Positions 1-55,205 of a stretch of DNA of 55,205 bases are shown here, piece by piece. The first letter of the stretch is position 1; each line of letters begins with the position of its first letter. The DNA lies in the NCBI GenBank assembly GCA_013203465.1, contig JABMNR010000032.1, forward strand, positions 1 to 55,205. The letters run 5' to 3'. This DNA is from Alphaproteobacteria bacterium. Its GTDB lineage: Bacteria; Pseudomonadota; Alphaproteobacteria; Thalassobaculales; Thalassobaculaceae. The position numbers and the translations under genes were made by a program. The notes below the pieces were generated by a model. The model ran no database searches, had not been told where the DNA came from, and was given only the letters and a program-made list of their open reading frames with translations.

Positions 1-77
1 CGGAATTGGTAGACGCGCAGCGTTGAGGTCGCTGTCCGGTAACACGGGTGGAAGTTCGAGTCTTCTCGACCGCACCA
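1..77 (+). tRNA. tRNA-Leu (anticodon GAG), 5' end cut by the window
   Basis: The 3' portion of a class II tRNA is visible. The anticodon stem CAGCG/CGCTG (18-22 and 30-34) encloses the loop TTGAGGT, giving anticodon GAG at 25-27. A long variable arm follows, then a T arm with loop TTCGAGT and a GGAAG/CTTCT stem, the 3' acceptor strand, discriminator A and an encoded CCA at 75-77. About ten 5' bases lie outside the window. tRNA-Leu genes are common integration sites, and the genes to its right look accessory. I found no second copy of its 3' end in the next 9 kb. Confidence 0.95.
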
Positions 78-228
78 CATCTCTTTTCGAACCGTTAATG
101 TTCTCTAACCTATTGAATAGCAAGGTAGTTTTTGCCGCTCAATAACCTTGGCATCGGGCATAGGGCAAAAGCGCGGCAAACGCCACGCACGGCGGTATCA
201 GAGTTAATCTCTCAAGATCGTGAGCCGC

Positions 229-1416
229 TCAGAGACGCCTCGGCAAATACCGCGCGAACCATGCCGTCATGAGCAAAATCAACCCCAGAACCACGAACAC
301 CGTCTGAAGCGGCGCTATCGAGAGAACGGCGGTATAGAGCAGCGCCGGAACGAGCTGCGACGCCTCGATATAGGTTCGGAACACCGACGTCATCTCGGAG
401 CGCTCATAATAGTGAACCGCGCGCAGAAATGGGATGTTTCCCAACGCGTCGAGAGCGACCGCGCCGACCGCCGCCAGAAAGAACAGGAGGGCGGTGATGA
501 TCGGGCTTGCGCCGGCGATTCCGGCCACGATCGATAGTATTCCCGTACACGCCGCCGCCCAGATAATGATCCGCCTGATACCGTAACGATGGCCTAGCCT
601 ACCGAACATCGGGGCGACAAACAGCAGACCCTGACCGCCCGAAAGCATTAGCGCGACAAGAATCTCATCGCCGCCGGCCCGGATGATGTATAGCGGCGGA
701 TAGACGAAGAACGTGGTCCAGAACGCGCTGCGGCCGAAGGGAATGATCCAAGCCAAGCGCAATCGCGGCTGCTGCAGATACCGCCCGATGTATTGCCACG
801 GCATCGGCGGACGACGGGTGGCGGGTGCCACCGCGGAATTCTCTTGAATGCGCAGCACCCAGAAAAAAATCAAGGCGACCACCGCGAACCCGGCACTTAA
901 CAGGCAGACGGCGGGAAGCCCCTCGGTTTTGTAAAGATAGATCCCCATGGCCGGTCCGATGAACCAAGCGACCCCCAGGAACATCAGGCGCAGGGGCTCC
1001 GCGGTGACGAACTCCCGCTTACGAATGTAATCGAGAATGTAGAGATTAAGCGAGATGTTGACCGCAACGACGGCGATCGCCCGAAACTGAAGGGCGACGG
1101 TAAAGGATGCCTCGGTCGCCAGGATCAGGAGCAGCGGCGCGACCACCATGCACCCAACCCCGAACGTGAAGACCCATTTTCGTCTCAGCCGCCGCAGTAC
1201 CAAAGGCACCAAAAAACTGGATCCGAACGCGACCGCTCCGATAATGGTGTAGAGAACGCTGATGGCTTGCGCGTCATGAATGAGCCGTTCCGCTTCCAAC
1301 GGCAAGATGCCGGCGATGAGCGCACGCGAGAACGCCTCCACCGCGCTGAGACTTCCAAACACCCGGGCCCCGGGTCGGTCGACGACCCGCATCCACATCG
1401 GAAACCGAATTTCCAC
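229..1416 (-). CDS. MFS transporter, 12 predicted membrane segments
   Basis: A 395-residue polytopic protein with about twelve hydrophobic helices and a basic RLRRK-type cytoplasmic loop after the second or third helix, as in the major facilitator superfamily. The substrate cannot be read from the sequence. The start is a GTG at 1414-1416 with AAGGGAA about nine bases upstream; a nearby internal ATG is an alternative. It is divergent from the substrate-binding protein gene to its right, with a palindromic repeat in the 213-bp gap. It lies next to a pair of ATP-grasp ligase genes and another MFS gene, so an exporter role for a small ligase product is conceivable. That is inference. Confidence 0.8.
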   Translation of the reverse strand: MEIRFPMWMRVVDRPGARVFGSLSAVEAFSRALIAGILPLEAERLIHDAQAISVLYTIIGAVAFGSSFLVPLVLRRLRRKWVFTFGVGCMVVAPLLLILATEASFTVALQFRAIAVVAVNISLNLYILDYIRKREFVTAEPLRLMFLGVAWFIGPAMGIYLYKTEGLPAVCLLSAGFAVVALIFFWVLRIQENSAVAPATRRPPMPWQYIGRYLQQPRLRLAWIIPFGRSAFWTTFFVYPPLYIIRAGGDEILVALMLSGGQGLLFVAPMFGRLGHRYGIRRIIIWAAACTGILSIVAGIAGASPIITALLFFLAAVGAVALDALGNIPFLRAVHYYERSEMTSVFRTYIEASQLVPALLYTAVLSIAPLQTVFVVLGLILLMTAWFARYLPRRL

Positions 1417-1458
1417 GGTGTGTTCCCTTAGTCGTCTTGCATTGGGATTTACGCGATG

Positions 1459-1529
1459 GCTAGTGGTCTGATCTGGTGGGGCGATTCACGAAACGAATGG
1501 AACCTATCCGTTTCGATCGCACCACTAGC
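1459..1529. repeat. Short palindromic element with inverted ends (MITE- or IS-end-like)
   Basis: The ends are perfect inverted repeats of nine bases, GCTAGTGGT at 1459-1467 and ACCACTAGC at 1521-1529. The similarity extends to 13 of 15 bases if the GATC further in is included. Inner arms CGAAACG (1489-1495) and CGTTTCG (1509-1515) are also complementary, and GTGG/GCGAT pairs with ATCGC/CCAC, so most of the 71 bp could fold as a hairpin. The left 21 bases recur with one mismatch, in inverted orientation, at 27585-27605. This fits a miniature transposable element or the fused ends of a deleted insertion sequence. No transposase is present. Confidence 0.6.
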
Positions 1530-1629
1530 TCAGCATGACCACATCGTCCTTGAAGCGGTATCGTTTTCCGCGTCAAATCACTCTTTAATCGACCCGTTCT
1601 CCGCAACAACCCATTCGGATCAGTCTCGT

Positions 1630-2358
1630 ATGTCTCCAGATATCGTGAACGATCTCGCGCCGACGGGCGTGCTGCGCGCCGCCATCAACATGTCCAACTT
1701 CCTGCTGGTCACCGGCCGTACCGAGGACGGCGATCCAGACGGTGTGTCGCCGGACATGGCGCGCGAAGTCGCCAGGCGTCTGGGTGTCGAGGTGACACTC
1801 CTACAGTACAAGACTCCCGGTGAGGTGGCGGACGCGGCCGGTACCGGCCAGTGGGATATCGGAAACATCGGCGCCGAACCGCAGCGAGCGGAGAAGATCG
1901 ACTTCACCGCCGCCTATTGTGAGATCCAGGCGACCTTCATGGTGCCGGCCGGCTCGCCATTGCAGACGGTCGAGCAGGTCGACAGCCCCGGTGTGCGCAT
2001 CGCGGTGTCCGCCCGCAGCGCCTATGACCTCTGGTTGGAGCGGAACATCAAGCAGGCCGAACTGGTCCGCGCCGAGGGGCTCGACGCGTCGTTCGAGCTG
2101 TTCGTCGCCGGGAAACTCGATGCGCTCGCCGGGTTGCGTCCCCGATTGATCACCGATGTGGAGAAACTGCCCGGCGCCAGGATTCTGGATGGCCAGTTCT
2201 CCGCCGTCCAACAGGCAATCGGCATCACGCGCGGCAAGGATGCGGGCGCGGCCTATCTCAAGGACTTCGTCGAGGAGGTCAAAGCCTCGGGGTTCGTCGC
2301 CCACCTGATCGAGAAGCACGGCGTCGTCGGCCGTCTGTCGGTGGCGCCGCCCGCCTGA
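1630..2358 (+). CDS. Family 3 solute-binding-domain protein lacking a signal peptide
   Basis: A 242-residue protein resembling bacterial extracellular solute-binding proteins family 3 (polar amino-acid binders). It opens with a GVLRAAINMSNF strand, then has the characteristic DGVSPDMAREVARRLGVEV segment, a DIGNIGAEPQRAEKIDFTAAY segment and a C-terminal AAYLKDFVEEVKASGFV helix. Family members are usually about 250-280 residues with an N-terminal export signal. Here neither this start nor the longer frame from 1456 offers one. I chose the ATG at 1630 because the domain starts at once and the upstream frame runs through the palindromic repeat; no clear ribosome site helps. No ABC permease or ATPase is near. 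It may be a cytoplasmic binding or enzymatic version of the fold. Confidence 0.75.
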   Translation: MSPDIVNDLAPTGVLRAAINMSNFLLVTGRTEDGDPDGVSPDMAREVARRLGVEVTLLQYKTPGEVADAAGTGQWDIGNIGAEPQRAEKIDFTAAYCEIQATFMVPAGSPLQTVEQVDSPGVRIAVSARSAYDLWLERNIKQAELVRAEGLDASFELFVAGKLDALAGLRPRLITDVEKLPGARILDGQFSAVQQAIGITRGKDAGAAYLKDFVEEVKASGFVAHLIEKHGVVGRLSVAPPA

Positions 2359-2591
2359 ACAGACGTGCACCCTTGAGGGTGGACAATGATCCGGCGGCTG
2401 ATTTGCCCGTTCACCGGGTGTGCCGATCCTCGAGCGGTAGCGGGCTCCCGATGTGCCAGCCCGCATGTCGCACAGCCAGCGTCGTTGCATAAGCGACGAA
2501 CCAAGGCACGGGGAAGGCTATATAAGATCGATGCGGAGAACATGCCGACGGTGATGTGACAACATCGGTCCTTGTAGTACGATTGCAAATA

Positions 2592-3602
2592 ATGTGGGGA
2601 CGAGGGTCACAGCGCGTGCGTGTACTTTTCTTGTTTCTCTTGGCTTTCGTTCTGCTGGTATTCGATCAAACCGCGAATGCCTGCATTATAATGTCGGTCA
2701 CGCACCGTGCCGACACTCCCGCCGAACTTGGGTTCTTCGAAGAACTCCGCGCGAATGGCATCGAGTGCACCGTCGAAAAGCACAACATAGACGGCAAGTC
2801 CGACCGCCTCCCTGAAATCGCCGCACAAGCCCGAACCCTGCGACCGGATCTGATCTTCTCCATGACAACGGTCGTCACCAAGGGGTTGGCCGGGCGCCAT
2901 GACGCGGAGGACGGAATTCACGATATCCCGATCGTGTTCGCGTTGGTCTCGGATCCGGAGGGCGCCGGGCTGGTCGCGGAAAGACAGGATCCGGACGCTC
3001 CGCTCCTTTCCGGGCGAAACCTGACCGGCGCCCGCCATGTTGTGTCCCACGCGGTCCGGTTCGATGCCATGCGGCGGTTCGGCAGACTCAATCGGCTGGC
3101 GATCCTTTTCGACGGGTCTTCCCCGGCACAGCTTGCCATGGTGGATGCCATGCGCGCGCTGGCAAACCAGGCCGGTGTGGAACTCTTGCTTGAGACCCCG
3201 CTCGACGAGGCGGGCAAACCGTCCGTCAACCGTATCCCCGAGATGATGGATCGCGTGGCCGCCTGGGGTCCGGACCAAGTCTATCTCCCGCCCTCGAATT
3301 TTTTCGCGCGTCATGCCGGCCTGATCACGGACGCCATCACCGATCGCGGACTCGCGAGCTTCTGCGGGCTCGAAACCTATATGGAGCGAAGCTGTCTGGT
3401 CGGACTGGTTGCACCGCTTCGCGCGGTCGGCCGATTGGCCGGCCGTAAGGCCGTGGCCATTCTGCGCGACGGCGCGGATCCGGGAGAAGTGCCGATCGAA
3501 ACGCTGCCGCGGTTCTCCCTGATCGTGAACATGCCGGTCGCGCGCCGCCTTGGAAAGTACCCGTCACTGCAAATGCTGCACTATGCGCATGTGCGGGAGT
3601 AG
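2592..3602 (+). CDS. ABC_sub_bind-type (TrpX-like) exported substrate-binding protein
   Basis: A 336-residue protein with a hydrophobic export signal (basic start, then LFLFLLAFVLLVFDQTANA) followed by a two-lobed periplasmic-binding fold of the ABC_sub_bind family. The pattern RADTPAELGFFEELRANGIE, DLIFSMTTVVTKGL, PIVFALVSDPEGAGLV and FDAMRRFGRLNRLAILFD is typical of that family, which binds aromatic amino acids or related ligands where known. The ATG at 2592 places the signal peptide at the N-terminus; the frame is open to 2556. It is followed 23 bases later by an ATP-grasp ligase gene, so the two are probably co-transcribed. No partner permease or ATPase is visible, so it may serve sensing rather than import. 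Confidence 0.78.
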   Translation: MWGRGSQRVRVLFLFLLAFVLLVFDQTANACIIMSVTHRADTPAELGFFEELRANGIECTVEKHNIDGKSDRLPEIAAQARTLRPDLIFSMTTVVTKGLAGRHDAEDGIHDIPIVFALVSDPEGAGLVAERQDPDAPLLSGRNLTGARHVVSHAVRFDAMRRFGRLNRLAILFDGSSPAQLAMVDAMRALANQAGVELLLETPLDEAGKPSVNRIPEMMDRVAAWGPDQVYLPPSNFFARHAGLITDAITDRGLASFCGLETYMERSCLVGLVAPLRAVGRLAGRKAVAILRDGADPGEVPIETLPRFSLIVNMPVARRLGKYPSLQMLHYAHVRE

Positions 3603-3625
3603 CCTGTGATCGGTAAGGAGATGCG

Positions 3626-4708
3626 ATGACACAGGTCGGCGGCACGGGATCGAACCTCTCGCCGAAACAGCTTCCGGACGGCGCGGAGACCACGCTCCGA
3701 ATTCTCTACCTGGCGCCGCACGCTCCAGAAGCGCCGAACACTCCGCCACCTCCGGAGATGGATTCCCGTTTCGGCCTTCAGCCGCACTATCATTATTCGA
3801 TCTACCGTGTGTTGCTCGATCTAGGGCTCACGGTAACTCCTGGACGGGATGCGGCGGATCTGATGCGCGACCCGGGAGCGTTTAATTACGTCTTCACCCT
3901 TCACAACCGGGGCCGGCACCGAAACTCCGAGGTGCTGATCTCAGCCCTCTGCGAACACGCGGGGCTACCCTATCTCGGCGCACCACCCAACATGCGGGCG
4001 CTCGCGGAGGATAAATGGCTGACCAAGCGAACGGCCGCCGCCATGGGGCTGTCCGTCATCGAGGGCTGCGCCTATCGGGATCATTCGGAACTCGACCGTG
4101 AGCCAGGCTTTCCGGGCCCTTTTATGGTCAAGCCGCGCTTCGGCGCCGCATCCGAGCATATCGGCGCCGACGCGGCCTGCATCCGCTGGGAGTCGGCCCG
4201 AGACCGCGCGGCCCATCTATTCGATCTCGGCGAAGAGGTTCTGGTCGAGCGGTTGATCGACGGTCATGACATCACGGTGCCGGTCCTGGGCGGACTGACG
4301 CCATGCATCCTTCCCGCGGTCGAAATCCACTCGGCGCTTCCACACGGGGTCGTCAGCCATGGCCAAAAACGCGCCCTGGAGGAGGGGCGGAGCCGCAAGC
4401 TGATCCCGGTGGGCGAGCTGCCCGTTGGCTTGCGTCGCGCCGTGGATAGCTTGATCGAGGAGGTCATGCCGTTCGACTACCTTCGGATCGACTTCCGGAT
4501 CGACGCGCGGAGCGGGATGCATCACTTGCTGGAACTCAACCAATGTAGCTCGCTGTCCCCAAGTAACGCACTGGGCGCGTCCGCCGCCTCCGTGGGTTTA
4601 GGGACGCAGGATCTGGTGCAGCACATTCTAGCCTTGAGCCTGGAACGCCAGTGGGATCGCTACCAGCGTCTCACGAAGAACCAAGCGCCGGACGCCCGCC
4701 GTTCATAA
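3626..4708 (+). CDS. D-Ala-D-Ala-ligase-like ATP-grasp enzyme, paralogue A
   Basis: A 360-residue ATP-grasp ligase related to D-alanine-D-alanine ligases, which join two amino or carboxyl substrates through an acyl phosphate. Visible landmarks are LPYLGAPPNMRALAEDKWLTK (115-134), the ATP lysine in VKPRFGA (K169), EEVLVERLIDGHDITVPVLGG (203-223), and the metal site LRIDF (D289) with LELN (E303, N305). The HGxxGEDG substrate loop of true Ddl is replaced by FTLHNRGRHRNSE (90-102). A proline run PPPPEMD precedes it. A paralogue with the same two peculiarities lies at 7105. The 3' end overlaps the convergent sensor-MFS gene by 38 bp. Specificity is unknown, and a peptide-like secondary product is more likely than cell-wall D-Ala-D-Ala. 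Confidence 0.8.
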   Translation: MTQVGGTGSNLSPKQLPDGAETTLRILYLAPHAPEAPNTPPPPEMDSRFGLQPHYHYSIYRVLLDLGLTVTPGRDAADLMRDPGAFNYVFTLHNRGRHRNSEVLISALCEHAGLPYLGAPPNMRALAEDKWLTKRTAAAMGLSVIEGCAYRDHSELDREPGFPGPFMVKPRFGAASEHIGADAACIRWESARDRAAHLFDLGEEVLVERLIDGHDITVPVLGGLTPCILPAVEIHSALPHGVVSHGQKRALEEGRSRKLIPVGELPVGLRRAVDSLIEEVMPFDYLRIDFRIDARSGMHHLLELNQCSSLSPSNALGASAASVGLGTQDLVQHILALSLERQWDRYQRLTKNQAPDARRS

Positions 4709-7040
4709 GAAAAAGCGCCCCGACACCGAGCGCATTGATCAGGAGCCAGATCGCGAGCATGGTCGCGGCACCCTCATACCCGAAGGCTTGGCTCAAGGCG
4801 GCGACGACGAGCGGACCGGCCACGCTCCCCACTCTTTCCAGCAGCCGGAACGCCACCAGGAGACTGGCCTGTCCATGCCGAGCAGCACTATCCGGGAAAC
4901 CGACACCGAGATAGGCGATCATAGGCGCCCGGCTGGTGCACTGCGCCGCACCGATCGCGATGATCGACAAGACCAAGACCAGGTGCTGCGGCACACCCGC
5001 CAGCGATTGGCCGAATGCCAGCAAACCGCCACCGGCCGCCGCCACGAACGCGCCCGCCAAGATCACCCCGCGATGGGCGTTCGCCTGATCCGCGAGACGG
5101 CCGGTTACCGGAATGAGAACCAGCATCGTGATGAAGAACACCATCATCAACCGGCCGATATCCGAAGGTTCGTATCCCAACTCATTGAGGGTCAACGGAA
5201 CCAACAGGTAGAAGAGGCCGGTCAGTACCACCCTGGACGGGATCGCCGCCAGAATCATGAACAACATAAACACGGGGTCGCGAAGCACACCGATCCAGTT
5301 GCTGGACCCGCTCGCCTCGGAGGCGCCTACGTCGGTGCCGTCGCGGACGTTGGCGCGGGTCACGAAGATCGCCAAGATCAGGATCAGGCCGCCGACGATG
5401 AACGTCGGTCGTTGACCAATGCTGTCCGCCAGGATACCGCCGATCGCGGCCGCGCACACCGAGGCCGCGACCGAGGCCGCCACGAAGACCCCGACGCTCC
5501 GGGTCAGTTCGCTTCGCTTGCTGTGAACGGTCGTGTGCAAAATCGCGGCCACGGTGACGAGGCCGAACCCACCGGCCGTCAAGCAACGCCAGACAGTCAG
5601 ATCCCAGAGACCCTGGGCCGTCGCGGTGAAGCACAACCCAACGGCACTGGGTATCATTCCGAAAATAAGGGTGCGCCGGATGCCGAACCGACGGATCAAG
5701 GATTCCGCGAAGGGGGTCGCCAGCACCATCGCCAGGACCCAAGCCGACATCGGCAACGCGATCGCGATCTGCCGGCTGAACGGGAGCCCGGGATCGTATA
5801 GATCGGCGACGAACAGCGGGAAGAATGAACGGGAGATCTCGGTTCCGAGGAAGACGAGGAAGATCGGAAACCTGATGTCGTCGACCAAACCGGTTGAACC
5901 GACCAGGCCGTCGGTCGCCGGCGGCGCTTGCGCCATCGCCGATCCCATGCCGAAAAGGATTACTTCCCGCGTGGCGAAAACGGCCACGAACAGAACCACC
6001 ATCAGATCGATCGACATCGCACGGAGGTGGCTAAGAACGTAGCCGGGATCCGCAATCAGGCTAAGCCGCAACGCGCCGTCGTCCGGCGTCTTGATAGCCT
6101 CCTCGGCGAGCACACGGCCTCCGAGCGCTCCGGCTTCTATTTTCCAATCCCGCGCCGAAGCGGCAAGCCGGATGCCAGCGATTTCGGAGTGTTCCTGAAT
6201 CGTCCTATCAAGCAGCAGATCGACGCCCTGCAATTCGGCGACTGGAACCCCGAGGTCGTAGGCGCGCGAGAGTTCACCGCCGACCAGCGCGGCCAACACT
6301 CTTGCCTTGTTCTCCGCGGCGGCGAGAAGATTTCGGTCAAATAGGATGAAAATCGCCGCCAGCAGGATCGCCATGGCTACCGGAGTGGCGATTGTCAGCA
6401 CCGTTCCGAGCCGCGATGTCCCGGGCGGCGCCTTCTCGTTTAGCGACGTAGCGTCCTGCGAACGGGTCGAGCCCCGGACCGCGGTTGCATAACTAACGGC
6501 TGTCGCGACGCCGACCAGGAGCACGGTCAGGATCGACAAGACCAAGCGGATTTCGCCTAGACGCTTCTCGTTCTCGGTTGTCTCGTAGCGTGCCTCGACC
6601 CATCCCGCGATCCCTCCGGTCGGCGCGGCGATCGGCGCATAAATGTGAAACCGCTCGTCACGGACCAAAACGAATGGATCCGCCGGATGAAGCCGCCCAC
6701 GGGTCTCGATATCCTTCGGGTCCGGGCGGCTGGCCGGGGCGCCGGCCTGATAGAGCGGTTGCCACGCGGCGTCGAAAACCGCCATACCGATTAGCTGTTC
6801 ATCTCGGCTGGCGACCCGTTTCACGATCTCCTGACCATTTCCCAAATCAGAGAGAGGCAAGCCCAGGGACGTGGCGGCGGCGAGAATGTCGCGCGCTACC
6901 GTGACCACCGCGTTGGCCCTGGCTTTCTGGAGGTCCTCGAGTGCCAGTCGAGCCTTGTCTAAGCCAAGGATAGAGGTAAGGATAAGTCCTACGGTGATTA
7001 CCGTGACGGCCGCGATGATCGGTAATCGAACATTCTGCAT
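4671..7040 (-). CDS. MFS transporter fused to two tandem membrane-anchored sensor-like modules
   Basis: 789 residues, about twice the usual MFS size. Residues 6-26 and about 166-188 are membrane helices flanking an extracytoplasmic segment. Helices at about 213-234 and 343-363 flank a second one. An MFS domain of about twelve helices fills 388-785. The two segments are related to each other: SLGLPLSDL then LIGMAVFD in the first match DLGVPVAEL then IAGIRLAA in the second. Such helix-periplasmic-helix units resemble chemoreceptor or histidine-kinase input domains, so the transporter may be ligand-gated; that is inference. It is divergent from the second ATP-grasp gene (64-bp gap) and convergent with the first (38-bp overlap), which suggests one functional unit. 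Confidence 0.8.
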   Translation of the reverse strand: MQNVRLPIIAAVTVITVGLILTSILGLDKARLALEDLQKARANAVVTVARDILAAATSLGLPLSDLGNGQEIVKRVASRDEQLIGMAVFDAAWQPLYQAGAPASRPDPKDIETRGRLHPADPFVLVRDERFHIYAPIAAPTGGIAGWVEARYETTENEKRLGEIRLVLSILTVLLVGVATAVSYATAVRGSTRSQDATSLNEKAPPGTSRLGTVLTIATPVAMAILLAAIFILFDRNLLAAAENKARVLAALVGGELSRAYDLGVPVAELQGVDLLLDRTIQEHSEIAGIRLAASARDWKIEAGALGGRVLAEEAIKTPDDGALRLSLIADPGYVLSHLRAMSIDLMVVLFVAVFATREVILFGMGSAMAQAPPATDGLVGSTGLVDDIRFPIFLVFLGTEISRSFFPLFVADLYDPGLPFSRQIAIALPMSAWVLAMVLATPFAESLIRRFGIRRTLIFGMIPSAVGLCFTATAQGLWDLTVWRCLTAGGFGLVTVAAILHTTVHSKRSELTRSVGVFVAASVAASVCAAAIGGILADSIGQRPTFIVGGLILILAIFVTRANVRDGTDVGASEASGSSNWIGVLRDPVFMLFMILAAIPSRVVLTGLFYLLVPLTLNELGYEPSDIGRLMMVFFITMLVLIPVTGRLADQANAHRGVILAGAFVAAAGGGLLAFGQSLAGVPQHLVLVLSIIAIGAAQCTSRAPMIAYLGVGFPDSAARHGQASLLVAFRLLERVGSVAGPLVVAALSQAFGYEGAATMLAIWLLINALGVGALFLMNGGRPALGSS

Positions 7041-7104
7041 AGACGCGAGCGCTCCGATTTAGAACATCGCCGCCCCTTCATCGGAAAAGGACGACCGGAC
7101 CTCG

Positions 7105-8139
7105 ATGAACCCGCCGCCAACAGATCAGCTTCTGACGTTGACGGATGAGGAGATCCAACGGCTGGATGTGTTGTTCTTGGCCAAGTATCCACCGAAGCCA
7201 GGGGCGCCACCACCCCCGGAAGTCGACCCGGTCATAGGACGTGAGCGTCTGACAAAGTGGGAAGTTTTTAACGCTCTCCAATCCCTGGGACTGACCCTTT
7301 CGACGGTCGAAACCCTGGAAGAGTTCAAGCGTTACACGGGCTCGGCAAACTACGTTTTTTGCTTGTTCAATCGTGAGGACATCCGGAATCCGGAAACCGT
7401 GGTGGCATCTCTCTGCGCACAACGCCGTCTGCCGCATCTTGGCGCCCCCCCGAACCTTCGGGCGATGGCCGAGGATAAATTCCTGACCAAGTCGGTCGCG
7501 GCCTACGCCGGGCTTCCGGTCGCGCCGGGGGTGACCTATGTCGATCTCGACGACCTGGCCGTCCCGCCTCCCTTCGAGGGGCCCTATTTCGCGAAACCCC
7601 GTTTCGGCGCGAACTCGGAGGGGATCACGGCCGAGGCCGCACAGCCCGATTGGTCCCGGCTCAAGCCCGTGGTCGGGAAATTGATCGAAGACGGCGAGGA
7701 GGTCTTGGTGGAGCCCCTTCTGGCTGGACGGGACATCACGGTGACCGTTCTTGGCGGCCGGCCGAACTTCGCCCTGACGCCCACGGTCTTCAAGTCCGAA
7801 CTGCCTTACGGTATCGCGACGGAGGGTCAGAAACGGCTGCTAGAGGGCGGACGGTCTGGTGGGCCACTGGAAGACTCCGAGTTGTCCAAAACCGTGATGA
7901 ATCTGGCGCTTGAATTCGCGGCTTATTGCAAACCGTTCGACTACATGCGGGTGGATTTCCGCCAAACCCTTACCGACCGCCGGCTGAGCCTTTTGGAATT
8001 CAACCTAACCAGCAATCTAGGGACCCATGGTGCGACGGGCATCGCGATCCGCAACGATCGCATCTCCCATGTCGATCTGATCCAGCACTTGGTCGCATAC
8101 AGCACGCGGCGACAGAAAGTCCTGCTGCCCCAGACGTAA
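7105..8139 (+). CDS. D-Ala-D-Ala-ligase-like ATP-grasp enzyme, paralogue B
   Basis: A 344-residue paralogue of the ATP-grasp protein at 3626. It shares the proline run PPPPEVD (35-41), the loop YVFCLFNREDIRNPE (83-97) in place of the Ddl HGxxGEDG loop, LPHLGAPPNLRAMAEDKFLTK (109-129), the ATP lysine in AKPRFGA (K164), EEVLVEPLLAGRDITVTVLGG, and the metal ligands D284 (MRVDF) and E298/N300 (LLEFN). The final substrate loop differs (LTSNLGTHG against QCSSLSPSNA), so the two enzymes probably use different substrates or act in sequence. The ATG at 7105 has only a distant AAGGA. The gene is divergent from the sensor-MFS gene, so the short gap between them should hold promoters for both. Confidence 0.8.
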   Translation: MNPPPTDQLLTLTDEEIQRLDVLFLAKYPPKPGAPPPPEVDPVIGRERLTKWEVFNALQSLGLTLSTVETLEEFKRYTGSANYVFCLFNREDIRNPETVVASLCAQRRLPHLGAPPNLRAMAEDKFLTKSVAAYAGLPVAPGVTYVDLDDLAVPPPFEGPYFAKPRFGANSEGITAEAAQPDWSRLKPVVGKLIEDGEEVLVEPLLAGRDITVTVLGGRPNFALTPTVFKSELPYGIATEGQKRLLEGGRSGGPLEDSELSKTVMNLALEFAAYCKPFDYMRVDFRQTLTDRRLSLLEFNLTSNLGTHGATGIAIRNDRISHVDLIQHLVAYSTRRQKVLLPQT

Positions 8140-8292
8140 CTGGCAAAACACTTGCGATGATACAAACCGCTAATGGTCAACGCTTTCTCGCAGTACCGAT
8201 GAAGTTGATCGGTTCGACAGGCGGCGACCTCCGACAATCAATTCAGCTGCTTGCCATATTGTTCACGGCTATTCGATATCGTACCCTCCAGG

Positions 8293-8610
8293 GCCGGTGC
8301 CGGGACGCTGATGACCTTCAGCCCCGACCCGCGCAAGAACCCGACCGCCGCGCCGCTGGTTAAGACGTTCCGCGACAACGGCATCGAGCCCGAGGGTTAC
8401 GTTCTGTACACCTACGCGGCGATTCAGGTGTTCGCCGAGGCGGCCAATGCCGCCAAGTCGACCAAGCTTCCGGACCTGTTGAAGGTGTTGCACTCGAAGA
8501 AGTTCGACACGGTGCTGGGGGAGTTGTCCTTCGACAAGAAGGGCGACGTCACCCTGCCAGGCTACGTGTGGTACATCTGGAAAGATGGAAAGTACGACTA
8601 CGTGAACTGA
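8293..8610 (+). pseudogene. C-terminal remnant of a LivJ/LivK-type branched-chain amino-acid-binding protein
   Basis: About 105 residues from AGAGTLMTFSPDPRKNP to KDGKYDYVN match the C-terminal quarter of leucine/isoleucine/valine-binding proteins, including EPEGYVLYTYAAIQVFAEAA, KKFDTVLGELSFDKKGDV and PGYVWYIWKDGKY. Family members are about 370-400 residues with a signal peptide. Here the first two-thirds are missing and the sequence upstream of 8293 has no such similarity. The frame can open at a TTG at 8251 but has no convincing ribosome site. The intact downstream terminator suggests this is the 3' end of an old gene whose front was removed when the neighbouring cluster arrived or was rearranged. 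Confidence 0.8.
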
Positions 8611-8627
8611 TCGCGCCCATTTGTGAC

Positions 8628-8657
8628 AACGGCCCGGCCGTCACCGGCCGGGCCGTT
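8628..8657 (+). terminator. Rho-independent terminator after the LivJ remnant
   Basis: A perfect 13-bp stem (8628-8640 pairing with 8645-8657) closes on the four-base loop TCAC and is followed by TCATTTT. It sits 18 bases after the LivJ-type stop codon. The 8658-8878 stretch to the next gene shows no other feature. Confidence 0.85.
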
Positions 8658-8878
8658 TCATTTTCGGTCTGGTGTCACGGCGATCGCCGATGGCGGATCG
8701 ATCGCGGGGAGACGATCCACCGCCAGCTCGGCAACCGTTTGCCCGTCCCTCAAGGCATTCTAAGCTACCCGCGGGTTATACGCCGACATGCGCTGTCCAG
8801 TGTCCGGGAGCAGTTCGGTGTTGTATTCGCGACAACCGTACTGTTTTTACCGGCAATGCCCCCCGACGAGGGATATTC

Positions 8879-9904
8879 ATGAGCCACGCGATCTCACGGG
8901 CGGTCCGACGGCAGGTGCTTGACGCTCCCGATCGCCCCGAGCGCTTGGCGATTGATGCCCGGTTGTTGTTTGCCGCTTTACCGCCACTCATGATCCGCCA
9001 GTTGACTCGTTGGCAACGGATCGTGGCGGGCGATCGGTTGGGGACGGAGGCTTGGCGCGACCATGTCGCCAGATTGGACCGCGGGCGCGTGGAGCGGACG
9101 GCTACTCTGGCCAAACCGCCTCGGACCGACGTGTTTCATGTAGGATCCCAACGGCTGCGTCTGGCGGTCGGACCGGCGCATGCCCAGCGGTTCATCAAGG
9201 AGAACGTGCAGGCACCAGGAGGTCACGAACCAGGGGTCGTCGCCTACCTGGAAACCCGGCTTCAGCCCGATGACCTGTTCGTCGATATCGGCGCCCATGC
9301 CGGCTACTTCAGTTGTTTCGCCGGTTGTCTGGGCGCGGTGGTTCTGGCGGTTGAATTGCAACCAAGCCTCGTGCCGGTGATCCGGGTCAACGCCGCCTTG
9401 AATGACCTTTGGTCCGTTCATGTGGTGAACGCCGCTGTCGCCGATACATCTGGCCTTACCCAGGTGTTCCGCCTCGATGCCGGTCCTGGCATGCAGGTTC
9501 ACGGTGATCTGGCCCGGGACAACCCCGCTATGTGGACGAGCGTGAACCAAGATCTGGTGCCGCGTATGACCCTGGATGGGTTGTTGACGGCGGCTGGGCC
9601 GAAGCCGGCGGTGATCAAGATCGACGTTGAAGGGGCTGAAGCCCGTGTTCTTAGAGGTGCCGCCGCACTCATCGCCCGGGGTGCCGGTGTGTTCGTGGTC
9701 GAGTTGCATGCTCATCTGCTGGCGGATTTCGGCGACCGGGTCGCTGATGTGCTCGACGCTTTTCCGTCCGAGAACTGGATGATTCGACGGGTCGATATCG
9801 ATCCGCCCGCGCCAATCACCCATGGGGAGGTGCTGGCCCTCGCCGAAGCCGACTCCCTCGGTGACGTGAACCCGACTCTGGCGTTCGAGCCAGTTGCAAG
9901 CTGA
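8879..9904 (+). CDS. FkbM family SAM-dependent methyltransferase
   Basis: A 341-residue protein whose C-terminal two-thirds carry FkbM methyltransferase landmarks. These are the SAM-binding DLFVDIGAHAGYFS (132-145), the acidic LAVELQPSLVPVIRVNAAL strand and helix, and VIKIDVEGAEARVLRGA (245-261), the family signature. FkbM enzymes O-methylate sugars, polyketides or glycans. The first 110 residues are not recognised. The start at 8879 has GAGGG six bases upstream; the open frame from 8672 encodes no plausible protein before it. The gene stands alone, convergent with the SDR-fold gene to the right (10-bp gap), so its substrate cannot be inferred from context. Confidence 0.85.
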   Translation: MSHAISRAVRRQVLDAPDRPERLAIDARLLFAALPPLMIRQLTRWQRIVAGDRLGTEAWRDHVARLDRGRVERTATLAKPPRTDVFHVGSQRLRLAVGPAHAQRFIKENVQAPGGHEPGVVAYLETRLQPDDLFVDIGAHAGYFSCFAGCLGAVVLAVELQPSLVPVIRVNAALNDLWSVHVVNAAVADTSGLTQVFRLDAGPGMQVHGDLARDNPAMWTSVNQDLVPRMTLDGLLTAAGPKPAVIKIDVEGAEARVLRGAAALIARGAGVFVVELHAHLLADFGDRVADVLDAFPSENWMIRRVDIDPPAPITHGEVLALAEADSLGDVNPTLAFEPVAS

Positions 9905-9914
9905 CTCGCCGCGT

Positions 9915-10607
9915 TCAGAACGTCTCCAGCCAGGGACGTAGCTCGATCTCCCAGGTCCAGGCGCTGCGGTGCTGGCGCAAGATGTGGAGGTAGGTTTCGG
10001 CGATGGCGTCGGGATCGAGGAAACCGTCCTGACCGCGTGGCCCCCGTGTATCGCCGGGCACCGCGATGCCGCCGTCGATCACGAAATGGGCGACATGGAT
10101 GCCCTTGGGCTGAAGCTCGCGGGCCAGCGACTGGCATAGGCCGCGCAGCGCGAACTTGCCCATGGCGAAGCTCGATGAGTTCGGGTAGCCCTTCACCCCA
10201 GCCGACGCGCCGGTGAACAACAGGGTTCCGCTCTTCTTCGGCAGCATACGCTTCACCGCTTCCTGGGCGACCAAGAAGCCGCCGTAACCGGTGATCAGCA
10301 CGGCATCGCGCACCTTCTCGCGGTCCAGCTCCTCGATAGGACCGCGAACCCGGGCCGAGGGGTTGAAGACCACGACGGTCGGCTCCCCTAGATCGGCGTC
10401 CACGGCTTGGAACAACTCGGTCACCGAGGCCGGATCCGAGGCGTCGCAGCTATAGGATTTGGCCCCGGTCTCGGACACAAGGTCGGCCAGCTTGTCCTTG
10501 TTGCGCGCGGCCAGCGCCACCTGCATGCCCTCCTTGGTGAACAGGCGCGCCAACGAGGCGCTGAGGCCGGCGCCGGCGCCGACGATAAGGGCGGTTTCCG
10601 TGCTCAT
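9915..10607 (-). CDS. SDR-fold protein with Phe in place of the catalytic Tyr
   Basis: 230 residues with the short-chain dehydrogenase Rossmann start ALIVGAGAGLSASLARLF (nucleotide binding, 6-23) and a typical order of strands. The active-site YxxxK motif reads FAMGK (F147-K151): the lysine is kept and the tyrosine hydroxyl is absent. The following ARELQPKGIHVAHFVIDGGI is characteristic of a poorly studied SDR subgroup that commonly has Phe there. Oxidoreductase activity is therefore uncertain. Its ATG overlaps the stop of the upstream ThDP-enzyme gene in an ATGA, so translation is coupled, and the two probably act in one pathway. Confidence 0.85.
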   Translation of the reverse strand: MSTETALIVGAGAGLSASLARLFTKEGMQVALAARNKDKLADLVSETGAKSYSCDASDPASVTELFQAVDADLGEPTVVVFNPSARVRGPIEELDREKVRDAVLITGYGGFLVAQEAVKRMLPKKSGTLLFTGASAGVKGYPNSSSFAMGKFALRGLCQSLARELQPKGIHVAHFVIDGGIAVPGDTRGPRGQDGFLDPDAIAETYLHILRQHRSAWTWEIELRPWLETF

Positions 10608-12262
10608 CGATCACTCCACTTCTTAATGGGCCGCATGCGGGTCGGGCGGATCACCGCCCAGGGGTCGGGGAATTCGCCGACGGGAACCTCGATCACGGTT
10701 GGGCGGCGGGCGGCGAACGACTCTCGGACGGCGGTGCGCAGTTGGTCGGGTGTCTCGGCGCGGCGGCCGTCGGCTCCAAAACTCTCGGCGAATTTGACGA
10801 AATCCGGGTTGGTGAAGGTCGAGGCCAGCACCCGGCCGTCGTGCAGTTCCTTCTGCATCCGCAGCACGTTGCCGTAGGCGCCGTCGGCGAACACCACCGC
10901 CACCACCGGTAGGCCATGATGCACCGCGGTGGCGATCTCGTTGGCGGTGAACATGAAGCCGCCGTCACCAGAGACCGACAGCACCGCCTTGTCCGGATGC
11001 GCGGCCTGCACGCCGAGCGCGGTCGCGTAGCCATAACCCAGGGTGCCCTGGTAGCCCGGAGTGATCATGGTGCGGGGTGCGTAGATCGGAAATCCGACCC
11101 GCGCGATGTAGCCGACCTGGGTGAACTCATCGACGAACAGACCGTCCTCGGGCAAGGCGTCGCGCAGGGCTTTCAGGAACCCCATTTGTGGCGACATCGC
11201 CTCCTCAAGGTGCGCCCAATGCTTGGCCTTGAGGGCGGTGTACTCGTCCGATCGGTCGGCGCGGGTCCGGTTGTGCCGGCCCAGGGCGGTGATCAGCGCT
11301 TCGGCGGAGCGCGCGGCGTCGGCGACGATGCCGACTTCGGGCTTGGAGATGCGCGGTATTTCGGTGGGGTCGATGTCGACATGAACCAGCCGCACCCCGT
11401 CGTCGATCCCCCACATCTGGCGTTCGGGCTGCATGCGGCAGCCGATGGCCAGGGCCGCGTCGCAGCGTATCCACTGCTCACTGCCGGGCATGATGGTGAA
11501 GCCCAGAGGCGTGCGTTCGTCGACGACACCACGTCCGTTTTGATACGACACCACCGGCGCTTGCAGCATCTGGGCAAGCTCGCGGATCGACTCCGCCGCG
11601 TCGTACGCGCCACCGCCCACGAAGATCATCGGATTCTCGGCGTTGCCCAGGATCTTGGCCGCCGCGTCGATCTGCTCGGGATCGGGCTCCACCGGACTGT
11701 AGACCTCGGGCACCTGGGGGTCACCGACCATGGCGCGCTCGGCCAGCACGTCCATTGGTACCTCGATGGCGGCGGGGCGTGGCCGTCCGGTGTGCAATTG
11801 GCGGAAGGCGTCCGCCATGATGCCCGGTACATGGCTCGGATGGTCGATGTGGGCGGCGAACTTGGTCAGCCGTTCGAGGATGCCGAGCTGATCGGGGATC
11901 TCGTGCAGCATGCCGTAGCCCCGGCCGATGGCGTCGGATGGGATCTGGCCGGTGAGCGCCAGCACCTTGGCGCCGCAGCCATAGGCGGTCGACAGTGCCC
12001 CGGTGGTGTTGAGGATTCCGGGGCCGGGCACCACGGCGTAGGCGCCAACCTTTCCGGTCGACTGCGCCCAGCCGAACGCCATGTAGGCGGTGCCCTGCTC
12101 GTGCCGGGCGTTCAGCACCCGTATGGCGTTGGAATGGTCATGCAAGGCGTTGAACAGGTGGTCCAACTGCACACCCGGCAAGCCAAACACGGTGTCGATG
12201 CCGTGAGCGATGAGTGAGCGAACCATGGCGTCGCCGCCGGTCATGCGGGTGGTGGCGGTCAT
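10604..12262 (-). CDS. Thiamine-diphosphate-dependent enzyme (acetolactate synthase/benzoylformate decarboxylase fold)
   Basis: 552 residues with the three domains of the ThDP decarboxylase/synthase family. The Pyr domain carries the catalytic glutamate in NARHEQGTAYMAFG (E55), the central domain follows PMIFVGGGAYDA, and the PP domain has GDGGFMFTANEIATAV and VVFADGAYGN. The usual NN metal-site pair is AD here, which could still bind magnesium. The start at 12262 has GGAGAAA about six bases upstream; the longer frame to 12298 lacks such a site. It may cleave or form a carbon-carbon bond on a 2-keto or 2-hydroxyacyl substrate; the substrate is not readable. The SDR-fold gene is translationally coupled downstream and a CoxL-type gene lies 90 bp upstream. 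Confidence 0.85.
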   Translation of the reverse strand: MTATTRMTGGDAMVRSLIAHGIDTVFGLPGVQLDHLFNALHDHSNAIRVLNARHEQGTAYMAFGWAQSTGKVGAYAVVPGPGILNTTGALSTAYGCGAKVLALTGQIPSDAIGRGYGMLHEIPDQLGILERLTKFAAHIDHPSHVPGIMADAFRQLHTGRPRPAAIEVPMDVLAERAMVGDPQVPEVYSPVEPDPEQIDAAAKILGNAENPMIFVGGGAYDAAESIRELAQMLQAPVVSYQNGRGVVDERTPLGFTIMPGSEQWIRCDAALAIGCRMQPERQMWGIDDGVRLVHVDIDPTEIPRISKPEVGIVADAARSAEALITALGRHNRTRADRSDEYTALKAKHWAHLEEAMSPQMGFLKALRDALPEDGLFVDEFTQVGYIARVGFPIYAPRTMITPGYQGTLGYGYATALGVQAAHPDKAVLSVSGDGGFMFTANEIATAVHHGLPVVAVVFADGAYGNVLRMQKELHDGRVLASTFTNPDFVKFAESFGADGRRAETPDQLRTAVRESFAARRPTVIEVPVGEFPDPWAVIRPTRMRPIKKWSDR

Positions 12263-12352
12263 CTCGTGTTTCTCCAGTTCAGCGTGATGCTCACCCAACG
12301 GGCCGGGTCGGGCAAGCCGCCGATGCGCACGAGTGTTTTTACCGGCTCGGTT

Positions 12353-14683
12353 CTAATGCGTGTCTTGAACCGCTCGCCAGACTGTCTCCGGTGTTAGCGG
12401 GATGTCCAGATGCTCGACGCCGAGGGGGCGAAGCGCATCCAATACGGCGTTCTGGATCGCGCCCGGCGCGCCGATCGACGAGACTTCGCCCACACCTTTG
12501 GCGCCGATCAGGCTGTTCGGGCTGGCGGTGGGCGCCCAGGCGAGATCGAAGCTCGGCATGTCGTCGGCCCGGGGCAGGGCATAGTCCATCAGCGAGCCGG
12601 AAACCGGCTGCCCGCTGTCCGGGTCGTAGCGCATGACCTCCATCAGCACTTCGCCGACCGCCTGGCCGATGCCGCCATGAAGCTGGCCGCGCGCGGTCGG
12701 CTCGTTGATCACCCGGCCGAGGTCGTCGACGCCGGTGAACCGGTCGATGCGCACGGCACCCGTCTCCGGATCAACCTCGACCTCCACGGCGTAGGCGCCG
12801 TTCGGGAAGGTCGTGTGCAGCCCCGCGAAATCGAGTTGGGCGACGCAGCCGGCGCCCAATTCACCATCGCGCTGCTCCGGTGGTAGACGCTCCCATTCCG
12901 CCGCCACGTCACCGAGGGCGATCACCCGATCGGTACCAACGATGCGGAACTCACCCCGGCCGTATTCCACGTCTTGGGTCGCCGCCTCCAAGACGTGGCC
13001 AGCCACCGCCTTGGCTTGGTCGACCATCTGGAGAGCGGTGCGATGCACCGTGTTGGCGGCGATTGGCATCAGGTTGGAGCCGCCGGTGCCACCGCCGACC
13101 TCCAGCTTGTCGCTGTCCCCTTGTTCGACACGGACGCGTTCGACCGGGATTTCCAGGGCTTCAGCGGCGACCATGGCCAACGCGGTGCGGTGGCCCTGGC
13201 CGGAATCCTGAGTGCCGGTGCGCACCAGCACCGTGCCGTCGGGCATGGCCCGCACCTCGGAGCGTTCAGCGACCGAGCCGCCGGTGGCGTGCAGATGCAG
13301 GCCAAGGCCGAACCCGCGCTTCAGCCCTCGCGCCTCGCTTGCCCGCTGGCGGCCTGGGAGCCGCGCCCAGTCCGAGGCGTCGAGAATGCGTGCCAGGACA
13401 TCGGGGAAGTCACCACCGTCGTAGGTTTCGCCCATCGGCGTGTCGTAGGGCAGATCGGATGGTGTGACGAGGTTACGGCGGCGCAGCTCGATACGGTCGA
13501 TGCCGAGTCGCTCAGCCGCGACGTCGATCAGCCGTTCCAAAGTGCCGACGCTCTCGGGCTTGCCGGCGCCACGATAGGCGTCGGTCGGCGTGGCGTTAGT
13601 GAAAATTCCCCGCACCCGATAGGTCATCGCGGGGATTTTGTAGACATGGCCAAACACGCGGACGGCGCCGGTGGTCACGATGGTCTGGCTGACCGCGTTC
13701 CAGAATGCGCCGATATCGGCCAGGGCGTCGATCTTGAAGCCGAGGAACCGGCCGTCGGTGTCCAACGCCAAAGCGGCGCGGTCGACCCGTCCGCGTCCCA
13801 TGGCGTCGGCCACGAAGCTCTCGGTCCGGCTCGCCGACCAGGCGACCGGCCGTCCCGTGCGCCGGGCCGCCACGAGGGCGAGAATCTGCTCCGGATAGGG
13901 CCAGATCTTGACGGCGAAGCTGCCACCCACGTCTTCGGTGATGACACGAATCCGATCGGGCTCGACTCCGAGATAGTCGGCCATCGCGGCCTTCAGCGAC
14001 ATCACGCCCTGGCTCGGCGTGGTGAGCGTGTAGCGCCCGGTCTCCTGGTCGTAGATACCGATCACGGCGCGGGTTTCGACCGGGGCGATGGCCAGGCGCG
14101 GATGCTTGACGGTTAGCTCGACCACATGCGCCGCCGTGGCGAAGGCGGCATCGGTCTCCTCGGGGTTGCCTTTCAGCCAGTCGAGGCCGCGGTTGCCGGG
14201 CGCTTCATCCCACAGCCGCGGCGCGCCGGGTTCGGCGGCGGCGACCACGTCGGTGACGGCGGGTTTTTCCTCGATGTCCAGGATGATGGCTTCCAGCGCG
14301 TCGTCGGCGAGCGCTTCGGTATCGGCGACGATGGCGGCGACCGGTTGGCCGACGAATTTGACGTGGGCTTCAGCGAGCACCGGTCGAGGTGGCTCGATCG
14401 CCGGCGTACCGTCGCGATTGGCCACGCGGCTGCGGGGTGTCATCGGGCCGATGCCATCGTCGCGCAGATCGTCGGCTGTCAGCACTAGGCGCACACCGGG
14501 CATCGAGCGGGCTTCGGTTGTGTCCAACGCGGTAACGGTGCCGTGGGCAATGGGCGACCGGAGGACGCGCATCACCAGCGCGTTGGCTGGACGCACGTCA
14601 TCGACATAGCGGCCACCGCCGGTCAGCAATCGGTCGTCTTCGAAACGGTACATTTGGGAAATCGAGGCTGTCGCAGGGGCCAC
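12353..14683 (-). CDS. Xanthine dehydrogenase/CoxL-family molybdopterin-binding subunit, copy 1
   Basis: A 776-residue large subunit of the molybdenum hydroxylase family. It has the N-terminal LLTGGGRYVDDV segment, a DVGGSFAVK pterin-contact region, AYRGAGKPE, TQDSGQGHRTA, and the catalytic glutamate in GAKGVGE (E733). Such subunits hydroxylate aldehydes, purines or aromatic heterocycles, and normally partner with an FAD subunit and a 2Fe-2S subunit. Neither is encoded nearby, nor is the partner needed for a single-chain enzyme. The start is ambiguous: GTG at 14683 or ATG at 14653, neither with a clear ribosome site. It heads the leftward group with the ThDP and SDR-fold genes. A 7-bp inverted repeat lies upstream. 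Confidence 0.88.
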   Translation of the reverse strand: MAPATASISQMYRFEDDRLLTGGGRYVDDVRPANALVMRVLRSPIAHGTVTALDTTEARSMPGVRLVLTADDLRDDGIGPMTPRSRVANRDGTPAIEPPRPVLAEAHVKFVGQPVAAIVADTEALADDALEAIILDIEEKPAVTDVVAAAEPGAPRLWDEAPGNRGLDWLKGNPEETDAAFATAAHVVELTVKHPRLAIAPVETRAVIGIYDQETGRYTLTTPSQGVMSLKAAMADYLGVEPDRIRVITEDVGGSFAVKIWPYPEQILALVAARRTGRPVAWSASRTESFVADAMGRGRVDRAALALDTDGRFLGFKIDALADIGAFWNAVSQTIVTTGAVRVFGHVYKIPAMTYRVRGIFTNATPTDAYRGAGKPESVGTLERLIDVAAERLGIDRIELRRRNLVTPSDLPYDTPMGETYDGGDFPDVLARILDASDWARLPGRQRASEARGLKRGFGLGLHLHATGGSVAERSEVRAMPDGTVLVRTGTQDSGQGHRTALAMVAAEALEIPVERVRVEQGDSDKLEVGGGTGGSNLMPIAANTVHRTALQMVDQAKAVAGHVLEAATQDVEYGRGEFRIVGTDRVIALGDVAAEWERLPPEQRDGELGAGCVAQLDFAGLHTTFPNGAYAVEVEVDPETGAVRIDRFTGVDDLGRVINEPTARGQLHGGIGQAVGEVLMEVMRYDPDSGQPVSGSLMDYALPRADDMPSFDLAWAPTASPNSLIGAKGVGEVSSIGAPGAIQNAVLDALRPLGVEHLDIPLTPETVWRAVQDTH

Positions 14684-14735
14684 ACAGTGACACGGCGGCG
14701 GTCAGCTTTTCTAGCCCGTTCCGAGGTATATTTAG

Positions 14736-14753
14736 GGTATTTTAACAAATACC
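14736..14753. promoter_or_regulatory. Inverted repeat, possible operator between divergent genes
   Basis: GGTATTT (14736-14742) and AAATACC (14747-14753) are perfect inverted arms separated by four bases, in an AT-rich gap between the CoxL-type gene and the rightward gene at 14791. The size suits a dimeric repressor, but there is no homologous site to support a family call. Confidence 0.35.
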
Positions 14754-14790
14754 GGTTATCTTAATTTCTCTCTTTCCTTGGATTCCGCCG

Positions 14791-15492
14791 ATGTCGAGCA
14801 ATCTCCCCGACACCTTGAAGACCAAATACGACAATGCCAAAAAAGCCGCCGATCGGCTTGTCCGGTATCGGCTTTACGTCAAGTTGATCAGCCTTGGTTA
14901 CAAGAAGCTCGAGGAGATCAAAAAGACCGAACGCGCGGCCGAGAAGGCGGTGGCGCGGCTTAGCACCGATCATGATTTCTTCCTGCGCCATCAGGACAAA
15001 GTGAACGCCCTGTTCCGGGCGATGCGCGAAACCTATTCGAATCCGACGAAGACGCTGCGTGCCTTGGACGATCTGTGCCGACACTATCCGGCGCAGTATG
15101 TCTTCGAAGTCTGTCAGTTGGGCAGCTATCGCTTGGGGTCGCCCATGGGTTGGGCGGTGCTCGGCTTCCGCTCGATATCGCGCAACGATGCCGACGGCAA
15201 CTACGTCGAGGCAATCCTGCCGATGCTGGCCCAGATGTTGAGGGATCATCGGGATTATCTCGACCTACGGCAAAGCGATATCGCGGCCCGCTTCGAGGAT
15301 ACCGCGGCGGACGTGGCCGCGATCCGACGTGAGAAGGCGGCGATCGAAGGCGGCCTGCCGACATGGACCCAGGAGATGACGTCCTGCGCCGCCGATATGA
15401 GCAAGGACGACGTGGTGCAGCTATCGCCGGAAGAGGCCGAAGTGCGCCGCCGGCTGGTCGAAAGCGCCAGCTCGGTAGTCACGCCCGTTTAG
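14791..15492 (+). CDS. Hypothetical protein, helical and partly coiled-coil
   Basis: A 233-residue protein I do not recognise. It is soluble, with no signal peptide or membrane helix. Residues 10-55 (KYDNAKKAADRL to KKTERAAEKAV) are rich in Lys, Glu and Ala and should form a long helix or coiled coil. A mixed central region (95-135, with CQLGSYRLGSPMGWAVLGF) follows, and residues 160-230 are again charged helices. Codon use looks like its neighbours. It is divergent from the CoxL-type gene and stands 99 bp before nhaA on the same strand, but no operon link is evident. The ATG at 14791 lacks a strong ribosome site. I assign no function. Confidence 0.65.
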   Translation: MSSNLPDTLKTKYDNAKKAADRLVRYRLYVKLISLGYKKLEEIKKTERAAEKAVARLSTDHDFFLRHQDKVNALFRAMRETYSNPTKTLRALDDLCRHYPAQYVFEVCQLGSYRLGSPMGWAVLGFRSISRNDADGNYVEAILPMLAQMLRDHRDYLDLRQSDIAARFEDTAADVAAIRREKAAIEGGLPTWTQEMTSCAADMSKDDVVQLSPEEAEVRRRLVESASSVVTPV

Positions 15493-15591
15493 TTTATTTG
15501 TTTTTACGCGATTTTATAGGAATGTGCCTTGACTTGATTTTGCCGACACCCACATCTCCGCGTCAACGCAAGTCATGCCGGGGGCGGAGTT

Positions 15592-16794
15592 ATGACGTCG
15601 ATGAGCGGAATTAACCGTCTGATGATGCTGTTGAAGCACGAGGCGGTGCCCGGCGTTCTGCTCGTTCTGGCCGCGGTGGTGGCGCTGGTGGCCGAGAATT
15701 CGCTTCTTGCCGCCCTCTATGACCGGCTGCTCAGTACGCCGGTCTCGGTCACCGTGGGCGATGTCGGGTTGGCCAAGCCGCTGCTGCTGTGGATCAACGA
15801 CGGCTTGATGGCCGTGTTCTTCTTTCTGGTCGGGTTGGAGATCAAACGCGAGGTGCGCCGGGGCGCCTTGTCCACCTTGCGCGCGGCGTCATTGCCCGCC
15901 ATTGCGGCGGTGGGCGGTATGGTCGTGCCGGCGGCGATTTACGCGGTGATCAATCTGGACGAGCCCGAGAATCTCGCGGGCTGGGCGATTCCGGCCGCGA
16001 CTGATATCGCCTTTGCCTTGGCGGCCTTGGCGTTGCTCGGCAGCCGCATACCGGTGGCGCTGAAGATCTTCCTCCTGGCGCTCGCGATACTTGATGATCT
16101 CGGGGCCATCATTGTGATCGCGCTGTTCTACACCGCCGATCTGTCGGTGAGCGGCTTGGGTGTGGCGGCGGTCGGCCTGGTTTTGCTGACCATCATGAAC
16201 CGCGTGGGTGTGTTGCGGATCGCGCCGTATCTCTTGATCGGTTTGGTCATCTGGGTCGCGGTTTTGGAGTCCGGGGTGCACGCGACCCTCGCGGGAGTCG
16301 CGATCGCCTTCATGATTCCGCTCGAGTCGGGCGATAAACCGTCACCACTGCTCCGGCTCGAGCATGCTCTGCACCCGTGGGTCGCGTTTTTCATCCTGCC
16401 GGTGTTCGCCTTCGCCAACGCCGGGGTGTCGCTGTCGGGGATCAGCGTGACCGACCTCGCCGCGTCGCTGCCGTTGGGGATCGCCGCCGGGCTGGTGGTC
16501 GGCAAGCCGGTCGGTGTGCTGGCCTTCGTCTGGGTCGCGGTGCGCTTGGGCTGGACGGCGTTGCCCGAGCGGGTGAGCTGGCCGCAGATCTACGGGGTGG
16601 CGCAGCTCGCGGGGATTGGGTTCACCATGAGCTTGTTCATCGGCACCCTGGCGTTCAGCGGCATCGAACAGCAAGCGGCGGTGCGGCTCGGCGTGCTTGG
16701 CGGGTCGATCGTGTCGATTGCGCTCGGCATGGCCGCGCTGGCATGGTTTACACGGCCAGAGCATTCGGTTGGACCGGCACCGATGAAGGTTTAG
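15592..16794 (+). CDS. nhaA: Na+/H+ antiporter NhaA
   Basis: 400 residues with the complete NhaA pattern: LKHEAVPGVLLVLAAVVAL at the first helix, LLLWINDGLMAVFFFLVGLEIKRE, IPAATDIAFALAALALLGSRIP, and the ion-binding aspartate pair in LAILDDLGAI (D168, D169, equivalent to the E. coli D163/D164 pair). The C-terminal half has LAGIGFTMSLFIGTLAF. NhaA expels sodium in exchange for protons across the inner membrane and is pH-activated. The ATG at 15592 has GGCGGAG just upstream. Its TAG stop interlocks with the TAA of the convergent AtuA-associated gene in TTAG at 16791-16794. Confidence 0.95.
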   Translation: MTSMSGINRLMMLLKHEAVPGVLLVLAAVVALVAENSLLAALYDRLLSTPVSVTVGDVGLAKPLLLWINDGLMAVFFFLVGLEIKREVRRGALSTLRAASLPAIAAVGGMVVPAAIYAVINLDEPENLAGWAIPAATDIAFALAALALLGSRIPVALKIFLLALAILDDLGAIIVIALFYTADLSVSGLGVAAVGLVLLTIMNRVGVLRIAPYLLIGLVIWVAVLESGVHATLAGVAIAFMIPLESGDKPSPLLRLEHALHPWVAFFILPVFAFANAGVSLSGISVTDLAASLPLGIAAGLVVGKPVGVLAFVWVAVRLGWTALPERVSWPQIYGVAQLAGIGFTMSLFIGTLAFSGIEQQAAVRLGVLGGSIVSIALGMAALAWFTRPEHSVGPAPMKV

Positions 16795-17162
16795 GAGCTT
16801 TCGACCGCCTTCTCGGGATGCAGGGCGAGGCGGGCGGGCACGTCGACCGTCAGGCCGAGCAGATGGAAGGCGAAGGACTTGCCGTGGCCGTCAAGGTTGA
16901 GGGCGCCGTTGACCCCGCCTTCCAGCACATCGTCGATCACGAAATTCAGCGCTGGTAGATTGGGCAGCTCGTAGCGAGTCACCTTGGTGGCATTCTTGGC
17001 GGCGAAACGGCTGCGTACGACCTCGGGGGTGAGCTGGTCCAGCAGATAAGGCCACGCATCCTCGTGGTAGGGGATCACGCTGATGTTCACCCGGTTGCCC
17101 TTGTCGCCGGTGCGGCCGTGGGCGACCTCGTGCAACGGCACGCGGATGATGGTGTCGTCCAT
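16791..17162 (-). CDS. Small AtuA-associated protein
   Basis: A 123-residue protein, beginning VPLHEVAHGRTGDKGNRVNISVI, that corresponds to the short domain found C-terminal to, or encoded beside, AtuA-type proteins. HGRTGDKGN is its conserved signature. Its ATG overlaps the AtuA-like stop codon by one base (TGATG), so the two are translationally coupled and probably form one complex or pathway. The family is linked to acyclic terpene (citronellol/geranyl) catabolism in Pseudomonas, but the reaction has not been settled to my knowledge. Confidence 0.82.
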   Translation of the reverse strand: MDDTIIRVPLHEVAHGRTGDKGNRVNISVIPYHEDAWPYLLDQLTPEVVRSRFAAKNATKVTRYELPNLPALNFVIDDVLEGGVNGALNLDGHGKSFAFHLLGLTVDVPARLALHPEKAVESS

Positions 17163-18538
17163 CAGATCGTCTCCTCGACCAGCCGGGCGCTCGGTTTCAC
17201 CCGGCCGCGCTCGACCAGGATCGAGGCGGTGGTGACCTGCGGGGCGATGCGATGGCGGACTCCGGCACCGCCGGCCGGACCGGAACAGTAAAGCGACAGC
17301 ACTTCGTCGGCGATCCACTGGGCCATCTGCTTGTCGCCGCCCCGGGTTGCCATGCGCACCCGGAATTCGCCGTCCTCGGGCCAGTCTTGACCCACACGCA
17401 AGTCGCCGCCATCGCCGTCGAAGGTCGCCACCGTGCCGATCAGATCGAACCGCAGTGGCCAGTTGGTGCCGAGATCGCGCACCCGGGTCTTTAGCACCTC
17501 GATCGCCAGCTCGGCCCGCCGCCGCGCGTTCGGCCCAGCATAGGTGATCTCGCCCTCGCCGAGCCAGCCGCCCTCGAAGCTGACGGTAGCCTTCAGGGTC
17601 GGGGGTTTGGGTTTGCCGCGCGCGCCGCTGACCTTGACCCGGTCCGGGCCGATCTCGTCGACGCGAACGCCGGTGACGTCCAACGTCACGTCCGGGGTCA
17701 GGTAGGCCGAGGGATCGTGCACTTCGTACAACAGTTGTTCCTTTACCGTGCGCGCGCTGACCAACCCGCCGGTGGCGTCGGCCTTGCCGATGACCGCCGT
17801 CCCATCGATGGTCACCTCGGCGATCGGGAAGCCGACATGGCCGAAATCCGGGACGTCCTTGTAGCCGGGGTCGGCGAAATAACCGCCGGTGACCTGTGCG
17901 CCGCATTCCAGCAGGTGGCCGACCATGGTGCCGGCGGCGATACGGTCCAGGTCGTCGAGCGGCCAGCCGAATTCATGGATCAACGGGCCGAGGGCCAGGG
18001 CCGGGTCGGCACAGCGGCCGACCACAACCACATCGGCGCCAAGGGCCAAGGCATCGGCGATCGGCTGCGCACCAAGATAAACATTGGCCGCCACCATCCG
18101 GCCCTCCGGCATGGCCAGGCCCTCGACGGGTGTGTGTGCGCGAATGCCGTTCTCGTCGAACACAACGGAGAGATCGTCACCCTCGACCACCGCGACCTTG
18201 AGCCCTTCGATACCGAGCTCACGCGCCATCGCCAGGATGTGGGCGGCCCCACCCATCGGGTTGGCGGCGCCGAAGTTGGAGACGACGCGCACGCCGGCCG
18301 CCTTCGCGTCTTTCAGCACCGGGCGCAGAATGCGGTCGAGATAGGGCGAATACCCGGCGCTCGGGTCCTCGATCCGTGCCTGCTGCGCCAACGCCAGGGT
18401 ACGCTCGGCCAGGGTTTCGTAGATCAAGTACCGCGGACCATCGCGGCGGGCGAGGGTGGCGACGATCGGCACGGCGGCGTCCCACCGGTCACCCGCGAAC
18501 CCGGCCCCGCAGCCGATATGAACGGTTTTGCCCGACAC
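17162..18538 (-). CDS. AtuA-family protein (acyclic terpene utilisation, DUF1446)
   Basis: 458 residues matching the AtuA/DUF1446 family: HIGCGAGFAGDRWDAAVP at the N-terminus, DGPRYLIYETLAERTLALAQ, VRVVSNFGAANPMGGA, and DVVVVGRCADPALALGPLIHEFGWP. The GTG start at 18538 is chosen because AGGAGG lies six bases upstream; the TTG at 18556 precedes that site. Family members occur with acyl-CoA metabolism genes and are required for citronellol and geraniol use in Pseudomonas, with an unknown molecular role. No geranyl-CoA carboxylase genes lie beside it here, so a different acyl-CoA substrate is possible. Confidence 0.85.
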   Translation of the reverse strand: MSGKTVHIGCGAGFAGDRWDAAVPIVATLARRDGPRYLIYETLAERTLALAQQARIEDPSAGYSPYLDRILRPVLKDAKAAGVRVVSNFGAANPMGGAAHILAMARELGIEGLKVAVVEGDDLSVVFDENGIRAHTPVEGLAMPEGRMVAANVYLGAQPIADALALGADVVVVGRCADPALALGPLIHEFGWPLDDLDRIAAGTMVGHLLECGAQVTGGYFADPGYKDVPDFGHVGFPIAEVTIDGTAVIGKADATGGLVSARTVKEQLLYEVHDPSAYLTPDVTLDVTGVRVDEIGPDRVKVSGARGKPKPPTLKATVSFEGGWLGEGEITYAGPNARRRAELAIEVLKTRVRDLGTNWPLRFDLIGTVATFDGDGGDLRVGQDWPEDGEFRVRMATRGGDKQMAQWIADEVLSLYCSGPAGGAGVRHRIAPQVTTASILVERGRVKPSARLVEETI

Positions 18539-18604
18539 CTGTGTCCTCCTGTTCAAACCGGGCGTAAGCCTAGCCCAGGAGCGGGAATGAGGACCAGGAA
18601 ATCG

Positions 18605-19771
18605 CTAGGCCTGCACCAGCAGCGAGGTGCCGTACATCAGAACAAGGCCGAGCGCGCCGCCGGACAGCGAGGCGACGGCCGAAGACGCGCCCGCCATCTG
18701 CGCCTGACGCTGGATCAGCCAGCTGACTTGGACGATCACTTGCAGGATGGCACCGGCGCCGACCGCCAACGCGAGTGCGGCCCAATGCGGGCTGAAGGCG
18801 AAGGCACCGAGCCAGATGCCGAACACCGCCGGCAGGCCGGCCAGCAACGCCAAGCCGCCAAGCAGAACGATGGATGGCCGCTGTTTGGTCAACGGCGCGA
18901 CAATGCCGACGCCTTCGGTGATGTTGTGCAAGGTGAACCCGATCACGAGATAGGAGCCCAGGGCGGCGGCACCGGTGGCGAAGGCGCTGCCGATCGCCAG
19001 CCCTTCGCCGAAATTGTGCAACCCGATGCCGACGGCGATCGAGACCGCCAGGGTGATTGGCGCGTAGGGCGCGCCGGTACGCTGGCCGATCGCGAACAGA
19101 GCAGCGGCGGTGGCGGCGGCGACCAGCCAGACCAACTCGACAATGGAAAACGGCGCCGCGGCCGCCTCGGCCAGCTCCAGGGCCTCGGCCATGGTGTCGA
19201 CGAGCAGGAACGCCAGTAATCCCACAGTCAGCGCGAGGGTGAAGGTCATGGTGTTGACGCTGGCGGAGCGCAGGGCGGGGAAGAACAACATGCCCAGGAC
19301 GACCGGAACCACACCGACGAACACGCCAACCAGGGCGTAGGTCACGAGCATATCGCGATCGGGCCGCGGCGTGGCGACGGCGACATCGATGGTGTGCTCG
19401 AAGGTCACACCGGTCCCGGTGATCAGCGTGATGTGATGGGTTTCGCCAAGCACCCAGGGGTAGGGGATATCGATCCAGGCCTGGTTCAGGCGGGCGAGTG
19501 AACCCTCCGGCTCTTGGTGGAACCGCCAATAGGCGCCGTCGACCTGCACTTGCGCCAACACCATCGGCTCGGTGCCGCCGGCCCGTATCAGCAGCTTGAT
19601 GCCGTTGTCATCGAGCACCGTGCGCTCGACCGTCAGCTCCTCCACCGGCGGCACCCCGCCACCCAGATTGGCCAGCGGGTCCAGGGTTACGAAGGCCCAG
19701 GCGACGAGCGCGATGAGCGCGGTCGGCAGGGCGACCCAGAGCGCGCGGGTCGCGGCGCTATCGCCGGTCAT
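18605..19771 (-). CDS. ZIP-family metal transporter with an extra extracytoplasmic domain
   Basis: 388 residues. A first membrane helix (about 10-30) is followed by a beta-rich extracytoplasmic region (45-138), then about eight helices of a ZIP transporter. The two metal-site motifs are HNFGEG (252-257) and HNITEG (282-287). ZIP proteins bring Zn, Fe or Mn into the cytoplasm. The N-terminal domain is not part of ordinary ZIP proteins and contains YWRFHQEPEG and GETHHITL with possible metal-binding histidines. The start at 19771 overlaps the stop of the multicopper oxidase gene in an ATGA, so it is the second gene of a coupled pair. This suggests a metal-oxidation-plus-uptake unit, by analogy with ferroxidase-permease pairs. 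Confidence 0.85.
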   Translation of the reverse strand: MTGDSAATRALWVALPTALIALVAWAFVTLDPLANLGGGVPPVEELTVERTVLDDNGIKLLIRAGGTEPMVLAQVQVDGAYWRFHQEPEGSLARLNQAWIDIPYPWVLGETHHITLITGTGVTFEHTIDVAVATPRPDRDMLVTYALVGVFVGVVPVVLGMLFFPALRSASVNTMTFTLALTVGLLAFLLVDTMAEALELAEAAAAPFSIVELVWLVAAATAAALFAIGQRTGAPYAPITLAVSIAVGIGLHNFGEGLAIGSAFATGAAALGSYLVIGFTLHNITEGVGIVAPLTKQRPSIVLLGGLALLAGLPAVFGIWLGAFAFSPHWAALALAVGAGAILQVIVQVSWLIQRQAQMAGASSAVASLSGGALGLVLMYGTSLLVQA

Positions 19772-20847
19772 GCCCGCACCTCGAAGAAGCTCATCCAGCC
19801 CAACTCCACGAACTCGGATTGATGGGCGTGGAACATGTAGCGGCCGGGCTCGAAGCCGGCGAACGAGATCTCGATGATTCCGCGCTGCGCCTGGCACTGC
19901 ATGATGGTGTCGACGGTGCGCAGGGTCGGTGTCAGCGTCGTGCCGTGGTCGTAGTAGTCGAAGAAATTGGCGTGCAGGTGGAAGGAGTTGATCGGATCGA
20001 ACTCGGTTACGTTGACCAGGTAGATGCGGACGGGACGGTCCCGGTCGATCACGATCGGTTTCTTGGCGTAGGCGTGGGCGATGGTGTTGACGGCGTAGAC
20101 CTCGTTTTCCTCGTCGAAATTAGTGTCGAAGCCGTTCATCACCATGACCATCTCCTGCCAGCGCATGTTCTCCGGCGATCCAAGCAGGCGGGATCGAGCG
20201 ACCTCCACCGCGTCGGGATGACGGGCCGGGTCGGGGTCGATGATGAAGGTGCCGTAAAGCCCCTTGTGGATATGCCGCTTCAGCGGCACGGAATGGCAAT
20301 GATAGAGGTGGCAGCCGAACGGGAAGGCGTTGAATTCGTAGATGAACTCGCCGCCCGGCTCCACTTCGCCGGCACCGAGGATGCCATCCATGCTGGCGCC
20401 GTGAATGCCGTGGAAATGCATGGTATGCGGCATCGAGCCGTGATTCCGGAACACGATGCGTAGCCGCTCGCCCTCGGTGGCGCGCAGCGTCGGGCCAGGG
20501 ACGCGACCGTTGTAGGTCCAGGCAGGAAAATAGATGCCGGGCGCGATCTCGATCTCCTTGTCCTCGGCCGTGACCTCGAACGTCCGGACCGTCCGGCCGT
20601 CGGCATCGACACGGGTGGTCCCGGTGTCCCAATCGGTCAGGATGTCGTGCGGGTCGAAGCCGTTGGCGGCGTTGTCGACCTCGCCGACCGTCATCATCAC
20701 GCCGGGAGCATGAGTGCGCGAAGCGCCGCTGTGCGCTGATCCGCCGTGCGCCGGGCCGCTTTGCGCGCGCGCCGCCGTGATCCCGAACAACGAGCCGAGG
20801 AGGCTACCGCCAAGCAAGCCCCGGCGGCTCGGGCGAAAGAGATTCAT
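19768..20847 (-). CDS. Two-domain multicopper oxidase, Tat-exported
   Basis: 359 residues with a twin-arginine signal (SRRGLLGG then a hydrophobic stretch to AARA). Four HxH motifs of a trinuclear copper site are present: HFH (144-146), HCH (183-185), HLH (290-292) and HAH (340-342). A type 1 copper is supported in the first domain only, by C184, H192 and an axial-position Leu197 in HIHKGLYG. The second domain lacks the cysteine. This is the two-domain laccase-like arrangement rather than nitrite reductase NirK, which lacks the four HxH motifs. AGGAAG lies upstream of the ATG. The ZIP transporter gene is translationally coupled downstream. A role in oxidising a metal ion in the periplasm is inference. 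Confidence 0.85.
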   Translation of the reverse strand: MNLFRPSRRGLLGGSLLGSLFGITAARAQSGPAHGGSAHSGASRTHAPGVMMTVGEVDNAANGFDPHDILTDWDTGTTRVDADGRTVRTFEVTAEDKEIEIAPGIYFPAWTYNGRVPGPTLRATEGERLRIVFRNHGSMPHTMHFHGIHGASMDGILGAGEVEPGGEFIYEFNAFPFGCHLYHCHSVPLKRHIHKGLYGTFIIDPDPARHPDAVEVARSRLLGSPENMRWQEMVMVMNGFDTNFDEENEVYAVNTIAHAYAKKPIVIDRDRPVRIYLVNVTEFDPINSFHLHANFFDYYDHGTTLTPTLRTVDTIMQCQAQRGIIEISFAGFEPGRYMFHAHQSEFVELGWMSFFEVRA

Positions 20848-21094
20848 GGTGTGGCTTCCTTGTCTCAGGGCTTAAAGTTAGACAAAGCTAAAAATGGAAG
20901 CTTACACTCAGTTCTGTCAATGGGAATGATGATCGGGAGCGGAGGCGCGCGCCGCCGATGATGGAATCCAAGCTGTCCAGGGCGGGCGCGAGGGCTTGGA
21001 TCGTCGCCGGTGGCGACCAAGATGACGCCACCGCCAAGGAGAGCGACGGTTCGACGTCAAACGACTTTCAAAAGCGCCTGAACCCCATCTTATC
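20848..21094. other. Intergenic region with possible promoter for the oxidase-ZIP pair
   Basis: No gene is supported here. Reading leftward, TTGACA (20915-20920) is a perfect -35 hexamer facing the multicopper oxidase, but no good -10 element follows at 17 bases; the spacing region is AT-rich and holds the small dyad TTAG/CTAA. An elongated spacer of the MerR-regulator kind is possible. The 20950-21094 part shows nothing beyond a short stretch before the convergently placed HpxZ-like stop. Confidence 0.3.
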
Positions 21095-21499
21095 TCACCA
21101 CGCCGGCCTGCCGTCGGTCATCGAGACGTGCGCCGCCACTACTTTCCAGCCGACGTCGGGGAAGTTCACCCAGGTCTGGCTCTGGCGGCCGATCAGATCC
21201 TTGTCCCGCACCTTGAACTCCAGGTTCACCGTCGCGAAAATATGCCCGAGGGTAAGGATTTCCAGGCGCAGGCGCTTTTCCTTGATGCCGGGGCCGGGCT
21301 TGCGGTTGACCCGGTGCTGGTGGATCGCGTCGAAGCCGTAGCCCATCTCGTTCATGGCGTAGCGGATGGTGTGTGGGCTGTTCCAGAACGTGTCATCCAA
21401 GGCATCGACGTCCTTGTTCGTCAGCGCGGCCTCGTAGCGTTCGAACTTGGCGCGCACGGCGTCCATCACCTCGGGGATGTTGGGCGTGAGGTCTTCCAT
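21095..21499 (-). CDS. HpxZ/AtzH-like protein (DUF3225)
   Basis: A 134-residue NTF2-like-fold protein: MDAVRAKFERYEAALTNKDVDALDDTFW, RYAMNEMGYGFDAI, then TLGHIFATVNLEFK and SQTWVNFPDVGWKVVAAHVS. This matches HpxZ of oxalurate catabolism and AtzH of cyanuric-acid degradation, small proteins encoded beside amidohydrolases of the amidase-signature family. Its exact role is not firmly established. The ATG at 21499 overlaps the amidase stop by one base, so the two are coupled, as in the hpx and atz loci. Here they sit at the tail of an acyl-CoA dehydrogenase operon. I leave the symbol blank because the pathway is not the same. Confidence 0.8.
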   Translation of the reverse strand: MEDLTPNIPEVMDAVRAKFERYEAALTNKDVDALDDTFWNSPHTIRYAMNEMGYGFDAIHQHRVNRKPGPGIKEKRLRLEILTLGHIFATVNLEFKVRDKDLIGRQSQTWVNFPDVGWKVVAAHVSMTDGRPAW

Positions 21500-22674
21500 C
21501 AATATGTCTCCAGGGCTTCGGCCACGGTGGCGAGTGCAAGGTCTTCCCCCCGCGCGGCGAGCAGGGACAGACCCACCGGCAGGCCGCCGATGTTGGCGCC
21601 GGGAATGCTGATTTGCGGGACCCCGGTCAATCCACCATGGGCGCACAGGCACAGGATCGCTTCGCGCACCGCGTTCTGGTCGGGCAGGGGCAGTTCCTTG
21701 GGCGGGGCGGGAAACGGCGTGGTCGGCATCGCCAGCACGGTACCGGGCGGCAACAGGTAATCAAGCCGAGCCCGCGCCTCGCGCCGCATCAGGCTGGCCC
21801 AGCCGGCGTCGGCGTCGGTGATCGACGCACCCAGCATCAGCCCGCGCACCACGTTGAAGGCGAGGGCCGGGTTGTCACGCTCGACCCAGGGTTTGAAGGT
21901 CTCCCAGGCCTCGCGCGGTTGCAGCGTGCGCTGCGCCCGGCCCCAGACCGATAGACCTTGTGGCGCCAGCATCTCCTCGCGCACGTCACCGATCATGGCG
22001 GCGAGGCGGTCGAGCATCGGGCGTAGGGCATCGGCGGTCGCGGGCTCGACGAAGCCAAAGGCGTCGACCGCGACAATCAGGCGATTGGGCAGGGCGGCGG
22101 GGGCCGCTTTGCCGAACATCACCTCGGAAACCCGGCGAAAGGTGGCGGCGTCGCGGGTGAACCAGCCGGTGGTGTCGGCGCTCGGTGCCTGCGGCAGCAT
22201 GCCATCGAGCGGCAGGGCGCCATGGGTCGGCCGGATGCCGTAGAGCCCGCAGAAGCTGGCCGGGACCCGGACCGAGCCGCCGGTGTCGGTGCCGATCGCG
22301 GTATCGCACAACCCGGCGGCCACCGCCGCCGCCGAGCCGGAGGACGATCCACCGGGCACCCGATCGGGCGCTTGGGTGTTGCGCGGCGTACCGAAAAACA
22401 CGTTCTCGCCGAGGATGCCGAGCGACACCTCGTCGGTGATGGTTTTGCCGATCAGGCTGGCGCCACCGTCAAGCAGCCGTTGCACCGCCCAGGCGTGGGC
22501 GGTCGGCACCGGGTTCTGGCGCGCGAAGTCCGGGTTGCCCCCGCCGGTCGGCCGACCCGCCACGTCGAACAGGTCCTTGGCGGCGAACGTCAGCCCCGAC
22601 AATGGCCCGTCGGCGGCGCCGTCGATGCGGAATGTCTGTCCCGGTACGAAGGCACCGATGTCGTCGTCGGTCAT
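21499..22674 (-). CDS. Amidase-signature family hydrolase
   Basis: 391 residues with the amidase signature: catalytic Lys33 in FAAKDLFDV, the glycine-serine stretch PGGSSSGSAAAVAAG with cis-Ser S110, and the nucleophile S134 in GTDTGGSVRVPAS, 24 residues apart as in the family. It is shorter than AtzF- or GatA-like enzymes (450-600), closer to plain amidases and to AtzE-type hydrolases. It should cleave an amide or carbamoyl bond in the cytoplasm. The start at 22674 has GGGAGG upstream. It follows three acyl-CoA dehydrogenase genes and precedes the HpxZ-like gene, suggesting that the operon degrades a nitrogen-containing carboxylic acid or an amide of one. Confidence 0.85.
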   Translation of the reverse strand: MTDDDIGAFVPGQTFRIDGAADGPLSGLTFAAKDLFDVAGRPTGGGNPDFARQNPVPTAHAWAVQRLLDGGASLIGKTITDEVSLGILGENVFFGTPRNTQAPDRVPGGSSSGSAAAVAAGLCDTAIGTDTGGSVRVPASFCGLYGIRPTHGALPLDGMLPQAPSADTTGWFTRDAATFRRVSEVMFGKAAPAALPNRLIVAVDAFGFVEPATADALRPMLDRLAAMIGDVREEMLAPQGLSVWGRAQRTLQPREAWETFKPWVERDNPALAFNVVRGLMLGASITDADAGWASLMRREARARLDYLLPPGTVLAMPTTPFPAPPKELPLPDQNAVREAILCLCAHGGLTGVPQISIPGANIGGLPVGLSLLAARGEDLALATVAEALETY

Positions 22675-22694
22675 GGCAGCCTCCCGGCCTGGGA

Positions 22695-23900
<1,206 letters not shown>

Positions 23901-23922
23901 GGGTGTCCTCCTATGGCGGCGC

Positions 23923-25056
23923 TTAGCCGAGAGTGGCGAAGCGGCGCAGGTGATGGGCGGCGTTGCCGAAGCTCGTATCGATGATCCGCAGCCGCTTGAA
24001 ATAGTGACCCACGGCCATTTCGTTGGTCATGCCCATGCCGCCGTGCAACTGCACCGCCTCCTCGCCGATCATCTTGCCGGCGCGGCCGATCTCGGCCTTG
24101 ATTGCCGACGCGGCACGGGACCGCTCGGCCCCGAAGGTGGCGTCCATGGCCCCGGCGGCGCGGTAGCACAGCGCGCGGGCAAACTCACTGGCCGACAGCA
24201 TCTCCACCGCCCGGTGTTGCAGCACTTGAAAGCTGCCAAGCGGGCGGCCGAACTGTTCGCGGGTTTTCATATACTCGGCGGTCAGTTGGACGGTGGCGCC
24301 CATGGCCCCCACCGCCTCGGCCGACAGGGCGACGCAGGCCCGGTCGATTACCGGCTCCAGAACATCAAACGCGCCGCCAACCGGGCCGAGCACCGCATCG
24401 CCGGAAACGGATACATCGTCGAGGATCACATCGGCACCGCGCAATCCGTCGATCGTGGGATAGGGACGGCGGGTGACTCCGGCGATCGCGGAGTCGACCA
24501 GGAACAGGGTGATCCCGTCACGGTCGGCCTCGGCGCCGCCGGTACGCGCCGAGACGATCAGCCGGTCGGCGCTGTCACCGTGCAACACCACCGCCTTGTG
24601 TCCGGAAAGCCGCCATCCACCCTTGCCGTCGGGTGCGGCCGTGGTGCCAACCCGGCTCAGGTCGTAGCGACTGGTCGGCTCACCATGGGCCAGCGCCAGG
24701 GTCATCTTGCCCTCGGCTACGGCGGGCAACAGCTCCGTGGCCTTGGCCTCGTCCGCCCGCGCGATGGTCTCGGCGCCCAGCACGACGCTGGCGACGAAGG
24801 GTTCGACCACCAGCGACCGGCCGAAATGCTCCATCATCAAGGCGAGATCGACCGTCGTGCCGCCAAGGCCGCCATGCTCCTCGGCGATCGGCAAGGCCAG
24901 CCAGCCAAGCTCGGCGAATTCGGCCCAAATCGCCGGTGACCAACCCCGATCCTCGGCCATGATCCGGCGGCGCGCGTCGAAGGCGTATTTATCGTCGAGA
25001 AACCGGGCGATGCTGTCGGCCAATTGGCGCTGATCGTCGGTCAGGGCGAAACTCAT
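23923..25056 (-). CDS. Acyl-CoA dehydrogenase, likely partner of the 25095 enzyme
   Basis: 377 residues: N-terminal [40 protein letters not shown], a central [15 protein letters not shown] region, and [37 protein letters not shown] at the C-terminus. The usual EGT glutamate region reads DTSFGNAA, with no acidic residue. Together with the adjacent 399-residue dehydrogenase this resembles heteromeric acyl-CoA dehydrogenases of steroid side-chain degradation (FadE28-FadE29 type), in which two unlike subunits build one active site. GGAG lies upstream of the start. Intergenic gaps of 22 and 38 bp on either side support co-transcription. Confidence 0.88.
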
Positions 25057-25094
25057 GGGCGTCGGCTCCGGGTCGGACGTACGAGCGAATGGGG

Positions 25095-26294
25095 CTACAG
25101 CCCCAGCACCATCTTGGCGATGATGTTCTTCTGGATTTCGTTCGATCCGCCGTAGATCGAGGCCTTGCGCCAGTTGAAATACAGTGGCGCCAGGGCCGGG
25201 CCGTAGTCGGGGCCGACCGGTTCCTCGTTCCAGCCGTCCTCGCGGAAGGCTTCCGGTTGGAATGGGGCGGCATAGGGCCCGATCGCTTCCATCAACAGCT
25301 CGGTCAGGCCCTGCTGCACCTCGGTGCCCTTGATCTTGAGGAACGAGGCCTCGGGGCCGGGGTCCTTGCCGGCGCTCTCGGCGTACAGCGTGCGAAGAAC
25401 CAGGCTTTCCAACGCCAACAAATCGATTTCGATCTGGGCCAGGCGCCGCGCAAAATCGCCGTCCTCGATCAGCGGCCGTCCGTCCGACATCTCGGCCCTG
25501 GCGATCGCCTTGAGCTTCCGCAGTTGCGCTTTGGAACGGCCGACGGCGGCGATGCTGGTGCGTTCGTGGCCGAGCAAGTACTTAGCGTAGGTCCATCCCT
25601 GGTCTTCGTCGCCGATGCGGTTGGCGACGGGTACCCGCACGTCGTCCAGGAACACGCTGTTGATCTCGACCCCGCCGTCGATGGTGGTGATCGGGGTGAC
25701 CGAGACGCCGGGGGTCTTCATGTCGATCAGCAGGAAGGTGATGCCTTCCTGGCGCTTGCCGGTATCGGCGGTGCGCACCAGGGTGAACATCCAGTCGGCG
25801 TGTTGCGCCAGCGTGGTCCAGGTCTTCTGGCCGTTCACCACGTAATGGTCGCCATCCAGCACCGCCTTGGTGCGCAGCGACGCGAGATCGGAGCCGGAAC
25901 CGGGCTCGGAATAGCCCTGACACCACCAATCCTCGGAGCTTAGTATCCGTGGCAGGAAGCGAGCCTTCTGTTCGTCGTTGCCGAATTTCATGATCACCGG
26001 CGCCACCATGGTCACGCCGAACGGGATCACCATGGGCGCGCCAGCCAGCGCGCATTCCTCGTCGAAGATGTGCTTCCGCATCGGCGTCCAGCCGGTGCCG
26101 CCATGCTCGGCCGGCCAGTTCGGCGCCATCCAGCCGCGCGCGTGCAGGATTTTCTGCCAGCGGACGTGATCGTCCTTGGCCAACCGGAAGCCGTTGGCGG
26201 TCTTCTTGGCGATGTCCGGCGGCAGTTTCTCGGCGAGGAAGCCGCGCACCTCCTGGCGGAACGCCTCATCCTCCGGTGACAGCACGATCTCCAT
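25095..26294 (-). CDS. Acyl-CoA dehydrogenase, IYGGSNEIQ type
   Basis: 399 residues with WMAPNWPAEHGGTGWTPMRKHIF, QGYSEPGSGSDLASLRTKA (substrate and flavin loop), VNGQKTWTTLAQHADWMF, and the C-terminal KASIYGGSNEIQKNIIAKMVLGL. The catalytic EGT/EGS motif is GGS here, so the Glu equivalent to MCAD E376 is missing; related enzymes use a base elsewhere or act as part of a heteromer. AGGAGG stands upstream. It is the second gene of the operon after thiolase (10-bp gap) and is followed by the 377-residue dehydrogenase, its likely partner. Confidence 0.9.
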   Translation of the reverse strand: MEIVLSPEDEAFRQEVRGFLAEKLPPDIAKKTANGFRLAKDDHVRWQKILHARGWMAPNWPAEHGGTGWTPMRKHIFDEECALAGAPMVIPFGVTMVAPVIMKFGNDEQKARFLPRILSSEDWWCQGYSEPGSGSDLASLRTKAVLDGDHYVVNGQKTWTTLAQHADWMFTLVRTADTGKRQEGITFLLIDMKTPGVSVTPITTIDGGVEINSVFLDDVRVPVANRIGDEDQGWTYAKYLLGHERTSIAAVGRSKAQLRKLKAIARAEMSDGRPLIEDGDFARRLAQIEIDLLALESLVLRTLYAESAGKDPGPEASFLKIKGTEVQQGLTELLMEAIGPYAAPFQPEAFREDGWNEEPVGPDYGPALAPLYFNWRKASIYGGSNEIQKNIIAKMVLGL

Positions 26295-26304
26295 GTCGGC
26301 CTCC

Positions 26305-27486
26305 TCAGACCACTTCGAACAGGCCGGCGACGCCCTGGCCGCCGCCGACGCACATGGTGGTGACCACGTATTTCGCCCCCCGGCGCTTGCCCTCGATCAG
26401 GGCGTGGCCGACCATCCGCGCCCCGCTCATGCCGTAGGGGTGGCCGATCGAGACCGAACCGCCGTCGACGTTCAATTTTTCCTGCGGGATACCGAGCTTG
26501 TCGCGGCAATACAGCACCTGGCTGGCGAAAGCCTCGTTCAGCTCCCACAGATCGATGTCGTCGACCGTCAGCCCGTTGCGCTCCAGCAGGCGGGGTACGG
26601 CGAAGACCGGCCCGATGCCCATCTCGTCGGGCTCGCACCCGGCCACGGCGAGGCCGCGATAGATGCCCAGCGGCTCGATGCCGCGCTGCTCGGCGAGTTT
26701 GCCGTTCATGACGACGCAGGCCGAGGCGCCATCAGACAGCTGGCTGGCGTTACCGGCGGTGATGAAGTGGCCGGGACCGCGTACCGGTTCCAGCCCGGCC
26801 AGCGCCTCGGTCGTGGTACCGGGCCGGTTGCCCTCGTCCTTGGTTAGCCGCGCGGCCTCCTCGGTGACCTCGCCGGTCTCCTTGCTCTTGATCAGTTTCA
26901 CACTGTCCAGCGGCACGATTTCGGCGTCGAAGCGGCCGGCCTCCTGGGCCTCGGCGGTGCGGCGCTGGCTCTCGGCGGCGTAGGCGTCCTGAGCCTCGCG
27001 CGACACACCATAGCGCGCGGCGACAATATCGGCGGTCTCGATCATCGACATCCACAGCGCCGGTTTGGTCCGCATCAGACCATCCTCGGTCAGGTACTTG
27101 GTGTTCAAATTGGCTTGGGTCAGGCTGATCGACTCGACCCCGCCGGCGACCATGGCCGGCACCTTATCGACCAGCACCCGCTGGGCGGCCATGGAGATGG
27201 TTTGCAGCCCGCTGCTGCAGAACCGGTTGACCGTGGTACCGGCGGAGGTGACGGGCAGGCCGGCCTTGATCGCGGCGAGGCGCGCGATGTTCTGCCCGGT
27301 GGCGCCTTCGGGCAGGCCGCAGCCGATGATGACGTCCTCGATCTCGGCCGGATCAAGTCCCGAGCGGGCCACCGCGTGCTCGACCGCGTGGCCGGCGAGG
27401 ATGGCGCCGTGGGTGTTGTTGAAGGCGCCGCGAAACGCCTTGCCGATCGGCGTGCGTGCCGTCGAAACGATAACCGCGTCGGCCAT
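26305..27486 (-). CDS. Acetyl-CoA C-acyltransferase (thiolase)
   Basis: 393 residues, a normal degradative thiolase. The acylated cysteine is C90 in [11 protein letters not shown], the histidine lies in [17 protein letters not shown], and the second cysteine is C379 in [10 protein letters not shown]. It releases acetyl-CoA from a 3-ketoacyl-CoA. The start at 27486 is supported by GGGAGG seven bases upstream; the frame is open further but carries the repeat element at 27585. It is the first gene of the six-gene leftward operon of thiolase, three acyl-CoA dehydrogenases, amidase and HpxZ-like protein. The operon lacks an enoyl-CoA hydratase and a hydroxyacyl-CoA dehydrogenase, which must come from elsewhere. 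Confidence 0.93.
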
Positions 27487-27584
27487 GCTGTCCTCCCGAT
27501 GATGTCTGCTAATCCAGACGATTGTTGCGGCTACCGTTAGCAGGACTTGGCTGACGTTGCCAATCAATGGGTTGCCGGCTGGAG

Positions 27585-27605
27585 CCACCAGATCAGACCG
27601 CTAGC
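27585..27605 (-). repeat. Second copy of the 1.5-kb element's inverted-repeat end
   Basis: Read on the minus strand, these 21 bases match 1459-1479 with a single mismatch (T at 1464 becomes C). Sequence beyond them does not match. A weak counterpart of the opposite end, GCTACCGT at 27530-27537, would give an element of 76 bp, close to the 71 bp of the first copy. It lies upstream of the thiolase operon. Confidence 0.6.
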
Positions 27606-27660
27606 CTCTGTGTCGATATCCAAAACAATTTTCGAGAATGTTGAAGTGAACGTCCCTGCA

Positions 27661-27680
27661 TTAACCAAACATAAATGTTT
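27661..27680. promoter_or_regulatory. AT-rich palindrome upstream of the chemoreceptor gene, possible CtrA-type site
   Basis: AAACAT and ATGTTT (27667-27680) are perfect inverted arms around AA. The same stretch contains TTAA, seven bases, then TAAA (27661-27675), close to the TTAA-N7-TTAA motif bound by CtrA, which controls motility and chemoreceptor genes in many alphaproteobacteria. The second half-site is imperfect. No -35/-10 pair is obvious. Confidence 0.3.
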
Positions 27681-27747
27681 CTAGGCGACAGTCGGCGTCA
27701 CGAACAAGCGTAAGGGTCAGCGGCCCGTCATATCAATGGAGTGGAAA

Positions 27748-29814
27748 ATGTCTAATGCACCTACCGGCGCCGTGCCGTCGGACTCGACATCCAGAGCGTC
27801 CGGGAATACCGGCGGTTTGAAGCTTGCCGGAAAGATCTACCTATCGCTTGGCGCCATTCTCGGCCTCCTGTTGCTGGTGGGCGGTGTTGCCGGGACGGGT
27901 ATCTACATGGCAAACGGGGATTTCGCGGGCTATCGCAGCACCGCGCGCGAATCGAACGAGACGGCGCGGATTCAAGCCAACGTCCTGATCACCCGCCTGG
28001 GGGTCAAGGACTTCGTCATCACGAAATCGCCGAAGTCGATCGAAAACGTGCGTGAGCGCGCCGCGACAGCGCTGGAGCTGGTCAAGCAAACCGAAGCGGT
28101 TATCGGTGACCCGGACACCCTTAAGGAAATCCAGGACATCGGCGCTTCGCTGCGTGAGTATGTGGCGGTTTTCGACGACGTCATCAAACTTCAGGAGAAG
28201 CGGCAAGCGATTGTCGACGGCGTTCTGGACAAGAACGGCCCCCAGATCGAGAAGGCGCTTACCAAGGTCATGGAAAGCGCCTACGCCGATGCGGACCCGT
28301 CCGCGGCCTTCCTCGCCGGTGTGGCGCAGCGCAATCTGTTGTTGGCGCGGCTCTATGCGCAGAAGTTTCTGATCACGAACGACGATGCGTCGTACGATCG
28401 AACCCTTACAGAGTTCAAGGCGCTCGAGACTGCGGCTGATAAGCTGCTGAGCGAGCTCAACAACCCGACCCGCCGTTCGCTTGCCACCCAGACGATAGAG
28501 ATGACGAAGCTCTACGAGGCGGGTTTCGTTGAGACCGCGGGCGTCATTCGCGAACGAAACGCGCTGATTACCGACCGTCTCGACAAAATCGGCCCGCATA
28601 TCGCCGACACTATCGAGCGGATCAAGTTGGCGTCCAAGGGACGGCAGGACACGTTGGGCCCGTCGCTGCAAAGCGAGCTCGATACGGCTCTGATGGTGTC
28701 TTCGGCCATTGCCGCCATCTCGGTTTTCGTAGCGGTACTGATCGGGCTCTGGCTGGTCCGGGCGATCAGCAAGCCAATCATCTCGTTGACCGGGGCGATG
28801 GGTCGGCTGGCCGATAACGACCTCACCGTCGAGGTCGAAGGCGATCGTCGCGGCGATGAGATCGGCGCGATGGCCCGCTCGGTCCTGGTGTTCAAGGAGA
28901 ATGCCCTGCGGGTGAAGCGGCTTGAGGAAGAGCAGGTTGAGGCGGCCAAGCGTGCCGAAGCGGACAAGTTGCAGGCCATGAACGAGCTGGCGGACTCTTT
29001 CGAGAGTTCGGTGGGTACGGTGGTCAGCTCGCTCGTCGACTATGTCGAGCAGGTCCGGTCCGAGGTCGAAACCATGGCGTCGGTCTCTGCCGACGCGGTG
29101 CACGTGTCGTCCTCGGTCGCCGCCACATCGGATCAGTCCAGCGCCAACGTGCAGGCCGTGTCGGCCGCGGCGGAGGAGCTGGTTGCCTCGGTGAACGAAA
29201 TCAGCAACCAAGTCGGGCGAGCGTCCGAGATGGCGACAAAGGCTCGTGGCGAGTCCGAGGTCAGCGACCAGAAAATCCAAGCCCTGGCCGCGACGGCGCA
29301 GAAGATCGGCGATGTCATCACTCTGATCCAAGACATCGCCGAGCAGACCAACCTTCTTGCCTTGAACGCGACGATCGAGGCGGCGAGGGCCGGTGAGTCC
29401 GGCAAGGGCTTCGCCGTGGTTGCCTCGGAGGTCAAATCGCTCGCCAGCCAGACGGCAAAGGCGACCGAGGAGATCCGCCGGCAGATCGAAGAGATCCAGG
29501 TATCCAGCCAGGATGCGGTCGAATCGATCAAGGGCATCGGGATGGCGGTTGGCAGCCTCGACGAGATGAACTCGACCGTGGCCGCCGCCGTCGAGGAGCA
29601 GAGTGCCACGACGCAGGAAATCTCGCGGAATACCCAAGAGGCGGCTCAGGGAACCGAGATGGTCTCCCAGGGCATCGGGCAGGTTGCCAACGCGGCACAG
29701 AAAACCTCCGAAGGTGCCACGATGGTGCTGGCCAAATGCGGCGAGCTGTCCGATGGCGCCGCGCGTCTCGGTGACGAAGTGAGACAGTTCGTCACGAAGG
29801 TCCGGGCCGCCTAA
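27748..29814 (+). CDS. Methyl-accepting chemotaxis protein with a helical periplasmic sensor
   Basis: 688 residues. Membrane helix 1 lies at about 28-52, followed by a periplasmic all-helical region of about 260 residues that resembles a helical bimodular sensor. Helix 2 is at about 313-335, then a HAMP domain ([28 protein letters not shown]) and a cytoplasmic signalling domain. The hairpin tip [38 protein letters not shown] is split around the conserved receptor-kinase contact. There is no C-terminal CheR-binding pentapeptide. The ATG at 27748 has GGAG six bases upstream. The gene is monocistronic, ending at a terminator. The ligand is unknown; a small organic compound is likely given the sensor type. 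Confidence 0.93.
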
Positions 29815-29850
29815 GACATCGCGTCTTATCGGCAGACAATCGACGGGAAG

Positions 29851-29876
29851 GGGACGGCCATTGGCCGTCCCTTTTT
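29851..29876 (+). terminator. Rho-independent terminator after the chemoreceptor gene
   Basis: GGGACGGCC (29851-29859) pairs with GGCCGTCCC (29863-29871) around ATT and is followed by a run of T. It lies 36 bases past the MCP stop codon. Between it and the next start at 30005 I see only the AGGAGA ribosome site. Confidence 0.88.
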
Positions 29877-30004
29877 CATGGAAGGCCGCATCTTGGCGCC
29901 GGCCTGTCATGTGCGACACGCGGCACGACAGTCGTCGCAGCCTCGGGGCTTGACCGGGTGGTGTGCGGTGGTTTCACTTGGCGCCCGTTTGCCAGGAGAC
30001 CGCC

Positions 30005-31159
30005 ATGGGCCAGCCGCATCTTTTCACTCCGCTGACGATCAAGTCGACCACCCTGTCGAACCGGGTGGTGATCTCGCCGATGGACCAGTATTCGGCGGTC
30101 GACGGCGTGGTGAACGACTATCATCTCGTCCACTACGGCAAATTCGCCATGGGCGGGGCGGGCGTGGTGTTCGTCGAGGCGACGGGGGTGTCGGAGGTGG
30201 GGCGCATCACCAACGGCTGTCCCGGCCTCTACACCGACGAACAGGTGGCGGCGTTCCGCCCGCTGACCGCTTTCATCAAACAGCAACGCTCGATCCCGGC
30301 GATCCAGATCGGCCATGGCGGGCGCAAGGCCTCGACCCAACGCCCGTGGGAGGGCGGCGGGCCAGTTAGCCCGGATGAGATCGCCAAGGGAGATCGGATC
30401 TGGACTCCGCTCGGCCCGTCCGATCAGGCCCTGGCCGAAGGCTGGCTCACGCCGAAAATGATGGACTCGGCCGATTTGCAACGGACCAAGGCCGATTTCG
30501 CTCAAGCGGCCGCTCGGGCCGCGGATGCCGGGTTCGAGATCGTCGAAATTCACATGGCGCACGGCTATCTGCTGCAGAGTTTCCTGTCGCCGCTGTCGAA
30601 CCGGCGCAACGATGGCTATGGCGGTGATCGGGCCGGCCGCATGCGGTTCCCGCTGGAGGTGACGGAGGCGGTACGGGCGGCTTGGCCGGACGACAAGCCA
30701 CTGTTCGTGCGCATCTCCTCGGTCGACGGCATCGATGGCGGTTGGGAGCTTGAGGACAGCGTCGCACTGGCCCACGAGCTGAAGGCGCGCGGCGTCGACG
30801 TGATCGACTGCTCGTCCGGCGGCAACAGCCCGAAGGGCGCCACCAACGCCAATCTGAAGCGCGGCCCCGGCTTCCAGGTGCCGTTCGCCCAGCGCATCCG
30901 CGAGGAGGTCGGGATCAAGACCATGGCGGTCGGGCTGATCCGCACGCCGCAATTCGCCGAGGAGGTTCTCGCCGATGGCCGCGCCGACTTGATCGCGGTC
31001 GGCCGGCAGGCCTTGGTCGATCCGTTCTGGCCGCTGCACGCCGCGCAGTATTTCGACATCGATCCCGATTTCACCAAATGGCCGCAGCAATACGCCTGGT
31101 GGCTGGAGAAATGGGACAAGGGGCTGCGGGCCTACGAGGCGGAGCAGGCGGCGGAGTGA
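30005..31159 (+). CDS. NADH:flavin oxidoreductase of the old yellow enzyme (YqjM-like) family
   Basis: 384 residues with an FMN TIM barrel: the start LFTPLTIKSTTLSNRVVISPMDQYSA, FAMGGAGVVFVEATGV, QIGHGGRKAS, then the family signature MAHGYLLQSFLSPLSNRRNDGYGG and the C-terminal ADLIAVGRQALVDPFWPLHAA. These enzymes reduce activated C=C bonds (enones, nitroalkenes) with NAD(P)H. AGGAGACC precedes the ATG at 30005; the upstream open frame starts before any homology. It stands alone, convergent with the DUF169 gene across a 19-bp gap. Confidence 0.92.
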   Translation: MGQPHLFTPLTIKSTTLSNRVVISPMDQYSAVDGVVNDYHLVHYGKFAMGGAGVVFVEATGVSEVGRITNGCPGLYTDEQVAAFRPLTAFIKQQRSIPAIQIGHGGRKASTQRPWEGGGPVSPDEIAKGDRIWTPLGPSDQALAEGWLTPKMMDSADLQRTKADFAQAAARAADAGFEIVEIHMAHGYLLQSFLSPLSNRRNDGYGGDRAGRMRFPLEVTEAVRAAWPDDKPLFVRISSVDGIDGGWELEDSVALAHELKARGVDVIDCSSGGNSPKGATNANLKRGPGFQVPFAQRIREEVGIKTMAVGLIRTPQFAEEVLADGRADLIAVGRQALVDPFWPLHAAQYFDIDPDFTKWPQQYAWWLEKWDKGLRAYEAEQAAE

Positions 31160-31178
31160 GTGGATTGATCCCTACGCT

Positions 31179-31979
31179 CTACCCGTAGCTGTTCGCCATG
31201 CCCACCGCCGGGTCGGCGAAGGCGCCGAACGGCGGGTAGGGATAGCGCAGGCCGTTCTTCGACAGACCCTTCAACCCCTCGACCCCACGCAGGAACTCGT
31301 CCGGCGGACAAGCCATCAGCAGCTCGTCGTCGGCCACCCCGCCATAGCGCCGTTCGGCGTAGCACGGGATCGACAAGCTGGTCTTGCGCTCGGCCAGGGC
31401 GCGGCCCCAACTGTCGGCGCAGGCGCTTTCGCCGGTGATGTTGAAATCGTAGCGTTGGTAGTTTTTGAACTGTAGGCCGTTGATGAACAGGATCATCTGA
31501 CCGGGCATGGCGTAGAACAGGCAGATGTCCGGCGGATCGAGCCGGCCGGAACGCAGCGGCGACGCGCACAACCCGGAATAGCGTCCCGCCGGCACCCGAG
31601 GCATCTGCGTCTGGTGCTCGTGCGCGGCCTTCTGATTGTCGAACCAGACGCCGTTCATCTGCTCGCCCGACGCCAGGCGCTCCGGCACCTCTTCCAGGCC
31701 GATATTGGCGCCGCAACTGGCATTGGGTCGCAGATTGTCCTTGACGATGCCAAGGGTGAAGCCGGCGGTGCGCACCTGGGTCACCAACTGGCAGGTGGTG
31801 AACGGAATGCCGTCCATCGGCGTGCGGATACCGGGGATGGCCCGCATTTCGTCGGCATCCTCGAACAGCTTCATGCCGAAGGGCAGGGTGCGCAGCCGCA
31901 GCAACTCCGACAACTCGGCCGCCGCCTGTTTGACGGTCGCGCCGGTGATCGCGTTCTCGGTGATCGCGTCTTCGCTCAT
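31179..31979 (-). CDS. DUF169 family protein
   Basis: 266 residues of the uncharacterised DUF169 (COG2043) family: LRLRTLPFGMKLFED, a TCQLVTQVRTAGFTLGI segment, CGANIGLEEVPE, LFYAMPGQMILFINGLQ, and a C-terminal PDEFLRGVEGLKGLSKNGLRYPYPPFG. Conserved cysteines (in FTTCQL, NASCGAN and LCASPLR) could bind a metal or cofactor, but this is not demonstrated. GGGGAAGAAG precedes the ATG. No membrane segment or signal is seen. It is divergent from the CoA-transferase gene, so the two may share regulation. Function is unknown. Confidence 0.82.
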   Translation of the reverse strand: MSEDAITENAITGATVKQAAAELSELLRLRTLPFGMKLFEDADEMRAIPGIRTPMDGIPFTTCQLVTQVRTAGFTLGIVKDNLRPNASCGANIGLEEVPERLASGEQMNGVWFDNQKAAHEHQTQMPRVPAGRYSGLCASPLRSGRLDPPDICLFYAMPGQMILFINGLQFKNYQRYDFNITGESACADSWGRALAERKTSLSIPCYAERRYGGVADDELLMACPPDEFLRGVEGLKGLSKNGLRYPYPPFGAFADPAVGMANSYG

Positions 31980-32073
31980 GGCTTCTTCCCCAATGGATGT
32001 TGCTTAGGATGTTGCGTGCTAGCCTGCGGCGCGACGGGCCGGGCGGCAAGACCCGGTGATGAGGGGAGAGAGT

Positions 32074-33252
32074 ATGGCACGCGCGTTCGAGGGCATTCGG
32101 GTGGTCGACTTCACCCAGGTTCTGTCGGGGCCTTACCTGACCGCGCAGCTGGCGATGGAAGGGGCCGACGTCATCAAGATCGAACCGCCGGGGATCGGCG
32201 ATCAGATGCGCAACCGCATGATCCCCAGCCCGCATGCCGACCACGACATGGCCTCGGCCTTTCTGGCTTTGAACCATGGCAAGCGCAGCGTGGCGCTCGA
32301 CCTGAAGGATCCCAAGGGCCTGGCGGTCGCGCATCGGTTGATCGAAGGTGCCGACGTGGTGGCGCAGAATTTTCGCGGCGGCGTGGCCGAGCGCCTCGGC
32401 CTCGGTTGGGAAGACGTCAGGGCGATCAATCCGACGATCATCTATTGTCAGATTACCGGCTATGGCAGCGGCGGACCGCGCGGTGAACAAGGCGCTTATG
32501 ACGGCGCGATCCAGGCCGCTTCCGGCATGATGTCGACCAACGGCCATGTGTCGACCGGAGCCATGCGCACCGGTTATTTTCCGGTCGATTTGTTCACCGG
32601 CATGGCCGCTGCCTATGCGGTGGCGGCGGCTCTGTTCCGGCGTGAGCGCACCGGCGAGGGCCAGATGCTCGACGTTTCCATGCTCGACGCCGCGCTGAAC
32701 ATCCAGGCGCCGTCGGTGGCGCAGTGGCTGGTCGATGGTTTCGAGAACACGCTGATCGGCAACTCCTCGGCCACCCTCTTGCCGACCGCCGACAGCTTCG
32801 ACTGCGCCGAGGGCACGGTGCTGATGTCGGCGACCATGCCGGGTCATGTCCAAGCGGTGTTCGAGGAGTTGGGCATCGCCGCGCTGTTGGACGATCCGCG
32901 CTTCGCCGACAGCAAGGCACGGATCGCCAACAAGGAGGCGGTGAACGCGGCGCTCTCGGAAGCCTTCACCAAAGATACCGCCGGCAATTGGGCGAAAAGA
33001 TTGGGTGCGCGTGGGGTGCCGATCTCGCGGGTGAACACCATCGCCGAGGCGGTCGACGAGCCGCAACTCGCGCACCGCGGCACCCTCGTCGAGGTGCCGC
33101 CGCCGCAAGGGTTCACGGAACCCGTTCGACTGGTCGGCTCACCCTACCGGGCTGCCGCTGATGGCCCCCGGATCGACCGGCCGCCGCCGGGTTTGGGACA
33201 ACACAGTAAGGCCATTCTGGCTGAGCTGGATCTTAAGTGGAGTTGCGACTAA
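32074..33252 (+). CDS. CaiB/BaiF family (class III) CoA-transferase
   Basis: 392 residues beginning LEGIRVVDFTQ-like (FEGIRVVDFTQVLSGPYLTAQLAMEGADVIKIE), with NHGKRSVALDLKDPKG, NFRGGVAERLGLGWEDV and the likely catalytic aspartate D143 in GAYDGAIQAASG, as in formyl-CoA transferase. C-terminal VNTIAEAVDEPQLAHRG is also typical. It moves CoA between carboxylic acids. The ATG at 32074 has GGGGAGAG upstream; the ATG at 32056 has none. It is convergent with the TPR-glycosyltransferase gene (14-bp gap). The acid used is not readable. Confidence 0.9.
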   Translation: MARAFEGIRVVDFTQVLSGPYLTAQLAMEGADVIKIEPPGIGDQMRNRMIPSPHADHDMASAFLALNHGKRSVALDLKDPKGLAVAHRLIEGADVVAQNFRGGVAERLGLGWEDVRAINPTIIYCQITGYGSGGPRGEQGAYDGAIQAASGMMSTNGHVSTGAMRTGYFPVDLFTGMAAAYAVAAALFRRERTGEGQMLDVSMLDAALNIQAPSVAQWLVDGFENTLIGNSSATLLPTADSFDCAEGTVLMSATMPGHVQAVFEELGIAALLDDPRFADSKARIANKEAVNAALSEAFTKDTAGNWAKRLGARGVPISRVNTIAEAVDEPQLAHRGTLVEVPPPQGFTEPVRLVGSPYRAAADGPRIDRPPPGLGQHSKAILAELDLKWSCD

Positions 33253-33266
33253 ACGAACCGCGGAAG

Positions 33267-35399
33267 CTAGCTAATTGCCTTGCTGATCTCGCTCTCGGTC
33301 GCGGCGAGGCGTCGGCTTACATATCGCCTGATTTGTGTGATGTAGGGCTCGAAACCGAAACTGCCGGTAATGTCGGAGATGTCGGAGATGATGTCATCCT
33401 TGGTGTTGAGAACGTTCCCGCGTGCATGAATGTTCCGCCGGGCGGTGATGCGGTGCTCTCCTAGGTGATTGATGAGTCGAGGAATATCTCGAGTAGCCGA
33501 TTCCACCGAAAGCGTGAGGTGACCGTCACGGGAGAGCGAAACTCGTTCCGTCCGCGATGCGGTGACAAGGGCGTAGCGGGATCGGCGGTTGGTGATGTGC
33601 TCGCAGATCCAAACAATATCATCCGACCCGATGCCGAGGCGATCGATGCGACGATCCAGTCGGGCCTGGCCGGCTACGATCTTGTCACGGAGCCTATTGG
33701 CGTCGGTAAATTCAGAGCGGCGCAGCAAAATCATTCCGCGGTAGTCGATCGAGTAGATGTCGGCGGGGCAAATCAACAGCAAGCGCTGTATTTGTTCGTA
33801 GGTATCGGATCGGACCAACGCGCAATCGCAATCCAACATGAGGATCAGGTCTCCATGTGCGGCCCTGATCCCGTTCTCGATGGCGCGCACCTTGCTGAAC
33901 AACTCGGCCTTTTCCTCGACGATAAGACAGCGTGGATCCATATTGACGGTTCGGTCGAGGAATGCACGTGTTCCTTGGTTGTCGGCAAGAACTGAAAACA
34001 CAATTTGGAGTTGATTTGATGTTTGAGCTAACACGCTGTCGACCATGGATTTGAGGTCTTCCAGGCGATTCCCCATAGGCACCACAATCGACAGCGTTGA
34101 CTGTTCTTCCGTAGTGGCGCCGCTCTGGGCCAGGGCCGGTTTCCGAGGGATGTCGACCCGCATGTCGACCGAACCACTGGCATGGCGGAAGATCATCAAG
34201 TTTTCGCGAACGTAGAGCTGCGCGTGATCGCCAAGTGCGCGATCAAACGCAGGTATACCGACGCGGCGTAGAAGCTCTTCCGAAGGCACCTTTTTGCATT
34301 GCGCGGCGAGGTTTATCGCCATACGGGCGAGCCAATGGTCGTTGGCTGATGCGGCTCGGGGGAGGATTCCCTCGATGACGGTCACGATGGCGCCGGGATC
34401 GACCGTAGCGTAGAATGCGCGCATGGCCCTGTGTGGACCCAACGCTCGGTTCATCAGAAGCCGGCGGAGCCAATCCTCAGCCTGTGATCCGGCGCCGTTC
34501 TTGTTGATGGCAACCTGAAACATGCCGCCCAAGGCTCGCGAGGACTGTGGGTCGTGCATTAGGCCCAAACGGCAGATCGCCTCGATTTCTTCCGCTCTAC
34601 CCGCTTCGAGAAAGAACCCGATCGCACGTTTCATCGCCACGGCGTCTTGGCAGTAGCGGGGCGCGGCGTCCATCAGCCTCGTCAACGCGTCGGGTAATGC
34701 GGCAATCGCTCGAACCAGCGATGTCTTATCGCCGCGCAATTGATCGGGTGGACAATGATGCGCGAGCCAGTTGTCGAGTTCGGCATCATCGATCTCGTTG
34801 GCCGATCGCAAAAGGTTCTGCCACGCAGACAGGTCTTGTGGCGTCGACACCGCGTAGTGGCGTTGCGCGCGTAACGATACTACGACCCCGTGATGTCGCA
34901 GATGCACTCTGATAAGGATTTTCAGCGCATCCGCTGCTTCCGGACGTAGAATTATGGCCCGCCGCGCGGCCGGTTCCGCCGCTAGAAAATCGGAATTGTC
35001 GAGCAGTAGACGGGCTAACCGAATCCAAACCCCAACCAGATCTGGTTTCAGCCTGGTCGCCAAACGGGCCGCGCGCCGCGCTCGATTGGTTTCCGACGCC
35101 CGAACGTAGATTTGCGCGATCGCTAGGACGTTCCTCGGCTCACCCGGGAAAAAACACAGGGCTCGTCGAAAGGCGGGAAGACTCCGTGCCGGGTCGTCGG
35201 TCAACTGACTTTCGGCGGAGGCCAACAGGTTCAGCGAGCGTCGGGAAGGCGCGATGATCGCCGCGCGCCACGCTGAAGTCCGGCAAGCCTCCATCGCGCC
35301 ACAACGGTACGCCGAAGTGCATAGCCGCTCCAGCTCCACAGCGGCATGGGGGCGATGGAGTACGCCTATCCTCGCCGTGATCAGTTCGGCCTTCGTCAT
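33267..35399 (-). CDS. TPR-repeat protein fused to a GT-A-type glycosyltransferase domain
   Basis: 710 residues. Residues about 45-165 show TPR-like helices (ARSLPAFRRALCFFPGEPRNVLAIAQIYV and EPAARRAIILRPEAADALKILIRVHL), and the middle (190-400) is helical and unrecognised. Residues 435-560 form a family-2-like glycosyltransferase domain: LSIVVPMGNRLEDLKSMVDSVLAQT, GIRAAHGDLILMLDCDC with DCD (523-525) as the metal motif. The last 150 residues are basic and unrecognised. There is no membrane segment. Base composition looks lower in GC than in the neighbouring catabolic genes, which may mean transfer. It could modify a surface glycan or flagellin; the substrate is unknown. The ATG at 35399 lacks a clear ribosome site. 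Confidence 0.75.
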   Translation of the reverse strand: MTKAELITARIGVLHRPHAAVELERLCTSAYRCGAMEACRTSAWRAAIIAPSRRSLNLLASAESQLTDDPARSLPAFRRALCFFPGEPRNVLAIAQIYVRASETNRARRAARLATRLKPDLVGVWIRLARLLLDNSDFLAAEPAARRAIILRPEAADALKILIRVHLRHHGVVVSLRAQRHYAVSTPQDLSAWQNLLRSANEIDDAELDNWLAHHCPPDQLRGDKTSLVRAIAALPDALTRLMDAAPRYCQDAVAMKRAIGFFLEAGRAEEIEAICRLGLMHDPQSSRALGGMFQVAINKNGAGSQAEDWLRRLLMNRALGPHRAMRAFYATVDPGAIVTVIEGILPRAASANDHWLARMAINLAAQCKKVPSEELLRRVGIPAFDRALGDHAQLYVRENLMIFRHASGSVDMRVDIPRKPALAQSGATTEEQSTLSIVVPMGNRLEDLKSMVDSVLAQTSNQLQIVFSVLADNQGTRAFLDRTVNMDPRCLIVEEKAELFSKVRAIENGIRAAHGDLILMLDCDCALVRSDTYEQIQRLLLICPADIYSIDYRGMILLRRSEFTDANRLRDKIVAGQARLDRRIDRLGIGSDDIVWICEHITNRRSRYALVTASRTERVSLSRDGHLTLSVESATRDIPRLINHLGEHRITARRNIHARGNVLNTKDDIISDISDITGSFGFEPYITQIRRYVSRRLAATESEISKAIS

Positions 35400-35492
35400 C
35401 GAGCCACTACCGCGTTGAGCGGATCACGCAAGTATGATCGGCGGTAGCGCGTACGTCTTGGCCGACGCAAGGTAAACGCGGATGATGATGGC

Positions 35493-35939
35493 TCACCAAC
35501 TTCCCGTATTGCCCATCGAGGCCCAGGGCTCGGCTGCCGGAAGCGGTTCGGTGGCCTGCAGCAGTTCGATCGAAATGCCGTCCGGCGACTTCACGAACGC
35601 CATGTGGCCGTCGCGCGGCGGGCGGTTGATGGTCACGCCGTTGTCCATGAGCTTCTGGCAGATGGCGTAGATGTCGGCGACCCGGTACGCCAGATGGCCC
35701 CAGGCGCGCCCCTCGACCTTGTACTCCGCCGGATCCCAATTATAGGTCAACTCCAGATGCGGTGCCTTGCGGTCCGAGGTGGCGGTCTCCATGTCGTCGG
35801 GTGCCGCCAGGAAGATGTTGGTGAAACGGCCCTTCTCGCTGTCATAGCGACGGATCTCCTGCATGCCGAGCAGGCCGCAGTAGAAGGCGAGGCTGGCGTC
35901 GACGTCGCTGATCCGGACCATAGTGTGCAGGTACTGCAT
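35493..35939 (-). CDS. gloA: Lactoylglutathione lyase (glyoxalase I)
   Basis: 148 residues of the two-motif vicinal oxygen chelate fold: LHTMVRISDVDASLAFYCGLLGM, HLELTYNWDP, WGHLAYRVADIYAIC and KSPDGISIELLQ. The metal ligands of glyoxalase I can be placed at H5, E63, H82 and E125, matching E. coli GloA. It isomerises the glutathione hemithioacetal of methylglyoxal. The start at 35939 has GGAGAG upstream, and the open frame beyond it has no homology. It is divergent from the second CoxL-type gene, with a GntR-like palindrome between them. Confidence 0.88.
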   Translation of the reverse strand: MQYLHTMVRISDVDASLAFYCGLLGMQEIRRYDSEKGRFTNIFLAAPDDMETATSDRKAPHLELTYNWDPAEYKVEGRAWGHLAYRVADIYAICQKLMDNGVTINRPPRDGHMAFVKSPDGISIELLQATEPLPAAEPWASMGNTGSW

Positions 35940-36048
35940 GGGACTATCTCTCCGTCCTTGGGGTTCTGACCTTGGGGTGCTAATCGGGTTCTCCCATGGA
36001 CCGGGCGGCTGCGTAAACCCGGTGTCGCGCCAATCCGTCACGGGACTG

Positions 36049-36058
36049 TTGTATACAA
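36049..36058. promoter_or_regulatory. Palindrome TTGTATACAA, likely GntR-family operator
   Basis: A perfect 10-bp palindrome in the 189-bp gap between divergent gloA and the CoxL-type gene. It fits the TNGTNNNACNA operator pattern of FadR-subfamily GntR regulators, which often control catabolic genes. No GntR-type gene is in this window. Confidence 0.5.
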
Positions 36059-36128
36059 GGCGTTGGGCGTGACCGGTCCCGATCATCTAGCCTTATGATG
36101 TTCCGTTCCGGAGAACCAGGAGACCTCG

Positions 36129-38480
36129 ATGAACGACGCCGCCACCGACGCCAAGCTTGCCACCATGAAGTTCGGCATTGGCCAGCCGGTGCCGCGCACC
36201 GAGGATCCGACCCTGCTCACCGGACAAGGGCGTTACACCGACGACCTCGACGTCGAGGGACAGGCCTACGGCGTGCTGGTGCGCAGCGCCTATGCCCATG
36301 GTGTGCTGAACAGCATCGATATCCAGGACGCGCTGACGATGCCGGGGGTTCTCGGTATCTACACCGCCGAGGATCTGGCGGCGGCCGGCTTCGGCAACAT
36401 TAAGTGCGGCGTGCCGCTGAAGAACCGCGACGGCTCACCGATGCCGAACCCGACGCGGCCGGCGCTGGCTTCCGGCAAGGTGCGGTTTGTCGGCGATCCG
36501 GTGGCGATCGTCGTGGCCGAGACCTCGATGCAAGCGCGTGACGCGGCCGAGGCCGTCGTGCTGGACATCGATCCGCTGCTGGCGGTGACCGACGCCGAGG
36601 CTGCCGCCGCCTATGGTGCGCCGCTGCTCTACGACACCGTGCCGAACAATGTCATCCTCGACTACCATTACGGCGACAGCGACGCGGTGGCCAAAGCCTT
36701 CGCCGAGGCGGCGCACGTCACCTCCCTCGATATCGTCAACAACCGGATCGTGGTCTCGGCGATGGAGCCGCGCGCGGCGATTGCCGAGTTCGATGCGGCG
36801 CAGGACAAATGGACCCTTCACCTGGGCTGTCAGGGCGTGTTCGGGCTGCGCAATCTGCTGGCCAAGGACATCCTGCGGGTGCCGCCGGAGAAAGTGCGGG
36901 TGCTGACCGGCAATGTCGGCGGGTCGTTTGGCATGAAGGCGTTCGTTTATCCCGAGTATCCGGCGCTGTTTCATGCCGCCCGGACCCTTGGCCGGCCGGT
37001 CAAGTGGACGGCCGACCGCTCCGAGAGTTTTCTGTCGGACCAGGCCGGACGCGACCACAAGGTCAAGGCCGAGTTGGCGCTGGACGCCGACGGCCATTTT
37101 CTCGCCGTGCGGGTTACCGGTTTCGGTAACATGGGCGCCTATCTCTGTCAGGTCGGCCCGATGATGCCGACCCTCAACATCGTCAAGAACATGACCAGCC
37201 TCTACAAGGTGCCGGTGATGGAGGTGTCGACCCAATGCGTCTACACCAACACCAGTCCGGTCAGCGCCTATCGTGGTGCCGGCCGGCCGGAGGGTAACTA
37301 CTACATGGAGCGGTTGGTCGACACCGCCGCTCGCGGCATGGGGATCGACCGGACCGAGTTGCGCCGACGCAATCACATCCCGGCTTCCGCCATGCCCTAC
37401 ACCGCCAGCTCCGGCATGACCTATGACAGCGGCGAATTCACCGCCGTGTTGGACAAGGCGCTGACCTTCGCGGATTACGACGGCTTCGCCGCCCGCAAGG
37501 CCGAGAGCGCGGCGCGCGGCCTGCTGCTCGGCATTGGGATTGGCGACTATCTGGAGGTTACCGCGCCACCGCAGAACGAGATGGGCGGGCTGCGGTTCGA
37601 GGAGGACGGGACGGTCACCATCGTGACCGGTACTCTGGACTATGGCCAGGGGCATGCCGCGCCATTCGCCCAAGTGCTGCACACCAAGCTCGGCGTACCG
37701 TTCAACAAGGTCAGGCTGCTGCAGGGTGACAGCGATCAGTTGATCGCCGGCGGCGGCACCGGCGGGTCGAAGTCGATCATGGCCAGCGGTGCCGCGATCG
37801 TGCAGGCCAGCGACAAGGTGATCGAAAAGGGTAAGGCGATCGCCGGCCATCTGTTGGAAGCGGCGACGGTGGACATCGAATTCGCCGACGGCGCCTTCAC
37901 CGTCACCGGCACCGATCGGTCGATCGGCATCATGGAGATCGCCATGACGCTGCGCTCGGGCATCAGCTTGCCTGACGGCGTGCCAACGTCGCTGGACGTG
38001 AGCGAAGTGCTGGAGGGGCTGCCGTCGGCGTTTCCGAATGGGTGTCACGTCGCCGAGGTCGAGGTCGACCCGGAAACCGGGATGGTGCGGGTGGTGCGCT
38101 ACAACATGGTCAACGACTTCGGCACCGTGGTGAATCCGATGCTGGTCGCGGGCCAAGCCCATGGCGGCATCGTCCAGGGGATCGGCCAAGCGCTCATGGA
38201 ATCCTGCGCCTATGACACCGACGGCCAAGTGCTCACCGGCTCTTACATGGATTACGCCGTGCCGCGCGCGGCCGACGCGCCATTCTTCCAGCTCGATACC
38301 CATTCGGTGCCGGCGACCACCAATCCGCTTGGAGCGAAGGGGTGTGGCGAGGCTGGTTGCGCCGGCTCGCTCCCGGCGGTGATGAACGCGCTGGTCGATG
38401 CGTTGTCAGGCTTGGGTGTCACCCACATCAACATGCCGGCGACGCCGGAACGTGTGTGGTCGGTGATACAGGCGGCGTGA
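36129..38480 (+). CDS. Xanthine dehydrogenase/CoxL-family molybdopterin-binding subunit, copy 2
   Basis: 783 residues, full length for a molybdenum hydroxylase large subunit: LLTGQGRYTDDLDVEGQ, TGNVGGSFGMKAFVYPEYPA, AYRGAGRPEGNYYMERLVD, GTLDYGQGHAAPFAQ, GGGTGGSKSIMASG, and the catalytic glutamate E741 in GAKGCGE. Clearly a paralogue of the 12353 gene. As with that copy, no FAD-binding or 2Fe-2S subunit gene is adjacent. GGAG lies upstream of the ATG. A GntR-type palindrome 71 bp upstream suggests substrate-responsive control. The hydroxylated substrate is unknown. Confidence 0.9.
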   Translation: MNDAATDAKLATMKFGIGQPVPRTEDPTLLTGQGRYTDDLDVEGQAYGVLVRSAYAHGVLNSIDIQDALTMPGVLGIYTAEDLAAAGFGNIKCGVPLKNRDGSPMPNPTRPALASGKVRFVGDPVAIVVAETSMQARDAAEAVVLDIDPLLAVTDAEAAAAYGAPLLYDTVPNNVILDYHYGDSDAVAKAFAEAAHVTSLDIVNNRIVVSAMEPRAAIAEFDAAQDKWTLHLGCQGVFGLRNLLAKDILRVPPEKVRVLTGNVGGSFGMKAFVYPEYPALFHAARTLGRPVKWTADRSESFLSDQAGRDHKVKAELALDADGHFLAVRVTGFGNMGAYLCQVGPMMPTLNIVKNMTSLYKVPVMEVSTQCVYTNTSPVSAYRGAGRPEGNYYMERLVDTAARGMGIDRTELRRRNHIPASAMPYTASSGMTYDSGEFTAVLDKALTFADYDGFAARKAESAARGLLLGIGIGDYLEVTAPPQNEMGGLRFEEDGTVTIVTGTLDYGQGHAAPFAQVLHTKLGVPFNKVRLLQGDSDQLIAGGGTGGSKSIMASGAAIVQASDKVIEKGKAIAGHLLEAATVDIEFADGAFTVTGTDRSIGIMEIAMTLRSGISLPDGVPTSLDVSEVLEGLPSAFPNGCHVAEVEVDPETGMVRVVRYNMVNDFGTVVNPMLVAGQAHGGIVQGIGQALMESCAYDTDGQVLTGSYMDYAVPRAADAPFFQLDTHSVPATTNPLGAKGCGEAGCAGSLPAVMNALVDALSGLGVTHINMPATPERVWSVIQAA

Positions 38481-38603
38481 AAAAATCAAACCGCGTAGAC
38501 AATCTTCACCCAAAAACCGCAAGTGTTCAGCCTTTGTTAACTGGATTCGGCATAACTCGTGCATGGAACGGGGACATCACGCGTTGTGTTCGAGGACGGA
38601 GCA

Positions 38604-38726
38604 ATGAGCACTTTTACAACCCTGCTGACTCGATTGACCGAGGCCTGGACCGGCTGGCGCCATCGCGCCGCCTATCGCCCCGAGCGCCGCTACATGCGCG
38701 GTCGGATTTCTGGCGCGGGTCACTGA
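38604..38726 (+). CDS. Small basic protein, 40 residues
   Basis: A short frame with GGACGGAG just before its ATG encodes a 40-residue peptide beginning MSTFTTLLTRLTEAWTGW and continuing RHRAAYRPERRYMRGR. It is rich in arginine and tryptophan, with an N-terminal amphipathic helix. It recalls the short arginine-rich DUF1127/YjiS-type proteins common in alphaproteobacteria, but lacks their usual C-terminal LxDIG motif, so that link is weak. It stands alone between the CoxL-type gene and the SDR-fold gene. The ribosome site and the basic composition are the evidence for it; conservation would decide. Confidence 0.5.
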   Translation: MSTFTTLLTRLTEAWTGWRHRAAYRPERRYMRGRISGAGH

Positions 38727-38797
38727 GCGAATTTTTCGGCTTAACGCCTCCTGCCATGGCATTCTCCGGCTAATTGAATGGGTTGGGAGAGGAAGAC

Positions 38798-39580
38798 ATG
38801 CAGGTACGTCTCGATGGCCGTATAGCCTTGATCACCGGCGGCAGCCTCGGCATCGGCCGGGCGATCGCCGCGACGTTCGCCGAAAGCGGTGCTGGGGTCG
38901 CTCTCGTGGCCCGCCGTCAGGATGTGCTTGACGAGGCCGCGACGGCGATCCGTGCGGCGACCGGGGGCGAGGTGATTGCCATCGCCGCCGATGTCGCCAC
39001 CGCCAAGGGTTGCGAGCACGCGGTCGACCGGGCACAGGCGGTCCTTGGTCCCATCGACATCCTGGTGAACAACGCCGGCTCCTCCAAGCGCGGGCCGTTC
39101 GAGGAGCATGACGACGCGGTCTGGCAGGCCGACTTAGACCTTAAGCTGTTCGCCGCCATCCGGTTGTGCCGCCGGGTCATGCCGGAAATGCGGGAGCGCC
39201 GGTGGGGCCGGGTCATCAACATCCTGAACACCGGCGCCAAGGCGCCGCCGGGCCAGGGGGCGCCGACCGCCGTGACACGCGCCGCCGGCATGGCGCTGAC
39301 CAAGGCGTTGGCCAACGAGTACGCCCCGCACAACGTGCTGGTGAACGCGCTGCTGGTCGGCCGGATCGAGAGCGACCAATGGGTGCGCCGGCATGCCGAC
39401 GAAACCGGCGATCGGTCACTGGACGACTATTACGCCGAGATGGGACGGTCGATCCCCATGGGCCGCGTCGGCACCGCCGAGGAATTCGCCGCCATGGCAT
39501 GCCTTCTGGCATCCGATCGCGGCGGCTATGTCACCGGAACCGCCATCAACGTCGACGGTGGCCTGTGCCCGGTGGTTTGA
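38798..39580 (+). CDS. SDR-fold protein with Thr/Arg in place of catalytic Tyr/Lys
   Basis: 260 residues with a classical SDR layout: ALITGGSLGIGRAIA (nucleotide binding, 10-24), ILVNNAGSS (88-96), and a C-terminal GRVGTAEEFAAMACLLASDRGGYVTGTAINVDGG. The active-site region reads PTAVTRAAG, so YxxxK becomes T157-x-x-x-R161, and the serine position is Asn/Thr. Both key residues are missing, so standard hydride-transfer chemistry is doubtful although cofactor binding looks intact. GAGAGGA precedes the ATG at 38798. The EamA transporter gene follows 40 bp downstream and may be co-transcribed. Confidence 0.87.
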   Translation: MQVRLDGRIALITGGSLGIGRAIAATFAESGAGVALVARRQDVLDEAATAIRAATGGEVIAIAADVATAKGCEHAVDRAQAVLGPIDILVNNAGSSKRGPFEEHDDAVWQADLDLKLFAAIRLCRRVMPEMRERRWGRVINILNTGAKAPPGQGAPTAVTRAAGMALTKALANEYAPHNVLVNALLVGRIESDQWVRRHADETGDRSLDDYYAEMGRSIPMGRVGTAEEFAAMACLLASDRGGYVTGTAINVDGGLCPVV

Positions 39581-39620
39581 TGATCCTTCCGCCCTCGGGC
39601 TGGCTTGCTGGACCCGCCGC

Positions 39621-40517
39621 ATGACGCTGAGTGATTGGGGCCTCGATTTTGGGGAGCTGACCCCATTGGTCTTTGCGTTGATAGCGGCGTTTCTGTTCGC
39701 CGTCGGCTCGCAGTTTCAGAACATAGGGTTGGCGACGCTGGACAGCCGGAGCGGGACGGCGATCTCGATCTCGGCGTCGGCGGTCTATTTCTGGCTGCTG
39801 GCGCCATTTTTCATGGAACCGGGCTATTGGCTTGAGCCGGCGGTGCTGATCTTCGTGCTGATCGGGCTGTTCCGACCCGCCTTGTCGGCCAACCTGTCGG
39901 TCGCCGGCATGCGCTATCTCGGCCCAACCCTGTCCAGCACGCTTGCCGCCATCTCGCCGTTGTTCGGCACCGCGATGGGAATGTTGATCCTTGGCGAGGT
40001 GCTGACCTGGCCGCTGGCCATCGGCACCGCCGGTATCATTGGGGCGATCCTGCTGCTGTCCAAGCGCGGCAAGGTCAAGGTGGATTGGCCGATTTGGGCG
40101 CTCGGCCTGCCGATCGCGGCGGCGTTCCTGCGGTCGCTCGGCCACGTGTTGTCCAAGATCGCGATGGTCGACATCCCCGACCCGTATTTCGGCGGCCTGG
40201 TCGCGTTCACGGTCTCGGCAATCCTGATGGTCGGGACCAACAAGATCCGCCGGGTGCCGGTCACCATCAATTGGTCAAGCACCGGCCCTCGCTGGTTTGC
40301 CTTGGGCGGCATCACCCTCGGCACGGCGATCATCTTTCTGAACGGCGCTTTGCTGCGTGGCGACATCGTGGTGGTCGTGCCGATCATCGCCGCGTCGCCG
40401 ATCTTCACCTTGCTGCTGTCGATCGTGGTGTTTCGTCGCGAGACCCTGACGGCCCGCATCGTGGCGGCGGTGTTCATCGTGGTGCCGTCGGTGGCCGTCA
40501 TCGCGCTGGGGCGGTAG
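39621..40517 (+). CDS. EamA/DMT family transporter
   Basis: 298 residues with about ten hydrophobic helices arranged as two EamA repeats. The first ends with TLAAISPLFGTAMGMLILGEVLTWPLAIGTAGIIGAILL and the second with VVVVPIIAASPIFTLLLSIVVFRRETLTARIVAAVFIV, both matching the repeat's signature near helix 4/9. Such proteins move amino acids, nucleosides or drug-like metabolites across the inner membrane. The substrate is unknown. The ATG at 39621 is the only start that keeps the first helix terminal, with no strong ribosome site, consistent with read-through from the SDR-fold gene. Confidence 0.87.
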   Translation: MTLSDWGLDFGELTPLVFALIAAFLFAVGSQFQNIGLATLDSRSGTAISISASAVYFWLLAPFFMEPGYWLEPAVLIFVLIGLFRPALSANLSVAGMRYLGPTLSSTLAAISPLFGTAMGMLILGEVLTWPLAIGTAGIIGAILLLSKRGKVKVDWPIWALGLPIAAAFLRSLGHVLSKIAMVDIPDPYFGGLVAFTVSAILMVGTNKIRRVPVTINWSSTGPRWFALGGITLGTAIIFLNGALLRGDIVVVVPIIAASPIFTLLLSIVVFRRETLTARIVAAVFIVVPSVAVIALGR

Positions 40518-40536
40518 AAGCGGATTGGCTCGCTAC

Positions 40537-41277
40537 TCACGCCAGCTGTTTGAATTTCAACTCCCGTCCGCCGTTAGCGGTGCGCCGCGCGATCATCAGC
40601 GCCTCGGCTCTCTCAGCGCACGCATGCGGAATCTTGTCCGCCGCGCAGATTCGGATCTCGAACGACCGACGCGGTTCCTCGTCCTGCTCGACCAGTTGGG
40701 TGGCGTGGATGACGAATTGGTGGAAGATCAGCGCGTCACCAGGGCCGAGTATCGGGGTGAAGAGCATGTCGTCCGCTGGGCAGCCGAGGGCAGCCGCCAC
40801 TTCCTCGACGCTGAAGCGGATCTTCGGCCTGGTCACGCCGTCGTCCGCCGTCTCCAGGCGTGAGCGGCGCCAGGCATCGACCAGCGGTGCCACGTCGACG
40901 TCGGACTTGACCAAGGTTAGCCCCGGCGCGCGCTCGCCCACCCGATCGAACGGGATCCAGAAGTTGAAGACCAACGCGTCTTGGCCGAACACATTCGCGT
41001 CGAAATGCAGACCTAGATGGGTATCGCGCCGGTGTGGCTCGTGCGCGCGGTAGACACAAGCGCTGAGCAGCATGGCGTAGTCTCCACCGCCGACCAATTG
41101 GCGCGCGATTTCGTCGCCCTGGCTATCGGCGAACAGGCGGCACGTCGCCTCCACGATGTCCCGGCGGTCGGCCTGAAGCAGATGTTGTAAGTGGAACGTG
41201 TTGCGCCCGCCGTCGACACCGGTTCGCAGGCCCTCTTGGAACAGGTCAAAGAACTGGTTGAGCTTGGTGCTATCCAT
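40537..41277 (-). CDS. Phytanoyl-CoA dioxygenase-like Fe(II)/2-oxoglutarate oxygenase
   Basis: 246 residues with a double-stranded beta-helix pattern. The iron facial triad can be placed at H91 and D93 (GLHFDAN) and H191 (HQFVIHATQ), with an arginine in PRRSFEIRI for 2-oxoglutarate. PhyH-type enzymes hydroxylate lipids or small metabolites. The ATG at 41277 has GAGAG a few bases upstream; an in-frame ATG at 41310 is the alternative. Unlike phytanoyl-CoA hydroxylase itself it is short. It is convergent with the EamA gene (19-bp gap). Confidence 0.8.
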   Translation of the reverse strand: MDSTKLNQFFDLFQEGLRTGVDGGRNTFHLQHLLQADRRDIVEATCRLFADSQGDEIARQLVGGGDYAMLLSACVYRAHEPHRRDTHLGLHFDANVFGQDALVFNFWIPFDRVGERAPGLTLVKSDVDVAPLVDAWRRSRLETADDGVTRPKIRFSVEEVAAALGCPADDMLFTPILGPGDALIFHQFVIHATQLVEQDEEPRRSFEIRICAADKIPHACAERAEALMIARRTANGGRELKFKQLA

Positions 41278-41483
41278 GACGCTCTCGACAATGAGCGGCC
41301 AAGTGGGCATGGGCGGCGTATCCGGTCAGGTTGCACGAACGGCAGCTTAGGACGTTCGCGCGACGGAGGCGAGGCCGCCGCTGTTTGCGATCCGCCCGCG
41401 GCGGGCCGCACATCGAGGTTGCGTCGCGGCCGCAGGCGCAGTTCACTTGAGCGGCGGCGTAACCGAGAAAAAGGAGACCAGCG

Positions 41484-42080
41484 ATGGCTCGCGTGCGTGA
41501 TGTGGAAATCCACGAGGTGCCCGAGGATGTGCGGCCGGTCTATGAGCGGTTCGCCCGCGAATACGGTCCGTTTCTCAACCAAGTGAAGGTGTTCGCCCAC
41601 CGGCCGCCGGCCTTGAAACATATCATGGGGTTGTTGTTGGCGTTTGCCGATGAGGCGTTGTTGTCCAAGCGGTATCTGGAAATCGCGCTGGTCGTCGTCT
41701 CCAAGCTGAACGCGTGCGAATATTGCGTGATTCATCACGCCCCGCGTCTGGTCGAACAGGGTGTCGGCGCCGAAGCGGTTGAGCATATCCTGGACGACGT
41801 GGTGCCGGGGTTCGATGAGGTCGATCATCTGGTGCGCGACTACGCGGTCAAGGTGACGAACGACTTCCACCGCATCCGCGACAAGACTTTCGAGGATCTG
41901 CGCCGGCATTTCACCGAGGAACAGATCGTCGAGCTGACCTTGCGGATCGCGCTGTGCGGCTTCTTTAACCGCTTTAACGACACCCTGCAGATCGGGGTTG
42001 AGGATGGCGCGGTGGAGGACATGCTGTCTCACGGCGTGACCAAGGAGAGCCTGCCGAGCCATTCAGAGGCGGCGGAATAA
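41484..42080 (+). CDS. AhpD/carboxymuconolactone-decarboxylase-like protein
   Basis: 198 residues. The core SKRYLEIALVVVSKLNACEYCVIHHA carries the AhpD CxxC (C78, C81) with the following histidine, the redox and proton-relay site of alkylhydroperoxidase D-type proteins. The remainder is helical as in the family. AAGGAG lies seven bases before the ATG. It lies upstream of the FAH-family hydrolase gene, but a palindrome and 110 bp separate them, so the two may be independently controlled. A peroxidase or decarboxylase-like role is inference from the motif. Confidence 0.85.
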   Translation: MARVRDVEIHEVPEDVRPVYERFAREYGPFLNQVKVFAHRPPALKHIMGLLLAFADEALLSKRYLEIALVVVSKLNACEYCVIHHAPRLVEQGVGAEAVEHILDDVVPGFDEVDHLVRDYAVKVTNDFHRIRDKTFEDLRRHFTEEQIVELTLRIALCGFFNRFNDTLQIGVEDGAVEDMLSHGVTKESLPSHSEAAE

Positions 42081-42148
42081 CCGGCCCGCACGCGACGGTG
42101 GGCATGGGGGCTTGAAATCGCGGCGGGGCGGCGTCACAAAGGCGCGGT

Positions 42149-42166
42149 TGGTTTCATTTGAAACCA
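42149..42166. promoter_or_regulatory. 18-bp palindrome upstream of the FAH-family gene, likely operator
   Basis: TGGTTTC (42149-42155) and GAAACCA (42160-42166) are perfect inverted arms around ATTT. It sits 24 bp before the ATG at 42191, where a repressor would block transcription. Size and symmetry suit an IclR- or GntR-type dimer. No such regulator is in the window. Confidence 0.5.
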
Positions 42167-42190
42167 TTTGCCAAGATGGAGTACCGCACC

Positions 42191-43210
42191 ATGAAGCTCG
42201 CGACCCTGAAGGATGGCAGTCGGGATGGCCGGTTGCACGTGGTGTCCTCCGATTTGACCCGCGCGGTGCCCGCCAGCGGCGTGGCCAACACCCTGCAGCA
42301 GGCGTTGGATGATTGGATGTCGATGGAGCCTCGGCTGCGGGCGCTGTACGATCGCGTGGAAGCCGGCGCCGCCATCGAGGCACACCCGTTCGATCCGGCG
42401 GCGTGCGCCTCACCGTTGCCGCGCGCCTATCAATGGGCGGACGGCTCGGCCTACGTGAACCATGTGGAGTTGGTGCGCAAGGCACGCGGCGCCGAGCTGC
42501 CGGAGAGTTTCTGGGAAGACCCGCTGATGTATCAGGGCGGCTCGGACGCCTTTATCGGCCCCATGGACGACATCCCGGTCACCGATGAGCGCTACGGCAT
42601 CGACTTCGAGGGCGAGGTGGCGGTGGTGACCGACGACGTGCCGATGGGGATATCGGCCGAGGCGGCGGTCGGCCACATCACGTTGGTCATGCTGGTCAAC
42701 GACGTCAGCCTGCGCGGCCTGATCCCCGGCGAACTGGCCAAGGGGTTCGGCTTTTTTCACGGCAAGCCGCCGAGCGCGTTCTCGCCTGTAGCGGTCACGC
42801 CGGAGGCGCTGGGTGACGCCTGGGACGGCGGCAAGCTGCATCGGCCGCTGCTGTCGACCCTCAACGGGGCGCTGTTCGGCAAGCCGGAGGCCGGGGTCGA
42901 CATGACCTTTGATTTCGGCCGGCTGATCGCTCACGCCGCCAAGACCCGGCCGCTGTCGGCCGGCACCATCATCGGCTCCGGCACGGTGTCGAACAAGGAT
43001 TCGGGCGGTGGACCCGGCAAGCCGGTGGCGGATGGTGGCCTCGGCTACGCCTGCATCGCCGAAATCCGCATGATCGAGACCATCCGCGACGGCAAACCGA
43101 GCACGCCGTTCATGCGCTTCGGTGACCGCATCCGGATCGAGATGCTGGACGACGACGGCGCGTCGATCTTCGGCGCGATCGACCAGACGGTGGTCAAGGC
43201 CGGGGGCTGA
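42191..43210 (+). CDS. Fumarylacetoacetate hydrolase family protein
   Basis: 339 residues with the FAH fold: N-terminal MKLATLKDGSRDGRL, PLPRAYQWADGSAYVNHVELVRKARG, YQGGSDAFIGPMDDIP, and the metal-binding DFEGEVAVVTDDVPMG, then LVNDVSLRGL. C-terminal GTIIGSGTVSNKD is also conserved. It hydrolyses a C-C bond in a fumarylpyruvate- or fumarylacetoacetate-like acid using Mg or Ca. The ATG at 42191 has GGAG about nine bases upstream; 42176 is an alternative. The palindrome just upstream indicates dedicated control. Confidence 0.9.
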   Translation: MKLATLKDGSRDGRLHVVSSDLTRAVPASGVANTLQQALDDWMSMEPRLRALYDRVEAGAAIEAHPFDPAACASPLPRAYQWADGSAYVNHVELVRKARGAELPESFWEDPLMYQGGSDAFIGPMDDIPVTDERYGIDFEGEVAVVTDDVPMGISAEAAVGHITLVMLVNDVSLRGLIPGELAKGFGFFHGKPPSAFSPVAVTPEALGDAWDGGKLHRPLLSTLNGALFGKPEAGVDMTFDFGRLIAHAAKTRPLSAGTIIGSGTVSNKDSGGGPGKPVADGGLGYACIAEIRMIETIRDGKPSTPFMRFGDRIRIEMLDDDGASIFGAIDQTVVKAGG

Positions 43211-43215
43211 TCGTC

Positions 43216-44859
43216 TTATGCCGCTGTCGCCGCCTTGGCGTCTTGCAGCAGCAAATCGGCGCCCTTCTCGGCGACCATGATGGTGGCGGCGTTGGTGTTG
43301 CCGCTGACCAAGGTCGGCATGACCGAGGCGTCGATCACCCGCAACCCCTGGACCCCGTGCACCCGCAGTCGGTCATCGACCACGGCCATATTGTCGCTCG
43401 CCGGGCCCATCTTGGCGGTGCCGACGATGTGGTAGAGGGTCTGGCCGGTCTGGCGGGCGAAGGCCTCGAAATCGGCGTCGGTCACGCAGTCGGCCCCCGG
43501 CATCATCTCGGCGCTCCGGTAGGCGTCGAGCGGAGCCTGCTCGACGATCCGTCGGCCGATCTTCATGCCCTCGACGATGGCGGCCACATCGATCGGGTCG
43601 GTCATGAAATTGCCCTTGATCGTCGGTGGGGTGCGTGGGTCGGCGGCGGCGATGTGGATCCAGCCCTTGGATTCCGATCGCAAGGGACACACGGCGAGCG
43701 TCATGCCCGGTTGTTTCTCCAGCTTGCGGGTGGCGGCGTCGGCGTAGCTGGCGTGGGCCAGGTGGAACTGCACGTCCGGCGTCTCCAGCTCCGGCCGGGT
43801 CTTGATGAAGCCGAAGCCGACCCCGGCGCCGTAGGTGAGGATGCCGGTGCCGGCGACCGCCCAGCGCGCCGCTTCCTTCACCAGCGACAGCCCGCGCGTC
43901 ATCTCGTTGAGGGTGATCGGCTGCGACACTCGCCAGCGCAGCCGCGTGCCGTAATGGTCGCGGTAGTTCTCGCCGACGCCGGGCAGGGCGTGACGCACCG
44001 CGATACCGTGGCGTTTCAGCAGCTCGGGCTGGCCGATGCCGGACAGCTCCAGCAACTGCGGCGACTGCACCGCGCCCGCCGCCAGAATCACCTCGCCCCG
44101 GCCCGGGTGCCGACACCGCGCCTCGGTGGGCTGACCGTCGCGGGTGTAGGCGACGCCGACGGCCCGGGTTCCCTCGAACAGCACTCGGCCGGCGAAGGCG
44201 CGGGTCTCGACGGTGAGGTTCGGGCGGCTTTTGACCGGGTGCAGAAACGCCTTGGCCGTGCTCTGCCGCCGGCCTTTGTGGGCGGTGAGCTGGTAGTAGC
44301 CGAAGCCCGCTTGGTCGCCGTTGTTGTAGTCGGGGTTGCGCGGAAAGCCCGCCGTCTCGGCGGCGTCGATGAAGGCGTCGATGATCGCGTGCCGTTCGGT
44401 GGTCTCGGTCACTCGCAACGGGCCGTCGGTGCCGCGCGTGCCGTCACCGCCGGTCATATAGGTTTCCGACTTCTTGAAATACGGTAGCACCGAATCATAC
44501 GACCAGCCCCGGTTGCCCAATTGTGCCCAGGTGTCGTAGTCGAGCGGCTGGCCCCGGACGTACAGCAAGCCGTTGATCGAGGACGAGCCGCCGAGCGTCT
44601 TGCCGCGCGGGGTGGCGATCGCCCGGTTGCCGGAGCTTTCCTCCGGCTCGGTGGCGAAACCCCAGTTGTATTCCTTGCTGGTCAGCAGCTTGTAGAAGCC
44701 GACCGGCATCGGAATCCACGGGCTGTCATCCTTGCGCCCGGCCTCCAGCAGCAGCACGCGCGTCTCCGGGTCGGCGCTCAGCCGGTTGGCCAGCACGCAC
44801 CCGGCCGACCCGGCGCCGACGATGATGTAATCCCAGATTGCCTCGTCACTGCTCGCCAC
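43216..44859 (-). CDS. GMC oxidoreductase (choline-dehydrogenase-like), copy 1
   Basis: 547 residues. FAD-binding [20 protein letters not shown] lies near the N-terminus, [27 protein letters not shown] follows, and the active-site pair is the histidine in [13 protein letters not shown] and the asparagine in [10 protein letters not shown]. It oxidises a primary alcohol to the aldehyde. The start is a GTG at 44859 with GGGAG about nine bases upstream; the longer frame has no homology. The BaiN/YhiN-like gene stands 83 bp upstream and another GMC gene beyond that. The substrate is unknown, and choline is only one possibility. Confidence 0.9.
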
Positions 44860-44942
44860 GGTGCGTGTCTCCCGTCGTTGGTGTCGTCGGCGGGGAGTGT
44901 AGAGGCGGCAGGGGGCGGCCGGAAGCGGTTGCGTGAGCCGTT

Positions 44943-46139
44943 TTACACCGCCCGCCCCGCCGCCGCGCCTGATGCCCAGGCCCATTGAAAGTTGAAGCCG
45001 CCGAGATGGCCGGTGACGTCGACCACCTCGCCGATGAAATACAGGCCGGGCACCGCCGTCGCCTGCATGGTTTTCGACGACAGATCGCGGGTGTCGACCC
45101 CGCCCAGGGTGACCTCGGCGGTGCGGTAGCCTTCGCTGCCCTGCGGCGTGACCGCCCAGCGGTTCACGCGGTCGGCCAGCCGGCGCAGGCGCGCGTCGCT
45201 GGTTTCGGCCAGGCGGTCGGTCGCCCCGGTCGCCGCGCACAGCCACTCGGCCATCCGCCTCGGCAGGACCGCGGCCAGGGCGGTGGGCACCTGCTGGCGC
45301 GGGTTCTCTTGTTTAGCGGCCTTGAGCCGGGCAAAGGCATCGACACCGCGCGCCAGATCGACGGCAATCGTCTCGCCCTCGCGCCAATAGGACGAGATTT
45401 GCAGGATCGACGGCCCGCTCAATCCCCGATGGGTGAACAGCAGCCCCTCGGCGAACCGGGTCTTGCCGCACGACACCTCGGCGTCGACCGACACCCCGGA
45501 CAGCGGCTTGGTCTGAGCCAGCAGGTCGGCGCCGAAGGTGAGGGGGACCAGGGCCGGGCGCGGCGCGACGATCCGCAGGCCGAACGACCGCGCGATGTCA
45601 TAGCCGAAGCCGGTGGCGCCGATCTTCGGGATCGACAGCCCGCCGGTCGCCACGATCACCGCCCTGGCGTCGAGGCGTCCCCGGTCGGTGGCGATGACGA
45701 ACCGGTCGTCCGGCTTGACGACCTGGGCGATCGTCGTTCCGGTCTCCACCGCCACCCCGGCGGCGGCGCATTCGGCCAGCAGCATGTCGATCACCTGTCG
45801 CGCCGAGCCGTCGCAGAACAGCTGACCCAGGATCTTCTCGTGATAGGCGATGCGGTGCTTGTCGATCAGGGCGATGAAATCATGCTGGGTGTAGCCGGCC
45901 AGCGCCGAGCGGCAGAACCGCGGGTTCCGCGACAGGAAATTGGCCGGGCCGGTGTGAATGTTGGTGAAATTGCAGCGCCCGCCGCCGGAGATACGGATTT
46001 TCTCGCCGACGGTCTTGGCGTGATCCAGCAGCACCACCGAACGGCCGCGTTTGCCGGCCTCGATCGCCGCCATCAGCCCCGCCGCGCCCGCGCCCAGGAC
46101 GACCACGTCGACGGCACGCCAGATCCGGTCGCGGCTCAT
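44943..46139 (-). CDS. BaiN/YhiN (HI0933) family FAD-dependent oxidoreductase
   Basis: 398 residues: [21 protein letters not shown] binds [18 protein letters not shown] is the family signature, [27 protein letters not shown] follows, and the C-terminal [26 protein letters not shown] is characteristic. The substrate of this family is generally unknown; BaiN of gut clostridia is linked to bile-acid reduction. Its start overlaps the stop of the upstream GMC gene in an ATGA, so translation is coupled. The positioning between two GMC dehydrogenases hints at a shared redox pathway, but this is inference. Confidence 0.88.
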
Positions 46140-47836
46140 GCGGCGGGGTTGTCGCCGGCGCGCTGTTTAGCCCGCCAATCCGGCGCGATCCAGACCGGGG
46201 CATTCGACGGGTCGAGCCGGGGACGGCCCAGGATATGATCCGCCGCCTTCTCGCCGACCATGATGGTGGGCGCGTTCAAATTGCCGTTGGTGATGGTCGG
46301 GAACACCGAGCTGTCGACCACCCGCAGGCCACCCGCTCCGATCACCCGCAGGTCCGGCGTGACCACCGCCATCGGGTCGCCGGGCGCGCCGATCTTGGCG
46401 GTGCAACTGGGGTGATAGGCGCTTTCGGCGTTGGCCCGCACCCAGGCGTCGATTCCGGCGTCCGTGGTGACCGCCGAACCGGGCTGGATCTCGTCGCCGC
46501 GATAGGAGGCCATGGCCGGCTGGGCCATGATCTCGCGGGTCAGGTGGATCACCCGCCGCCAATCCTCACGGTCGCGCTCGTCGCTCAGATAGTTGAAGCG
46601 GATCACCGGCGCGTCGGTCGGTGACGGGCCGCCGATCGTCACGCTGCCCCGGCTTTTCGGTTTGTTCGGGCCGACATGCACCTGCAAGCCGTGGCCGTCG
46701 AACGCCGCCTTGCCGTCGTAGCGCATGGCCCCTGGCAGAAAGTGGTACTGGATGTCCGGCCACTCGAGGCCGGGGCGGGACCGGATGAAGGCGCAGGACT
46801 CGAAATGGTTGGTTGCTCCCAACCCCTTCTTGGTGAGGATCCAGCGCAACCCGATGAGGAATTTGCGCCAGGGCGACAGCTCGCCGTTCAGGGTGATCGG
46901 CTGGGTGCAGCGAAACTGGAAATAAACCTCCAGGTGGTCCTGCAAATTGGCGCCGACGCCCGGCCGGTCGGCCACCACCTCGATGCCATGCTCGCGCAGC
47001 AGTGCCGCCGGCCCGATGCCGGAGCGTTGCAGGATGGTAGGGGAGCCGATGGACCCCGCCGACAGGATCACCTCGCGCCGGGCGGTCGCGTGCCGCGTTT
47101 GGCCACGAACCGAGTACTCGATACCGGTCGCGCGGGGGCCGGTCGCCCCGTTGCCGTTGAACGTGACGCGGTGGGTCAGCGCCTTGGTGACCAGCGTCAG
47201 GTTGGGGCGCTGCAACGCCGGTTTCAGATAGGCGTTGGCGGCCGACCAGCGCACACCGTTCTTGACGGTCATGTGCATCGGCCCGAAGCCCTCCTGCCGT
47301 TCGCCGTTGTAGTCGGCGGTGGCGCCGTACCCGGCTTGCACCCCGGCCTCGATAAAGGCGCGGTACAGCGGGTTGCGCATGCCGTTACCGTTGTTGGTGG
47401 CCAGCGGGCCGTCGCTGCCGCGCCAGGCGTCGCCGCCGCCGATCCAGGCCTCGGCGCGCTTGAAATACGGCAGTACGTCGGCGTAGCTCCAGCCCTCGGC
47501 GCCGTGATCGCGCCATTGGTCGAAATCGCGGGCGTGGCCCCGGACATAGACCATGCCGTTGATCGAGGACGAGCCGCCGATCACCTTGCCGCGTGGGCAG
47601 TGCAGGCGCCGGCCGCCCATGCCCGGCTCCGGCTGGGTCTCGAAGAACCAGTTGAACCGCCGCATGTTCATCGGGATCGACAGCGCGGTCGGCATCTGGA
47701 TGAAGATCGACCGATCGCTGCCCCCGGCCTCCAGCACCAGCACCGAATGCCGGCCATCGGCGCTTAGCCGGTCGGCCAGCACACAGCCGGCGGAGCCGGC
47801 GCCGACGATGATGTAGTCGAACTCGGCCGTTTCCAT
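46136..47836 (-). CDS. GMC oxidoreductase (choline-dehydrogenase-like), copy 2
   Basis: 566 residues: [46 protein letters not shown], and the active-site histidine in [12 protein letters not shown] with asparagine in [10 protein letters not shown]. Paralogous to the copy at 43216, with the same order of motifs, so the two probably use related alcohols. The start at 47836 is chosen by the FAD motif; there is no strong ribosome site, and the SDR-fold stop lies 8 bp away, so coupling is likely. The downstream BaiN/YhiN gene overlaps by four bases. The group runs SDR, GMC, BaiN, GMC. Confidence 0.9.
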
Positions 47837-47844
47837 CTGGACGC

Positions 47845-48585
47845 TCAGGTTTGCGCGCCACCGTTGCTGGCGATCATCTGGCCGTTGATGAAGCCGCCGG
47901 CGTCGGAGCACAGGAACGCGGTCAGCGCGGCGATGTCGTTCGGCGTGCCCAACCGGCCGAGCGGAATCTTGCCGATCTGGCCGCGAATATGGGCGGTCAT
48001 CGACGGGTCGGCATGCTCACTCTCGATCGGGCCGGGCGAGATGGCGTTGGTGGTCACCCCGCTGGGAGCGAGTTCCTTGGCCAGCGCCTTGGTCAAGCCC
48101 CACAGCCCATGCTTGGCGGCCGACACCGGCGCCCGCCCGGCGTAGCCGTGCATGGCGTTCATCCCGGTCAGGTTGACGATCCGACCCCATCCGGCCTCCA
48201 ACATGCCGGGGCCGAAGGCTCGGGCGGTGTAGAACGCGCTGTGCAGGTCGGTGTTCATCACCCGATGCCAGTCGTCGTCGGTCATCTCCAGGGTCGGCTT
48301 TTCCGGCCGGATGGCGGCGTTGTTGACCAGAACGTGGACGGCGCCGAACTCGGACAGCACGTGGCGGGCCATATCGGCGACAGCGGCGGAATCACCAACG
48401 TCGAGCATGGCGACCAGGGCGCGGCGTCCCTTGGCTTCGACCTCGGCGGCGACTGCCTCGCAAATGGCGCGGTTGCTGCGGCCGTTAATCACCACGTCGC
48501 AGCCTTGGTCGGCCAATGCCAGGACGATCGCCCGGCCGATATTCTGCCCGGCGCCGGAGACGAAGGCGGTGCGTTTGTCGGTCAT
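47845..48585 (-). CDS. SDR-fold protein with Val in place of the catalytic Tyr
   Basis: 246 residues with [19 protein letters not shown] (nucleotide binding, 9-27), [11 protein letters not shown] (84-94) and a C-terminal [36 protein letters not shown]. The active-site motif reads [10 protein letters not shown], so the tyrosine is V154 while K158 is kept. A subgroup of SDRs carries His or another residue there. GGGAGAG precedes the ATG at 48585. It is the first gene of the leftward SDR-GMC-BaiN group, so it could act on the aldehyde or alcohol made by the GMC enzymes if active. Confidence 0.87.
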
Positions 48586-48658
48586 GCGCGCTCTCCCGAT
48601 GATGTGTCGGCGGAGCTTAGGGCGAGGGCATGGCCGCGCCAAGCCGCGTCGCGGGGGA

Positions 48659-50053
48659 TCACGTCACCTCGAACCAGGTGACCATGCCGCCGGCGTGATG
48701 CTCCATCATGTGACAGTGGAGCAGCCATTTGCCCGGGTTGTCGGCGACGAAGGCGGCGATCACGTTTTCCCGTGGCCGCATCAGCACCGTGTCATGCCAG
48801 CCGCCGACCTGTGGCGGCCGTTGGCTCCATTCCACCACGCGAAGATGATGACCGTGCACGTGCATGGCGTGATCCCAGCCGGTGAGGTTGGCCATGCCGA
48901 GTTCCACGGTGCGGCCGCGCGCCACGGTGAAGAGCGGTTTCTCCGGCATGCCGGCATCCCCGGCGAGCGCCCAGACCAGGCCGTGCTCGCGGGCAAGCTC
49001 GCGCAGTGGTTTGCGGACCCCCTTGTGACGCGCGCCCTCTAAGCCGCCCATCGCCCCGCCCTCCATCGGCAGCGGCACGCGAAACGGGTCCGTCCGGTCG
49101 GGTTCGGGCAGCGCGGCGGGGGTCAGGGTCGGCGTGCGCTCGGGCGCGACGGTGTCGCCGATCTCAAGGGTCAGCAGCGCCAAGGTCTCTTGCGGGCTGA
49201 CGAAGCTCAACGCGACGGTGGTGCCGGGCGCGGCGGTGCGGATCAACAGATCAACCCGCTGTGCCGGTGCCAACAGCAAGGGGTTGGGGTCCAATCCGAC
49301 CAACCGTGTCGTCAGCCCGTCCTTGGCCGCGACCCAGGCGTTCGCCCCGGTCAGGGTCAGCGGCAGCACGCGCGCGTTGGCGGCGTTCAACAGCCGTAGC
49401 CGCACCCAACCATCGGCCGGAACCGGCAGGGTTTCCTGCTCGCGGCCATTGATCGTCAGCACATTGCCGTAGCGGCCGCCATGGGCGCGCTCGCGGACAT
49501 CACCGTAGCCGCGTTGGTCCAGCGCGCCTTGTTCCGTGAGCCGCCAATCGTCCAGCACCACCATGTGGTCGAGGTCGACGTCGAGCGGGCTGTCATCCTC
49601 GACGATCAGCGGGCCGTACAGGCCACGATCCATTTGCACCGCCCCCTTGTAGTGGGAGTGGTACCAGAAGCTGCCGGAATCCGGCGGCGTCAGGGTGTAG
49701 TCGAAAGTGCCGCCCGGCGGGATCGGCTCCTGGGTCAGACCGGGAACCCCATCCATGGCATTGTCGATCCGCAGCCCATGCCAGTGCACCGTGGTCGGCT
49801 CGGCCAAGTCGTTGATCACCCGGACGGTCTGGCTCACCCCACGCGTCAGCCGCAGCAGCGGGCCGGGCGACCGGCCGTTGAACAGCCATAGGTCGGCCGC
49901 CGGTCGGCCGGATCCCTCCAGATGCGCGCGTCCCAGGCCCGAGCGTAGCACGGCAACTGGGGCCTCGGCACCGAGCACACCACCCGGCAGGGCGGCGGTG
50001 AGGGCGCCGGCGGACGCGCCAGCCAGCAGCGCGCGGCGGGTCAGTGGAACCAT
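48659..50053 (-). CDS. Three-domain multicopper oxidase, Tat-exported
   Basis: 464 residues. The twin-arginine signal TRRALLAGASAGALTAALPG opens the protein. Copper sites are HWH (90-92) and HSH (132-134) in domain 1, and MHVHGHH and HCHMMEHHAGGM (446-457) in domain 3. The final motif supplies the type 1 cysteine, histidine and methionine. This is a laccase/CopA/SufI-type enzyme oxidising metal ions or phenolics in the periplasm. The ATG at 50053 is chosen because it starts the signal peptide; an ATG at 50095 would extend it. It stands alone, with its own 73-bp gap to the SDR-fold gene. It is unrelated in layout to the two-domain oxidase at 19768. Confidence 0.87.
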   Translation of the reverse strand: MVPLTRRALLAGASAGALTAALPGGVLGAEAPVAVLRSGLGRAHLEGSGRPAADLWLFNGRSPGPLLRLTRGVSQTVRVINDLAEPTTVHWHGLRIDNAMDGVPGLTQEPIPPGGTFDYTLTPPDSGSFWYHSHYKGAVQMDRGLYGPLIVEDDSPLDVDLDHMVVLDDWRLTEQGALDQRGYGDVRERAHGGRYGNVLTINGREQETLPVPADGWVRLRLLNAANARVLPLTLTGANAWVAAKDGLTTRLVGLDPNPLLLAPAQRVDLLIRTAAPGTTVALSFVSPQETLALLTLEIGDTVAPERTPTLTPAALPEPDRTDPFRVPLPMEGGAMGGLEGARHKGVRKPLRELAREHGLVWALAGDAGMPEKPLFTVARGRTVELGMANLTGWDHAMHVHGHHLRVVEWSQRPPQVGGWHDTVLMRPRENVIAAFVADNPGKWLLHCHMMEHHAGGMVTWFEVT

Positions 50054-50183
50054 GGGCGTTGTCTTGCGGGTGAAGCCATCATGGACAAGGTCCATCGCTG
50101 AAGATTTGGTATCGATCTTACGCCGCGCAGGGTATTCGCGATAGCGTACCCATTGGACAGTACTGAACAGCAAAGGACCGGGA

Positions 50184-50642
50184 ATGCGGTTGATCGTCGC
50201 GCGGGTGGTCGTGCTGGTCTTGATTGCGGCGGTGATGGTGGCCGGCGTGTGGTCACGCCTGTCCGCTTCCGCGACGATCGAGCGGCATCGTGATCGGGTT
50301 CTTGAGCTGTGCACCATCGGCTTTGGTCAGATCGCCGATGTCCCGTCGCTCGACACGCTGCGGTCGGACAAGGCGACAAGCTGGAGTTGGGGCGTGTACG
50401 AGATGCCGTCGCGCGTGTTCAACGACCGGCTGCCGCACGATACCGAGACTTTCGCGGCGGTTCGGGTCAGCCGGCGGGATCGCTTGGTCGGGTCCGAGGG
50501 GATATGCCGGATCGCGCTGTGCGTCTATTCCATCCCGCTCGGCCGCGCCACGGCCTTGGTGAACGAGCAACGATGCGGCGGCGCCGGGGCCGAGCATCTG
50601 GTTCCCGAAACGCTGAAACCAGATATCCTGCGCGCGCGTTAG
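50184..50642 (+). CDS. Hypothetical membrane-anchored or exported protein
   Basis: 152 residues. A strong N-terminal hydrophobic helix (VARVVVLVLIAAVMVAGVW) anchors or exports it. The rest is soluble and not recognised, with cysteines in LELCTIGFG, SEGICRIALCVYS and NEQRCGG that could form disulfides in the periplasm. AAGGA lies upstream of the ATG at 50184. It is divergent from the multicopper oxidase gene (130-bp gap), and its TAG stop interlocks with the racemase-like TAA in TTAG at 50639-50642. I assign no function. Confidence 0.65.
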   Translation: MRLIVARVVVLVLIAAVMVAGVWSRLSASATIERHRDRVLELCTIGFGQIADVPSLDTLRSDKATSWSWGVYEMPSRVFNDRLPHDTETFAAVRVSRRDRLVGSEGICRIALCVYSIPLGRATALVNEQRCGGAGAEHLVPETLKPDILRAR

Positions 50643-51325
50643 ACCGCCTTGCGCAGGGCCGCCCGCGCCAGCAGCCGGGTGGAGTCGAGGGTCGGTAGTG
50701 GGGAGTTCCCATCGTTCATGATCAACGGGATTTCAGTGCAGCCGAGCACCACGGCGTCGCATCCATCGTCCTTCAGCCGGCCGATCACCCGCTGATGGCA
50801 GGCGATCGCGTCCGGCGTGAAGATGCCGCACACCAGCTCATCCATGATGATGCGGTTGATCTCGTCGCGGTCGGTGACGGTCGGGCGCCGATAGTCTACC
50901 CCGCGCGCGTCGAGCTTTTCCGGATAGACGGCGCTGTCGACGAGCCAGCGGGTGCCCAGCAGGCCAAGACATCGGAACCCGCGCGCGACGGCCTCATCGG
51001 CAACGACCTCGGCGATGTGCAGCCATGGCAGGGGCGATCGCGCCTCAATGAGGGGTAGCGCCTGGTGGATGGTGTTGTCGGGACAGATCAGGAAATCGGC
51101 GCCGATGGCCGCCAGCTTGTTGGCCGAGGCGAGCATCAACTCCCCTACGCCTTGCCAGTCATCGCGGCCGAGGCAGGCGGTGTAGTTGGCCAGCGACGGG
51201 GTGTGCATCGACACCTCGGGATGGGCGTGCGGGCCGAGAAACCCGGCCCCTTCGACGCAGATTGTCTTGTAACAGAGGGCGGCGCCCTCGGCGGAACAAC
51301 CCACAAGCCCGATGTGTTGCGGCAT
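50639..51325 (-). CDS. Aspartate/glutamate racemase family protein
   Basis: 228 residues: N-terminal HIGLVGCSAEGAALCYKTIC and the two catalytic cysteines C81 (FLICPDNTIH) and C196 (VVLGCTEIPLI). The usual CNT motif is CPDNT, a slight departure. Such enzymes invert acidic amino acids by a two-cysteine mechanism, or act on related hydantoins or malonates. Its ATG directly follows the tupA stop codon with no gap, so it is translated from the same message as a tungstate importer, an unexpected pairing. Confidence 0.88.
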   Translation of the reverse strand: MPQHIGLVGCSAEGAALCYKTICVEGAGFLGPHAHPEVSMHTPSLANYTACLGRDDWQGVGELMLASANKLAAIGADFLICPDNTIHQALPLIEARSPLPWLHIAEVVADEAVARGFRCLGLLGTRWLVDSAVYPEKLDARGVDYRRPTVTDRDEINRIIMDELVCGIFTPDAIACHQRVIGRLKDDGCDAVVLGCTEIPLIMNDGNSPLPTLDSTRLLARAALRKAV

Positions 51326-52159
51326 TCACTCCCCTCCCGCGTTCGGATAGAACAGCTGCTGGCCGCCGACCGTGTAGGCGGCGATGGCGTCTTGTCCTGC
51401 CGGGCCGATCAGCCAGTCGATGAACGCCTGACCGTCGGCCGCTTTCACATGCGGGTGCTTGGCCGGGTTCACCAGGATGACGCCGTACTGGTTGAACAAT
51501 TGCTTGTCGCCCTCGACGTGGATTTCGAAGTCGCCCTTGTTGGCGTAGGCGATCCAGGTGGCGCGGTCGCTCAGGGTGTAGGCGGCCATACCGACGGCGG
51601 CGTTGAGCGTCGCGCCCATGCCGGAGCCGGTCTCACGGTACCAGGTGCCGCTGGCCCCGGTGGGGTCGACGCCGGCAGCTTTCCACAACCCTAGTTCCTT
51701 CTTGTGGGTGCCGCTGTCGTCGCCGCGCGAGGCGAACAGCGCCTTTTTGCTGGCGATGGTGGTCAGCGCCTTGGGTGCGTCTCGGCCGCCCGATATACCG
51801 GCCGGATCGGCGGCCGGGCCGACGATCACGAAGTCATTGTACATCACGTCGAACCGTTTCATTCCGAAGCCGTCGGCGACGAATTTCTCCTCGGCCGGCT
51901 TTGCATGGACCAGCAGCACGTCGCCATCGCCGTTGCGCGCGTTCTTCAGCGCTTGGCCGGTGCCGACGGCGATCACCCGCACCGCGATCCCGGTGGCGGC
52001 GGTGAACTGGAGCAGGATCGCGTCGAACAGGCCCGAGTTCTGGGTCGAGGTGGTGGACTGCACGGTGATGAAGCGCTCGGCGGCGAACGCCGGCAGGGTC
52101 AGGATCGTGGACAGTGCCAGGGCGACTAAGGCTGGGGTGAACAAGACACGGCGGATCAT
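51326..52159 (-). CDS. tupA: Tungstate-binding protein TupA
   Basis: 277 residues with a signal peptide (VLFTPALVALALSTILTLPAFA). The anion-binding motifs of tungstate receptors are present: TTSTQNSGLFDAILLQF, SRGDDSGTHKKELGLW, and WYRETGSGMGATLNAA. It captures tungstate in the periplasm for TupBC. The ATG overlaps the tupC stop in an ATGA. TupA-type receptors prefer tungstate over molybdate, though selectivity cannot be read from sequence. Two molybdenum-hydroxylase-family genes in this window could use the metal. Confidence 0.93.
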   Translation of the reverse strand: MIRRVLFTPALVALALSTILTLPAFAAERFITVQSTTSTQNSGLFDAILLQFTAATGIAVRVIAVGTGQALKNARNGDGDVLLVHAKPAEEKFVADGFGMKRFDVMYNDFVIVGPAADPAGISGGRDAPKALTTIASKKALFASRGDDSGTHKKELGLWKAAGVDPTGASGTWYRETGSGMGATLNAAVGMAAYTLSDRATWIAYANKGDFEIHVEGDKQLFNQYGVILVNPAKHPHVKAADGQAFIDWLIGPAGQDAIAAYTVGGQQLFYPNAGGE

Positions 52160-52923
52160 GGCAGCAGCCTCCCTTCAATGAACGCGGCCGCCGGCTCGCT
52201 GGCCGGGGCGTCAAAGAACCGGGCGGCGGGCGCGTCCTCCGTCACCCGGCCCCGGTGCAGAAACACGACCCGGCCGGCGAGGCGCTTGGCTTGGCCAAGA
52301 TCGTGGGTGACGAACACGATGGTGGTGCCGGCGTCACGGGCGCGGCCGACCCGATCCTCGATCGCGGCGGTGGCGGTCGGGTCGAGGTTGGCGGTCGGCT
52401 CGTCCATCAGCAGGACCTCGGGGCCGGGCGCCAAAGCACGCGCCAGCGCCAGCTTCTGCTGCTCGCCGCCGGACAGTACCCGCGCGGGCGCATCGGCCAG
52501 CCGGTCGAGCCCGACCTCGGCCAGGGCGGATGCCGTGCGCTCATGCCACTCGGCCTTGGGAATACCGGCCGCGCGCAAGGCATAGCGCAGGTTGTCGGCA
52601 ACCGAGCGGCGCAGCAGGACCGGCGCCTGGAACACGAAGCCGAGGCGTTTGATCCGAACCCGATCCGGTGCTCGTCCGGCCCAGGTGACGCTCCCGGCGT
52701 CCGGCGCGATCAGCCCGGCGAGCAGGCGCAGCAGCAGGCTTTTCCCGGCGCCGTTCGGCCCCATGATCACCGTCAGCGGGCCCACCTCGACCCGCAGATC
52801 GACATTGTCCAACAACGTCCGGCCGTCGCGCCACAGGCCGAGGGCGCGGGCGACCAGGGGAAGAACCTCGCCCCTGTGCTCCGTGCGTGCGGTCATCGGT
52901 GGGATGTCAGGCGAGAACGGCAT
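52156..52923 (-). CDS. tupC: Tungstate ABC transporter ATP-binding protein TupC
   Basis: 255 residues of an ABC ATPase: Walker A GPNGAGKS (55-62), FVFQAPVLLRRSVADNL (Q-loop), the signature LSGGEQQ, Walker B VLLMDEP and THDL. The ATG at 52923 overlaps the permease gene by 17 bp; an ATG at 52896 is an alternative without overlap, and neither has a clear ribosome site. It powers import through TupB. Confidence 0.92.
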   Translation of the reverse strand: MPFSPDIPPMTARTEHRGEVLPLVARALGLWRDGRTLLDNVDLRVEVGPLTVIMGPNGAGKSLLLRLLAGLIAPDAGSVTWAGRAPDRVRIKRLGFVFQAPVLLRRSVADNLRYALRAAGIPKAEWHERTASALAEVGLDRLADAPARVLSGGEQQKLALARALAPGPEVLLMDEPTANLDPTATAAIEDRVGRARDAGTTIVFVTHDLGQAKRLAGRVVFLHRGRVTEDAPAARFFDAPASEPAAAFIEGRLLP

Positions 52924-53614
52924 GCCGCGGCGTCCGCCGTACCGTCATCACCGCGGCGTTTACCGCGACGGCGATGAGCAACAGGATGATCCCGAGCCCG
53001 AGCGCCAAGGCCAGATTGCCCTTGGAGGTTTCCAGGGCGATCGCCGTCGTCATGACCCGGGTGACGTGGTTGATGTTGCCGCCGACGATGATGACCGCGC
53101 CGACCTCCGCCACCGCCCGGCCGAACCCGGCCAGCAAGGCGGTCAACAGGCTAAACCGACCTTCCCACAGCAGCGTCGCCACCATGCCCATCGGGCCGAC
53201 ACCGAACACGCGCAATTGCTCGTCATACTCGGCGCGCAAATCCTCCACGGTCTGCCGTGTGACGGCGGCGACGATCGGGATCACCAGCAGCATCTGGGCG
53301 AGGATCATGGCTTCCGGTGTGTACAGCAGACCAAGCGGGCCGAGTGGTCCGGCGCGCGACAGCGCCAGATAAACGACCAGACCGACCACGACCGGCGGCA
53401 GCCCCATCAACGCGTTCAGCGTGACCAGAACCGCCCCGCGCCCGGGAAATCGGGTGACCGCAAGCGCCGCCCCCAGGGGCAAGGCGATCAGGGCGGCGGC
53501 GACCACGGCGGTCAGGCTGACGCGCAGGGACAACCCCACGATCTCCATCAGATCGGCGTCCAGGTCCAGCAACAGCCGAAACGCCTCGGCGAACGCGCCG
53601 CTCAAATCTTGCAT
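52907..53614 (-). CDS. tupB: Tungstate ABC transporter permease TupB
   Basis: 235 residues with about five to six membrane helices and the inner-membrane permease motif GFGRAVAEVGAVIIVGGN, which contacts TupC. VVAAALIALPLGAALAVTRFPG and LNALMGLPPVVVGLVVYLALS are typical of TupB. The ATG at 53614 has a strong GGAGGTG upstream, and the longer frame is discounted. First gene of the operon tupB-tupC-tupA-racemase. Confidence 0.93.
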   Translation of the reverse strand: MQDLSGAFAEAFRLLLDLDADLMEIVGLSLRVSLTAVVAAALIALPLGAALAVTRFPGRGAVLVTLNALMGLPPVVVGLVVYLALSRAGPLGPLGLLYTPEAMILAQMLLVIPIVAAVTRQTVEDLRAEYDEQLRVFGVGPMGMVATLLWEGRFSLLTALLAGFGRAVAEVGAVIIVGGNINHVTRVMTTAIALETSKGNLALALGLGIILLLIAVAVNAAVMTVRRTPRHAVLA

Positions 53615-53821
53615 GATCACCTCCGACGAGACGATCATTACGCTTTGACTGTCTTAAGTACATAAAAAGGCTCTATAGAAAATTTTTTGCGTAATTAAAC
53701 ATGAAAATGTGTATTCCCTGAGAGGTAATAGCGGCCGTTGCCCCGCTCGGCGTGGCCCCCTACATTCCGCCCACCGCGCGACCATTCCAGAAACAGCGCG
53801 GACAACCGGGGAGATGAGACC
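53615..53821. other. AT-rich divergent promoter region, tup operon and DUF6494-mrp pair
   Basis: The 207-bp gap is strikingly AT-rich around 53650-53710, as expected for promoters in a GC-rich genome. It contains the palindromes CTTAAG (53653-53658) and TCTATAGA (53672-53679). It carries no clear ModE-type or riboswitch structure that I can recognise. Transcription factors that could bind are not encoded in the window. Confidence 0.4.
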
Positions 53822-54040
53822 ATGGCCGACGACGCGTTTGAGATGTCGGTGCGCAAGTTCCTGAAGCAGCTTGGCGTGACCGGGCATCAGGAGATGGAGG
53901 CCGCGATCCGTGCGGCGCGCGCCTCCGGCGCCTTGGACGGCAAAACCACGATCAAGGCCCGCGCCGTCGTCACGCTGGAAGGCACCGGGCTGAACCATCA
54001 AGTCGAGGCCGATATCGTGCTGCCCTCCTCGGAGGGGTGA
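53822..54040 (+). CDS. DUF6494 family small protein
   Basis: 72 residues: MSVRKFLKQLGVTGHQEMEAAIRAA, then DGKTTIKARAVVTLEGTGLNHQVEADIVL. It matches the short DUF6494 family of proteobacteria, of unknown function. GGGGAGATGAG precedes the ATG. It ends 8 bp before the Mrp/ApbC gene, whose ribosome site lies inside its last codons, so the two are surely co-expressed. A role in iron-sulphur work is only association. Confidence 0.85.
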   Translation: MADDAFEMSVRKFLKQLGVTGHQEMEAAIRAARASGALDGKTTIKARAVVTLEGTGLNHQVEADIVLPSSEG

Positions 54041-54048
54041 GCCGTCAC

Positions 54049-55205
54049 ATGACCGGCATCGACGAAGCCACCGTGCGCGCCGCACTCGGAACCGTTGTCG
54101 ACCCGTCCCGGGGTGTCGATCTGGTGACGGCCGGCATGGTCGAAAGCATCACGATCCGAGACGGCAACGTGGCATTCGTATTGACGGTCGAGGCGCATCG
54201 TGGCGCCGGATTGGAGCCGGTCCGGGCGCAAGCCGAGGCCGTGGTTCTGGCCCTGCCCGGGGTCACGAGCGCCTCCGGCATCATGACGGCGGCAAGCGCC
54301 GGACCCGGCGCGCGGCCTGCGTTCGAGGCCGAGGCCCCGTCGCCATCACCCGTCTCCTTGGCCGAGGTGCGCCATGTCATCGCGGTCGCTAGCGGCAAGG
54401 GCGGGGTCGGCAAGTCAACCACCTCGGCCAATCTGGCGGTGGCGTTGGCGTTGGAGGGCCGGTCGGTTGGGTTGCTCGACGCCGATGTCTACGGCCCGTC
54501 GCAACCGCGCATGCTCGGGGTGACCGGACGGCCCCGGCCGTTGTCCCAGGACACGGTGGCGCCGCTGGAGAACTATGGCGTCAAGCTGATCTCCATGGGC
54601 TTGCTGGCGGCCGAGGATACGCCGATCGCCTGGCGCGGCCCGATGGTGCAATCGGCGTTGCAGCAGATGCTGACCAAGGTGGCGTGGGGCAGTTTGGACT
54701 ATCTGGTGATCGACCTGCCGCCGGGCACCGGCGACGTGCCCATCTCCATGGTGCAGCAGACACCGATTTCCGGCGTGGTGGTGGTGTGCACCCCCCAGGA
54801 CATCGCTCTGTTGGATGCCCGCAAGGCGATTGCCATGCTGCGCCGGGCCGACGTGCCGATCCTGGGCATCATCGAGAACATGAGCTTCTACCAGTGCCCG
54901 GAGTGCGGCCGGGTCGACCACATCTTCGGCCATGGCGGCGCCGTGCGCGAGGCCGAGCGCCATGGCGTGCCGTTGTTGGGTGCTATTCCGCTGGACACGG
55001 CGGTGCGCGAGAGCGGTGACGCCGGAACCCCGATCGTGGTGGCGAAACCGGACGGCGTGCATGCCGCCGCCTTTCGCGCCGTGGCGCGGGCGGTAATGGC
55101 GGCGGTCGAGGTCGGCACTCCTTCCGATGCCCAGACCGCCGAGACCAAGACCGCCGAGACCGAGACCGCCGAGACCAAGACCGCCGAGACCAAGACCGCC
55201 GAGAC
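54049..55205 (+). CDS. apbC: Mrp/ApbC iron-sulphur cluster carrier ATPase, 3' end cut by the window
   Basis: About 385 residues are visible. An N-terminal MIP18-like domain (1-80) is followed by a Ser/Pro/Ala linker and the deviant Walker A ASGKGGVGKSTTSANLA of the Mrp/NBP35 family. LLDADVYGPSQPRMLG, YLVIDLPPGTGD and the cluster-binding pair in FYQCPECGR follow. These proteins bind and hand over Fe-S clusters to apo-enzymes in the cytoplasm. GGAGGGG is 11 bases upstream of the ATG. The C-terminus continues into five-residue TAETK repeats at the edge, absent from ordinary family members. The gene runs off the right end. Confidence 0.93.
   Translation, partial: MTGIDEATVRAALGTVVDPSRGVDLVTAGMVESITIRDGNVAFVLTVEAHRGAGLEPVRAQAEAVVLALPGVTSASGIMTAASAGPGARPAFEAEAPSPSPVSLAEVRHVIAVASGKGGVGKSTTSANLAVALALEGRSVGLLDADVYGPSQPRMLGVTGRPRPLSQDTVAPLENYGVKLISMGLLAAEDTPIAWRGPMVQSALQQMLTKVAWGSLDYLVIDLPPGTGDVPISMVQQTPISGVVVVCTPQDIALLDARKAIAMLRRADVPILGIIENMSFYQCPECGRVDHIFGHGGAVREAERHGVPLLGAIPLDTAVRESGDAGTPIVVAKPDGVHAAAFRAVARAVMAAVEVGTPSDAQTAETKTAETETAETKTAETKTAE
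55135..55205 (+). repeat. 15-bp tandem repeat in the Mrp C-terminus
   Basis: Four full copies and a partial fifth of a 15-base unit (ACCGCCGAGACCAAG, with one copy G for A in the last codon) run to the window edge and encode TAETK/TAETE. Copies are nearly identical, the pattern of slippage-prone DNA. The total number is not visible here. Confidence 0.9.

Follow-up and report, generated by a model that had tools for sequence, protein, structure and literature searches.

A recurring module of an ABC_sub_bind protein, two Ddl-like ATP-grasp ligases and a sensor-fused MFS protein in an alphaproteobacterial contig

Gene clusters that encode ATP-grasp and GNAT amidoligases are a known class, and a survey titled 'Amidoligases with ATP-grasp...' is cited in the literature. 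TRAP systems pair an orphan solute-binding protein (SBP) with a secondary transporter. Transporter domains joined to signalling parts are described, in the abstracts of two papers, for the SLC5/STAC histidine kinases (PMC9100948) and for an Amt histidine kinase (PMC5764959). The locus investigated here resembles amidoligase clusters in having ligases next to transport genes (as does a GNAT-like and ATP-grasp pair in Azospirillum), but differs in the steady attachment of the ligases to a cassette of a sensor, a sensor-fused MFS protein and an ABC_sub_bind protein. As in TRAP systems, an orphan SBP accompanies a secondary transporter, but the proteins are MFS and ABC_sub_bind rather than DctM/DctQ/DctP, the membrane protein matching MFS_1 and not DctM/DctQ, and a sensor fusion and two ligases are added. 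The likeness to the SLC5/STAC and Amt kinases lies in the fusion of transport and signalling parts, whereas the locus has an MFS domain, an N-terminal periplasmic sensor, a dedicated SBP and no kinase.

The window, a stretch of 55,205 nucleotides, is the whole of contig C8 from base 1 in an assembly of 238 contigs, and the region of interest (1–8660) adjoins the contig end, so that its left flank is out of view. An earlier note had proposed that six genes between a tRNA-Leu and a LivJ fragment form one cassette. The tRNA-Leu is indeed present at the contig start, but it lacks its 5′ end and ARAGORN made no call for it; the C-terminal LivJ scrap (about 8290–8610, forward strand) matches residues 262–362 of a 370-residue model. 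ORF and domain calls agreed with the six ORFs and the domains that had been assigned to them. An exported, TrpX-like ABC_sub_bind protein (2556–3602, forward; Pfam PF04392, E 2.7e-15) with a hydrophobic N-terminal segment is followed after 23 bp (3602/3626) by the ATP-grasp ligase GRASP1 (3626–4708, forward; PF07478, E 1.4e-7). The latter converges with the gene for a 789-residue sensor-fused MFS protein (4671–7040, reverse; MFS_1, E 1.8e-28), with an overlap of 38 bp (4671–4708), and 64 bp upstream of this gene (7040/7105) a second ligase, GRASP2 (7105–8139, forward), is divergently transcribed. Both gaps and the overlap are as first described. No ABC permease, ABC ATPase or regulator was found in 1–8660 by ORF and domain search, which agrees with the reported absence of a permease and a regulator and means that the SBP does not belong to an ABC importer encoded in this region.

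Sequence comparison supported a recurring unit made up of the ABC_sub_bind protein, the two Ddl-like ATP-grasps and the sensor-fused MFS protein, and not of all six genes. These four families occurred together, in a different gene order and at approximately 40–45 % identity, in a genus that belongs to a different alphaproteobacterial family and in a MAG with a Gammaproteobacteria label; the four-family loci were L058/L065, L059, L064/L153, L154 and L155, all from one genus of another family, and also L066, while L156 of that genus is cut by its contig end. In the relatives the genes follow one another as MFS, sensor and GRASP2 on the minus strand and then ABC_sub_bind and GRASP1 on the plus strand, and several neighbouring genes overlap by 4 bp. 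Every fetched locus with a GRASP pair also had the ABC_sub_bind and sensor-MFS genes, the sole exception being a contig that ends inside GRASP2. Phylogenetic trees placed the window copies of GRASP2, ABC_sub_bind and the MFS protein with those of the four-family loci: the window ABC_sub_bind joined the f81/L066 copies (support 100/100) and GRASP2 fell in a clade with the GRASP2 copies of L058, L059, L064, L066 and L154 (support 100/98). For GRASP1 the tree gave no clear orthology between the window copy and that of the relatives, which counts against the module proposed below. The core genes also have a low GC3 in common (0.72–0.76). The earlier note had regarded the grouping as accidental should the ATP-grasps mostly occur apart from the MFS and binding proteins; such separation was seen only in more distant ATP-grasp clades, which adjoin nitrogenase or NTP-transferase genes. 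No match was found in viral contigs, and no close relative of the ATP-grasps on plasmids.

The two other genes were set aside. The family 3 binding protein (SBP_bac_3; 1456–2358, forward) was retained in 24 of 36 genomes of the host family and has a native GC3 of 0.83, as against 0.72–0.76 for the core genes, and it was therefore rejected as a cassette member. It had been described as lacking a signal; the ORF exists, but its true start lies near Met59 (about 1630), since most homologues align only from residue 54–67 onward. The first MFS transporter (229–1416, reverse) had no homologue in any of the related clusters examined and was likewise not accepted as a member, yet its GC3 is low like that of the core, for which reason membership is kept as a possibility. 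An accidental grouping, in which genes without any relation happen to lie together where the contig ends, would fit the native SBP_bac_3, the lack of a counterpart of the first MFS and the position of the window at a contig end. For the core it is refuted by the recurrence of four families in rearranged order and with a joint phylogeny in distant genomes, which exceeds chance. As an account of the locus it is thus highly improbable, although it stands for SBP_bac_3 and perhaps for the first MFS.

GRASP1 and GRASP2 are 42 % identical to each other. An AlphaFold2 model of GRASP1 (pLDDT 89) had the Ddl fold, with target-normalised TM-scores of 0.63–0.82 to Ddl structures, and its 50 best matches in the PDB were all Ddl. 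The two proteins share with Ddl this fold and the catalytic, metal- and ATP-binding core RxD...ExN, but neither has the Ddl signatures PS00843 (HGxxGE) or PS00844 (C-terminal, ending ExNTxPG); in place of the latter they have NQCSSL and NLTSNL. A separate Ddl encoded in the same genome has PS00843 and retains NTQPG, although it too does not match the strict PS00844 pattern. The NCBIfam Ddl model scored the two ligases at 62 and 43 bits, far below its cut-off of 243. A role as cell-wall Ddl was rejected on the absence of both signatures and the presence of the genome's own Ddl elsewhere. Two ATP-grasps beside an MFS protein might also call to mind a RiPP (graspetide) locus, in which they would crosslink a precursor peptide; the enzymes match Ddl families by both sequence and fold, and we consider this scarcely credible.

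In the 789-residue protein two sensor segments precede an MFS domain with 12 TM helices; the protein matched only MFS families, and a kinase domain was absent. Over roughly its first 200 residues it matches a sensor gene that stands separately in L058, and the remainder matches the adjoining L058 sensor-MFS gene. Segment 1 (residues 1–190; 6471–7040, reverse), with a periplasmic domain between two TM helices, is thus a stand-alone gene in the relatives (blastp against the L058 sensor gene, E 4.8e-5; 60 bits for the 'sens' HMM on the window ORF). Segment 2 (residues about 205–370; 5931–6428, reverse) matches the L058/L059 sensor-MFS by blastp over residues 235–288, and the alignment showed it joined straight to the MFS domain, without the HAMP that lies between sensor and MFS in the relatives. 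In a low-confidence model it forms a helix, strands and a helix; the sensor-MFS model (pLDDT 63) was too poor for structure search, and a profile comparison bearing on a Cache-type fold of the segments gave weak matches only (E 0.2–0.6), namely to sporulation kinase D and one other sensor structure. The cassette family HMMs (sensor-MFS, sensor and ABC_sub_bind) all found their families in the window, with scores of 684, 60 and 459 bits; window sequences were in the build set of two of them, and blastp and tblastn searches from other loci agreed. An MFS domain by itself does not identify the cassette, since the Azospirillum plasmids pAB510b and AZO_p2 carry related MFS proteins with neither SBP nor sensor.

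The window MFS and ABC_sub_bind proteins are part of a wider cassette of sensor, sensor-MFS and ABC_sub_bind, of which the core four genes are one form. The ABC_sub_bind gene adjoins the sensor-MFS gene in every related locus that is long enough; of the 19 sensor-MFS loci retrieved from the class sample, 18 had it, the 19th being cut by a contig end, and 12 had SpoIIE. In most relatives the cassette lies beside a HAMP-SpoIIE phosphatase, often with genes for an RsbW-like kinase (HATPase_c_2) and STAS proteins, and in several lineages it lies in or near type VI secretion (T6SS) genes. At genome level T6SS was not enriched (TssC in four of 20 cassette genomes versus 69 of 385 overall), and it was rejected as a general companion despite its adjacency in several loci. 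The cassette is apparently undescribed: no account of it, or of its combination with ligases, was found in the literature, of which subscription papers were mostly outside coverage.

These settings would suit a non-transporting receptor, formed by the MFS protein with its sensor segments and the SBP. The ATP-grasps would then belong to the response pathway and might, for instance, modify the ligand or a precursor of the cell wall. This reading is favoured by the HAMP that relatives carry between their sensor and MFS parts, by the neighbouring SpoIIE, HATPase and STAS genes, by the location in or near T6SS clusters and by the precedent of transporter domains serving as sensors in SLC5/STAC kinases (PMC9100948) and in an Amt kinase (PMC5764959). 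In the window copy, however, the HAMP linker is gone and no output gene is linked, and the MFS domain still fits the transporter profile well, so that we regard this reading as rather doubtful. Unlike the relatives' cassettes, the window module has no SpoIIE, HATPase_c_2 or STAS gene near it. The genome has a single SpoIIE, at the end of contig C63, which is not supported as a dedicated partner: a relative lacking the cassette has a 52 % homologue of it, and the contig ends have no overlap in common.

From the gene content we infer, at about an even chance, a module built around an amide-type compound: the ligases would produce or alter it, and the binding protein together with the sensor-MFS would detect and move it. 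In the cytoplasm the two ATP-grasps would act on a small compound, amino-acid or peptide-like in nature, which they ligate or modify. In the periplasm this compound, or a linked cue, would be captured by the secreted ABC_sub_bind protein and handed to the sensor segments, and binding would gate the MFS domain, most probably to expel the product. Such ligand-gated efflux would close production, export and sensing into a loop, in keeping with the earlier note, which had put forward these three functions for a small peptide-like compound. In the relatives, SpoIIE, the RsbW-like kinase and STAS proteins would relay the signal to gene expression, a step for which the window module has no dedicated linked gene. 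Transport could instead run inward, the SBP passing a solute on to the MFS in the manner of TRAP systems and the ATP-grasps consuming the imported compound; a dedicated exported SBP adjoining a secondary transporter, and lacking an ABC permease, would suit this, but the T6SS and SpoIIE settings look regulatory rather than catabolic and we know of no SBP-dependent MFS importer, which makes uptake improbable.

In most loci of the wider cassette no ligase was found nearby, and ligases are thus an optional partner. The attachment of amide-forming ligases in several lineages, as in the window module, suggests that the ligand is a self-made peptide-like compound. It is conceivable, though we advance it only tentatively, that the cassette is a new and widespread signalling-transport system in which a dedicated SBP and a sensor-fused MFS transporter or receptor can be wired to a SpoIIE switch, to T6SS or to amide-forming ligases, the last supplying a small amide signal of the cell's own for the transporter-receptor to detect. 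If so, one sensor-MFS cassette would tie extracellular small-molecule sensing to three different partners across Alpha- and Gammaproteobacteria, among them type VI secretion, whose triggering cues often remain obscure. Amide-forming ligases lie beside the cassette in at least three MFS lineages: apart from the loci described above, a GNAT-like gene and an ATP-grasp_4 gene adjoin it in L102, L104, L191 and L192, and a Ddl-like enzyme of 418 residues in L109, the two kinds of ligase being attached in separate MFS clades. Azospirillum brasilense Sp7, a laboratory strain that can be cultured, carries a complete version of the cassette together with GNAT and ATP-grasp genes.

Six ORFs lie within the first 8660 bases of the window, with the spacing described in the earlier note. 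That note had proposed all six as one cassette, of which four genes were found to recur together: an ABC_sub_bind protein (2556–3602, plus strand), two Ddl-like ATP-grasp ligases, GRASP1 (3626–4708, plus) and GRASP2 (7105–8139, plus), and a sensor-fused MFS (sensor-MFS; 4671–7040, minus). ATP-grasp genes were searched for in 36 same-family and 385 same-class genomes, and next in 14 genomes of another alphaproteobacterial family, f81; a scan of the genome collection added the loci L064, L065 and L066, the first two being, as judged by sequence, identical with records G775 and G398. Among the same-family and same-class genomes, close relatives (~40 % identity) occurred as a pair only in genus g233 of family f81, and the pair was also present in L066, from a MAG labelled Gammaproteobacteria. 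ABC_sub_bind, sensor and sensor-MFS genes accompanied the pair in these loci, one of which (L156) ends within GRASP2. The gene order was ABC_sub_bind(+), GRASP1(+), MFS(−), GRASP2(+) in the window and MFS(−), sensor(−), GRASP2(−), ABC_sub_bind(+), GRASP1(+), followed by SpoIIE(−) with another sensor, in the relatives; in L066, HATPase, SpoIIE and a second sensor-MFS were instead located on the MFS side. Identical content in a changed order argues for selection on linkage of the core genes rather than chance. In the f81 locus L059, there is a 4-bp overlap at each of the junctions MFS/sensor, sensor/GRASP2 and ABC_sub_bind/GRASP1.

The other two genes could not be retained. The family 3 binding protein SBP_bac_3 (1456–2358, plus) appears native: 24 of the 36 host-family genomes have it, their homologues aligning from residue ~58 onwards, and the remainder of the contig has the same GC3 (0.83). 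MFS1 (229–1416, minus) had no counterpart in any related cluster; its GC3 and that of the four core genes was 0.72–0.76.

The module is of common ancestry with those of the relatives. The window copies joined the relatives' copies in the trees of GRASP2 (support 100/98), ABC_sub_bind (100/100) and MFS (99/94; MFS domain alone 97/92), and the relatives' GRASP1 were nearest to the window GRASP1, on a branch without firm placement. Two genes that are adjacent in f81 are fused in the window sensor-MFS, which has lost the HAMP linker; an 855-aa ORF combining both parts was also found in two gammaproteobacterial genomes (L186 and L187). The L066 module (7832–19480), which also holds a second sensor-MFS with SpoIIE, was ~69–81 % identical (MFS, ABC_sub_bind) to the f81 copies, reflecting recent transfer or misclassification of the MAG.

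The window is contig C8 (bases 1–55205) in an assembly of 4.48 Mb and 238 contigs, so that the module region is at a contig end and the initial tRNA-Leu is truncated. The GC content of the first 8.2 kb (0.616) was below that of all other 8.2 kb stretches examined on the contig (0.626–0.684), consistent with acquisition of the region, and the residual C-terminal part of a LivJ-type binding protein (8251–8610) might mark the edge of an insertion. An acetolactate synthase-type TPP enzyme is located near the module both in the window (10604–12298) and in f81 loci (L058, 4026–6329), probably by coincidence, the two being only 26 % identical.

The GRASP1 model had a predicted Ddl fold (pLDDT 89), and its best 50 PDB matches were Ddl. 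In the alignment, K130, K169, E208, R287, E303 and N305 (GRASP1 numbering) were invariant and D289 nearly so. Both ligases retain these basic and acidic core residues but not the HGxxGE and NTxPG motifs of Ddl, and are therefore probably active on a different substrate. The genome has its own separate Ddl in an apparent cell-division cluster (neighbours recognized by eye only). Domains, gene content, recurrence and common ancestry are shown; beyond them, the ligases might make or modify an amide compound, which the solute-binding protein and sensor segments would detect, whilst the MFS would transport the compound or pass on the signal. The parts are of known kinds; searches of an open-access library gave no description of ligases, ABC_sub_bind and sensor-MFS in combination, which seems to represent a hitherto undescribed form of binding protein-assisted, transporter-coupled sensing.

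A wider cassette comprises sensor, sensor-MFS and ABC_sub_bind, with or without ligases. Sensor-MFS (E up to 1e-25) occurred in 21 of the 385 class genomes, one of them the source of the window, and loci were fetched for 19 of the other 20. ABC_sub_bind was present in 18 of these, the exception (L093) ending 371 bp past the MFS, and SpoIIE in 12, often with HATPase_c_2 and STAS genes; SpoIIE was also present at the cassette locus L188. A second protein with a sensor-MFS-like N-terminus precedes SpoIIE at three loci (L102, 4948–6843; L188, 3185–5392; L094, 12637–14664); it gave no Pfam MFS match above cut-off and is possibly a degenerate receptor partner. The window module lacks a SpoIIE output. 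The genome has a single SpoIIE, a HAMP–SpoIIE–HATPase fusion followed by a STAS-like gene, near the end of contig C63 (L092, 8082–10875); that it serves the module is speculation, since a homologue was found in a relative without the cassette.

ABC_sub_bind followed by GNAT-like and ATP-grasp_4 genes was found at L102, L104, Azospirillum brasilense Sp7 (L191) and Azospirillum sp. B510 (L192), in the last of which successive genes overlap; only L191 passed the Pfam cut-off for GNAT, the others being assigned through homology to it. At L109, a third, Ddl-like ATP-grasp (418 aa) adjoins sensor-MFS and ABC_sub_bind. Ligase-bearing cassettes fell in separate MFS clades, the L109 branch being long and of unsure position. 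That ligases are a recurring cassette partner is suggestive, not proof, because ATP-grasp genes are common. At L105 (11562–13474), another cassette copy has an alanine racemase gene and a GNAT-like gene as neighbours. The cassette does not accompany ATP-grasps from more distant clades. In Xanthobacter, Rhodopseudomonas and Methylocystaceae genomes (L067–L069; L067, 520–12045), a single sister-clade ATP-grasp, directly followed by an SBP_bac_6 gene, lies ~5 kb from a phosphonate-type ABC transporter and vanadium-type/alternative nitrogenase genes (alpha subunit above the VnfD cut-off, AnfG/VnfG delta subunit, NifX-like). The ATP-grasp of another sister clade, also single-copy, adjoins a MobA-like nucleotidyltransferase, identified by Pfam in L061 (8431–11819) and from the sequence start in L113, L117 and L120.

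In three genomes of another class of the phylum (L185, L186 and L187) and on a Vibrio plasmid (L178), the cassette lies within or beside T6SS genes (Hcp, VgrG, ClpV, TssF, TssK and sheath); T6SS genes are also nearby in the alphaproteobacterial L098 and L096 and in Azospirillum sp. B510. TssC was not enriched at the genome level (4 of 20 cassette genomes versus 69 of 385 class genomes), which makes T6SS one of several partners. In the T6SS clusters of L186 and L187, ABC_sub_bind is followed by a small gene (L186, 7581–8306; L187, 7480–8208), of which the L186 copy matches SBP_bac_3.
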